This document shows positions 1 through 64,000 of a stretch of DNA of 64,000 nt, one piece after another (positions within the stretch are counted from its first letter, which is position 1; each line of letters starts with the position of its first letter). Both the position numbers and the translations under genes were made by a program. The notes beneath the pieces are model-generated. The model saw only the letters and a program-made list of their open reading frames with translations, did not search any database and was not told the DNA's origin. Origin of the DNA: Lenzites betulinus (lineage: Eukaryota > Basidiomycota > Agaricomycetes > Polyporales > Polyporaceae); assembly GCA_022264855.1 (NCBI GenBank), contig JABYQU010000009.1, positions 62,001 through 126,000 of the forward strand. Direction: 5' to 3'.

Positions 1-954
1 GGGGCGCTGCTCCTGAGCTCTGTCGAAAAGCACGTCGAGCTCGCGCAAGGCGCGATGGAGCTCGCGCGGGTGTATGCCTTGATTGCCGTGTTCCATCCAC
101 TCGCTCTCGTACTTCATTCCGAGGGCTGAGGCTTCGTTGATGATGGTATCGCGCACGTCGGAAAGTTCGTGAAGGCGGTCAAAAACCGGAATAACCTTTC
201 CTTCGGCGGCTGACTTGGTCAGCTTGCTTGAACGGAGATCTTGAAGCAGTTTGGACAGCATGGACTAGGTATCAAGCATCAGTCTACTCGCTCGCCTCGA
301 CCAGCCAGTCGCGAAGCAGACGTACCTCTGATGAAAGAATAATGAAGTATTGCTTCCAACAAGTGAAATTGGCATATGCCCGGCGGTTGTATCCACGGGC
401 TTTGTCAAGCCCTTGTCTGAGGGCTGGCATGCCGCGGTAGAATTGAACACGGCTGAGGATATCCAAAGAGTGGTCGTTCACACGCGCATCGTACAAGACC
501 TGACACTTTCATGGACTATCAGCTATACATGACAGGTGCGGGCGCGCCGACTTACTTCATTCATCAATTCCTCCACTCGAGCTAAGGCAGCGTTGTCGCT
601 TTGAATGCGTTCCATGAGTTGGGTAACCAAGCAAGTGTTAGCATGCCCATGACCGGCGTAGGTCTGTCGCATGGTGGTGGAGACCGCTTGGAAATCATTC
701 TTCAGGTTGGTGCGATACTGCTTGTTCAAGAAGCTAAGACGATTGGCCATAGCAGATGTCCAGGACGTCCTGGAAGCGGGTAATTGGAGCGTCTGTCTCA
801 AGCTGATGTACGTCAAGCAAACCGCCGGCAACGCTACACAGAACAGAATGATAGAAACATACTTGGAGAGGGTCAAGTCAAACTCGACGCAGGCGATACG
901 AATGTTCTGCTCCTTCATTTGAATGTCTGCAAGAGCGAGATCTACGTCAGTCAT
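1..954 (-). CDS. X1: uncharacterised helical protein, paralogue of X2 (3' end cut by window)
   Basis: Function unknown. The start is ATG at 954; an upstream in-frame GTG is less likely because a TATA box lies just above it. I read exons 954-863, 802-556, 499-326 and 264 to the window edge, with introns at 862-803, 555-500 and 325-265. The apparent membrane segment in an unspliced reading is intron 1. The spliced protein is rich in charged helical segments with no signal peptide or membrane span. It aligns along its length with X2 (18265-19578): a shared NK-YR motif, a later PVF segment, and an R-EL-RAL-L-D segment near the end. All three introns sit at the same positions and phases as in X2. 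It is transcribed away from A and the inverted repeat. The C-terminus lies outside the window. Confidence 0.7.
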
Positions 955-1017
955 GTTTGGGATATCGAGATTGGCGTGAAGTAAGGAGTAGTGAGGTTCA
1001 AGGACAGAAGAACGCAC

Positions 1018-1026
1018 TTATATATG
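1018..1026 (-). promoter_or_regulatory. TATA box of X1
   Basis: On the minus strand this reads TATATAA, about 65-70 nt upstream of the X1 ATG at 954. That spacing suits a short 5' leader. Assigned by motif only. Confidence 0.45.
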
Positions 1027-1491
1027 CGTAGAAAGTGAGCCACTCACCAGGTGTAGGTAGGCAATTGGCCGTCGAACACGAGGTGTCAGCGGCACGACCC
1101 GACCAGGGGTGGTGGGATTCATCACAAAGGAGTAGTGTTGGAATCGAGAGTGCATGATAAAGGAATCGTGCCGCAAAGTCGGGTGTGATCGGCGGTGAGT
1201 CAATCGGTGGAGGAGGAGAAAGAGAAAGAGCAAAGGTCTTTGGTTCGGCAAACCTTGCACTGAGAAATCGACGGGTTTCCATACACGGCGCACGTACGAC
1301 TACGCGCTTACGCGGGCCGGCCGATCTGCATACAAACTCCGGGACAACGGCGTCGATTGTGCTCATAGGAACTACAGTCACTCTGACATGATCATTCTCG
1401 GTCGACAAGTATCATGGGGGCGTAACATACAACAAGATTGTATTATTCGTACAGAGAGCGCACGCACATCGCGTGATAAGGGCCTTCAACA

Positions 1492-2654
1492 CTACTCCTG
1501 AGCTGCCTCGCGTGCTACAGCAAGCACCCGTTCGAGGTACCACAATACCGTACCAACTACCTTCAAAAGAAGACGCACGACACGTCTTTCGAAGGTGGCC
1601 ACGATAAACTTGATGCGGTGAAGGACGCCGAAGAACTGGAAGAGCATTCCCGGGTCGAAACGGGCGCGCATGGTGAGGATGAAAAGGGTGAACTCCGACA
1701 CGATGATGATGAAGATCGCAAAGATAATGCCGGCCACAATTCCCCCGCCGGCCGAAGATATATAGGTGGAGCTTGGAGGGGGGGCATGGAAGTCGTAACC
1801 GGTGGCCCGCACGCGCATCTCACTGATCCTGAACGGTGTCTGAGTGGGATCGTGGGCCTAGGTGTCCGTCAGTCGTGTGCGTTGCTACTACGGAGATTAT
1901 TCATACCTGGGTATGGACCTTGACAAATTCTCCAAGAACACCCTCGTCGACTTTGATCCCTTTCTCCTTCAAATACCCTGGGGTGAGAATGAGCGGCGCA
2001 TAACGCTGTAGAATGGGTGTTACTGACACTCGATGGCATCCTTGAAAATGTAGCGCAACTTCTGATGGGTGACTGCGACGCGCGGATGGTATTGACCATT
2101 GCGCTCGGGAGCCACCTGGCAGGTAAATAAGCCCGCTGAAGTATAGGGAGAAGATGTGACATACCACCAGAAGCGCAAGGCTATCGGGGTTCTCAAGCTC
2201 ACGTACATGTCCCCTGGCCTGAGGGATGTCGCCAGGAATTGCTTCAACAGTGACCGGATCATATGCGCCCGGAAGGGTGCTATAGGTAACCTGCATGACG
2301 CTCGTCAAAACGTAGAAGGGAGGTTGTATGAAAGGGGGGCTGACAGTCGATGTAAGAGACATCTCGCTGGGCACTACAACCGTCGGGCGCTAGGGGGCGA
2401 AGAGGTATTCAGAAGGGAAACCGATGGCCCGTTACACGACGTACCTGTTGAGTGGCTGACCGTGAAACGTTCTCGGGGGAAGAGCTGCCCCCGGAAGCCG
2501 GTCCCTCAGGAGGCTCGCTGGAGATGCGCCTCGAGCCGTTATGTCCAGATAACAATGTATCAGGCGCATCCCGCGCAGGAGGATCGACATATGTGCGGTG
2601 CTGGACAGAGCGGTCGGTCGGCGCGTCCGTGAGCACATCCGTGTAGTCTGCCAT
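1492..2654 (-). CDS. A: single-pass membrane protein, chimeric paralogue of B
   Basis: Function unknown. Five exons: 2654-2445, 2389-2165, 2115-2028, 1977-1907, 1857-1492 (210/225/88/71/366 nt), giving about 319 residues. The plan matches B (204/228/85/74/228) with the same phases (0,0,1,0). The first 53 codons lie inside the inverted repeat and differ from B at only two residues (14 D/N, 20 R/H). After that the two proteins diverge abruptly. Exons 3-4 remain alignable, both with a V-T-x(2,3)-L-R motif and a WY pair made across the third intron. Exon 5 encodes a hydrophobic span of about 25 residues (roughly 235-262), then a basic amphipathic tail, so the protein is probably membrane-anchored near the C-terminus. 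It is divergent from E across IR-L, which holds its promoter. Confidence 0.72.
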
Positions 2655-2869
2655 AGCGTGAAAGCTGCAATGAGAGGAGGAAACGACATGCATGTGAGCG
2701 AGCTGCAAGACGCGGAAGAGACGAGGGATATGTACTATGGGGTGTGTGGGCGCAAAGTGCAGAAGACGAAAGAGCATGAACGGCGTCCTGAAATAGGGAT
2801 GCGAAGCCGGGGAGCTCGAACGTACCGCGTTATAATCACCATGCACCGATCCTCGCACTGCCCTAGAGT

Positions 2870-3610
2870 GTGCTCGGAGTGGCGCTATCCGAGACCTACG
2901 GATTGAGAAGGGTGAAGGGTGAGCACGCCGCACGGCGGTCAGCTTCATTGTGCTCGCAATCGCCCTTCCCGACACACGCGTTGAACATCGGCGAAGGGCG
3001 GAATACACGTTCGGACTCGTGCTCGGAGATTCCCGCCGAATTAAGGGGTACGCGTACGAGCGTGGTCGAAATATCGTGCTGAGATCCGCACCCTGATGAC
3101 CCTCGGGGCGCGCGTTTGTGAAGAGTTGGCGTACACGGTCGGAGGCGTCGTGCTCGGAGTGGCACTGTCCGAGACCCGCTGTATGAATGGGTAAGCATAC
3201 GTATGTGCTCGGAACGACCGCACTGGAGCCATACCTCGACGTCACTCGAGAAGAACAAACGATCCAGCAAGACGTTTGTGAAGAGTTAGCGTACACGTTC
3301 AGAGTCGTGTTCGGAGTGGCACCGGCCGATCCCAACGAATGAAGAAGCTTACGGAGATACTTGAAATTGCCGTGCTCTGTGATCTGCGGCCCAGTCGCTG
3401 TTCGAGAGAGACAAACGATCTGTCGTGTGTTGGTGAAGAGTCGGTGTCCACGGTCGAAGTCGTGCTCGGAGTGGCACTGTCCGTTATCCGATACGACGGG
3501 TCCAAACGCTTGTCATAGACCCTCACGAGGTCTACACGAGGCTCCTCGTGCAGTACCTACCCTGGAGACACAAACGACGGCGACCGCACTGGAGAAGAGC
3601 ATGGAGAAGA
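2870..3610. repeat. Degenerate ~155-bp tandem repeats inside IR-L
   Basis: The block GTGCTCGGAGTGGC, or a close variant, recurs near 2872, 3019, 3149, 3303 and 3464. The last three are preceded by GTGAAGAGT and a GTxCACG element, and interleaved with ACAAACGATC near 3250 and 3411. Spacing is about 150-165 bp. The mirror copy lies at about 14413-15153 in IR-R. Being between two divergent promoters, the units could bind a regulator. That is inference. Confidence 0.6.
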
Positions 3611-4419
3611 GCAGGGGCCGCTACGGTTCATGTTAGGACCTTATCGGGTGGCACAGGGAACACGACGTGCTTACAGTTGAGAGCAAAGCGGCCGAAAAAG
3701 CGGTCAATGTACGCCACGATGCCGACACGAGGATCATTCCGTGCTGCACTGGATACCCGCGTCGACAGCTATACGAGGGGAAGTTAGTCGATATACTGAC
3801 TCAGTGAGAGAGAAACTCTGTGACTGGACCTTGGGAGCCCGTACGCTCATGGATAGGCGTTGCATCGAGCATTAGGTGCTGCGTCGCCGGCCAGTCAGGT
3901 CGAGATCGCTACCCGCGCGTGGGTGTGAGCGGTAGCGTATCGAAGATCCTATGTATCACGAGGCCTCCGACGCCGTTACTTCTGCGTGGCGGCGATGATA
4001 CAGGCAGAAGGGGCGTGTTCGGCGCGGCCTTTCGTGCGCCCAAAGTCGGCCCGATATGTCTGGTATGGCGTAGTTTTTCGTTGACAGCAGGTCAGCGTCA
4101 TCACGGCCTGCACGTGGAAACTATATCCTTACATTTACGCTCTCATGCACTGCGAGGTTGCTGCTTGCGGCTTGTTGGTACTTCTGCTCGCGGGTTCAGA
4201 GTAAGCGTATAGGCGCCTCACAGACCCAGAATCCGAGCGCACATTGTCACACGTCACGCAAGTCGTAGCTGGATTCGCGCGAATCGGGGACCCCGAGAAG
4301 TGACTCCCGTAACGCTTTCCGCCTCACGCAGCGCGTTTCCTCAGCTAACTCACTCCCGCCATGCTGCCAACCGGGTGGTCGTCTCCCTATCCTTTGTCTT
4401 CGACTTTTGGGGCTCGCTC

Positions 4420-4430
4420 ATATATCATGG
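4420..4430 (+). promoter_or_regulatory. TATA-like element upstream of E, duplicated upstream of F
   Basis: A CATATATC element about 100 nt upstream of the E ATG lies within the identical repeat. Its mirror copy sits at 13593-13603 upstream of F. E and F should therefore have the same core promoter and transcription start. Motif evidence only. Confidence 0.35.
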
Positions 4431-4523
4431 CTCTTCTTCGAGAGGCCTCACTCATCGCCCAGCCGCGCTACTCCCCCCAAACATCCAAGTTACTTCCCTT
4501 CCCTGCGATCTACGGCTGGCACC

Positions 4524-5455
4524 ATGTTGCCCCCTACTTACCATACCCGTGAGTGTTATGTATGCCGCGCTAAACTACGTCGTACGCATTTGTTTGCTGT
4601 TATAGGTCTTCAGCGTGCCTTGAATGACATCATGCTGCGAGACCAGACTGTAGTACAGTACGAGGACCTCGTTCGCCACAGTACGTTTCCCTTTCTTTTC
4701 GCTGAGAGTACCTCTGACGTCATCTATTTTAGTTTGCGACCAGTTCAAATCGTCGAACTCCGTTTACGGGCGCCGATACAAGGACCACATACAAGTCGCC
4801 GTGAAAAGAGAGGTTGGCCCATCGTCGTTCGCGTCTCCGCTGCGGGCTGATATTGAACGCGCGCCCGCAGATTCGTGCGCGGCGCATTGCCTTAGATGCG
4901 CTTCATCCAGGCCGTCTAGTCATCACCCCAATCGGACTACGTTTGTAAGTAAGCATCTTCGTTTAAGTCGGCGCGGGCTCATCGGCTTTTCCCAGTTATC
5001 GCGAATGGGGATCTATTCCTCTGTATGACCGGAAGGATGCACGTATGAGGTACCTCACTATTCGCCAGGTAAGCCCCCATGCCTCTCGTATGACACGCTC
5101 TTCATTCAACATATCCCTACAGCTCAACATGCACGCCTGTGCGCTCCGTGATATCCTCAAAGAGATATCAAATGATATTGCTGTATACTATCATGATAAC
5201 GACAACATGCACGATCATTCCACCCTGCCCAACGATGTATGCGGCAGTACTACGTGCCTCCAATATATCGATACTAACGGTTCTTTAGGTCTACACCGTG
5301 TGCAATAACGTCAAGCGACTGCAAGACCAGGTGAGTATACACATGCTTCGATGCCATGCGCCACCCTCTCACCACCACAGAATACGGAGCTTGAAGTAGA
5401 GCTGAACCTTCAAGAAGGCAGGAAGCAACGTCTTCTTACAATCGTGGGATTCTGA
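4524..5455 (+). CDS. E: uncharacterised protein, diverged paralogue of F
   Basis: Function unknown. Eight exons: 4524-4548, 4606-4680, 4733-4812, 4871-4944, 4996-5068, 5123-5236, 5289-5330, 5381-5455 (25/75/80/74/73/114/42/75 nt), 185 residues. F has exons of 31/75/80/77/82/114/42/264 nt with the same phases, so exons 2, 3, 6 and 7 are equal in length. In the segment from exon 2, 9 of 25 residues match F, including RLQ and Y-x-DL. Exon 4 shares a TP-x-GL motif. I chose the ATG at 4524 because it gives the phase-1 first intron seen in F. An upstream ATG at 4429 gives an overlapping frame that does not splice correctly. The C-terminal exons look helical or coiled coil. No signal peptide, membrane span or homeodomain is visible. 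Confidence 0.75.
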
Positions 5456-5919
5456 ATGGTGGTACGATGGGGTTGTCTGTGATGTAGTATCCTACGATGT
5501 AACCGTAATGTTTCTGTGTATTTCTTAGCCGTGTATGACGAACATCTTGATTGGCTCATATCGATATCGGCTGCTTGTCTGCGAAGACCTGAGCCTCGCC
5601 GACATACACCCACGTGATTCCTAGCTGTGGCTGGCGTGGCTAGCGTTGTGGGAGACTGCTGCAGTGAGAGCACCGCTTCACAGCTAGAGTTGGGTCCACA
5701 ACGTAGGACTTGGGTACACACCGTCGTGAATGCACGAGCAGGTAGGATATTGCTATATCAGATGACGGCTAGCGTGATATAACAGCATCGTAATAGACCG
5801 GGCAATACACAGGCTAAGAGAAGACGAGGAGCGAGAAACTAGAAAATAGTACGCGCCTGTTTTACTCGTCAGAGAGTCACGCTGGATGGTATGACCGAAA
5901 GTAACGCACCATTTGATAC
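5456..5919. other. Intergenic, E to G
   Basis: Region between the convergent ends of E and G. No gene, tandem repeat or RNA gene recognised. Confidence 0.5.
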
Positions 5920-6936
5920 TTAATTAGAAGTTCCGTTGGAGGGAGAGCGCGTGTCCTGGTGACCCTTCACTTGCTGGTCCTTGTCGCGCTTCTTCGTGCG
6001 GCCCTTGTACGTACGCATAGTGTCCTTCGTCACCCAAGATGGCTCCCCGTTGGCACAGAAGTTCAGGATGTAGCCTCGTAACTGAGGGTGAGGATGGCAT
6101 AGCTCGATAGAGGTCCACTGGGAAATACCGCTGCGGAGCCACGCCTGCTTCGCGCCGTCCGCGCGGGTGTGAACGTACAGGTCGCCGACACGGGCAGCCG
6201 TAAGATCCGGAGGCGTAGACAGGAGATCACGGCCGTTCGAAGCGAACCACACAGTTTTCTCGTTTTGACTACGAATACCTCGCTCGTAGCGAGTAATCTG
6301 CAGCGGGCCCCTGTGTGTCGTGAATGCTTGAAATGAGTCACCACTCTCCATTCGACGTATTGACCTACACAGGTGAATCTTGAGAGCAGCCAGAGCCGGC
6401 CGTCCCTTCGGACGAAGGCAGGGAGGATTGCAACTTTCGCGACGAGGCGGATTCGTCACAAGCGGGGGAAGGTATAAGTGCTTCCTGGGAGGTGCCTCCC
6501 TTGCCGTCAGACTGACCTGCCTCAGCACCGAGGGGCATGATAGAGGTCGAGTTCGGCGATAGAGGGCGTATCGAGTTATTCGGTATTTCAGGACGCGTGG
6601 GAACCTTGTTTAAGTATGTGAGCACCACTCGTTCGGAGGTGGACAGCTCGTCTACGTACTTTGTCATACATTGGGGGTAGGGATTTCCCGCGGACCGGTT
6701 TGGCGCCTGCATGCGACAGAGGCTTCAAACTACGGAGAATGAGTAGTGAGCAGCCAGTTACCGTTATATACATCTCCCACTTACACGCTAAGGACTCGTT
6801 GTTGTTGACGAAGATGACGATGGCGAAGGATCACCGACTCTGAGCTTAGGGGCCGGCCTTCATCGCTGGCCAGTAGAACAGCCGGATATGGGGTGAACCT
6901 GGCTATGATCGTGACGGGCGTTCTGGGCTCGAACAT
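5920..6936 (-). CDS. G: uncharacterised protein in the repeat loop
   Basis: Not recognised. The likely start is ATG at 6936. The 5' part splices over an intron ending near 6730, an intron near 6655-6600 is likely, and one near 6370-6330 precedes the last long exon. The N-terminal exon is short and basic. The middle is low-complexity and rich in Ser, Pro and Gly. The last exon, ending with TAA at 5920, has a compact region with several Trp residues and a lysine-rich tail, which could suit a nuclear or nucleic-acid-associated protein. It is a single copy inside the loop with no mirror partner in the window. Exon boundaries are tentative. Confidence 0.45.
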
Positions 6937-7455
6937 GGCGGCTTGTGCACTGACACTGTGGAGGTAGCGTACTGGAGATGTTAAAACAAAATGAAGGATC
7001 CTCACTGTTTTATATGTCCGGTCAAGCAAGTGCATGAACAATGCTCGATTGCTGACCGAGACCTATAGCTCGTAGGGCGGGGAGAGGAATCGACCCAGTC
7101 CAGCGACAAAAAGATTGAAGGCCGAAGACAGAGTCGCTTTGTTACAAGTCGTGTGAAGTAGGCATCGTTGAGCCCGGCACCGGACTGTGAGCGTTTTGCT
7201 TTGTTTGGTTGTTACAAAGCTCACCGATCTGATTTGGGATCGCCTGGAACACGAGGCTACTGAGCGATCAAGATTGTCGTGACGTAGTACTGAGCTCAAG
7301 CGCTCAAGCGCTCAAATCTCACGCAAGTCACTGAGGATGCATAACCGAGGCCAGCTGTGTTACTGGCCACTGCAAGGTCTTAACAGCACGGAGAGACAAA
7401 GAGCCGTGTATTACAAATGAGTGTCGGGCCGCTGCTACCGCCAGGAACATCCGAG
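6937..7455. other. Intergenic, G to D
   Basis: Upstream of G and downstream of D. A short direct repeat of AAGCGCTC lies near 7298. Nothing else identified. Confidence 0.4.
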
Positions 7456-9821
7456 TCAGATAGGTAACGACAGATAGGGGTACAAGAGAGTGAAAGAGAG
7501 TGTGACTCCGGAAACGCTATATATATCGTACAGAATATAGGGAGCATTGAAGGCAGAGGCAGAATGATGCTGGGCGAAATCGATCAGAAATACAAGCCGA
7601 GGGGGTTGTGTCGGCCGTTGTACTCTTCGGCCAGCCTGGAATACTAGTTGGTCAATAAGAGCATCGTAGAGAGAAGAATCACCCAACTTGACAATCTCTT
7701 GGTCGTGTGAAAAATCGTACTCGATGTCCTCGCGAACGAGCAGCTGCTTCCGGTCGTAGGGATGAAGGCCTTGGAGCCACGCTGCGTCATAAGCATTCCG
7801 AGGGAGCTGCTTCACAGGGGGACGCCTGGTCGAGATCTTGTCTGAGTAGAAGCGACTGTGTGGTTGGGAACCGGGGGTGTTCTTGTTCACTTCATTCATG
7901 CGGAGTCGGTGGTAGTTGCTGTCAAACACGCGGAGCCAGGGTGTGATCAAAGCAGCGCGCCATTCCTTCCTGAATACCCCGTACTGCGCGAACCCGTTTG
8001 AATGATCCGATTCATCCGAACTCATGCCTTTCACACCAAGCGCCATGAGCATTGGCACATGACGCCGGAGCGGGGCATACGAATGCGCGACAGCTAGGCG
8101 ACGATAGTACAACTGCGACATTGAAGGTGAATCGAAGAGCGAATCAAAATATATAAGAGGATGCTCACATTACGCTGACGCTCCGATCGATTGAGAAGCC
8201 TCTGCCGAAGACGCAACGTCTTCTCATCCAGACTGGAGGCCTGCCATTTGGTACACAAGTACTTGAGGTGCCCGCCGAACAGTTCCGCAACTCGTTCCTG
8301 AGGTGCCGAAGGATTCAGTGCGATGAAATTTTCGACGAACAACTCGATGATGGATTGATTCCACAGAGAGGTCGGCGGCGATCGGAGGTCGGGAAGAAAC
8401 TGCTGGATGGTGCAACATGGGCCTGCATGAGGGTCGTAGTCATCTACCGCCTCGTCCTTGGGTAGCATATCACTCGTGATGGGGTCCTTAGCAGTTTTCC
8501 GCTTCATCAGCTGACGAGTAAGGACTCGGATTTTCTCCTGATGAGCCAGATACGCGTTAGTGGTATCACTCGAAGAGTGAAGTCGATCAGTCTCACAGCT
8601 AGCCCGACATCGTCAGGATCACGCGCAGTGGGGAGTCCTTTGAGCTTGGTTTCCGACTCGCGCCCACGACGAGGCCGGCGGGGGATGGGGATGAAAGGGG
8701 GAGTATCCACGTCCATGGGGGTATGCTGATTTTCCGTGGGAGGCGCGGTATTGGGAGGGGGAGGGGGCGGAGCCGAGGGGGTCGTGTGTTCAAAGAAGCC
8801 TCTTGCCTGCAGAGTAGAAAAAAACTGTGTCTGTTGGTCCATCAAGGTCACCAGACGGGAGATGTTGTGGTTCATTTCGTGAAGGTCATTCCGAATGTAA
8901 GAAACTTCGGACTGGGTCGCGAATGTCTATGGGATGTCAGTCGATTAGAAGGCAATGACAATCGTTGAGCTTACCGAAAAAGGCGGCTGGCCTTGGGGCG
9001 GTGATTGTCTCCTAGGGCGACCTTTACCTTTGTCCTGTCGGCGGCGATCTCTCTCACCGCCCTCGCTGCCGCTAAAAAGGCTCGAGCCGAATTCGTCGTT
9101 GTCGGCATCATCGCCAGTAGAGCCACCTTCGCCGCCGTCCGTTGTCCGTCGTGGAGCTTTACCTCGCCGATTTCCAGTAGAACCGAATCCCCCAGAGCCA
9201 TTGGCAGCGGCCTCGCCATGAGGGTTGAGATCGCGTCTCCCACTGCTCGACAGAGCATGATGGACGCGATCTGTACTAGTAGACGTAGCAAAGGAGCCGG
9301 CGTTGGGAAACATGTCCGGCGTGTCGAACATGTACGTCTGCGGGTGTATTGTGTTCGGGTACATGGGCATGAAACGCGCATTCCCGGCGGCGGCGGGAGT
9401 CTGGAAAGGATCATCTCGCGAACGCTGACGACGACGCTTGAAGACGGTGGGCACATCTTTGCCTTGCATGTTGTCGTCGTCGTCGTCGTCTGCATCGAAA
9501 CCCTGTGCCATCCTTCGTTTCCCGGCCGCTGCGGCCCCGCGCGAATTGTGCGTCTTCCTGGCGGTGGGCGACCTCCCGTGAGGCAAACCTAGTATGATAT
9601 AGGTTGTCAGATGCAGGTGTGGTTCCTCAACATGTCCTCAACGTATACTAACCGGAAGGGCTACCAGCGGGCGTCGTGGACGGCGATAAGAACGGATCAT
9701 TGCGGATGAGCGAATCTGTAAGACTCTAGTCAGCGAGTAGGTTCGGAGAATGAGCCTGGGAGAGCCTACTGAGGAGGCTCGCGCCCCCAGTGTTGGATGT
9801 GCTGTTTGTTTCCTGAGACAT
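7456..9821 (-). CDS. D: large charged, proline-rich uncharacterised protein
   Basis: Function unknown. Six exons: 9821-9770, 9715-9653, 9588-8975, 8926-8597, 8537-8169, 8112-7456, giving about 694 residues in a continuous frame. The start is ATG at 9821; the first two exons are very short and supply the frame. The N-terminal half is disordered: a run of Asp residues, a basic K-R-R-R-Q-R segment that could be a nuclear signal, then Ser/Gly-rich sequence. A short helical or coiled region is followed by a proline run of six. The C-terminal half is denser, with a GMSSDES motif and an R-x-W-R segment followed by conserved-looking aromatic positions. The C-terminal style recalls uncharacterised proteins abundant in agaricomycetes, from general familiarity only. 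Single copy in the loop. Confidence 0.6.
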
Positions 9822-10208
9822 AGTCGGAGGGGGGTGAATGAGGCGGGGGTGGGGTGAATGTTCTTCAAGTGCACGGAGCAGGGTTTTTGGGGGAAACACG
9901 CACGACAAAGGAACTACACGCCACTCGGAGGTCGGACGAGATGAACACGTTGTTTGGAACATGATCCCCTTCCTGCACATTGTGAACAAAGACTCGTAGT
10001 TCCGGGGGGAGGGGGGTACATTGCGGCATTGAGCGCATGTTGAGCTACAAAGGAACACCATAATGTGCATTTCAAACCATCTAAAATATCAATTCAGTCG
10101 CGCAGTAATCCCGTCACTCACGAAGATGTGATTCGATCCGGAATGCGGACACGTAGAGGTCGCGAATCTACAGATATAGTGCCCGGGATAAACATTATAT
10201 GCGTGTGT
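9822..10208. other. Intergenic, D to C
   Basis: Short interval upstream of D and downstream of C. Contains G-rich tracts near 9828-9855 and 10001-10016. No gene seen. Confidence 0.4.
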
Positions 10209-12077
10209 CTACAACTCATGTTGGAGGGGCCCGATGAAACCATCACGTCTTGCACCGTCTGTCAGCTCGGGTAGAAGAGACAGGAGTAATTCGCGTAGGA
10301 GACGACGTGCGAGTCCCATCGTAGCAAGCGTGGCTGAAGAAAGGAAAGCGGCAGCGATGAACCATGCATCCTTGCACCAGACCGAGGTCGCCGAAGCGGC
10401 CTGCGAGGAAATGGAGGTTGCGCGCACAATCTGAGGAGATCGACGTCAAACAGCGCGGTGTGATGTTCGATGTGGATTCCACTTACATTAGATAGCACAA
10501 CTGACCAGACAATCGTCCACGGCACAATGCAGCACACCCAGATCATGATGGCGAGGGCGACTAAGCCGACAAAGATATCGCTAAGAGACCTGCCAGGCTG
10601 AGTCGACTGGTTAGTAGGAATTCGCCTTTTCTACATTTAACAGTCGTACCGCAACGGAGTGGACAAGGTCCACAACGGTATCGCCGAAATCGCCGGTAGT
10701 ATCATCGTGTGCTACACATGATAAGTATTGGGTGACCATGCATGGCGGACAATTACTCACTGATTCTCGCTCGCCAGATCTTGATGTACGTCTGCTGCCC
10801 TCGATCTGCAGACCCGGTTGCTATATAGCTGATCTTGTCTTGGATGACTGACTACGTTCTCATGAGTAATTGTGTGCTCAACAATGTGAGCAGACGTACA
10901 GTGACAGCCTGAACGATGTCCTCTGTCCTTACGATGTCAGGTAGAAGCCATAAGACACACAATGGTACTTACCCCCGTGTTCGAGAGTCTGAAAGAGCTC
11001 GCCGGTGGACATCTCCCACACAGCAACTTTCCCCGAAGTCGTGCCAGAGACGATGGCGTGCCCCCTGTGGACAAACTCGACCTGAAGCCTGTGCCGCGAG
11101 CTCGGAGATTTGTCGAACTTGTACAACCTCTTCGACTTGGCCTTCGACTGAGCGCCCAGCACGTAGATGTCGACGCCATCCTTAAGGTTATAGAGAGCAA
11201 CGAAGCGATGGTTGGGGCTAATGGCGGCGCCACCTCTGCAACGCACGTTCAGCACCTACGAGTGGTGTACGGATACAACATGGGCTCACATGTTCGGCTT
11301 CGTGTGCGGCAACGCTATGTGCCATCGAGACGTGTGGTTGGCGGTGTCCCAACAGCTAGAATATCGGAGAGAGATGAGATAGGACGGTGAAATGCACGCC
11401 AACCTACCTGATTCCGTGCGAAAGGTACGAGACAATCAAAGAGGAGCCACCGTCGTGGAATTTCAGCGCCACGGCTCGCAGACGTCGCTCGAGCCCACTT
11501 CCAGGTTCAGCATTCCCCTCAGGCTCCGGTGGAGTTGGGAGAATCATCGCCCCAGAATACGTGTCTACAGGGGATTTAGCTCATTATTTATAAGACTGAA
11601 AGGGTACATATTACTCTGGCTCTTCTCCCGTGTGAGATGGACTTGCTCGCCCATACCGATGGCCAACCTGCCGGAGGGAGCGTCGTAATCGAGACAATAG
11701 ACGGGGCCTCTGGCGCCCAGGTGAATCTCATGCTGCTCGCTGAGCATCTGCTGGCGATCAGCAAACGGCCATACGTGATGTGTATCAGTACGTACCAAGG
11801 AGAAATTGTGAACTTGGAGCAGGGATCCGTTCGCACAGCCTATGATAACCGTGTCGGGATGCGTAGGATGCCAGAGGACACTGTCAATAGCGCTCTTGAA
11901 CAATATTCTGTACAGCAAGCAGCCTTGCAACGCATTCCAGATCACGAGGGTGTAGTCGTCACCCCCGCTCGCAAGGTACGCTCCGTCGGGAGAAAAAGCG
12001 AGGCAGTTTATTGTGTCGCTGTGACCGCCCCTCAAGTAATGTTGCTCGGTGTAGGCTGTGATCGAGAAGTTCTTCAT
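10209..12077 (-). CDS. C: WD40-repeat protein with C-terminal membrane segments
   Basis: Starts at ATG 12077. Exon 1 encodes WD-type repeats: an early GHSD followed 20-odd residues later by LVIWN, then an SVLWHP strand and a VYCLDYD strand. Later exons (11567 downward) add a repeat ending in VAVWEMSTGE near 11010 and a last blade with IATGSAD and KIW near 10800. After that come two hydrophobic stretches encoded near 10590-10500 and 10375-10320, so the propeller is probably tethered to a membrane. At least five introns of about 45-55 nt are needed. WD40 propellers are protein-interaction platforms; the partner here is unknown. It lies in the loop between D and F, on the same strand as both. 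No mirror partner. Confidence 0.72.
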
Positions 12078-12361
12078 CGCCCAAGATCACAGGAACGTGA
12101 GGAAAGAATGGGAAGAGCTAGTTGAAATGCCCGGCGGGGAGGCGTGCGTAGATGCCCAGCACCCTCAGCGTCCTCAGGTATTAGTACTCTGTAAGGACAA
12201 TGGAGGCTGAAAACACGTTGACTGCACGTGACTGCGGTACCCCCGAGATTCGGAATCGGCCAATAATCCGCGTGCGTAGCCTTAAGCTGCTACGCGTTCA
12301 GCGCTGTGATGTTCCTGGCCGAGATGATAGATTCTGACAGTCGTATACATTTGAAAAACCC

Positions 12362-13496
12362 TCAAGCCCCTACGGGAACATCATCTGGCATCCCGTCACT
12401 ATAGTAGTCGTCTTCTTCGACCTCAAATGCCTCGCCTTCGCCGTTCATAGCCCACATGACGCCATCAGTAGACTCGATACTGGCAGAAACGCTGCGATGC
12501 TCCAGCGAGTACCCTTCGTCGTCGTCGTCGTCGTCGGAGGTGCTTGCATCGATATCCTCCATCTCCTTGCGCATGACGCCCAACTCGACATTGACGTCGT
12601 TAAGGCGCTGGGTAAGATCGGAGTTCTGCGAGTGGTGGTTAGCCAGATAACGCGGAGGTGTAAGCTGTAATCATTCACGTCAGAGCACAAAGTCTCTTCA
12701 GTTTGGAGGTACGAGCGCACCTGGGTATAGATAAGTCAGCTATGGGCCTGATAATAGCGGAAAGTAGCAGCATACAGTTTCTATGAGGTTCATCACATTC
12801 AGGGCGTTCACATCCTCCGCGTTAAACAAGCTGATCGTCTCCTGGATAGACGTGATGATATTGACCACGTTGGCATATTCATTGATGGCCTGACAGATGT
12901 CAGAACGATAATCAAGACATGCGACGAAGCACTTACTGCAGAGCGGGATGGACCAACATGCCTCCAGTTTCGAGCGCGCACTTGTCTCTGAGGAGGCGGG
13001 GCACAATAATTGCCGTAACTGTGTATACGTGAGTACTAAGGCCGGTTTCCGAGTGAAAAGCCCACTAACAAGTCGAGTCCCGTCGGTGTAAAGAGCACCC
13101 GAATGGGGAGGGAGGTCACATCGACATCAATGCGACCTAAAAACAGCTATTACCGTGGTTTTAGACATATACGCTTCACATAAAGCTATCTCGAGTAACC
13201 TCACCTCTTCGGCGAGCGCATCGCGCAAAGCTGTGCGAAATGGCGACGCTCTGTTGACGGAACTCCGCAACATATAGGGTCGTACTTAGGACGCATTGTG
13301 AGCGCGGTCGTTCAGGAAATTAAAATAAGGAAAATTACCCAGGCGAGGGAGGTCCTTGTACAGAACAAACGCTTGCTTATCCCTGATCTTCGCGTGGAAC
13401 ACATGTTGAAGACCTGGTACCGATGAGCGAAGGCATCAAGATCAGCAGAGAGTATGAGTTCTTACGTTCATAAAGAAACAACGGGGCGGAGGACAT
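12362..13496 (-). CDS. F: uncharacterised protein, diverged paralogue of E with acidic tail
   Basis: Function unknown. Eight exons: 13496-13466, 13413-13339, 13284-13205, 13146-13070, 13018-12937, 12889-12776, 12720-12679, 12625-12362, giving 254 residues. Exon lengths and phases match E (see E). The ATG at 13496 lies 29 bp inside the loop from the IR-R boundary at 13525; an upstream ATG at 13596 runs into a stop. The last exon is much longer than in E and adds a coiled segment followed by an Asp run and a strongly acidic tail ending at 12362. The two proteins are alignable mainly in exons 2-4 and the start of exon 8. The promoter is the same sequence as that of E. Confidence 0.75.
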
Positions 13497-13524
13497 CGCG
13501 AAGGAAAGCGATAGAGAGCGAGAG

Positions 13525-15529
13525 GGGAAGTAACTTGGATGTTTGGGGGGAGTAGCGCGGCTGGGCGATGAGTGAGGCCTCTCGAAGAAGAGCCATGATA
13601 TATGAGCGAGCCCCAAAAGTCGAAGACAAAGGATAGGGAGACGACCACCCGGTTGGCAGCATGGCGGGAGTGAGTTAGCTGAGGAAACGCGCTGCGTGAG
13701 GCGGAAAGCGTTACGGGAGTCACTTCTCGGGGTCCCCGATTCGCGCGAATCCAGCTACGACTTGCGTGACGTGTGACAATGTGCGCTCGGATTCTGGGTC
13801 TGTGAGGCGCCTATACGCTTACTCTGAACCCGCGAGCAGAAGTACCAACAAGCCGCAAGCAGCAACCTCGCAGTGCATGAGAGCGTAAATGTAAGGATAT
13901 AGTTTCCACGTGCAGGCCGTGATGACGCTGACCTGCTGTCAACGAAAAACTACGCCATACCAGACATATCGGGCCGACTTTGGGTGCACGAAAGGCCGCG
14001 CCGAACACGCCCCTTCTGCCTGTATCATCGCCGCCACGCAGAAGTAACGGCGTCGGAGGCCTCGTGATACATAGGATCTTCGATACGCTACCGCTCACAC
14101 CCACGCGCGGGTAGCGATCTCGACCTGACTGGCCGGCGACGCAGCACCTAATGCTCGATGCAACGCCTATCCATGAGCGTACGGGCTCCCAAGGTCCAGT
14201 CACAGAGTTTCTCTCTCACTGAGTCAGTATATCGACTAACTTCCCCTCATATAGCTGTCGACGCGGGTATCCAGTGCAGCACGGAATGATCCTCGTGTCG
14301 GCATCGTGGCGTACATTGACCGCTTTTTCGGCCGCTTTGCTCTCAACTGTAAGCACGTCGTGTTCCCTGTGCCACCCGATAAGGTCCTAACATGAACCGT
14401 AGCGGCCCCTGCTCTTCTCCATGCTCTTCTCCAGTGCGGTCGCCGTCGTTTGTGTCTCCAGGGTAGGTACTGCACGAGGAGCCTCGTGTAGACCTCGTGA
14501 GGGTCTATGACAAGCGTTTGGACCCGTCGTATCGGATAACGGACAGTGCCACTCCGAGCACGACTTCGACCGTGGACACCGACTCTTCACCAACACACGA
14601 CAGATCGTTTGTCTCTCTCGAACAGCGACTGGGCCGCAGATCACAGAGCACGGCAATTTCAAGTATCTCCGTAAGCTTCTTCATTCGTTGGGATCGGCCG
14701 GTGCCACTCCGAACACGACTCTGAACGTGTACGCTAACTCTTCACAAACGTCTTGCTGGATCGTTTGTTCTTCTCGAGTGACGTCGAGGTATGGCTCCAG
14801 TGCGGTCGTTCCGAGCACATACGTATGCTTACCCATTCATACAGCGGGTCTCGGACAGTGCCACTCCGAGCACGACGCCTCCGACCGTGTACGCCAACTC
14901 TTCACAAACGCGCGCCCCGAGGGTCATCAGGGTGCGGATCTCAGCACGATATTTCGACCACGCTCGTACGCGTACCCCTTAATTCGGCGGGAATCTCCGA
15001 GCACGAGTCCGAACGTGTATTCCGCCCTTCGCCGATGTTCAACGCGTGTGTCGGGAAGGGCGATTGCGAGCACAATGAAGCTGACCGCCGTGCGGCGTGC
15101 TCACCCTTCACCCTTCTCAATCCGTAGGTCTCGGATAGCGCCACTCCGAGCACACTCTAGGGCAGTGCGAGGATCGGTGCATGGTGATTATAACGCGGTA
15201 CGTTCGAGCTCCCCGGCTTCGCATCCCTATTTCAGGACGCCGTTCATGCTCTTTCGTCTTCTGCACTTTGCGCCCACACACCCCATAGTATGTATCCCTC
15301 GTCTCTTCCGCGTCTTGCAGCTCGCTCACATGCATGACGTTTCCTCCTCTCATTGCAGCTTTCACGCTATGGCAGACTACACGGATGTGCTCACGGACGC
15401 GCCGACCAACCGCTCTGTCCAGCACCACACATATGTCGATCCTCCTGCGCGGGATGCGCCTGATACATTGTTATCTGGACATAACGGCTCGAGGCGCATC
15501 TCCAGCGAGCCTCCTGAGGGACCGGCTTC
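13525..15529 (-). repeat. IR-R: right arm of 2,005-bp inverted repeat
   Basis: Inverted copy of 2494-4498, with six mismatches and no indels by eye. It spans from the 5' leader of F to codon 54 of B and holds the bidirectional B/F promoter. Five of the six mismatches lie in the outer 240 bp, next to and within B exon 1. Confidence 0.95.
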
Positions 15530-16404
15530 TGGGGGTTACCCTCCCCCGGAGTTGGCCTCTGATGACAGTGATGTAAGCGAGTCCTTCGATGATGGATCGT
15601 TCAGGCTCTCATTTTTATCCCTTCGCAGTGCGAATTCCTACCTCTGTCCGATGACGATGGCGTTGGTATACTCATGGACCAGCTACGCTCTGCGCGACAG
15701 TCCTTCTCACATAGCGAGACTGCGCTCTGTGATCAGGCAGAAGACGTGCCCATTTTGCTCCGAGCTGATGACCTTTCCACTCTTCGCCTGCCCGTGACGA
15801 TTACCACGTCCACATTTCTTGTCGCTGTCCTCCGCGAGCAAATGTCGCTAGTCGCAGTGAGTTCATGCGATCCCACGTCTTGACATAATGTCTTACCGAT
15901 TATGCGCAGTCTCTACACGCCGTTGATGGCAGGATTCCCAATGTCGTGATCACTCCCGATCAGCTGCGACGGCTCCTCATGAAGGCCGTAGTATGTATGT
16001 ACATCTCGCATGGATCTTTCAAGTTCCCCTCTAACATATGTTAAGGGTATATCGATCGCGAGTGCATTGCGGACATCGAGCAAGCCTACGTGGTGTTTGT
16101 TGGCAGCGAGTACGGGCAAGTACGTCAGCTACTCGTGTTCTGTCATCGGAAGTGTGTACTTACTGTATACATATAGCCTATGGATCACTCCTGCCCCGCA
16201 AGCGGTGTCGGCGATCTTCGTGCACTCGCAGATGGCCTGAACGACTTGGACACGACGATAGACGATTTCGACGCGTATATGTTCCACGGGGGACGATATG
16301 CACCGTCGTCCTCTATTGTGGTCTTAGAAGTCATCGCGCACGCGCTCGTCGGGGCCGGCATCATGTGTCTCATGATTGCCTATTTCCCCTCCATCATCAT
16401 GTAG
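15369..16404 (+). CDS. B: C-terminally anchored membrane protein, chimeric paralogue of A
   Basis: Function unknown. Five exons: 15369-15572, 15629-15856, 15910-15994, 16046-16119, 16177-16404, 272 residues. The third intron has a branch-like CTAAC and a TTAAG acceptor. Donor 15995 was preferred over 15991 because it keeps a clean frame in exon 4 and matches A. Residues 1-53 are shared with A, with two changes, because they lie in the repeat. The rest is diverged. Exon 2 adds an acidic segment with C-E-F-L-P-L-S-D-D. Exon 5 ends in a hydrophobic stretch of about 27 residues reaching almost to the C-terminus, which suits a tail-anchored protein. A has its membrane span in the same exon but continues about 55 residues beyond it. 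Divergent from F. Confidence 0.75.
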
Positions 16405-18264
16405 CTCTGAAGGTCTCTAAGAATCCTCATTCTTGTTTGGTGTGAATTTGTGTGTTTTCGATCTTACAAATGGTGATATGATATATGTAGGATAATCGCA
16501 CGTACATGCAAACGAGTGTGATGAAAGAGACTCTCAAATAGTAAGTTGTGATATGGATGAGTTGATGAGACGTAAGTGTCCGAGTATGCATTCACTGATA
16601 ACATGACATATAGGGCAGATAGCAAGGCAGCTAAGACGACGGTAATCAGGAGGGGAAACGAGTGAGATGATAGCAGAGGATAGCGAGAGTGTAGCTTTTA
16701 AACAGCCAGAGAAGTTGCGATAGAAAGTAAGTACAGACACTGAATCGTATCGTCTGCTAGCTCTACGTCCGGGAGGCTCGTTTGACAAGACCCTCACCAC
16801 GGAGCTTCCATGTTAGACACATGCACGATCTGCTCAGATAAACATGGGACTCACGAGGATCCAACATTTTGTACGCCATCGAGACCTGCTACGAGGGGGT
16901 TCGCGTTCGCTTTCGACTGCGTAGGTGCCTGCCCTCAACGACAGCAAGGGATTCTCGTGTCCGCCACGATCCTCGGGGGCCAGTGCGGATATGGAGGATT
17001 TAAGTTTAATCACTTCGTCTCCGAGGCCCGTGTGTATCGTGTGCAACCTTTGCAAGAGAGACCCTACCTCCTCGTAGACGGTTGAGAGGACTCGTAGACG
17101 GGTTCGGAGGGTATCGAAGTAAACGCGTTCCTCCTCTTCACTCCGAAAGGCAACATCGGTGACGAATATATCGCTATCCGACGTCGTAGAAGATAATCAG
17201 CTGCGAAAACCATGGGTGAAAGTGTCAGCATACCTCATCGGCTTTCGCCAACATGAACGCCGTTCACGTTGGGACAAAAGGGAAATATCGAGACGTCAAT
17301 GCAGTCGATCAGAACAATGGCGATGGCGCTCGTCGATATGTTCGGTGCGAAGAAGGCACGGAGGGAGGAAAGTGATCAAGAGGGAGGGGAGCTGGCCAGG
17401 CCGCCCTCCGGCTGTGAGACCTCCATATACTAAAGCGCCCGCTCGGCCAGCTGCACCTTCACCGCGTAGCATTGATTGGTCTCCATGGCCTTCCATGGCC
17501 CACCATAAATGGTCTAGGTAAACGGCTGATATCGAGGCAACAGCGGCCGATGAATCGGGACGCATGAAGAGACGCTCATTCTGCAAGTACAAGCGAGGGC
17601 TAGAGCGCACTCTGAATCAATGACTAGATGAGTATTAATACTAGATGTTACCTCAAACGGTGCGTCAAGGTACTCGCGCTCTCTGAATTCAGGCGCGAAT
17701 CGTGATGATTAATCGGAGTCGTGAACTTCAGCAGAAACAGGAGTCTTTCACGGAGAGTCAGACGATGGTGAGAGCTTGGCGCGGCAAAGACCGAGATTGG
17801 TAACACAAGCGCCAAGCGCGGCCCAGCGACGGAGTGGTCTGTTCGTCCTACTCTACAATGTGGGCGCCCTTGGATGCGTTTCTTGCGCTCCAGAACTAAT
17901 CGTCTTTGTATGCTATGACAAAGTAGGACTGTGTTACTCATCGAAGAAGACACTGTCCGCGAAGCGAATACCAAGATGTCAGTGCCGTGGGTTGGTCAGT
18001 GTCCATTGTTGCGACCTATCCCTCATTTTGGACATGCCACACGATGAGTATCTGCAAGAATTACCATGGAATACGGAGAGATCGCGCCGAAGCTGCGCAT
18101 GCTGTCGGGTCGCGTGTGCGACTCGTCTTGCATTGTTATGAGTGGCACAACCTCTTCCAGCCTATATATTTACAGGTGTGCCGGTAGCCTTGCGCTCTCC
18201 CAGCTTTGCAGCCCTCATCCCCTTTGCAGCACCTTACTCTCAAAAGAGCCCACGCCCTTTCGTC
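16405..18264. other. 1.9-kb interval between B and X2
   Basis: The mirror interval between A and X1 is only 537 bp, so roughly 1.3 kb has been gained here or lost there. Several short open frames exist on both strands, but none has convincing splice structure or a domain. No transposon ends recognised. Confidence 0.4.
18160..18172 (+). promoter_or_regulatory. TATA box of X2
   Basis: CTATATATTTA lies about 100 nt upstream of the X2 ATG, followed by a pyrimidine-rich stretch that would suit the start of transcription. Confidence 0.45.
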
Positions 18265-19578
18265 ATGGCTGACATTACTATCGATGAGGCCCTTCGTCTG
18301 GCCATGTCCCAGGAAGAAAGCGTACGAGACGCTATTCTGACGCTGGACGAAGAATTTAGATCGTTAGTTGTCTCGCGTCCACGATTCGCCTACTCAACGT
18401 CTTCTAGCTTCAGAGACTCTTACATGCTCCCCAACAACGCATCTCAGTGGGCACCTTTGTTCGCGGCTCGCGTCGCATCGCACAACAAAGAATATCGTCA
18501 CCGCATCAAACAAGACCTGCACGTCTCCACGCACAACCTGAAACATCTCTACTCTGAAGGCGGCGACGGCGACGACAACAAGAGGTCCAACGCTATGAAC
18601 CTCCTGTTATCAATGATTATCGGGGCATTGAAAACCAATCGCACTCTCAACAGGCGACTAGACGAGGTTCGTCCGCGGTCGTGAGTGCATCGCTCTTTCT
18701 AACACAGTAGTGTATTTCCTTCAGTACATCAATCTCCATACGCATCTTCTGCAAGGAAACTTCCTTTCGCTTGCAGACAGAGTTTTTATCCGCAAGACCC
18801 TCCCCGACCTCGAGCGTTGTCGGGAAAAGCTAGCGCGCGACGCTGTTGGGGTCAAAGAGCTGTTCGACGCCTACAAACCGTGCTTGTACGTCATCTCGTA
18901 CAAGGTTCGTCACCTTATCGCCGCGCGTGGGTGTTAGCGTCAACTAATTATTTCATAGCGCGAGCTGAAGAAGTGCGAGGAAGCTCTGAGCGCACGGAAG
19001 ACTACAAAGGGGGACATTGAGAGAGAGACAGCGCCAGTCTTTCGCATTCTGTCCAGGCTCTTCGAAGACCGCAAGAGCATATTCGAAGAGTCGACGAAGC
19101 TTGGTCACAGTCATGCCGTGGCCTGGTTCTCGCTCTCTACGGATCGCGTCGATCCCGCCACACTCCGACAAGCTCTCGCGCAATACGACGTACTTCGGGA
19201 TCGTGTCTGGGCGCAGAAGGCCATCCACGACGCTAGCGTCAATGTCATCAAGGTAGGTTTTGACCCACTTTCTCGTGTGACCCCCTTGACACGCACATCA
19301 GGATATCGCGGTGGAAGGGGAATTCGCCCCTTCCACTGTTCCTGGCGCGGACGGCAAGGAGGTACCGATCAACACTATGCGCCAAGCATTCGACGTCTAC
19401 GAACGCATCTGTGCGTCTTGCTCTGGGATGGTTCAGGTTCGTTGTTCTCTCCAACGTTGACGTGTACGGGATGATTCACTGCGACCTTCAGCTCGCCGAT
19501 CCGATCATCGAAACGCTTGTAGAATACCTTGCCGTGCTCCGTCTCACCGAAGCTCATGTTCTCGCTGGGTTAGCCTAG
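18265..19578 (+). CDS. X2: uncharacterised helical protein, paralogue of X1
   Basis: Function unknown. Six exons: 18265-18362, 18408-18666, 18725-18904, 18959-19252, 19302-19436, 19492-19578, 350 residues. The first intron (18363-18407) is 45 nt, so the frame stays open if it is missed; it was placed by matching X1. The protein is mostly charged helices, with heptad-like stretches in exons 3-4. No signal peptide or membrane span. X1 shares exon phases and alignable motifs (NK-x-YR, PVF, AL-x-x-L/Y-D-V-L) but overall identity is low. Transcribed away from B and the inverted repeat, mirroring X1. Confidence 0.72.
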
Positions 19579-20100
19579 ACAACTCTGTCTCCTCAAGATC
19601 ATATACGTTGCATATCTTTGTACTAGTACAGTGGGGCGAATGAATGCGATTCTTGTTGTATAAATACGCTCGCCGGGTCCAAGATGGTCATAGGCGCCCT
19701 CCAGTTCCGAATCCGCAAAGCGCCTATATTGCATTTGGCGACTTGTCCTCTTATAACACATCGCGCTAGCCCGGATATTCCCTGTACAGGACCATTCACA
19801 AGTGACCTCACAGTGGTCAATAGGCCCACGTAAGCAAGTTTCTTCCGTTCCTTCATTTGAAAGTTGACCGAGTTGTAAATAGAGATCACCGCACAACGCG
19901 CCCCGACGTGCTCTCGTCAGTGTTAGGGCTAATATTCATAGCACGGTTATGTATTCCGACCACCTATCGCGTCGCCTATCGCGTCGCGAATCGCGACGCG
20001 ACTTGGTTGGTGAATCGCAAGACGATTTGGACTGCGATTGCAATTAGCGCCCAAGGAGAACATGGCGAGAACATTGCAGAAATCATGTATTATATTTGCG
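19579..20100. other. Intergenic downstream of X2
   Basis: No gene recognised. Near 19965-20030 there is a cluster of short TATCGCGTCGC and CGCGACGCGA words, a palindrome-rich patch. Confidence 0.35.
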
Positions 20101-20119
20101 TCGTGTTATGCATCTACGG

Positions 20120-20610
20120 GCAATATTCGTAATGGCTTCTGGCATGTTCGTGCTGTGTTCTGTGAGGGAACATGTCCATAATGTTCAATATATTTTCTGA
20201 ATGTCATTTTGACATGTTTATGATCGAAAAATGGCAAGAACAGAGTGAATGTGAATGGCATGTTTCGCCGGAAACCACGCAGAGAACACCTGAACGAGAA
20301 CATTCCCCATTTGTCCATCATGTTCTTTCCATTTTTGGTGACATATCATGGCAGAAATATAATACATGTCGGCGCCGTGTTCTTCGACCATGTTCTTGTC
20401 GAAAACATACCGAGAACATATGTTACATTGTCAGGATTTTATTGACACAAAAATGTCAAGAATCCCGCCGAGAACATTTACGCTATGTCTCTGATGTTTC
20501 TGGCATGTTCTATGATCGAAAATGGCACAAAATGTTTATCATTTATCGCCGTGTTTTTGCCATGTTTTTCGCGGAAAAATCGGTCATTGCCCCCTGTGTG
20601 ATGCATCAGA
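20120..20610. repeat. Degenerate repeat tract with alternating CATGTTC and GAACATG
   Basis: About 490 bp in which CATGTTC, TGTTCT, GAACAT and GAAAAATGGCA words recur on both strands at irregular 20-60 bp intervals. More AT-rich than its surroundings. Open frames here are by-products of the repeats. It may be a decayed inverted-repeat element. Confidence 0.45.
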
Positions 20611-20799
20611 GTCCCTACGGTACATAATGCAATAGGCCGCAGGCCATTTACCGGTACCTGATACATCAGAACTACAACAGCTGCTGGGTGTCATGCACAA
20701 TGTGGGATTTTCTAGCTCACGGTATGTTCCACTGTCGCCTACTCCCCTGGGACCTTCCTGACACGGCAGAAGGACCATTCAAGTTCCTGCCGCCCCAGT

Positions 20800-22374
20800 C
20801 CCCTTTCTAGACAACACAGTCTTTAACCATTTTCGATACTATGCGAGCTGCGTCACGAACTTGACTGTCCTAGCTCACGATTATTCACAAATGACGCTAG
20901 CATCTGCGGTGTCTCGCCTGCCGCCTGGACTCTGCCACCTTTTCCCCAGGTTACTGCAACTCATCTGGATCGAAGGCAAGGCCTGCCTTCTTCGCGGCGA
21001 CATCGGAGGCATTTTGCGGCAATCCACCTCCATCGAGAGCATCACGCTTCGGTTCGATCACGGCGAACACCCCTTCCTGGACGACATCACCGTGGAGCAC
21101 CTCAGTTTCTGCAGGGATTCTGTTATCCACCTCTGTGCCACCGTCTCCCATGCGAAGCCCGCACTCGAGCGCCTGGTCCTCGACATCCCGCTCACTGTAA
21201 GGGCCCGATGGCGACCAGAGGAGCGTAGACGTGAGACGAGAGCGAGCAGCAAGGCCAGAGGGGGGCAAAGAAGGTGTTGGTTCGGCGGGGAGCCCGAATG
21301 ACTCCCCGAGGGCTAAATACAAGCAAGGACGATCGACAAGATACGGGCGCCGGGAGACTGACGTGTGGCGCGGGGGCCTGGATACATGAGCTGGGCAGTA
21401 CGAACGTCGGGGCGGGTGTTCAGTAGAGGAGAGGACGAAAATGGTAGGTAAGATCTAATCTACGAGTGGCCATGGTAGGTAACGCCATGCGGCTGTTACA
21501 CTCACCATACCGATCCCGTCCGCCATATTAACGGGTTTCAAGCGCCTCAAATGTGTTGAGCTGCAAGCATGCATCAGCGGTACGCTCCTCCACTCTCCTC
21601 TCTTGTCCAGGCTTCAAGCTAACTCATGCTTTCGCAGACGACTCGTCTCTGGGCGGCCCGGTGTTCTTGAACCGCCCTCAACTCACCGGCATCGAACGGT
21701 TGGAGGTGCTGTGGACGCCGGCATGCGACCTTCGTTCGCTCCCACGGGACGTATCTCTCGACAGCGTGCATTATCTGGCCGTTAGATCAATGGAGCAGGA
21801 GCCGCAAAGCAGATTTCCCGCCGATGTCGCCCGCCTTACCACGTTCACAACCGCGCACCTAACGTCAGTCGAGATATACTTCCTCAACCTGAGCGGCACC
21901 TCCCTCTATTGCGGCAGCTTCCGCGATTTCATTGCACCTCTCACCGCCCGTGGCTGCATCAGCCACGTTTCTTTGGTTCTCACAGGCTACTGCTTTGACT
22001 TCTCCGCACATGACTTGCACACCATGACTCGTGCGTGGCCAGCGCTTGAGACTCTCAACTTGAGTTTCGACGTTGCACAAAGCGGTGTTCTTCCAGATTT
22101 ACAGAACACTATCCCCCACATGCCTCGACAATGCCCTCATCTCAGATACCTTCATCTTCCGGCCATCACCACGCTCGTCGAGCGCCAGACAACGTTCACG
22201 ATACCCTACACACCTGATAACCAACTCCGCCACCTCTCATCGGACGTTCTTATGGTGCAACATGGAATCCTGGACATAGCGTTCGGCCTACGCTGGGCTT
22301 TCCCCCACCTAGTCCATTTTGGTCCGCCCGGTGATGCGACCTGCGGCCCGCTGAGACCGGAAGGGTACAGCTAG
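20800..22374 (+). pseudogene. F-box/LRR-like protein relic
   Basis: Two blocks (about 20830-21200 and 21540-22374) read as leucine-rich, strand-loop sequence of the kind found in basidiomycete F-box proteins, for example ERLVLDIPL and LETLNLSF. They are in different frames, separated by about 330 bp with no coding character. No start codon or F-box region precedes the first block, which runs back into the CATGTTC repeat tract. It looks 5'-truncated and interrupted. It could instead be a gene with a long unusual intron. Confidence 0.42.
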
Positions 22375-24104
22375 GCGCGGGCGTAGCAGGCTGAGACGCA
22401 GCCGTCGCCAGCCGTCGCAAGCCGTCAAGCCGTCAAGCCGTCGCACGCCCGGCTGAGTCGCGGGCGCCTGAGGGCGGTAGTCGCAGCAGGAGGAGTCTGG
22501 CCGTGCGACCAGCTGATCTCGGACTTTGGGAGAGCGACCCGGTATCGTCCATGTATATATTCGGTGCTCCGTAGCTTTCAGAATCCAAGCCATCCCCACC
22601 CCTCAGATCTCATAGAACGGCCCTGGTACCGACTGCGACTGCGACTGCGACCGCGAACTGCGAACTGCGACCGCGAGCTGCGACGAGAACTTGCGACTGC
22701 GATCGCGGCTTCCTCTGACCATCGCGACTGCCCCGTCCACGCCTCCTTACCAGTTCGCTGGCACTACGACCGGTTGCGATAGAACCGACGGACCGCGTAC
22801 CCACCTTCCCTCTGCGATAGCGGGACGACCGCGACCTGCAATGCTTCGTGGAAGCCCAGTGAAGGGAAACCGGCCCTTACTCGCAGGCATTTATCCTTCC
22901 CTCCCTGCACTACGCCCGGCCTCGCCCCCTAGGCTCTCGGCCGCGCCCTCTATCCTGCTGTTATAGCAGGCTCCAGTGCATCACCGGTAGGCACACTTTG
23001 TGGTGCGAACTTCAAAGTCTGGTGCATGCGATTAGGACCAGAGACTTTGCGGTGATATTTGAGCATACTGCAAGGTGCATTCGTGACAAAACATACATCA
23101 ATATCCCGTAAGTCTTGTCCTCCATCGGTATGGTGTGTCCCGATTATCTGTAGTGTCCGAGGGATGCTTTGCGCTTCGGAAGTACTACCAGTCCGCCTCG
23201 CTCGACAGTTACTAATGGTATTTACCAGGCTGTCTCTAATCTGCATTATGTTGTCGGAATTCGCAACGTGAGATAGCGATCTCATGAGGTACCAGTACGT
23301 TAAACATTGTCCTGCAGTATTCATCATTAACCAGTGTCTGTTCGCCCTCAGATTGTACCACGCCACAATGAATATACCTGATAGAGACTGACTCGGACAG
23401 TCGTGCTAGCAGGGTAACGGTCGAGGTATCAGCCAACCAATGTTTGTTCTGCCATCGAAATAACCCTCACTCTGTCTTACCCGAGCATATTTGTCTGAAT
23501 TCAAGCGCATGCTGATGCTTCATTTGCAAGTAAGTGGGTAGGCCGCCTGAGTCGGAGTCAGTGTTTGCGAGAATGTGACCTGTGATATCAGCCTCTGGTC
23601 GATGTCACGCGGAACACATTCGTGACACTGGCCTAGTCAGGCCGGAATAATCTTCAACGACCCAGCCGCCGCCCGCTCCTTTCGCTCTCTCGTCCTTACC
23701 CCTCCCAGGAGTCATTCGAACGCGGTGTGAGGCCCGAGTTTTTGTTGACCGCCTGCGCAAGACGCCGCGACGCTGCCTGTTCCCCCTCAGCACCCCGGGA
23801 ACTTCAGCATCCCGCTTTAAAAGCAGAGAAGACCTCGGTCAAATTCAAGCCAAGCCAGTTGAAGCTGGGCCTACCGCTCAAAAAGAGGTGCGAGTGTCTC
23901 CTGGGGACACGGCCAATGCCCGCATACACGCTGCTAACATCTTCCAATGTCAGCTACCTTTGCAGTGTTCGAATCTCAGGACGCCCTCCGCTAGTGTTCA
24001 AACTTCAATTTTTGTGAGTCGCTTCCATCCCCAGAGCGATTTGCTCCCCCGCTCCATTCCCCCACCTCGCATTCCACGCCATGTTAACTACGCGTACGCC
24101 CTGT
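22375..24104. other. Non-coding interval with short tandem repeats
   Basis: AGCCGTC repeats at about 22400-22445 and CTGCGA/CCGCGA hexamer repeats at about 22628-22690. The rest shows no gene, RNA gene or transposon end that I can recognise. Confidence 0.45.
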
Positions 24105-24110
24105 CGTGGA

Positions 24111-24740
24111 GCCGACCTTGGCACCCGGGGGCGTGGGCGCGGTATACACGCAGGCGGCGTTGTATGAGCAGCGGGGGCGCGAGCACCTTCGCGGAGCCGA
24201 CCTTGGCACCCGGGGGCGTAGGCGCGGTATGCGCGCAGGCGGCGTTGTATGAGCAGCGGGGGCGCGAGCACCTTCGCGGAGCCGACATTGGCACCCGGGG
24301 GCGCGGGCGCGGTATACACGCAGGCGGCGTTGTATGAGCAGCGGGGGCGCGAGCACCTTCGCGGAGCCGACCTTGGCACCCGGGGGCGCGGGCGCGGTAT
24401 ACACGCAGGCGGCGTTGTATGAGCAGCGGGGGCGCGAGCACCTTCGCGGAGCCGACCTTGGCACCCGGGGGCGTAGGCGCGGTATACACGCAGGCGGCGT
24501 TGTATGAGCAGCGGGGGCGCGAGCACCTTCGCGGAGCCGACCTTGGCACCTGGGGGCGTAGGCGCGGTATACACGCAGGCGGCGTTGTACGAGCAGCGGG
24601 GGCGCGAGCATCTTCGCGGAGCCGACCTTGGCACCCGGGGGTGCAGGCGCAGTATGCATGCAGGCTGCGCCGCGTAAGCAGAGGGGGCGCGAGCATCTTC
24701 GTGGAGCCGACCTTGGCACCCAAGGTGGGAGCGCAACATC
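24111..24740. repeat. 85-bp minisatellite, seven full copies
   Basis: The unit starts GCCGACCTTGGCACCC and recurs at 24111, 24196, 24281, 24366, 24451, 24536 and 24621, with a partial unit from 24706. Copies differ at a few positions, and the last two are the most diverged. The unit length is not a multiple of three, so reading frames rotate between copies. The minus strand is open in all three frames across the array. Lies about 180 bp upstream of the TET/JBP gene. Confidence 0.9.
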
Positions 24741-24921
24741 TATGCCGCATGTAGCAGCAGCGCACGGCCACCCCCCTACCATGCGAGCTGTGTAACCCCT
24801 CGAGGACCCGACCCTGGGACCCAGGGGCTGCCCCTCAGAATCTCAGCAGCGGCCACACACTTGTGTGGCGCACTTTTATGTCTATCGACCCGCCGAATCC
24901 GATGCTGATCGCCGCTATGAC

Positions 24922-26795
24922 ATGTTAGATATAGCTCGAATCGACGCCGCCATGCCTCTTAACAGCGATCTCGATCCGGATTCTCAGGGCGCAAGACAGG
25001 TATGCAATCTACTGGTATACGACCAATCGGGGCAGGCGCTGATTTGCTTACTTTCAGACGAGGTCGGGCCGGAACTATTTGCCTTGGGCGAAGCTTTTCG
25101 ATGCACCAATTCACGTAGACTTTGACATCGCCCCATTGGCTGAAGATGCCGAGAAAAGGGGGGAGGAAGCGTTCGTTGCGGGTGAGGGTGACGTTGATTC
25201 CCTTCCCACCGAAAGGTTAGAGAATTTATACTAAATTTACACAATACTTAAGGGCGAACCAACGACAGGTCCGGCGGTCGGTCTCTCAGAAGCCGCTCCG
25301 CTGCCATGCAGGGAGCAGCTGCTACCGTTAGATCAGAACAAACCGACAAAAACCGCGCAAGGGCTGCATCGCTCTCGAACGGCGGCGCCAACATGAGGTC
25401 CAAGACGCGCTCCAAGATGCGCCGCCGCTCCAAGCGCCTCATCCAGGCCGGCGGAGCTCAAAAGGTAGATGACATGCGGTCCATCAAGGGAGTGGCAAAA
25501 AGGCGTCGAGCAGAGGCTGAGCCCATGTTGCTCAACCTCGACCTCACCGGTACGCGTCGGACTCCGCTACTACCATGCAGCACATCTCATACCACCCCCC
25601 ATAGGTCCCGCTCGCTGCCAATCTGGCCGCACGCTCTCAGTGCGCCCCGCATTTGTGACTAATCCAGTCACATCCGAGGCGTTTGTAGCCCGGAGGTTGG
25701 ACAAGAAAGCTGATTACGCACGCGAAGTCACAATGGCAGACGCGGTGAAGCTCGGCTTCCGTCGTATACAATGGGATGGAAAGTGCGTCATGTACGAAGC
25801 CTCGATAATCCGTACATCTAATGTTGACTACGTGTGAACAGGGCGCCCCGTGCGATGCTGGACAACAAGGGTAGGGTGTTTGCGGTGCTTGCGGGCGCAC
25901 CGAGGGACGCCTCAGGCTGGGCAGAGGTCAACGCCGACGTTCAAAAATTATTTGACGAAGTACGGCGGTCGCACAAGTTCAAGGACGTCTCCCATCGCCG
26001 CGGAGAGTATCCTTCGGTAACAGCCGGCATCTCCTATGGCGGGGGACAAACGGTAAGGTCCTCTTTGCAGCGACGCGCACATTGCTAAGTTCATATCTAC
26101 AGCAACCCGGAAATCTCTCTCAAACGAGCCCGCCGCATGAAGCTGCAGACAAGCTCCTGGCGAACAGCTCCATCAAGAGATTAGCGGGCTTCGGCGACGG
26201 TATGTACCATGCAGCTTCCCCGTCCGCGCGCACGGGCCGCCCTCTCACTCCATTATATTGACATGTAGCCGCATTCAAGCTCTATGCCCCTCGTCTATAT
26301 GGCTACTACTCCTCCACTCTGGACGCCCTGCTGAAGAGGGACAAGAGTCTGGAGCCCAACTTCAAGAAAGTCGCCTTCGCGGCTGCGACGTTCAACCTCG
26401 GACCCCAAGTGGCCACCTACGTCCATACCGATCATCAAAATCTCCCTGCGGGCTGGTGTGCGGTCACCGCTATAGGGAATTTTGACCCAACAAAGGGCGG
26501 CCATCTCTTACTATGGGACTTGAAGCTCATGGTCGAGTTTCCCCCTGGCGCGCTCATTCTGATTCCCTCCGCTATTCTCCGCCACTCAAACACTGCCGTC
26601 GGCTCGGATGAACGTTGCTATTCCTTCACTCAGTATTCAGCCGGGGGACTTTTCCGATGGGTCGAGTGCGGCTGCCAGTCGCTGAAGAAGTTTAAGGACG
26701 CGGGCGGGGCATATTCAATCACCGGGGCAGAGCGTTGGCTTCGAGGTGTTGGAATGTGGAGTACCTGGGATGAACTGCGGGCGTCGGAGGATTAG
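24922..26795 (+). CDS. TET/JBP-family 2-oxoglutarate/Fe(II) DNA dioxygenase
   Basis: Fungal TET/JBP proteins oxidise 5-methylcytosine in DNA using iron and 2-oxoglutarate. Probable start ATG 24922. Exons include 24922-24999, 25058-25215, then a Lys/Arg-rich exon around 25306-25556, and catalytic exons from about 25605 to stop TAG 26795. The iron-binding H-x-D is visible as HTDHQN (codons near 26428), and the distal His is in LRHSNTAV (near 26580). Between them is GGHLLLWDL, typical of the double-stranded beta-helix. The frame in the basic N-terminal exon is uncertain, because the splice after 25215 can be joined in more than one way. The catalytic part appears intact. It is co-directional with the Plavaka transposase, 346 bp upstream of it. 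Confidence 0.82.
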
Positions 26796-27141
26796 GGTAG
26801 GCTGCATTACTTTCATCCTGCACAGAACCCTCACTAATCAGCCATCCCTCGGCAGCTCTGCCTGGAGCACTCATAGAATATTGTGCCGTTGATTCTATTG
26901 TACCCCTGACTATAATACCGTGCAATATCCGAGGTTGTGGCAAGTCCACCGCCCCATTGCAGTGTATTGCCCGTGGATCGGTGCAAGGACCGGCGGTGCT
27001 TCCGAGTTTACCCCCCCCTTCTCCCGTTGGCGACATTAGTGAAGGCGATCTTCCGCTCGTAACCAAACGCCTGCCCAGTGGGCGGTATAAATTGCGCTGC
27101 TACCTGTCGACTCGCCGTCCTCGCCACCCAACGCTGCCCCA

Positions 27142-30100
27142 ATGGACTCCACGCCGGACACTGGGCCCTTCGGTCAGGCCTTGGCATTCCCTTGCCCTGT
27201 TTCTGGCTGTTCCCGTGTTCTGAAAAGCATGGGCGGACGCCATCGGCACCTACAGGAGATGCATCCAGGCCATCTCGAAGAAGCTGCTGGGGCTGAACAT
27301 CATGGCCCAGATTTAGCTGACTATCGTGCGGCCTCTCCACGGAATCCATTCGAAACTCCCCAGTTCGCTAGAGGATCCCACTCCCGCGCAATGCTCTTTC
27401 GGGACGCTTCAGATATGCCGCGCCACAACTCGAGCTCGGAGGGGGATCCATCCGACTCCGACGCAGCCACTGCTAGCGAATCTGGCAGCGACCGCTCGCA
27501 CGACGGCTATGGCACCGACGTCACAGACAACACCGCCGAGGAGGATCTATTTGGAGACATTGACGATATGCCGTACGTAGCAGTCGCGGCATCAGTATTC
27601 TCTGCCACATATATGCCTAACTGATAGCTTGAACACACAGGGCCCTAATCCCTGCATCCGACGACGAGGACTTGGACGATCCCATTTATCCTGCGTACCC
27701 CACCTGGCGGGATCTAGTTCACAGTGCTCTGCTCGACACTAGCGGCAGTGAGGAGGACGAAGCGGCCCCTGACGCCCCGGATGAACCCGCTTTGCTTGAT
27801 GGGCTTAATCAACAGGCTTTGGACGACGATAATCTGCGCGCATACCAGTCGCCTCAGCACCGCGCTGGTGATCACGCCCCCTCTCCCACGTCCGACAAGG
27901 GGTACGATCAGTTCGGCACTCCAGAGCAGGAGGACGGTCCTCCGGGCAGCCCCTTCGCCCCCGGTGCCGCCGACCACCTGCGCGGGCTTCTTCGCGAGCA
28001 GGACGTGCATGAAGATACCGACCTTATCGAACTACACCCGACCATCAACGGTAAGTCCTGTAGCTTCTTGACATTATCCACATGGCGTCACTGATGTCAA
28101 TTACAGGGCGGAAGTGTGATGCGCTGGGAAACTTCGTAAGTGACGATGCACAACCGGCGGCAGGCGTGGAGCTCTTGGACAGCGACTGGTCGCCGTACGC
28201 CGGAAGGATCAGCTTCGAAACTGCAGAGCTCCTCTACGCTCGGGAGCAGATGAGCGCTGCCAACATCGACGCCCTGCTAGACCTCTGGAAGGCGTCCCTT
28301 CTTCCGCACGGGGAACCCCCGCCGTTCTCAAGCCATGTCGACATGTATCGAACGATCGATTCGACCCCGTTGGGGGATGTTCGCTGGCAATGTTTTACCC
28401 TACAATATCCGGCGGCGAATATCCCCGCTACCGGGCAGGAACCCCCCCCTTGGATGGTTGACTCTCATGAAGTTTGGTATCGCGATCCCCGCAACATCGT
28501 CAAGCACATGCTCGCGAATCCGGACTTTCGAACCCACATAGACTACGCCCCCCTCCGAGAATTCCGTGCCGACGGATCCCGCCGGCTCTGCAACTTCATG
28601 TCCGGCGATTGGGCCTGGAGACAGGCGGTAGGAAGTGCACTACCCCTCAGACCATGAGCTGTGTCTAATATGACTTTCAGGACATCCTTTCCCGGGACGA
28701 GCAAAGTGACGGCGCCGCCTTTGTACCCATTATACTGGGCAGCGACAAGACCACAGTGTCTGTCGCCACTGGTGCAAATGACTACTACCCACTGTACATA
28801 TCCATAGGCAACGTGCATAATGGAATTCGACGGTCGCATCGCAATGCTGTCGCCCTTACAGCCTTCCTCGCGATCCCAAAGTGTACGTTGCACCGAGATA
28901 TATACCGCCGTCTACTCGCTAACCGACCTTCGCCATCAGCGACGCGTAAACATGAAAGCAACGCTGCATTTCGGAAGTTTCGTCGACAGCTCTTTCATTC
29001 GTCGCTCTCGCGCATCCTTCAATCCCTGCGGCAGTATATGGAGCGCCCTGAATTGTTGAAATGTGCCAACGGCCAATTTCGCAAGGTCATCTATGGACTG
29101 GGCCCGTACATCGCGGATTATCCTGAGCAGGCGCTCCTTGGGTGTATCGTTCAAGGGTGGTGTCCAACGTAAGTGCAACGGCTACACATGGATCTTCAGC
29201 AGCACATCTTACTGCGTTTCTGGCTCATTAGATGCCTCGCACGGGGCAAAAATCTCGAGGACCCCACTGCACCTTGTCGATCTCGTGAGCACACAGAAGC
29301 CCTTGTGGTGTCTTTCAAGCTCGGAGACTTGTGGGATGAATACGGTATCATAGGCGATGTTGTTGTCAGTCCCGCTTAAGTGGCTAGTACAATCAAAGGG
29401 TCTCTGACAATACATTCTACCACTCAGCCGTTTACAAACGACTTCCCTCGCGCCGATATTCACGACCTCATCGCCCCGGATATACTCCATCAATTAATCA
29501 AAGGCACGTTCAAGGATCATCTGGTGGGTTGGGTCGAACGCTACATCTACAAGACATGCGGAAGGTCTCGAGCAAAGACTGTCCTTGCAGACATTGACAG
29601 ACGGTACGTCGAGGCCAGAATCGTCGCACCTGAAGGTCAATGCTCTTATCACTCGATGGGTATCATCCGGCAACGATAGCCTGGCAGTTGTTCCGCCATT
29701 TTCTCGACTTTGACGGTTCCGCGAGGGCCGTGGTTTCAAGCAATGGACTGGGGACGATAGCAAGGCTTTAATGAAGGTACGACTGCGGTGCTAATTGAAT
29801 ACTACCGCACGTATGACAGCTACCTATAATGTTAGATCTATCTACTGTCGCTCCAGGAGCACCTGCCGACCGACATCATTCGTGCAATCCGTGCATTCCT
29901 TGAATTCTGTTATATTGTACATCGCAGCGAGCATTTCCCGGACACTCTTGAAGACCTCCGCGATGCCTCTTCCCGCTTCCATCACTATCGAAAGGCCTTC
30001 CGTTTAGTACCCGGCGTTTTGAAGAGGGACTTCAACCTACCCCGCCAGCACTCCATGTTGCACTACAAAGGGAACATCTGGAAGTTTGGCGCGCCGAACG

Positions 30101-31210
30101 GACTCTGCACCTCGATAACCGAGTCGAAACACATCAAAGCGGTCAAGGAGCCGTGGAGGAGATCCAACCGCTACGACGCCCTCGGCCAGATGCTGCTTAC
30201 CAACCAGCGCATGGATAAGCTTTCCATGAGCCGAGTTCACTTCGAGGAGCGCGGGATGATGGCCAATACCTGTCTGCAAGTGGTTCAGCTAGAGCTAGGT
30301 ATGCTTGAATGCATTTTGCGCGCATGCTGAAACCAAATGTCGGTATATACGATACAGATCCAACCCATCCCCCCCGTGCCTCCAGGAGACAGCAAGTAGG
30401 GATGCCCACATCTGCAGCAACCGCCCCAGACGGCAGCAGGGAGGGCCCGGAGATTCTGGCTTCTGTGAAACTGTCACAAGGGGTACGTCAATGCTCGGCT
30501 CCTTTAGGGCTGCGACGGGCTAAATTGTTGGATCCTTACAGAAGAAATCAATGAGCGTGCAATCCCTCAGCACAACGCTCTGCGCCCCATCCCTGCACGA
30601 CTTGATTCGCCGATTTCTCTTCTACCAGCTGCATCCCGATAGCACACAATCTGGGGCAACCCTTTCCATCGACGACTGCCTGCTCTTCTCCCAGGAAGTC
30701 TTTCTACACTCCTCTGCCGAGGCGACGTTCCACTCTCCCAGCGACCCCTCTGAAGTTGCTGGCATGCGTCGGGAATTCATTCGCGCAACGCCGGCATGGA
30801 GGAAGAAGACGCCTCGCTACGATTGCGCATTCGTGAACATGGACTCCACCAAACCTGGACTCCTTGGCCTAGAGGTCGCACGCATCAAAGCTTTTCTCTC
30901 CTTCAAGTATGGCAGCGTGGTATACGGATGCGCCCTAGTGCATTGGTTTCAACGTGTCGGCGAGCAGCCCGATGAGGACACCGGTATGTGGATCGTGAAA
31001 CCCAGCTTTGTACGCGGCCGCAGGTCTTCACCCCTCCTTTCTGTAATTCACATAGACACTATATTCCGCGCTGCTCATTTGATAGGTATAAGCAAGGGTA
31101 GCAAGGTCGATGTAGTCAACCTCCAATACTTTCAGTCCCTCGACGCCTTCGAACGGTTCTACGTTAACAAGTACATAGATCACCATACGTTCGAGCTGCT
31201 ACATACTTAG
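27142..31210 (+). pseudogene. Plavaka-type transposase, broken by an in-frame TGA
   Basis: Starts at ATG 27142 with a C2H2 zinc finger (C-x4-C, then H-x4-H, codons about 27195-27270) and an acidic disordered region. The core follows: PIILGSDKTTVS near 28722, PLYISIGNVH near 28790, PYIADYPEQ and CIVQGWCP near 29105-29160, FPRADIHDL near 29450, GLCTSITESKHIKAVKEPW near 30100, CALVHWF near 30932 and a final FYVNKYIDHH to stop 31210. These motifs mark the Plavaka family of basidiomycete DNA transposases. Introns of about 50-80 nt separate the exons. In the exon starting near 29680, a TGA at 29711-29713 falls where related proteins have Arg before RF-x-x-GR, so the gene is probably dead unless read through. 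Element ends were not found. Confidence 0.85.
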
Positions 31211-32870
31211 AAAATGATACATACGAATCTCTATCAATATATCGATCTATACTCCACACCACCGAGGGTACTGGCTACGCTCAAGTTACGTCCTTCCGAG
31301 TTACAGAGTATGGTAGCGCGTGATCAAGCGCTTGTAAGTCAACGCGCAGGCTTGATCGGGACCGTGACTCGCTTGTCTACCACCCCTCTACCAACGACAT
31401 CGACATTCCAAGTTCGTGAAGGTACGTGCAGACGGGTAAGCAGTAGATATACGGTTTATATTTCTCAGTTTATGAAGCTGTCACAGCTAACGGCTGCCTT
31501 CAAGTTCGATGCAGTTGCCAGTGGCGACGTGGCACGCCCAAAGGTCTGATATTAATCACGGTGAGCACAACACTAAGTTGCTACAAGCTGTACGGGAAAT
31601 CTGCGTCGTGTATATCTCTGGGTATCCATATGACTTACGAACCGTTATGAACTGAAGGTATGTGTATGTCTTGGGGTTCCTGGACGCTGGTCTCGCATAT
31701 GGTACTTGAATCGACCATACTCAGGCTTCTGGTGCACTCTAGTCTTTGCTCGATCTCATGCCCTCTGACTGATACTGGACGATTCTGCTGGGGTGCTTAT
31801 GCTCTGGAACCAGTTGCATCATGATCCTTGGTACATAAGCCAGCGCCGTTATGGCGCAAACGACGTACAAGACACAATGCCCGGCTATTCCCACTTTAAC
31901 TGCGGTATGTAACCGCTGTCTCTGCTCGCAACATCTATGCTTGCCCACAGAGACACTCCTTCTCATCCTGAGCTACTGACACCTCCCTCGTTTGTTTGGG
32001 CAGTGCACAGGCTTGAGTCGCGGTCAGCCTAGTGTGCCAGTGAGGTCCGGCAGATACGTCGCTGCTCAGGGGCGCAATCCGAGTCGGCTCTACGCGCATC
32101 TCTCTTTACACAATATTTCCGGGACGAAGACGTAATTAACCGGCTTAGTATGGTCCTAGACTTCAGGTCCGAACGTGCCGAACCACGACGGCCCCTAGTA
32201 GCAGATAAGTGCCCCGGGCGTGTTCTGTGGATAACGATCGCGACCTCTGTAGCCTTGCCGGACTCTGGTCCTATCGCGAAGCATCCATGGCACTTCCCAC
32301 CCCCCCCCCGTCGTTCTCTTTGTGTGTTGCTCAGAGTCCCAGGTCACGCTGGTAGCCCTATGCCTACAATGCTCCCCTGGCATCTTTTCCAAAGGCCTCT
32401 CCTGCTGTCTATCTGCACATTCTCGCATCTACGGCCCCCTCCAGCTCTTGCCACCGATCCTCCTCCACCCGCTCTCCGAACCCGAACACCCGAAGTGCCC
32501 ATCCCAACTAGCTCCTGTGATTGCAAGACTTCTCTGTACGATTCACAGAGTGCTAATTACTATGACACACGAACCTGTTGGTGAGTGTCTGCGGATCCCA
32601 CACCACATAGCCACTTACCCTCCGACTTCCATTGTCTGTTCCCAACGATGGCGGCCTACACTATGCGTAAATACAAGTCCTTCTGTCCACAGCTCACACA
32701 TCCGACCGCACACCGAGCCCCTTCTATCGCCGACTGGTGGCCACTATCAGATGCTCAAAGCTCTTTGGCCGGCGAAACACTCAGCTGCTGTCGCCGCCTC
32801 ACCCACAATCCGGCCCAGCCCATGAGTGCCACCGGCGAAATGTACTGGGCCCTCCGCGCGCCCTGCTCAC
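31211..32870. other. Interval downstream of the Plavaka element
   Basis: No gene with convincing structure. A C-run near 32302-32309 and pyrimidine-rich stretches occur. The 3' end of the transposon must lie here, but I could not identify a terminal inverted repeat. Confidence 0.35.
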
Positions 32871-32929
32871 CCCGCGCGCCCCACACAACCATCTACGCGC
32901 CATGTAGCGCGTCCTGCCGCCCCTGCGCG

Positions 32930-33360
32930 CTCGCCGCCGCCTCTGCGCACTCTCCACCGGCTCGCTGCATGCCCCGCCGCCGCCGCGCTGCACGCCCAGC
33001 AGCAACCTTATTCCGATCTCCTACCGCCCCCTGTGCACGCTCGTCGCCGCCTCTGCGAGCTCGCCTCCGCCTCTGCGCGCCCGCCGCCGCCTCTCTGCGC
33101 TCGCCGCCGCCCAGCTGCCTGCAGGCTCCGGAGGCAGCAGCAACCTTATTCCGATCTCCTACCGCCCCCTGTGCACGCTCGTCGCCGCCTCTGCGAGCTC
33201 GCCTCCGCCTCTGCGAGCTCGCCTCCGCCTCTCCGCGCTCGCCGCCACCTCTCCGCGCTCGCCGCCGCCTCTCCGCGCTCGCCGCCGCCTCTGCGCACCG
33301 GCCGCCGCCTCTGCGCGCCCGCCGCCCCCTCTGCGCGCTCGCCACCGCCGAGCTGCATGC
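32930..33360. repeat. GC-rich 18-bp minisatellite CTCGCCGCCGCCTCTGCG
   Basis: Variants of this 18-bp unit repeat many times, most regularly at 33190-33345. Embedded in it is a longer direct repeat of about 130 bp beginning CAGCAACCTTATTCCG at about 33000 and again at about 33138. Long open frames here (Ala/Arg-rich) are repeat artefacts. Confidence 0.8.
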
Positions 33361-33479
33361 CTAGCTGCCGGAAAGCTCTGGAGGCAGCAACCTTATCCGG
33401 ATCACTACCGTCGCCGCCTCACCCACAACCAACAAGCCGGCCCTGCCCATGCGTGCCAACGGCGAAAGGTACCAGCGCC

Positions 33480-34255
33480 ATGCAGCACGTTTTACCGTCA
33501 AACTGGGGCAGGCCTCCCAACAAGGTGTTTGACCTGTATGCCACTTACCCCATCCATCAACGGCCCGCGACCAAGGACTCCTTTGCAGATGGCGTTCGGC
33601 ACACACAACGAAGCATTGTAACAGGAACATCCGTCTTTGCCATCAAGTACAAGGATGGCATGATGACGGCCGCAGACAACCTCGCAGAGCCATACGGCAC
33701 CCTCACACACTTCAGGGAGATCAAGCGCCTGCACCCCGTCGGCACCTCCACCATCATCGGGGCCTCTGGCGCCACGTCCGACTTCTAGGCCATCCAGTCA
33801 CTGTTCGACGAGGTCGTTACCGACGGGTTCACTCACCAGGACCGGCGCGACCTCGGGTCCTCCGAGGTGCACAGGTACCTTTCCTGCATCATGTACGTCC
33901 ACCACTCTTAAGATTAACCTGCTCTAGAACTTCATCCTCGTCAGCAGCTCCCACATCCGCAAACAACTCGTCGGCCCGGTACGTCAACCTCCGCAATACG
34001 ACCTAGTACTCCCTGCTGTCCATTGCGACCGGCTACGGCGTGTATATCGCCGTGCCCCTCCTGCGCGAGGCCGTTGACGGGCAGGAGGACACGCTCTCCG
34101 AGGCGGACGCACGCGCGCTCATTCACAACTGCATGCGTGTGCTCCGAGTCTTCTACCGCGACGCGCGCTCGCTCGACAAGTGCCAGCTCGCGACCGTCAG
34201 CGCCGCCGCCGTCTCCATCTATGCGCAGATTCAGATCGAGACGCAGTGGACCCCT
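33480..34255 (+). pseudogene. Dead copy of 20S proteasome beta subunit (beta-7, yeast Pre4 / human PSMB4 type)
   Basis: The reading from ATG 33480 gives an N-terminus with NWGRP, then IVTGTSVFAIKYKDGMMTAADNL and the RLHPVG / GASG strand, characteristic of this non-catalytic ring subunit. A TAG at 33786-33788 sits where Gln follows SDF in family members. A second stop follows SEVHRYL near 33910, part of the middle is missing, another TAG lies near 34003, and the C-terminal ATGYGVYIA and REAVDG-x-DTL blocks are still readable to about 34255. It lacks most introns expected of a functional gene here. Flanked by copies of a GGAGGCAGCAACCTTATT motif (about 33380 and 34305). Confidence 0.8.
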
Positions 34256-35153
34256 CTGCGCGCCCCGCTGCCGCTGCCTACATGCGCAGGCTTTCCGAAG
34301 GCCCGGAGGCAGCAGCCTTATTCCAATCAAAGGGTTGGTGCGCTAGGCCCTTTGTTGACCCCAAACCTCCACCGGCGTTCTCAAGCAGACTACCCTATGC
34401 TACCCCAGAGCCCTTTTCTTGAGCGAGCAGGCCAACCGCAGACCGGTGCACTGAGCAGGATGCCGAGCCCTGGATCGTGTATGGATTGTGTGGAGGCGAG
34501 ACGCGTGATGAGGGCTTCGAGGAGGGCTACCGGAACTACCTTGGACACTGCAAGACTCGACGATGTTCAGAGCTCTGATAAATTCGACGCGGACATGCCT
34601 GCCACCTTCATTTGCGCTGCACACGCACTCAACCAGGATCTCTTGGTCCTCTGCCCTCTGCTTCCCTCTTCTCTCTGTCGTCCACCCCACGTATTCTTTT
34701 CCAGCCTCATCGTTGCCTCCAAGTCCGGTGCTTCCACGCGAATTGCGCTCGGGAGAAGCGCATAGCGCAGAAGGTCAGTCGCTGCAAACAATTGTGGGCC
34801 AGCTCCCTGTGATGATCGTCCTGACCCACCCGTCCTTTCTAGCGTCCTATGTGCAACCACGACCTGCTTGTCCCGCCCCCTGACCCCGCCCCTCCTGTAC
34901 CCCCTACTTCACTGCCGCACATCTTATGGCCACAGCTGTGGCTACGAGCGCGTACAGCTGGATCCGCCTGCGTCAATGTAGGTACCCATCTTGCATATGT
35001 CAAGTCCATTGCTCGCTGAGCGCAACTGTACCCGTCCTTGTGTGAAACGGCCTCCCCGCACATGCTAACCCTTTTTCCCAGCCCGCCCGTTCAATGGGAG
35101 CTACAGCGCGCACTCGGCGCCATGAACGGCTAGTATGACTCCATGTTCATGAG

Positions 35154-36140
35154 GTGACTGGAGCATGGCTTCGAGGTGTCGTCGTGGTCCATTATAATAC
35201 TAGGTCCGTCGTACTTGTCAACGCCGCCCACGCCATCCCCATTCCGACAATTCCGAAGGCCACGCGGTCTAGATATGGACGCTTGTCGACCTTCAGCACC
35301 ATCTTGTCCTCACAAGAGAAGGCACGTCTCACAGGCGTGGAGCTCATCAGGCAGATCAAGTGAGACCCCATAGGTTTTATATATGCTATCGTTGCTCTGA
35401 TCCTCTCGTGTATAGCACGTTCCTCCTAGGTGGCCAAGAGACGACAATGTCTGCGCTCTCACGGATGCTCCACATCCTCGCGCTCGAGCCCGACGCGCAA
35501 TCACGGCTACGCAGCGACTTCCGGCGTGCCAGACTAGTGCAACTCGGCGCGGGCGCAGAAACGGCAGACGACTGGAAGTGCGTAAGCCTGCCGTATGACG
35601 TCCTCGTCGGCCTGCCGTTCCTAGACACAGTTGTACGCGAGACGCTACGTCTGCACCCGCCGACGAACATGATGAATTGAGTGTGAGCCTCTCTGGCGCC
35701 GACCTTATCCACGCGTTGCACTGAGGCTGACGCTACGCCGACAGCGCAACGAGGGACACTGTCCTCCCCCCACTGCAGCATCCTGTGCGCGACGTCCGTG
35801 CCTATACCAAAGGGCACGAATGTCATCATCTCCATCCTCAGCTCGAACCGCAACCTGCGCGTGTGGGGCGAGGACGCAGATGGGTGGTGCCCGACGCGGT
35901 GGCTCACTGCGACGGGGGAGCGTGTCGGCGCGGGGAGGGACGCGAATATGGAGTTCGGCGACGAATCGGGTGCCCTTCCGGGAGATGGGGCTGGAGCGGG
36001 GGCCAAGGCCGGTGACGTGAAGTACCCGGGGTGTACGGTGGGATGTCGTGTAGTGGGTTGTCTGAAGTTCATCTTGGAAGCTAACTGGAGCGATGTTAAC
36101 AGCAAGACGTTCTTGGGCGGGAACTGCACGTGCATGTGAG
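35154..36140 (+). pseudogene. Cytochrome P450 pseudogene (C-terminal half)
   Basis: The I-helix oxygen-binding motif reads LLGGQETT near 35425 and the K-helix ExxR reads ETLR near 35650. The later block VPIPKGTNVIISI and VWGEDADGW (near 35797-35890) is typical of basidiomycete P450s. A TGA at about 35678 replaces the Arg expected in NRVATRD. There is a one-base frameshift between the HPV and VPIPKG blocks. The heme loop is degraded to TFLGGNCTC near 36100, with no clear conserved F-x-x-G-x-R-x-C-x-G. The N-terminal half is not recognisable. Confidence 0.72.
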
Positions 36141-36882
36141 TCAACTCATTCCTTCAATCACTCATGTTTGGCCTTACTGATTATCTATGAGCAGCTCGTC
36201 GGAAAGCAGCGCAACGACGCGCAATTTACTTGACCCCATTTGCATATTTGGATCTGCTGAGAATAATCGTACAATGCACATACTGTACGCCTCACCTAGT
36301 AATCTTTCACTGGTGCCATCCACTATGCTGATCCATACATGCGACGGGAGCCACATCATACTGAAGCCGTCCGTCGAACGACACTCTACTCTGCCAGTAC
36401 GGCTAAGGCTTCGCGGGTATGGTGTGCAACTCATCCTTTGCTGCAGTCAGTTCCAGTCGCATGTGTTTGCAGTAGGTTTCTTCACCTTGCTTTGTTACTT
36501 ATCCTGCGAGGCGAACACTTATGCAAGCCAGATAACAGCCAATAAGTCTAGGCTGTACTACTCATTGACAGGGATGGCAGTCCAAGAGGTCTAGGATCAT
36601 CCAGGAGTACGATCATGCAGGCAAAATGTCTAGGAATTGAGGAACCTACCAGAAAACAGACAGTAACGTTCAGTAGCAGCCAGACCCTTGGCAGGAAGTG
36701 ACGGTACGTACAGACATCCACAGAACGACCTAGGAATATGTCAGCAATGGCTAAGAATGTCCAGCATCGCGCAGGGGCCTCCAGCAATGGCTAGGAACGT
36801 CCAGAAATCGCCAGGGAGTGCCAGGACGACCGAGAGCAAGCCAGAAGCACACAGAGATATTTGGCAATTTGCTGATGTACAA
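36141..36882. other. Degenerate repeat stretch downstream of the P450 relic
   Basis: From about 36590 to 36840 the words CCAG, GTCTAGGA, CAGCAATGGCTAGGAA and ATGTCCAG recur at about 25-35 bp spacing, suggesting a decayed tandem repeat. No gene supported. Confidence 0.4.
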
Positions 36883-37626
36883 CACATCCCTTCGCAAGCT
36901 TCTCGCTCAGCAGACGATCTGAAAGAGACATCGTCCTCCCAAGGCCGGGGAAGTAGTGAAATGTGTGCCACCGTACCTGGATGTGTACGATCGATATTCG
37001 CATCGACGTCCCTGTGGGACTCGATGTCATTGGCAGAAATTGCTGCATTGGCGGAGCGACATGGTTTGAAATATATCGTTGCTTCAGGTGCTCTTTGGGG
37101 TGACATTATCGGTCACATGTTAAACAGTGGCCGATAGACAGGCCGTCTGTGATCTACTTATGCTGAGCAAAACCGATCCATGTAAGTGCTCGTTAGCCTC
37201 AATGCTGCTTCTTGTCTGATTTCGATTAACACCAGGGTCTGCCGGTAAAAGTCTCCGCGCTTCGCGCTCTTCCATGAATCTCAACTACATATCCGATGCT
37301 CGAACGGTGTAAGGAGACAAGTCGGCTATGGCCCACCTCACGCCGTTCGACCTCGCTGTGGACGATATCGTGTTGGTGGAGTTTTATTGCTACCGTCGAT
37401 GCCTACCTGAGTTGGGCAATCACCGGAGCCCGGCGTGGCAGTCATGGTTCACTGCTTTCCAACTGCAGGCACTCTCCGTCCTCGTTCGATCTCTTCGCCC
37501 TCAGTCTCTACCTCCTACTACGCCTACGATATCATTTGTATTGTAACTTGCCATGTCTTCGCGAGATTGACTGTTTGACATGAGGTACCGGGTGATGCCG
37601 CTCGTCGGCGCTAATAGATTTATATC
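36883..37626 (+). repeat. Left member of a dispersed direct repeat
   Basis: 36883-37080 matches 47011-47205 in the same orientation at roughly 80% by eye (shared CTCGCTCAGCAGACGATCTGA and GTGTGCCACCGTA). A second shared segment, TGAGGTACCGGGTGATGCCG and onward, is at 37581-37626 here and 47530-47575 there. The sequence between the two segments is not clearly alignable. A frame at 37328-37546 encodes a short peptide beginning MAHLTPFDL with a D-D-I-V-L-V-E strand, reminiscent of a small domain in uncharacterised basidiomycete proteins. I cannot support it as a gene. Confidence 0.6.
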
Positions 37627-38385
37627 TTATCCCCGGTACCTCTAGGTACTGGGTCTTCAACCCCAGTGAGAAACGGACATATCCGGGGCTAGCAACATGT
37701 AGCGGGAGCTATACACTATCGGGCGCTATGTGTTGCTAGAATGTGATAGATATCCCGCCCGCTGCTATAATTGACACTAGCAATATATATCACTTTATGC
37801 CCCCAGACAGCAGATGCTATCCACAGCCATACGGATATATTGCGCTACACAGCGGCATATACACCTGCGGTACCAGCCAACCAGGCATCCGAAACATCCC
37901 GTACTGGCCCGGTCTGTACCACGCCCGCGCCCACCCCGCGCCCACGCCCGCACCCGCACCCGCTCTCGCCCCGCGCCCGCGCCCGCACCCGCCACCGTCC
38001 TGCCCACGCGCCGCCCCCACCCACTGCCACGCAACCGTCGTCTCACATACCTCGTGACCTAGTTAGCAATGTACGGGCCCGACGTCAAGTCCCGCGAACG
38101 ATCCAGTCCGATCTGAGACTTGCAATGACTCGGAGCGGGCGGAGAAGTCGCGAAGTCCTAGCGTGCTGCGGCCTAGGTTGGTGTGTTCCGAGTCTCCAGA
38201 CTGATACTAGTAATGTGCTTGTGGTATTTGAGGCTATCCGTGGTACCTAGTATGGTGTGAGTTGGCAAGCAAACATGGAAATATAAACGTGGTCATACCT
38301 GCCACAGACTCGGACACAAAGCCAAGTACGCATGGTTGATGCTCCCTACGTCGGCATAGCTGCGAGTTTCTTTCAGGAATATCAG
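37627..38385. other. Interval upstream of the Tnp2-region genes
   Basis: Contains a C-rich Pro/Ala-coding-like simple repeat near 37920-38000 (CCCGC motif). No gene recognised. Confidence 0.35.
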
Positions 38386-40381
38386 TTACGGATCCGTGGT
38401 ATGCAAGTATGCACGTACATCGGCCAGCTGCCCCTTTTCTTTCATGTCCCGCTTGGCCCCGACTCCAAGGTCCTTGTATATGGTGTCGAAGTCGGTCTTG
38501 GTCTTAGTGGGATTCTCGGCTGCCCAGTACCGCGCGCAGATGTCCCTGGTTGCAGCGAGTGAGATATTGCACGACACTAGGCTCAGGTGGTTGCACTTAC
38601 TTTGGTTTATTAAATAGCAGCGTGGGCGGCCACTCCTTTTTGCCGCGACGAGCACGCGTGCATGTGGTGATGGCAACCGGTGCCTCTGAAGGACCCGGAC
38701 CGATGGGAGACGGCTCCTGGGTAGGCGTCCACCAGTTTGCGCTGCGGATGGGCGCATGGTAGTCAGCATATAGTAGTGGCAACGCCAGCTCGTCAGCGAT
38801 ACACGTAGTACTCACAGTGCATCCGGCAATTGACTGGGCTCACCGCTGACAGCAGTAGTATCCTGAGGGACCATGAGTGTGGATGATAACCGGTGATTGA
38901 GGCCCGGATAACACTTACAGAGGTCTCGTCATTCGCTGACGGGGCGCCTGTACCGCAGTCCGTGATCGTGGGTGCATCTGCGCCCGATGTCGTCGTTGAT
39001 ATAGATGTGAATGGGGTAGTTGCATCCGTGATCGCCGTAAGGCACGCCCGCTTGGGTGCAGGTTCCATCTCCATGTTGGTTGGAGTGTCGTCGGAGTTGG
39101 GAGATTTGTGCGGTGCGGAGGATGGCGGCATGGACTCAGAATCAGGCACACGGGACTCAGGAGGGTTGTCGTCGATGAGCCACTGAGCTTGTTCGAGTAG
39201 TGCCGCGGGTAAGAAACCGCTCTCCTTGCCTTTTCCCTTGCTGAACGATTTCTTGTTGTGCTTTTGTGTCGTGTCTGTGTCGCTCTTGCCAAGGTTTCGC
39301 TGCTTCCATGCGGGGTAGACCATGATCGTGAAGAGTTCGCTCTTCCAGTTGTTCTCGCAGAGCTGTAATTCAAAAGACTGCGAGCGCATCCAGCAGTTAC
39401 ATGCCTGTTTGATATCGGTGCAGGCAGCGCCCTGCCATTTCGACGGGCAGATGTTCTTGGTTTTCAAGAGGCGACAGAAGTCTCGGAAGTGGTGGCCAAG
39501 CTCCTTGATGCGATGCCCGCTAACCGCTGTACCGTCGGTGTGAGTGATAAAGCCAAACCGAACGTTCTCGCCCTTTGCCATTCGAGAACTTCCACGCGGA
39601 CCCGTCGGCTTGCCTGGCTCAAGCGCGTCCTCATCATCTGCTTCCCCCCAGTCCTCGCGGTACCAGTAGCGGGCCTAGAATCCATGTCAGCATGTAAATA
39701 TACCGCATATATGCACACTAACCTCCGGGAAGTCGCCAAGCTGGCGGGGAACATCATGGAACGTCCCATCATTGTTTCTTCTGGTGACATATTTACCTTC
39801 ATCACGGGTACGCTTGCTCCCGTGGTACATGTTGTCGCCATTCGCAGATGACCGGTGTGCCAACGGCGCGTTGCGGAGCTCCATATTTTCTTTTTCGAGC
39901 TCAGCCATCTTTGCGAGCAACTGCTGGAAAATAGTAGTCGATGTGATCATTGGTGTACCCGGCGCCGATGGTCCCCCACCGGGCAGTAGGCCCAAGGACT
40001 GCTGTCATGCCACATTAAATCAGTGCATATATGCGAATAAAAATGTGTTACATACGGAAAACCCGTCTTGATAGGTGTTCCTGAAGCCTCCAGTCCCTGT
40101 GCTAGGTGTGCATGGAGTGTATGCTGCAGAGGACCCGCGACTGATTCCCTCGAGGTGGGAGTTGTTTGATCGCTGCCAACACAAGGTTAGATGGGTATTC
40201 CCCACAGGTATACAGACCCTACAAGTGAGAAGCTCAAGGGGTCAGCTCCTGGCAGAATTGAGGGAGATTCCTGCAATGCGTCGCCGCTGCTGAATATGCT
40301 GGATGTACTTGCAGTACGGGCAAGGATGCTTTGGGCTTGTGCTAGAATCTCGTACTCTGTGGTGCTCCTCGGGTCGTTCAT
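38386..40381 (-). CDS. H: uncharacterised nuclear-type protein beside the Tnp2 transposase
   Basis: Not assigned to a family. Likely start ATG 40381. The frame continues through exons near 40381-40215, 40165-40055, 40000-39725, 39680-38930, 38815-38630 and 38575-38386, separated by introns of about 50-60 nt. Visible features are a short coiled coil (KMAELEKENMELRN, near 39900), a compact central region with paired Cys and Trp (near 39400-39550), a Lys-rich stretch with K-G-K-G-K, an acidic/Ser-rich linker and a C-terminal block ending in a lysine-rich helix. It may be an accessory ORF of the CACTA element or a host gene; the sequence does not decide. Exon ends are approximate. Confidence 0.5.
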
Positions 40382-40585
40382 ACCTGTTTTTTAATAAGTT
40401 ATTCTAAGAGAAATGGCAGAGATTGGTCGTGCTAGCAGGAACGAAGGAGGAGGAAGACGACGAAGACAACACGTCGATGCTTGTGCGACGCATCGTTCGT
40501 GCCAGGTCACGTGATGGAAATATTACCTTAAGCGTCTTGACACTGTGCGACTACGCCACGCAAGTCTGCGTGAAGTCGTGCTACC

Positions 40586-41648
40586 ATGTCGTCTCACTCC
40601 AGCTCCTCGCCTGCACCAGCCATTTGTTTGCGCTCAAGCTCTGTTCCGTGCTCTCCTGCTGGGTATGCACAAGACCCTCAAGAGCACTATAGCCTCCTGC
40701 TGGATGTCGAGGTGTGTGGGACATGGGAAACACAGTGCGTATCCGTCTCCTCACGGAGTTGTGTTTATTCTTAACATACATCATAAGGCCTCTGTCGGCA
40801 GCAGACTACGACGAACAGTACCTGCTCAAGGCATACAATCTAAACCTGACAAAATCGCTGGGAAAGGGCTCGGAAACCGCCATGTGCACCGCTCCCATCG
40901 CACGTGCTAATCTCTTCGTGCAACGCATCCTCGACCTCGCGAAGATATCTGCGCAAATAGCCTGTGAGCTTCAAGACGAATCTATTGAAGATTACGACTA
41001 CACTAGGGTCTACAAAGATCTGACTGCAAGCTTCGACCAGGTAGCTGCATTGCTGCCCTCCCCTGCGCCGCTCCAGACTGCTGAGACTCTCGACAATCTG
41101 GTGCCCCAACTCGTGCCCCTCTTGCGGAAGCCCTTACTTGAGAGTCTTCAACCTCGCCTTTTGAAAGATCTACGGCAGCCTATAGCTGACGAGCTCTCCA
41201 TCCCTCTGCAAGACGCCATCCAAGCCATGATCTCGGCCCAGCAGGACACTCTGTGCGCCCAGCTCCATCGTCCGCTCCTTGATAACCTTGAGACTGCCTT
41301 GGACGACATGCTCTCCAGGAAGCTCGTGAACATCCGGGCAGATCTCGAAGGCGTCCTTGGCTTCTCCCTTATAGGCCCGCTGACAACCTCCGTATACGAG
41401 CGCCTTCAAGCATGACTCCCAGCACGACATGGAAGTTTGACGGTCTGTACTGCCATTGAACCATGCCTGCCTTGCTGACTATTGCCTGCCAACAGCCCCC
41501 GCCTCTCGAGGATGTTCCATCTGGGTCTCGCCTCGCAAAGCGATCACACTCCTCTGATCTGAGTGCTGAAGCCCCCGCACATAGAAAACGATCACGCTAT
41601 TCAACTGCTTACAGAAGCTCTGTTCAGGAGGACGATAACCAGGAGTAA
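40586..41648 (+). CDS. I: uncharacterised helical protein with basic C-terminus
   Basis: Function unknown. The proposed start is ATG 40586, in a Ser-rich N-terminus, spliced across about 40738-40790 into a long exon that reads to about 41390. That exon is almost entirely amphipathic helix, with PL-x-x-L and LL-x-x-L spacing. An intron from a GTATAC donor near 41391 to CCAACAG near 41498 would remove the TGA at 41413 and add a basic tail containing K-R-S and RKRSR, a likely nuclear signal, to stop 41648. It converges on the Tnp2 gene with only 38 bp between stops, so both could belong to one element. The first splice junction is uncertain. Confidence 0.48.
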
Positions 41649-44600
41649 TTTCTCTACATTATACATGTATATCGTGCAGTGTTGTATCATATCATCTCGT
41701 CTCCGTCCGGGTCATCAGGATCCGGTCCCATATTATCCTGTACCGCACCTCCCATCAATGCGACGTCCAGCCCGACTTTCTCAACAACAAAATACCGCTC
41801 CCCGTACATTGCGTCTGTGTTTGGGTGTTCAGACTCCGCACGAGTGATAGGGAGGGGTATCATGGTGACTACAGCCATGATTTCCGTAACGTTAATGACA
41901 CGAAGGGCACGGTTACCCCGATATGTGCACGCTAGTAAGGTGTTCATCGACTCGTTAAGGATTGCGGGGTCAGGATCCGAGTAGACTGATACGAGGGCCA
42001 ATGCACATGGCTTGTTGTCGATAGTGTATCGAAAGAAGTATTGCACCTCGGCAAAAATGTTTCCTCGCAGCTGTGGTACAAGTATGATTAATATATGCAC
42101 GTAGAAATGTTTAGATAAATGTGCTCACCTTGACCATGCGTGCGCGACGAGCGTGTCGCCCACACGCCTCCCAATCACACTCTTTCCATGCGCAGCGCAC
42201 CACCTGCGTGTTGGGGAGGCGTACTCGAGCCCAGCGTTGGACGCGGGGGTCCCATGTCCCCGCAGCAGCATGATTGATTGAGCGGAGGTATGCCGTGATG
42301 GCGTCGCACTCAGCAGGAGCATGAATCCTCCCCGGTCTCTTCTCCATTGCGCGCAGGAGGACGAAGCCTTCGCCAAGACTGATTGCACCTCGGGGGAGAC
42401 CTTCGTGGTCCGCGAACTCCGGGAACATCGCCTTGAGCGCATTCGCCTGGCACCGACGCAGCGCACGTTCCGAGACATTAGCATATGGTGTGACATGTTG
42501 CTTAATCTCGCGTGTGATGTTCCCAATATAGTTTTCGATTGCCCACTGTGTGTAGAGGGATCCGGGACCGATGCGAAATGCCTCGGGCACGATGTAGGTA
42601 GTTGCGTGCAAGCTTTGTCGTACGAAGTGGAGCCGTTCCTCTCGGCGCTGGTAGTATAATGTTTCAAACTCCTCGGCATGAGCAACAAGGAGTTCGTGGG
42701 CTTGCTGAAGCTGGGCACGAGGGAGCTGGCACTGCAAAACAATCCGGACACCGAGAACGAGCTTGCAGAAGTGCTTATAGTAATGGGGTTTTTGAATAGC
42801 GCGCAGGAACCCAGGGAGAAATCCATACACATAGGTAAGAAACTCCCAAGCCTTGTATCCACTCGATATCTTCTCAGCAGGATTGCGCGGAGGGCGGTCG
42901 AAGGATCCAGGGAGGTACTGAGTTGCATCGGCCACGAGCTTGCCATGTGCTTTCCAGACGGCCGGGTCACGAAGGCAGGCCCAGTCCCATGTGTCCTTGT
43001 CATCAGGGGCGTCATGTGGGAGAGTCGCACGCAGGAGACTCAGGATAAGATCAGGGAGGTTCAAGGCAATGAGATGCATGAGATCGGCGGGGAAACATCC
43101 CGGAACACCGAGGGACCGCGTGAGTCCACCAAATATACTCGGTTTCGAAATCCCAGTCTCCACGCGGTTACGCTGAAACGCAGCCTGTGTGGGCGACTGC
43201 TCAACTCTCTCGAGAGCTGCATGATAGCGCTGCACTGAAGACCCTCGTGCAGCCGGATTCGTGCGCACAGAATAGTCAGGATGGGCTGCGTGTGGACTGG
43301 AGGGGTTGTGGGGGCGTAGCATCGCAGGATAGTATGTAATGGATGTGGACTTGAGTCGGCTGAGCATCTCGCAGTAGAGGCGACAGCCGTGGCGCCCTAG
43401 ATGACCCACAAGCCCACTCAGGTATGTCATACCAGGTCCATCGGCACCCGCAAAGAGCAGATAGATGTATGAACGATACAGGCGGTCCTCCGCTGCATTC
43501 CAGATTGGGAGCGCAACAATTTGAAGTGTGGCGACATGATAGAGGCCGGGGAACATGAATGAGTCGACGTTCTTCGGCTTCTTAGGTCCGCCAATGACCC
43601 CACCAGGAATGATGTAGCGCTTCTTGTAACGCCGATCAGGGGAGAGGTCGAACAGGATCCAGATGTAGAACCAACAGTCAGATTGTTTTGATTCATATAG
43701 CTGAGCGCCGTTGAGAGAGAGCATGACCGCGGAGTCGTCTGGGAGAATCTTGCCATCACGGGCAGCTTGCACGTACTCCGACCCTGAGAAGACATCCTCG
43801 AGCACTTCCTGGACCATGGCAAGGGGAAGTCCGAGGACACGCGCAGTGTGTTCAGCGCGGTATCACATGTGCTGTGCATTCTCCGGAGACGCGGACATGG
43901 CCTGGAGCTGCGGGCCGAGGGGATAGGTGTGAAAGGTTCGTCGAGCGATCTTCTTGCCGCGCCTCAGGTCGACCAAGTCATAGCGCGACTGGTTGCAGAA
44001 TGGGCAGTGCTCGAGCATGCTAAAGGGGCCCGTGTACCCAACACAGCTGTCCACGCACATATCGTGGATGATCGCCTCGATGCCGGTGAGCTCTGCCACA
44101 AGACGCTTGACCTGCTCATACGTTGGAATTTGATTATTGTCCTCGGGATGGAGCTCGACCATCGCGGTGCAATGATCCGCGTAGTTTGCCTCCGAGGCAT
44201 CCCCACGCGCAAGAAACATACGCAGGCCTGCCCTCTGATAGCGATTCATTGTAGGGGTCTGCTGACGGGGATTCCGCAGGCGATAGATTGATTCAGCTGA
44301 CATGCCTGACGCCTCGAGTGTGGCGTGACGCATCAAATAGACGAATTCTTGGGCGGTGCGGAGTTCCTTCAGTCGAGCGTAGCGAGGTGCGTCATTGTCT
44401 TCAGTGTGACCATGCTCGGGATCAGGGTCTGGCAGGGGCTCAGGTGGGTTGTTCGGGTTTTCAGGCAGATCCGGGGGTGGAGGGTCTGGTAGAGGGATAG
44501 ACGGCGGCCTGACTGGGGGACTCGGCCGGCCGCGGGGCTCTTCGACGGGTTCAGGAGGCAGAGACACTCCTCGAGCAGGCTGCCTAGGGCTAACTGGTGT

Positions 44601-44975
44601 CTGCGCGCGTGCACCAGATGGGCCTGCGGACGGAGCGGCCTAATGTCATATAACATATGTGAGCGGTTGTCTCGATAAGCATAGAGGGAATATACCTGTA
44701 AATTTTACCGTGCTCTCTTCGTTTGCGGGTTCATCTCGGCTTGCAATCCACTCGGTGCTGCGCTAGGAGGATCTTGCGAATTCTGCGATGGGCGTACGCC
44801 ACGGCGTTCGCGTTCTCCTGCGGTCGGGCGCATATGGAGGAAGGCCTCCGGGCCTGTGCGATATTGGCGGTGGGAGTTGTACGTGCATTTGTTCACTGCT
44901 GTCGCCACCCCGCCGCATACTTGACGGCAACTGCATATGTACTCCCGAGTGTTGTCCGCCTCCTCATCGGCACCA

Positions 44976-44980
44976 GGAGG
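44976..44980. repeat. Target-site duplication GGAGG, left
   Basis: The five bases before the left LTR are GGAGG, identical to the five after the right LTR (46100-46104). Five-base duplications are typical of LTR-retrotransposon integration. Confidence 0.85.
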
Positions 44981-45187
44981 TGTTAACTTTAGCGCCCGTT
45001 GGTATCAAGCGCCTCCGCTCGGTCCGAACAGCGATCGATAGATTAGATCGAGTTCCCTTATATACATGGCTCTGAAATGTATGTACGGTACGCGTTTGCA
45101 ACGAGACCCCCATCCCCATCGCTCTCTCTGTCGGTCTCAAGCCAAGCGCGCCGCTCAACGTCCCTGCGGCAGCCCCGAAACTTCACA
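44981..45187. repeat. Left LTR, 207 bp
   Basis: Begins TGTTAACTTT and ends CTTCACA. Matches the right LTR except for one base (CGGTCC here, CAGTCC there), which implies recent insertion. Contains TATATAC near 45060 as a possible promoter. Confidence 0.9.
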
Positions 45188-45892
45188 CAAACGCGTCTCC
45201 TCTGCACGAAGGATAATTCGCGCATGCCCGGTGGGGCCGAAGCCACCCGCGCCCGGCACGCTGAACTCGCCCAACCCCGCGCAGACTCGTTTACTCGTGT
45301 CTAGCCGCCGCCACCGCTGCCGCCGCTGTTCCCGTCCCCCCCCTCCTGCACGCCGTCGTCCCCCGCACGCGTCCGAACCCGCCGCCGTCCGTGGTGTGCC
45401 TGCCCCCTCTCTGCCGCGTAGCTGGCACTGCCGCACGCCTGAGCCCCAGTGTACGTCCTCCGTCGACCCACGCCTCGCACCCCGAATCTCGTACGTCCCC
45501 CGTCGACCCGCACTTCGCACCCCGAACCCTTGCGTGCCCGCAGCCCCGCACCTCGACCCGTGCATTCGATCCTCGTATCCGATCCTTGTATTCGATCCTC
45601 GACCCCGATCCGCGTATTTGATCCTTGTTTGCCCTCGATCCTCGACTCGATTCTTGACCCTCGACCCACGTTTCCTCGCCCCCGATTCACGACCCACACC
45701 CCATCTCGATTCCTGCACCTCACGTGTCCCGACACCGTCCTCGATCACTGTTGGAGTATCGGACTGGTTTTGGTATGATCCTGTTGATGTTGCTGTTGAC
45801 GTTGAGTGTCCCTTTTCTCTGAAATTGGTATGTTTGCTTTTGCCGCCCCCCCCTTCTCATTGCTCCCCCTCGCTACGTCGCTTGTAGGGGTG

Positions 45893-46099
45893 TGTTAACT
45901 TTAGCGCCCGTTGGTATCAAGCGCCTCCGCTCAGTCCGAACAGCGATCGATAGATTAGATCGAGTTCCCTTATATACATGGCTCTGAAATGTATGTACGG
46001 TACGCGTTTGCAACGAGACCCCCATCCCCATCGCTCTCTCTGTCGGTCTCAAGCCAAGCGCGCCGCTCAACGTCCCTGCGGCAGCCCCGAAACTTCACA
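45893..46099. repeat. Right LTR, 207 bp
   Basis: Same length and ends as the left LTR, with one mismatch found. Confidence 0.9.
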
Positions 46100-46104
46100 G
46101 GAGG
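46100..46104. repeat. Target-site duplication GGAGG, right
   Basis: Matches 44976-44980. Removing the element and one copy restores the Tnp2 reading frame. Confidence 0.85.
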
Positions 46105-46125
46105 CTCGTTGCGAGGGGGGGCCAT

Positions 46126-48104
46126 GCAAGCGGGGGATACGGGGAAGGATACCTGTGGGGTCGACTAGTCTGCGAGGTGGTGTCGTAAGATAGGCTGCAC
46201 GAATACAATTGCATTACAATACAATGGGCTATCTATGTACAGGAACATGGAATGCTTGATGTAGGTGGCCGGGTCAAAGTGGTATGAGGGAGCAAACGAG
46301 AACGTGAAATGCAGAACCGGATGCGAAAGCGCTCCATTTTGGGAGCACATTGGCGCGCCTAAACTGTCGAAATTGGCGCCAAATACCTGCGGATATTTGC
46401 TGCTATCTCTCGCTCGCGCCAGATGGCCCCGGATATGTCCGTTTCTCACTGGGCTTCAACCTCCATAATGGTATAGGGCTCCCCGCAAGGAATTTCATGT
46501 CATGTGTTTTGAGCGTCTACATTCATTCTGAGCGCTACCGCTCCATCTTCCGCCTCTCCATGCTTTCGACAACGTTAACAAAATATTCCCCCCCCTTCGT
46601 ACTTACGTTCACTCCCGTTCTTCCTCCACACATCATCATGTTTCTTGTACTGCAAGGCTCTTGCGGGAGTGTTTCACCTTCTATTGCTTGCCAGTGGATA
46701 TAACCCCTGCGTGTTCATCCGTATCCACCTTCTTCGCGTTAGCTCATAATCTACCCCGTCATGTAAATCACGTAGGAGAAGCCGCCGAAATCACAACTCG
46801 CGGACCTATCATACCACCAACTCCGGGGAGTTAGTATGCGTCTACCGTCGCTCTGCGCATTAGTTACGCCCGTACGGTTGCCGGTTTCGTTATCCTCAAT
46901 CCCACGGCTGAGGATATGACGACCCTCTGTGTGCAATGGACGAGAGGCCGACATTGTGAGTACTGACTCTTGACGACTACTGTGGATTTTGCTGACTCGC
47001 ACTCTCAGATCACATCCCTTTGCAGGCTTCTCGCTCAGCAGACGATCTGAGACGGTCATCATCCTCCCTAGGCCAGGGAAGTAGTGAGATGTGTGCCACC
47101 GTAGCGGAATGTGTACTACGGCCAATATTTTCGTCCACTTCCCATTGGGACTCGCTTTCATTGGCAGAACTCGCTGTGTTGGGCGAGAACCATTGCGGTT
47201 GCTCGTTCTATCGATCTTCAAAGGGACATCATCCGCCATATACTGAATGGTGATTGTCACGGCAACGCTAATAGCGCATGCTCTCTGCTCGTACCAGTAG
47301 TGGTTCCACGCATATATTTTGTACTCTAATTGAACACTGCACGGCTTTCAAACTCGAACGGTGCCTATGATAGGCTGTAGCGTGTTTCCTTGTTCGTCTT
47401 CAAACCTACACATTCCTTGCTTGTCAGAGCAAGGCTCTCATCCCTCACAGCCTGAGGACGAGGTTCTTGCGCTAACCTTGGAAGCTTGATGTTCTCGTGC
47501 CCTTGCATGCTTGAGTACTGTCGTTGAGGTGAGGTACCGGGTGATGCCGCTCGTCGGCGCTACGAGATTTATATTATATATGTAGAAGCCCGGTCCCCGA
47601 TTAGGAAAGTGCCCTTGCCTTCTACGGAAGGCGCACTTTTCTGTTGCAAAACCACCACTTGCGGTCACCCAGTCGGGACACGGTGTGAATTCACGCCTGC
47701 ACGTTCCGGGCCTGGACAGTGGACCATTCGACCTAGTTGACAATGGCAACTCAACTCAAACGTTCAAAAGCGTAAATGTGTGATATTTTGTCCGCTGGCG
47801 TATATTCCGCTACTGAACGAAGACGCTAGTGAGAATGTGATTCAGAGACCAGAAAGACTAAACTTCAAGCTTCAAGTCGCGTCCACTAAATGTCCCCATT
47901 GACGAGATGAGACCAGATGATAGTAGTAAGCACTGCCCTGCTGAGTCCGTCTAGAATGGGGATAGTATGGCTAAGAAGGTTGCGTGCTGTCTAGAGGGAT
48001 ATGGTACAATTGTTCGTCATCCGTACTCCAAGGAGGAATAGACGATATCAGTAACGTATCGTAAGTAGATAGAGGGTATCATGCGGGGGTATCCGAACGT
48101 CGTC
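46126..48104. other. Repeat-bearing interval between Tnp2 and UGP1
   Basis: Contains the right member of the direct repeat (47011-47205 and 47530-47575). The CACTA element end is presumably upstream of 46125, but no CACTA/TAGTG terminus could be fixed. No protein gene supported. Confidence 0.4.
47011..47575 (+). repeat. Right member of the dispersed direct repeat
   Basis: Same orientation as 36883-37626. Matching segments are 47011-47205 and 47530-47575. The pair lies on either side of the H-I-Tnp2 block. Confidence 0.6.
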
Positions 48105-50142
<2,038 letters not shown>

Positions 50143-50979
50143 GGTGTGCTGGCTGCCTTGCGGTGTGCGGGCGACGATGGCGAGGAAGCAGTGGTTATAA
50201 GGAAGGGGTAAGTACGCCGAAGTCTGGGATCTGGACTCGGTAACGTTGGCTGAACTGATCATTTCCGGCGACGATCTAATCCAATCGCGTCTTACGATAT
50301 CCTGCGCATGTTTGGCGTGAATCGCCGTCCGCCGCCGTGCCCATTCGCCGTCTCATACACCGTCCTAAGGGGCATCTCGGGGCCAGTGGAGGCTGCGCGC
50401 ATTATCACCAAGTAGTGTACTCCTTCTGTCACTGTCAGGTTGGACATGGCACGGGATCACAAACAGCCCGAGGACAGACTTCTGGCCCTGTCCCTGGGCC
50501 TGAGACAGGGGATGCTGGACAGGCTGGTAGTATCGGATTTGTTCCCCACGGCGGACGAACGTACCCCGTGCATAACTGTTGCAGACCCAGCGTGCAGTCG
50601 TAGACGTGCAGCGTGTACATGTTACTATTTCTGTAGATGATGCACAAGGATACTGCATAGACCTCGCTTGGTCGTGTCCGTCCGTCGACATAGGTAACGC
50701 TAGCGGTGATGACACTGCAGCACGCTGTAGCCAAGAGGAGTAGACCGACGGGATAGAAGAGCTTGGGAAGGGACTACGCATGCACTTGTGATCCAAATAC
50801 GCGCTAGTTGAGATGGGCGTCTGTTTGGGTCGTGCCCGAGCGCGAGTACTTGGCGGTGGCTGAGGAATTTCGGTCGGAGATTGCTGTTGATCAAACCTTG
50901 TTTTGTGAACTGTAAGCATCCATCCACAGTGAATCGGCCGTGCAAGAGACCGTCTCCTCAAGCCTCAAGACCATCCGAC
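50143..50979. other. Intergenic between UGP1 and RPS8 (divergent promoters)
   Basis: Shared upstream region of two divergent housekeeping genes. Open frames on the minus strand around 50365-50961 show no domain or good splice sites. No TATA box stands out. Confidence 0.4.
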
Positions 50980-52005
50980 ATGGGTCAGTGCCGTCCCCCC
51001 GTTTCTTCGCCTGTTTGTCTTTGAAGCTAACATTTGCTGTTTCCTCAATCCCTGCTGGCTGTATTGTCATCGACTGGATTTTTCGTCGCGTATGATGTAC
51101 CCAACCTCCAGGTATATCCCGTTCTTCCCGGCACAAACGCTCCCCCTCGGGAGCCCAGCGTCCCCACTACCGCAAAAAGAGAAAATTCGAGCTCGGCCGT
51201 CAGCCCGCCTCCACTAAGCTCGGCCCTAAGCGCGTCCACACCGTCCGTGTTCGTGGGGGTAACCTCAAGTACCGTGCGCTCCGTCTCGATGGCGGCAACT
51301 TTGCGTGGGGTAGCGAACATGTGACAAGGAAGACGAGGATCATCGGTGTCGTGCGTACTTTTTCTTGTCCTGCGACGGCCTCCGCTCGTCCTCCGCTGGA
51401 GCCAGCAAAAATACTCACGACACCACAGGTCTACAACTCGTCTAACAACGAGCTTGTCCGGACGAACACCCTCGTCAAGGGTGCTATCATCCAGGTCGAT
51501 GCCGCCCCCTTCCGCCAGTGGTACGAGGCGCACGTACGTACTGTCCTTAGATGCTGTGAGATGTTGTGCTGATACCTCGTACAGTATGCCCAGCCGGTGA
51601 CCAAGAAGGGTGCCAAGAAGGATGCGCCTGCGGAGGGTGAGGAGGAGAAGAAGCTCTCCCAGCATGTGGTGCGCAAGCTTGAGGAGAGGAAGAAGGGTAA
51701 GCACCGCTTGCCGATATCCACATTGCCGCGCAGACACTCATGACGGTGGCGCAGATGCCAAGATCGACACTCTTCTCGAGTCGCAATTCGCCGCTGGCCG
51801 TCTCTACGCGTCGATTAGCAGTCGGCCCGGGCAGTCAGGGCGTGCGGATGGGTACATTTTGGAGGGTCGGGAGCTGGAGGTAAGGATTGCCGCATTGAGA
51901 CAGTTCTGGCAGAGTGGCGGCTGCTAACCGCGTTGTGTGTTTTCTCCACAGTTTTACCTGAGGAAGATCAGGACAGGCAAGCAGAAGCACGCACACGCGG
52001 CATGA
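50980..52005 (+). CDS. RPS8: 40S ribosomal protein S8 (eS8)
   Basis: Structural protein of the small ribosomal subunit. Six exons: 50980-50983, 51114-51350, 51429-51533, 51585-51696, 51755-51879, 51952-52005. The first coding exon is only ATGG, and its split Gly codon joins to give MGISR, the invariant start of eS8. Then come [18 protein letters not shown] and RVRGGN (basic RNA-binding part), then [11 protein letters not shown] and FRQWYEAHY. The variable region contains a GAKK / GEEEKK insert. It ends EFYLRKI with a basic tail at stop 52003-52005. Product about 211 residues, as expected. Intact. Confidence 0.95.
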
Positions 52006-52512
52006 GAAGGTCGCGTGATTGAGGCTTGTTGCTGACTGGCCTGGGAGCCTTCCGGGACGACGAGGGGGCCGGGCTGGCAGGATGGGCTCTGTGTACACAA
52101 AATGCTGCTATGATGATGCCGTCCGATTCTCCACTGCACCTACTGTATGATGAGTATGTCCACCATGCGCGTCCGAATGCATGTCTGTTCCGCCCCGCGC
52201 GTTGTTGTATGTCTGTCTTGTGCGTGTGTATTGTCGTGCGCGGGTCTTGTGTGGTATTGTGTGCGGCGCGGCCCATGCGCGCACAGGCTTGTGATGTCAG
52301 ACGCGGTGCAGCGCATACAAGCAGCGCAGGAAAAGCGGGGCGTCTATTCTCGCCGAATCCCAACTGGCGGGCGTTCCGACCGCGTCGCGTGTGCTCGTCC
52401 TCCTCTTCCTTCTGACTGTCATCATCCTCCCTCGCCTCTCCCATCCCGTCCCTCCTGTACATTTCCCTGCCTTCTGCCCGCGCCCACTCGCGCTCGGCCC
52501 CGTATCGCCACC

Positions 52513-55500
52513 ATGCCGACCGCGATGGCGGGCTCTAGCTCGTCCGTCCTCAAGGGCCAATGGCGTCCCACCAAGATCATGAACATGCGCGACCTGTCCC
52601 GGGACGATGACTTTCTCAGCCACCTCCTCGTCGAGAAACTCGGCACAGGCGACGTTCCTCTGGTCGTGCACAAGATGGACCCCGCCAGGCGACTCCCCAA
52701 GACCGACGCCGAACAGCTCCTCCAAATCGTGAGACGCGTGAGTACCGGCCCCTCCCTCACGCTTCTATTCGCTCACCCTGCTCCCGCCTCCCTTGTACCG
52801 CCGCTCGCCCCTCGCGTCCACCCCTCCCAGCTCGTCGCTGGCAAGGGCCCTCCTCAAACTGCCATCCGTCAGGCTGTCGACGATCTCCTATCGTGCGTCT
52901 CGCTGCCCCTTAATCTCCTCTCCCACCCCGCTCATCGCACACTCAGTCTGACGGCCGTCCGTTACTTTATCCGATCCTATACCCAGAAACAGGTCAATGC
53001 GTTCGCCACGTACGCCTCTTTTTCTCTTCCTCGCTTACGCCCCATCGCTCACACTGCCCCCAGCCACGCCTCCCGCTACTTTGAGCTTTACATGCCCAGT
53101 GGGTCAATAGAAATCGCTCATACATCTCGCTACTCCCACCACACCGGCAAGTCCGAGCTATGCATCCTCGCTACCCGTCCACTTGCCCCAGGAACCGTCA
53201 TATCCGAGCTCAAAGGCTCAATGGCAGACCTGACCGAGGAGGAAGACAAGGAACTCAAGGGCACAGACGTTGGCCAAGCAGACGGCGCAGGAATTCGCCG
53301 TGATTTCAGTGTCATCCATTCCAAACAGCTCAAGAAGAATCATTTATTCTTGGGGCCCGCCCGCTTTGTCAATGTGCGTCCTTGCCGTGCGGGCTCCGCG
53401 TGAACCGCCACCGCCAGTGCTCATCGCGAATTTTTCACTACCCGCAGCACGACTGTGACCACAACGTTGAACTCTTCCGAGAAGGCAGGTACATCACGTT
53501 CCGGGTCATCAAGCATATCGGAGTTGGCGAAGAAGTCACCGCGCACTATGGCGACGGCTACTGTAAGTCTCTTCTTGATGTCTGCTTCCATCGCCTTCTC
53601 GTGTTCTGACACCGTATTCGCGCCGCTCCGTAGTCGGCCGCAACAACCGCCACTGTCTGTGCGAGACCTGTGAGAGGAACGGGCGTGGCGGTTATGCACC
53701 CCACAACGATGAAGAAGTATCGGATTCCGGTTCTTCCCCTGGCGGCGCTGACTCGGATAACGGCGAGTCAGACTGGACAACAGATCGTGAAGATGCCGCG
53801 CCTCAGACTGCGGTGAATGTCAACGAGCGGCGCACGCGCCGTGGCGTGTATGCGGTGCTCCCCGACGAGGAACAAGACGCAGCAGACGGCACAGATGCTG
53901 AGCTTGAGGCGGAGCCCGACATTACCTCCGACCTGACCTCGCTTCCACTTTCGAGCCCATCCAGACCTGCGGGGCCCTCGAAACTCACGGGCCTTCTAAC
54001 CCCGGACTCCGATACGCTCCCCGCCGAAAGTTGCCCGGTCTCCGCAGCGTCAACGCCACGGAAGGCGACGCCCGCCACCTCATTCGTGATCTCCACGCGC
54101 GCCCAGAAAGCGCGTGCGGCGTCCGACCTCGATAGCATCAGTGCAAAGGGCAAGGGCAAGGCACCGGAGACTTCGCGCTCCGCGTCGGCGGTGCGCCAGC
54201 TTGAAACGCCGCCACTAACATCCGACAATGGTTCGGTGGTCGAGGAGCAGACGCGGCGCTCGTCAACTCGTCTGCGCACGCGCGGCGATGCTGTGTCCTC
54301 GGCCTCGCGGCTCAGCACGCCTATGCATGATGGCAAAGGGAAAGCTTCCGTACATGGCTCGGTAGCAGACGTCGCAGATCTGAAGGGTAAAGGACGGGAG
54401 GACCCTGATCTGGAGGGAAGGACACTGAGACGACGCGCGGTCGTGCCCGTCGCCATCGAGGCGCAGAGCATATCGGCGAAGAAGCCTGGAGATGGACCAC
54501 GGGGAGTCGATGGGAGACCTCTCCCCACCTGTGTCACCTGCAAGAATGTCTTGCCTGTCATCTCGGTGGATCACGAAGTCGTGTGGGGTCTGGCGTTGGG
54601 GCGCACGGGCAAGAGAGGCAGGCCGCGGAAAAATGCCAACATAGACTGTCCACGGTACGCACATCACATTGTGGCGCGATCATGCTTACCGAACATCCGT
54701 ACGTTGTAGGTGTATGCGCCATTTTGCCATCTATGCGGTCAAATGGCCTTCTCGAGTCCCCACCGATGGTTCACCCGCATTTCTCCCCACCCCTCGCGAG
54801 AATCGAAGCATTACCCCTGCCCATGCGTCATCTGCACGAGTTTCACATGCGGTCCTGGCGACCCTCAACCATAAGCTGTCGCACGCGGCTTCTGGGTCTC
54901 GCGCTGCGTCCATCTCCGCCCCGCCCCATCTACTCAAGCGGCCACGTACGGTGGAAGATGAGAAGGACGTACCTGCGCCTAAGCGGCAAAAGCTTCCGAC
55001 TGGTCGTCCTAGAGGGCGTCCACCGAAAAACAAGGTTGGCATGTCGTCGAAGGCGAAGGAGCTCCTCGGCGTGAATGAGCGCCGAAGTGAACGCACGAGG
55101 CGACCCAGTATCAAGCTCCGCGAGAGCGAGCCACCTCCAAAGGTCACTCCGGCCACCCCTTCTCCCACGAACGCCCCTGTCCCTTCATCTCCCCCGCCTT
55201 CATCTGCCCTCTCCACCCCTCAGAGCAAAGACGACAATCCTACACCGGATGGAGAGAATGCGCAACCGTCTCCCCAGACCCCGGTGGTCATCAAGAGGGA
55301 GGTGGTCAAGCTTCCTACGCCCAAATCGCTCGCCGTCGCAGCCCAGCCACGTGAAGCCAACGGCCGGTTTGGCAAAAAGGAGTCCACCAATGGCCGGTAT
55401 ATGCGGAAGAATTTCCAGATCACCGCAGGTGGCCGACGATTGGCCCGAGGACGCAAGGCCAAGCAGGAGCCAAAGCCGCCTGTCGTTCCAGAGGTCAAGT

Positions 55501-56796
55501 CTGAAGGCGAACGCGACGCTCCCCATCAGAACGCCGAGCCGTCGCTTTCATCGGCCGATAGCCCGGCTGCCTCCCAGAAACGCCCTCATGAAGACGCAGA
55601 GGCTTCTGCCGCAGAAGACAGAGGCAAGCGGCAGAGGATGGTCGGGGAGGTGGAGGTGCGCGTTGAAGTGAAGATCGAGGGCGAGGAGGGGGATCTCTCA
55701 GCGGCATCAGAGGACACATCGCAAGACGAGGAAGAGCAGCTTTTTCTGCGTCCCCGCTTGACCGCCTCTAAAAGTGGCATGGGCCTCCTATCTCGCCCCA
55801 ACCCGCATTCCTTCGCACGCCGTAAGTGGACTTCGGTCCCTCCCGAAGATCCGACAGCGCTGTCGACTGCGCCAAGCTCCTCCGGCCCTCATTCGTCAAC
55901 TGACGATGACGCCGATCTGCCACCCACGCCCCAGGATGATGTCGAACATCGACCGGCCGTCGCCGTGGAGGAAGGAGACCTCTCTGAGGAGGAGGACGAG
56001 TACGATGAGTACGATGATGACGACAAGTCCGATGGGACACCCGAACGTGTCACCTTCCGGCCGTCGTTGAGCATGGGCATGGGGAGGAAACCGGGTTTCG
56101 CAGGTCCAATGACATACAAGCCTACCCCGTTCAACCTAGCGCGCCGCCGCTGGGGTCCCAGCACAGTGGTCACGCCTGTTTCGGACGGGGCTGAGCGTTC
56201 TGCCGATCTCCTCACCGTGTCTTCCGGATCCACGCTCCCCAGCTTCACAGATCTATTTGAGGCGAACGCGGAGGACCCTGATGATGCGCCCGTCGAGCCT
56301 GTGGAGGAGGCTGCTCCAGGAAGCATCGATCCCGATGTATCTTCCGAAGAGGTGAGCTCACGAGCTCTGCCTTCGCCCCAGGCGCTAGCGTAGCTGATCC
56401 CGCCGCGTTCTCCAGGAGGGGTTCCGCGGTCCCAGCATCCTATCTATCTTCAAACCTGGCCGCCGCTCGTCCTCCACCTCGTCCGCCCTAGTCGATCTCA
56501 CTGACGACTCGGAGCAGATCGTCGAACGTCTCGTTGCCGTCACAGATCCTTCCCTATCCTCTAGCTTGAATTCGAGGCCAACCACGGCCAGCTCTGTTCC
56601 CGTCCCCTCCCCCCTCTCCCCCCAGAAATCCCCCGGCATGGCGTGGAAACAAACCGTGCTCCTTCCCATGAACGTCCCCTTATTTCATGCCACTCGTGCC
56701 ACGGCCACGGTGACTCTCGCTGCCGATATCTCCCCCGCGCCCACGAAACTCATGCGGGCAGGCTGGGACAGTCTCAGTTCGGATGAGACGGACTAG
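52513..56796 (+). CDS. SET9: Histone H4-K20 methyltransferase, SET9/SUV4-20 family
   Basis: Methylates lysine 20 of histone H4. ATG 52513. The N-terminal helical region typical of SUV4-20 (DDDFLSHLLVEKLG) is spliced through exons near 52513-52738, 52831-52892 and 52951-53012 into the SET domain from about 53060: RYFELYMPSGSIEI, the loop before GPARFVN near 53370, then HDCDHNVELF, the NH-C-like substrate/SAM site, and GEEVTAHYG near 53530. A C-x-C-x2-C post-SET cluster (CLCETC) follows at 53660. The rest, to stop TAG 56794-56796, is a long disordered tail with acidic runs, Lys/Arg clusters and AT-hook-like GRPRGRPPK (near 55003), plus a second GRPRK near 54620. The last intron is 56352-56415. 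Long for the family because of the tail. Confidence 0.88.
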
Positions 56797-57130
56797 TATG
56801 ATACCACTTCACGGTCTACGGCTCATCCCGTTGGACACCTGACAATGTTGCGTTGGACACACAAACGATGGGTCACGCTTTCTTATTGCTCCTTATTGTA
56901 CCGTTATCTCTGCGTCGTGTTCTGTCGTGCTCGCTGCTCCTGCTACTGCTGCCCATCATTGTTAGTTGTTAGCATACCTCCTTCGAGACTGTACATGTAT
57001 GTAATAATGCCCGGTCACTACGCACGGGCCGTTTAATAGTGATCCTTTGGCGTTGACAAGGAACGAGCACTGAAAAGAGAACTGGTTATGGAGGGTGGTG
57101 TATGGATACATCTGCTTTGATATCTACATT
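56797..57130. other. Convergent 3' interval between SET9 and CCT6
   Basis: Contains the 3' ends of two convergent genes. No further gene seen. Confidence 0.4.
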
Positions 57131-59228
57131 CTACTGCTGCCCATCTGGTTTCAGCGAACTGCGGCCCGCCCGAAGGATCTCGTCAGTCGACAACAGATTG
57201 ACCGCGATAACCGAGCTAAAACGGCTTCAGTGACAGCCATACGAAAGAATGCACGCCAAGACGTACCATGAATGAAGCATCTGCCTCTTTACCCTGTAGT
57301 TATCCCAGACACCTTGTACGGTGGGATCGAAAGGCTCTCCCGATTCCAAGTCAATCCCCACCGTGTTACCGTCAGCTTGCTCATCCTGCAGAAAGTCCCG
57401 ATCAATGGCCTGCTACGTAAAATTGGCACAAATCACCAACCTGGAGCGCCACGACCACGTCCTGAACGTCGAAACCGCCATTCGCGGCGAGCGTCTTCGG
57501 GATTATCAACAACGCCTCCGCGAATGCCTGTACGCCCATCTTTGCACGCCCTTTTGCGGCCTTCTTCACTGGCCCCGACAAGTGTGCCGCGCACGCCACC
57601 TCAAAGGCGCCCGCACCAGGAATGAGAGCCTCGTCCTCGATCGCGTTCTTGACTGCCCGTAGGCCGTCGCGAAGCGCATCTTGTGTCTGCTGGATCGTGT
57701 GTGGGTTAGGACCCTTGATGAGGAGCGTGACGCTCTTCGGCTCCTTGACGTCCTCAACGAACGTGAATTTCTCCTCGCCCAACGTGTGTTCGTATACGAG
57801 CCCTGCCCAACCGAGCACGTCGGGCGTCAGGTCGTCCACCGAGTTGGCTGCCACGCCCCCACAAACAAGTTGCAGGCTGTGCCACGATATGTTAGACAGC
57901 GAGTACATATGCAAGCGTGATAATCCTCACCGCTCCATGTTGCGGCGTTTCGCGCGCCGTAGGGCGAAGATGCCGTGCTTGGCGAGAATGTCGAGACTGA
58001 GGGGATCGATGCCCTTCTGGTTGATGACCACGAAGTTTTTCTTCTTCTCGTTGCTCCCAACCGCCTGATCGCAAACGAGGTTCTTCAGTTCGACGATCTT
58101 TTTGCACTTTGCGTCCGTGAATCGCCGTTCCGACTCAACGAGCTTCTCACGTTGCTCCGCAGAAGAATAGAAGAAGCCCGAGTTAACCTCGCTGTTATAC
58201 TATGAGTCCTCTGGGTTACCATAAATCAAGATTGATCTGCGCTCACGTTTTCTCATACTCTAGACTGACGTTGAGTGTCAGGATGTACGCATTTTCAACG
58301 CGCTTCGGCATATCCGGATGCCTTGCGCCGTGGTCAAGGACAAGACCTCGGACAAATTGCGTCTCTGAAGCTGTTCTATGCTGCATCTTCATGATCTCAA
58401 TCATGTGGAGATCGATGGGTTCGCGGAACTGCTCGGGGGCATCTGCGGAAGGAGGGTCAACGTCTACGCATGGCGTAATATTCGAAGATGCGCACCTGAA
58501 GCGGGGGCCGGCGGGCGAATAGTAAGAACAGCATCCACAACGTCTGATGCCAATTGTTTTGCGAGCGCGGAGTTGACCTTGGTGGCAAGAGAGGTGTAGG
58601 CGACATTGATTAGAGTGGGACGGTCGATTGTGACAGGCTGCTTGAACTGGTCGAGGAACTGGGCCATTTAAACATCAATGCACGCGCTTTTTACGCTGAG
58701 GTATGCTACACACCGCCAAAGCTTCCTTCTTTGCAATATCGAAGCCCTGACCGATGACGGTGGGATGCACGCCCTCGGAGATGTAGCGATCAGCTTGTTT
58801 GAGGAGCTCTCCAACAAGGAGAACGACCGAGGTAGTACCGTCGCCGACCTGGTCGTCCTGGGCGACAGCAGTGCGAGCGATCATTGCGGCAGTGGGGTTT
58901 TGGATCTGCATTTCTGAGAGAAGAACTTTGCCGTCCTTGGTCATTTTGATTTGACCTGAGCCGTCGACAAGCATCTTCAAAGTTCCCCTCGGACCTGGAT
59001 GGTCATTTGAGCCATGATACGAATCCGTGGACTATGCGAGTGTTTGTCTGCGTACCAAGGTTACCCTTTACGACGCTCGCAAGGCCCATCGCTCCGGTGG
59101 TGTTAACCTAGAAGGTTTTAGGAACGGAGGGAAGAGGTCGGGGTTGCAGATAGAATGCATACCTGGAGCGCAGCAGCGCGCCGTACGCTCTCTGCCTTTG
59201 GGTTGATGAGCTCGATGCTGGACGACAT
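57131..59228 (-). CDS. CCT6: T-complex chaperonin subunit zeta
   Basis: Subunit of the cytosolic CCT/TRiC ring that folds actin, tubulin and WD40 proteins with ATP. ATG 59228 gives [21 protein letters not shown], then an intron, [12 protein letters not shown], and the phosphate-binding region [10 protein letters not shown]. The ATPase motif GDGTTS is near 58840. Middle exons carry VAQDDQ and EGVHP. C-terminal exons contain [11 protein letters not shown] near 57600 and the [11 protein letters not shown] segment near 57450. The last exon, after an intron near 57268-57210, ends IL-R-AG with stop TAG 57131-57133. About ten exons. Intact as far as can be read. Confidence 0.92.
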
Positions 59229-59963
59229 GGCGGTGAGGGACGGAGGTTGGAGGCAGAGGACGCGTCCGACTCGTTTCTCGAGCAAGTACGCGCTAGCGTC
59301 CGTCCCATCTCCCAAGCGCCCATATCGCGTGCCTTATGTAATGGTATGCCTCGGACTCTATGTTGAGTCGCTGGCAAGTCTTGTCTCCCCTCTCAAGCAG
59401 ACGATAAATGTAAGATCGCATATACTGACAAGCATATCCTCCCACTGGCATGATGGAGGCCCCCTAGGTCAGCCCATCATCTGTGAATCCCAATAGGTAC
59501 ATGTACACCCCCGGAGTTTGAACATGCCTAACTTATAATCCCATGCGTCTTCAGTGACATATACACGCAATGCCACATATCGAGGCTTTAGGACCACCAT
59601 GAAGATGTTGCCTCTGTTCTCGCGAGAATATTTAGGGCGCTTCCGGCATCGTAACCATAATCCAAGGTGGCATGAGCCTCAGCTCGTCGGGCCTCAGGCT
59701 ACCTTATGCGTGAGGTCATCTAGATTCCCCGGCCGCTTGCTGTGAATGGCTGTCATCCGTGTGCTGAATAGTTTATCCTGGAACGTAGGATATAGTCGTC
59801 GGCACCCTCAATCCTCAGCTCTCGGAAGTGCACCTCCAGCCACCCCACATCACCTGTCCTTGCGACCGCTCTCCGTCATAAAGTTAACCCAGTACCATAT
59901 ATCCAACTGTACCTCCACGTGTGCGTCTCTTACCGCCCGCTATCGGTATCATATCGTCGCCGG
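59229..59963. other. Upstream of CCT6
   Basis: Promoter region of CCT6 and intergenic DNA. No other gene supported. Confidence 0.35.
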
Positions 59964-60100
59964 AATGCCTCGGCCTCATGGGGAAGGACCTGGTCTGATT
60001 GATCAAGGGTTCTTCGCTTATTGGCGCATGAAGAATTGTCCTCTCTTTCTTTCCCGCTGGTACGTAACAGAGGCAAGGCGTTCCAGCTCAGTCTGAGAAC
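59930..60100 (+). pseudogene. Relic of an EthD-domain gene
   Basis: A short reading containing IDQGFFAYWRMKNCPLF resembles the start of the intact EthD gene 1.2 kb downstream (MEDFFAYWRDVHGPMFS), and the preceding HIVAG resembles RIVGW. It ends at a stop at 60094-60096, and the expected second exon is not recognisable. Probably a decayed tandem duplicate. Confidence 0.45.
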
Positions 60101-61139
60101 CAGCATCGCGCCCTTCTCACATCCCTGGACCGCGCGAGGAACTTTTCAAGATGGACACAAACCCGTCTGGAACCTTACGGTTCTCGCTTGACATCTCACT
60201 GTCATAGCGGCCCTCGGGCCTCGAGCATGGCGTTTCTGCATTAAGCGAGTGACAAAGCTTCAAGTATCGTGGCATCGCTGGCCTCGAGGTGGCCTTGATT
60301 CAGGAGGGGGAAGCCTGAGGAATTCCTCAGTGGGCATGGTCGCTCCGCTTACGGTAACCACACCAACGAAGTTCCTCCACCGGAGCCGGGGCGTATCCCT
60401 GCCCGCTCGTCGCTCACCCAGGTCCTATTCAAGTCGCCCCTAGATGGTGAGCAGCATCGTATTTGATCGTACCCCAAAATGGTTTCAGAGGTATCCTGAT
60501 GTCAAATCCAGGGGCCCTGCGGAGGATACTACCCTCGTGTCACGAGCCACACTTTTCCCGCCACAGATGAGGTACTAGTAGAGGTGTATCGTAAACGTGG
60601 CAACCGCGAAACAAATGTGCTCTGAACGAATCTCCGGTCGATCTGTGACGTTCGCCATACTCCGCCGCGCTCACCCAGCTCACACCTCCTTGGCGCAGCG
60701 AAACGGGGATTTGCCTTCGCAGTCCGTCTGCTGCACGCTCATAGTCCTACCGACTCCCACGAGGTCATGTTGGCGTCGGTGAGCAGCAGCGAGCAAGCTT
60801 CTGGCCCACGCCGTGTGTACCCCGGAAAACATTGAAACTCTCTCTACGTCTATTTGACTATCCTATTCAGCGGACCTAAGCCAGCATCCCCCGCAACGAC
60901 AGTCGTCACGGTCACCATTTGTGTGCCTATCCGCGCCCAGTGAAGATCATTTCGATTCATCGCAGCTTTAGCACGTATACCCGGTTTCACCAGCCGGGGC
61001 CTTGGCCGCTTCGATTTCCCGCAATCATCCAGTATGATCATCCAGCTCACGTTCGCCTTTTGCAGCCGCTGACCTCCTGGTGGCCACAAGCTATATAATG
61101 TCCCCTGGCATCGCGTCTCACGTTCATCACCCAGCCAAC
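60101..61139. other. Interval between EthD relic and EthD gene
   Basis: May contain decayed remains of the duplicate. No intact gene. The upstream promoter of the EthD gene includes CTATATAATG near 61090. Confidence 0.35.
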
Positions 61140-61623
61140 ATGAGCACTACTACATCCACCTCTTCCTCCGCCCCCGCACAACCCGCAAAGACAGTCCGCA
61201 TCGTCGGCTGGCTGTGCAAGAAGCCGGGAATGTCCATGGAGGACTTCTTTGCCTACTGGCGTGATGTTCACGGACCCATGTTCTCCAACCTAGAGATCGT
61301 GAAGAAGAACATCACGAAGTACGAGCAAGTATGTACACTCCTCTTCTCACTTGGTCGCGTGGCCTCTAGCTTGCATTCACCTTCCGCCATAGCACCATTA
61401 TACCAACGCGTTCGACGCTGGTCTTTCTGTCCACGGCTACTGTCCCCCCGGAGATCGCATCGGCATCGCGGTCTTTGAAGCTAGATGTTACGAGGACATC
61501 TTCGAAGTGTTCGCTAGCGAGGAGTACAAGAGTACCGTTTACCTCGACGAGCTAAACTTGTTCGATCGCAAGAATTGCGTATTCTTCCCCGGCGAGACGG
61601 TCACTTTCATCGATCGCGCATAA
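61140..61623 (+). CDS. EthD-domain protein (dimeric alpha/beta barrel)
   Basis: Two exons, 61140-61328 and 61393-61623, intron 64 nt, product about 139 residues. After a Ser/Thr-rich start the domain begins RIVGW, with EDFFAYWRDVHGP typical of EthD, and the second exon has a HHY motif, GIAVFEA and an E-x-Y-x3-V segment. EthD proteins are small cofactor-less enzymes or binding proteins; fungal members occur in polyketide and ring-cleavage pathways. The substrate cannot be told here. TATA box (TATATAATG) about 50 nt upstream. Intact. Confidence 0.82.
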
Positions 61624-63200
61624 CGGCCGGTAAGTGTAACGTCAATTCCATTGCATGTAGACCACGCTAACAGTAACATACAGTGTCCCGAATTGTAACA
61701 GTTGGCGTAAATTCATGTAATCGAAGTTGTTATGTTCTCTCTTGACGCAATCATATACGTTGCCTTTCACATGTATGCAACCAGGGCTCGTGGCTTCAAC
61801 GACCTGGTACGACGGCCAGTCAGGACCACTCCTGAGCAGCTCATCAACTGCCAGCACATGATGAGGCTAAATATCCACATCTGCCAGTGACATGAAATTG
61901 GCTGCAACGTTGTTCACTACCGAGCGTCACGGGTACTACTAGTACCTGATTCAATGTTGTGGGGGCGACTGGGCGTATCGCTGTATGTAATCAACTAGCA
62001 GATACCCGTGCCTACGGCCCGAAATGGTTTTGCAATCTTTACCAGCGCAATTGCTTCGCGACCTTTGGAGGGCCCGCCACCCCGCCGTGCGGGGTGGCAG
62101 GCCCTCGCTCCCACAACCTTGGAAATACATACCCTAAATTCCTAACCCGGGACGACGGCGAGAAGTTCAGCAATATCTTGAGAAGAATTCCAGGTCTAGA
62201 ATACCTCTGCTAATTGCTAGAGAGGCGTGAACTGAGACTGTTGACACACTCACCTTAGACTCTGTTAGTCTACTCACCTTGTGTCTGTTTACATTTTCTG
62301 CTCATCTGGTTCACTCACGTACCTCGGTTAGCCCCTGTACTTACCTGATTCTAGTGCTTACCTACGTGCCACGCTTAATATTGTTTGCCCTGAAGCCTCC
62401 CGCGTGTCCGAAGTGCGATTCTAAGCTGTAGGCTCTATGCGAGGACTGTATGGGGTCCCCGTACCACGTCCTACATCCCGATGTCAGTGGGAAACACACT
62501 GGAAGCCTGGGTGGCATTGTCAGTGGCACTTGCCAACGCCGACTTTATATGCACCCCCGGGGCCATTGATGTATTGATGTATCTAGAAAAATCGATACTG
62601 AAGGCTTGGTACTGTTCTAGATATTACACCAGGTTGCACCGCTGATGACGTTGTTTGCTACGGCTACTGGGACACTTCACATGGGAGAATTATCGAGAAT
62701 GTTCGATAGTGGACGTCGATGGCGACCACCAGCATCGGTCGCGAACATGGGCGCTAACCCCGCAGTGAGTGGCGTACAACTATGGTCGACTTACATACAG
62801 ATTGAGGCCTGTTAACAAAGTTTCAACGCGCAACGTTCAACTTTCACGTTCAAAGTTCAACGTTCAACGTCAACCTCGCCTCCTCGTACCCGGCTGCTAG
62901 AGATCATAATGAGCATTATAGCAGTATCACATTTTGTGTCTATATCCAAGAGTAAATTGTTCGGAAAGTAGGGTGTCGACACAAATGCTCACCACCTATG
63001 TCTGCATCGAGTTCCACCTACATATCTGTGTTCTAAATACCCAAGAACACTCATCGTACTCCTCATGTCGACCCGGAAATGCCGCGAGGAATCTTAAGAA
63101 GTAGTGTGCGGCGCGACTATCGAGCGCCTAATGGTAGCGCGGGCCTGTTGTGGAATTTACTATGTAACTGCCGGACCTCCGGCTTCAGGAATCTAGCAGC
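61624..63200. other. Non-coding interval with a strong hairpin and short repeats
   Basis: Contains the 62068-62106 hairpin and a TTCAACGTTCAA-type simple repeat at 62815-62870. No gene supported. Confidence 0.4.
62068..62106. repeat. Near-perfect 18-bp inverted repeat with 3-nt loop
   Basis: Arms 62068-62085 and 62089-62106 pair at 17 of 18 positions around CGT. GC-rich stem, no T-run after it. Could be a piece of a folding mobile element or a chance palindrome in a GC-rich genome. Confidence 0.6.
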
Positions 63201-63505
63201 TTGATTCTAGCATCTAAAACATTGCAACGGGGTCGAGGATGGTCGAACATGGCGCACGAGCACGAGTCAACGAACACGCGGAGTTATCGGTCCCGCGTGA
63301 ATAGTCGACGTCGTAGCCGTAGACAGCAAGAAGGCGCATCTTTCTCAGACAAAGGAGGCACAATGACGTGCACGGATGATCTCGCTCGCCAGCTGCGCGC
63401 GCTCACGGGATCACGGTATGAAACGCATATATACTGGAGCGCGACGCTGATGCGCCCCATACGAGCAGCGTCGCGCTCCACCACCCTGCGATTAACCAGA
63501 ACACC

Positions 63506-64000
63506 ATGGCTGATACAGAGAACGAGAAACCATTCAAGGTGTCCGTGCCGGACGAAGACCTCGAGCAGCTGCGGCAGCGGCTCGCGCTCGCGCGGTTCCC
63601 CGACGAGCTGGACGAGGCGGAGTGGGAGTACGGCGTGCCGCTCGCGGACGTGCGCCGCCTGGCCGCGCGCTGGGCGGACGGGTTCGACTGGCGCAGCGCG
63701 GAGGCGGCGATCAACGCGCTGCCGCAGTTCACGCGCGACGTCGCGGTGGACGGGTTTGGGACGCTGAATGTGCATTATGTGCATCAGCGGAGCGCGGTCA
63801 CGGAGGACGCGATCCCGTTGCTGTTCGTTCATGGATGTGAGTGGCGTTATATATTGCGCACACGAGGGTGGACGCTAAATCTGGCGCGCAGGGCCGGGAC
63901 ATTTCCTCGAGGTGAGGAAGCTGCTGCCGCTGCTCACTGCGGGCTCGGCGGAGCAGCCGAGCTTCCATGTCGTCGCGCTGAGCTTGCCCGGGTTTGGGTT
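63506..64000 (+). CDS. Epoxide hydrolase (EHN plus alpha/beta hydrolase), 5' part
   Basis: Microsomal-type epoxide hydrolases open epoxides to diols. Exon 1 is 63506-63836, intron 63837-63891, and exon 2 runs off the window. The N-terminal EHN region shows PFKVSVPDEDLEQLRQRL, then W-x-x-G-P/V-L, and FDWR-x-x-E-x-x-INALPQF. The hydrolase core starts LLFVHGWPG, the HGxP oxyanion-hole motif made across the splice, then SFHVVALSLPGFG. The nucleophile Asp lies beyond the edge. The start ATG 63506 follows good context. An upstream frame from 63201 is a shadow. Confidence 0.85.
   Translation, partial: MADTENEKPFKVSVPDEDLEQLRQRLALARFPDELDEAEWEYGVPLADVRRLAARWADGFDWRSAEAAINALPQFTRDVAVDGFGTLNVHYVHQRSAVTEDAIPLLFVHGCEWRYILRTRGWTLNLARRAGTFPRGEEAAAAAHCGLGGAAELPCRRAELARVWV

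Follow-up and report, generated by a model that had tools for sequence, protein, structure and literature searches.

Large CACTA/EnSpm elements have been described in soybean, in which Tgmt* has a length of 20.5 kb (PMC2613891), and in Chondrus crispus, in which elements of 16-20 kb contain 4-5 ORFs (PMC6431247). Termini of the form CAC..GTG together with 3-bp target duplications have been counted as consistent with EnSpm/CACTA, and some elements of the Plavaka and fungal EnSpm groups have been found to carry a TET/JBP gene (PMC12730594). Giant transposons of another kind, the Starships, are represented by eight reported elements in the basidiomycete Tremella fuciformis (PMC13066641).

Here, a six-gene mirror locus in Lenzites betulinus is described, which forms the interior and most of the length of a 26.5-kb CACTA/EnSpm (tnp2) DNA transposon. 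With CACTA/EnSpm elements it shares the CAC-type terminal inverted repeats, the 3-bp target duplication, the tnp2 transposase and the repeated subterminal motifs. Unlike the large CACTA elements Tgmt* and those of Chondrus, as far as these are described, the Lenzites elements reach 26.5-40 kb with at least ten genes, have three mirrored gene pairs around an internal inverted repeat, and have subterminal repeats that are single blocks of more than 400 bp, near-identical at both ends. The Plavaka and fungal EnSpm elements with TET/JBP belong to the same wider transposase clade, occur in mushrooms and rusts and likewise hold an added gene (PMC12730594). However, that report gives the Plavaka termini as TGT..ACA or CATCA..TGATG, whereas the Lenzites termini are CACAGGGGG, and, in contrast to the TET/JBP-carrying elements, the extra genes recognised in the Lenzites element are X, A/B, E/F, G, D and WD40. 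Starships are also large, gene-rich fungal elements (PMC13066641), but they use a tyrosine recombinase captain, whereas the Lenzites element, as read, has tnp2 and CACTA ends. Among the papers listed in searches of an open-access collection, no title or abstract opening described a giant fungal CACTA transposon with a mirrored interior. The CACTA transposon as such is known; apparently new are the mirrored open cargo genes and the putatively self-homogenising repeats at giant size.

The window is the whole stretch of 64,000 nucleotides that was analysed, and negative positions lie to its left. The element (C98:56056-82598) opens with CACAGGGGGCA at -5944 and closes with TGCCCCCTGTG at 20598, a pair of terminal inverted repeats of the CAC..GTG type, and the target duplication TGA/TGA stands directly outside both termini. 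Subterminal direct repeats of 435 bp, with 1 difference, are placed inside the terminal inverted repeats and around the six genes. The tnp2 frame to the left of X1 is a predicted transposase (Transposase_21, 1.2e-12, 47.9 bits, gathering score 28.6). The positions of all features are given in Table 1.

Table 1. Features of the C98 element in coordinates of the window; gene structures are predictions.
Feature	Position	Strand	Remarks
Window part of CACTA element	1..20598		whole element -5944..20598
Left terminal inverted repeat	from -5944		outside window, leftward; begins CACAGGGGGCA
Left subterminal direct repeat	-5831..-5397		outside window, leftward
tnp2 frame	-2945..-1290	-	adjoins X1, just outside window on the left
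X1	1..954 in window	-	gene end at -318; exons 1-3 and part of exon 4 in window
A	1492..2654	-	first ~56 codons in inverted repeat
Left arm, internal inverted repeat	2488..4501	+	two-way promoter block and start of A exon 1
E	4524..5455	+	eight exons, 185 aa
G frame	5920..6609	-	relatives near other tnp2 frames; frame only
D, approximate extent	7456..9637	-	low-complexity N-part; conserved C-part 7456-8169
WD40 gene, approximate extent	10262..12086	-	hydrophobic tail
F	12362..13496	-	eight exons, 254 aa
Right arm, internal inverted repeat	13522..15535	-	takes in start of B exon 1
B	15369..16404	+	five exons, 272 aa, hydrophobic C-terminus (244-272)
X2	18265..19578	+	six exons, 350 aa, all-helical model
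Right subterminal direct repeat	20123..20557	+	1 difference vs -5831..-5397
Right terminal inverted repeat	20548..20598	-	followed by target duplication TGA

Two further elements of this genome, at C87 and C1, are described below, and the features of a CACTA/EnSpm transposon recur in them. The CAC..GTG ends were found in C98, C87 and C1 and the 3-bp duplication in C98 and C87, together with a tnp2-type transposase. A repeated subterminal motif, AACATG, was present in 7 copies in the subterminal repeats of C98 and in 9 copies in those of C87 (expected 0.25-0.35), and this one motif, when counted in the C1 subterminal repeats, gave 0 copies. The first-pass annotation, made from the window by itself, had taken the six genes for a locus of its own; the ends, the target duplication and the tnp2 frame place them inside a CACTA transposon. 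Two insertions, each with target duplications, suggest that the element is mobile. The best explanation overall, with a probability of roughly 0.85, is that the locus is the interior of a giant CACTA/EnSpm (tnp2) transposon with gene pairs mirrored around a self-homogenised inverted repeat.

Six open predicted models were found in the C98 element in the order X1-A-E / F-B-X2, in agreement with the mirror order around an inverted repeat that had been proposed, and all their introns are GT-AG, the exons being predictions. The X2 model is identical to the public L. betulinus protein C2E23DRAFT_883097 (350 residues). The proteins of a pair are far apart, as had been claimed, with identities of 23.6% for X1/X2 and 22.8% for E/F. 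Conservation of exon count and intron phases within pairs held for X1/X2 (equal exon number, phases 2,0,0,0,0 in both) and for E/F (equal exon number, phases 1,1,0,2,0,0,0 in both) but failed for A/B (0,0,0,1,0 versus 0,0,1,0), in which A has one extra intron and the exon count therefore differs. The A/B identity of 42.4% is raised by a common N-terminus: the two proteins are alike over their first ~56 residues because that part sits in the inverted repeat, and beyond it they are far apart. The A protein has a disordered N-terminus and one strong hydrophobic stretch (residues 223-241 of 301). A first model of F with a 43-base intron was dropped, the proper acceptor being shown by the sister gene F'. 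The space between E and F is taken up by G, D and WD40, which have no mirror partner.

The arms of the internal inverted repeat (2488-4501 versus 15535-13522) are 2014 bp long and 99.55% identical, which bears out the near-identity reported before (2,005 bp, ~99.7%), and an independent alignment gave 2003 identical positions of 2011. Nine positions differ between the arms, and each arm continues into different genes or sequence on either side. When the left arm was used as query against the 37.4-Mb genome, it matched itself and the right arm and no other place. The block ends 22 bp upstream of the E start codon and 25 bp upstream of the F start codon, and its other edge lies inside exon 1 of A/B; it is thus not purely intergenic, as had been supposed, but contains the ~56 first codons of A and B.

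A sister element was found by searching the L. betulinus genome with X2, F and B. It is located at C87:395636-426160 (30.5 kb) and has the same kind of ends, with the target duplication AAT/AAT and subterminal direct repeats that are identical over their first 431 positions and carry 15 differences over the last 51. All six genes are present in the same mirror order as in C98, all are open, and matches to G, D and WD40 are present in the interior as well; one X2' intron has a GC donor. The internal inverted repeat of this element is 1528 bp long with 99.0% identity, its arms differ by substitutions and indels, and the edges of the block lie over the E/F start codon and ~36 codons into A/B. Across the 12 open models the intron phases are equal within each family, except for the extra intron common to A and A'. 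The two elements are unlikely to be allelic copies in an unphased assembly. The one C87 flank used in this check, C87:386001-395635, would under allelism lie opposite the right flank of C98, and it was without a match in C98:32001-126000.

Counterparts in the two elements are more alike than the members of a pair. Identities between C98 and C87 were 42.7% for X1-X1', 44.0% for X2-X2', 40.8% for E-E', 32.7% for F-F', 38.1% for A-A' and 34.2% for B-B', a range of 32.7-44.0% as against 19.8-27.1% between pair members when A/B of C98 is set aside; the A'/B' identity in the sister element is 27.1%. In the trees, X1 grouped with X1', E with E', F with F', A with A' and B with B', each at 100/100, the four-row trees having long branches and the first 60 residues of each protein being left out of the A/B tree. 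X2, X2' and proteins from Cubamyces and Trametes pubescens formed one group in the X tree, without further resolution. Since the genes pair across the elements and the mirror order is kept, each pair evidently arose by a duplication that preceded the separation of C98 and C87, and both members appear to have been kept since.

The tnp2 frame had at least 48 matches in its own genome, and among the matches listed 13 had an E value below 1e-70, those in C98 and C87 included. In a D search with 12 matches, a D match was found within 25 kb of 9 of the 13 strong tnp2 matches. Both ends were also found for a third element, C1:285708-325756 (40 kb). It contains tnp2, D, G and two WD40 copies and has terminal inverted repeats as well as subterminal repeats with 1 difference in 421, but an internal inverted repeat and a clear target duplication were not seen in it, and its only X-like match is weak. 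In the stretches C44:1-20000 and C65:748001-788000, neither an inverted repeat nor any clear X, A, B, E or F was seen. The HMMs of these five gave nothing below E 0.01 on the C1, C44 and C65 stretches, the best row being the weak X-like match on C1 (E 0.047; 0.011 in a smaller set). The mirror design was accordingly present in 2 of the 5 elements looked at among the 13 strong tnp2 places, two of the five being seen in part only, and self-identical subterminal repeats were present in all 3 elements with both ends. Searches of this genome with X1, X2, a Cubamyces X, B and F gave none of the single X-A-E cassettes that had been expected elsewhere; the sole other clear copy of the set that these queries returned is again mirrored.

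The two elements allow homogenisation of the arms to be told from constraint. Within an element the arms are 99.0-99.6% identical (C87, C98), whereas the inverted repeats of C98 and C87 cannot be aligned with each other (score 25; 20 shuffles, mean 24.8, maximum 29); the subterminal repeats of the two elements scored 33, slightly over the shuffle maximum of 25. Because the genes are orthologous and yet the inverted repeats do not align between the elements, the identity within an element reflects homogenisation and not constraint. The simplest reading of these sequences is that recombination between the arms would homogenise them, bounded by selection that keeps the pairs different. Recombination in cis may proceed by gene conversion or by template switching in post-excision repair, and tracts reaching into the bodies of E/F or A/B would be lost because the element needs both protein versions. 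Distinct paired subunits would in this manner be retained under matched promoters, and as an outcome the two distinct forms of each subunit may be expressed at matching levels. The two forms could most simply be partners in a hetero-complex, a suggestion that we make with less confidence.

The first-pass annotation had proposed old divergence of the pairs combined with ongoing conversion of the promoter block. Old divergence and homogenisation are both upheld by the second mirrored element with its unrelated, self-identical repeat, and diversifying selection is not needed for the explanation; ongoing conversion and one-time copying in each element would leave the same pattern. It is possible, although on the unlikely side, that the arms were made identical once, by one recent copying per element (for instance at the last move), with no ongoing process. 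Such copying also fits the arm identities and the equal uniformity of the subterminal repeats in three elements, which look as though set at insertion. However, two elements must then have undergone it independently, with the same borders, as must the subterminal repeats of three.

Strong selection on the promoter sequence itself might be considered, as the repeat block spans a two-way promoter and a coding start. A promoter held by selection should be common to both elements; the inverted repeat of the sister, with the same genes, fails to align with that of C98, so constraint is not supported and this account is very improbable. Just as improbable is a host recognition locus, of the mating-type or heterokaryon-incompatibility kind, with diversifying proteins, converting promoters and a transposon adjacent by chance. 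Some recognition loci do show diverged pairs in mirror order with converting flanks, but the six genes lie between element ends in two separate insertions, and the DNA outside is unlike where compared. A scan that covered ten window frames and the models of four X proteins, E, E', F, A and B likewise gave no homeodomain or pheromone receptor match, and with transposon ends found and the supporting domain absent from what was scanned, this candidate was rejected. An assembly artefact in which one arm was copied by the assembler is scarcely plausible in view of the nine differences in C98, the substitutions and indels in C87 and the different genes beyond each side.

As to the function of the cargo, the X protein offers a lead only. 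It is a predicted helical bundle that resembles ALIX/Bro1 V domains, its model giving TM-scores of 0.22-0.48 in six rows against the ALIX/Bro1 V domain and the corresponding helical region of HD-PTP. Helical bundles in general give loose structural matches. The four X proteins had no Pfam match to ALIX/Bro1 at E 0.1, a PDB sequence search for X returned nothing at E 10, and nothing in a viral structure library reached E 0.001. It is conceivable, but rather doubtful, that the self-homogenising inverted repeat is a device by which two copies of a two-way promoter and of a shared N-terminus are held identical, with the three gene pairs staying different, so that hetero-subunits of a membrane-associated machine serving the element are supplied in matched amounts. 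The components of such a machine would be an ALIX-V-like X, A/B with their hydrophobic C-terminal region and E/F, perhaps for membrane or vesicle traffic between nuclei or cells.

In a mushroom, CACTA elements can thus reach 26-40 kb and hold an intact gene set, and they are giant transposons that would rely on tnp2 in place of the Starship recombinase. The two sister elements serve as a natural control by which homogenisation can be told apart from constraint. At least one of the cargo genes, X2, stands in the databases as an unnamed host gene.

The left end of the 26.5-kb CACTA/EnSpm (tnp2) element, most of which lies in the window, coincides exactly with the end of the inner copy of an inverted pair, and the element seems to have been inserted at the edge of another repeat. 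Within the inverted-repeat block of the element, three imperfect direct repeats were found in the left arm, and a copy of this region is held by the right arm. The element is directly followed on its right side by an open stretch; its match to an LRR-type Pfam model was weak and did not reach the cut-off (E 0.026). A tandem repeat and a direct repeat are located further to the right.

The sister element on contig C87 contained an additional coding-like stretch between X2′, the counterpart of X2, and the subterminal repeat; it was 70% alike to a sequence on C65, a contig with a partly read tnp2 element. Two copies of WD40, one of the unpaired interior genes, were present in the third complete element (C1, 40 kb).

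Features in and around the elements (negative positions, left of the window)
Feature	Position	Description
Inverted pair	window -8249..-7656 and -6524..-5945 (inner)	598 bp, 91%
Imperfect direct repeats	window 3113-3483	three, ~58 bp each, ~157 bp apart
Open stretch	window 20762-22374	
Tandem repeat	window 24100-24721	units ~85 bp
Direct repeat	window 44980-45187 and 45892-46099	208 bp, 99.5%
WD40 copies	C1:297660-302689	~4 kb apart, same orientation
Coding-like stretch	C87:396822-397934	
Similar sequence	C65:781957-783073	

The X2-type proteins of Cubamyces sp. BRFM 1775 and Trametes pubescens were 43-44% identical to X2. Since this is approximately the same distance as that of X2′, the lineages of these elements may date back as far as the genera Cubamyces and Trametes.
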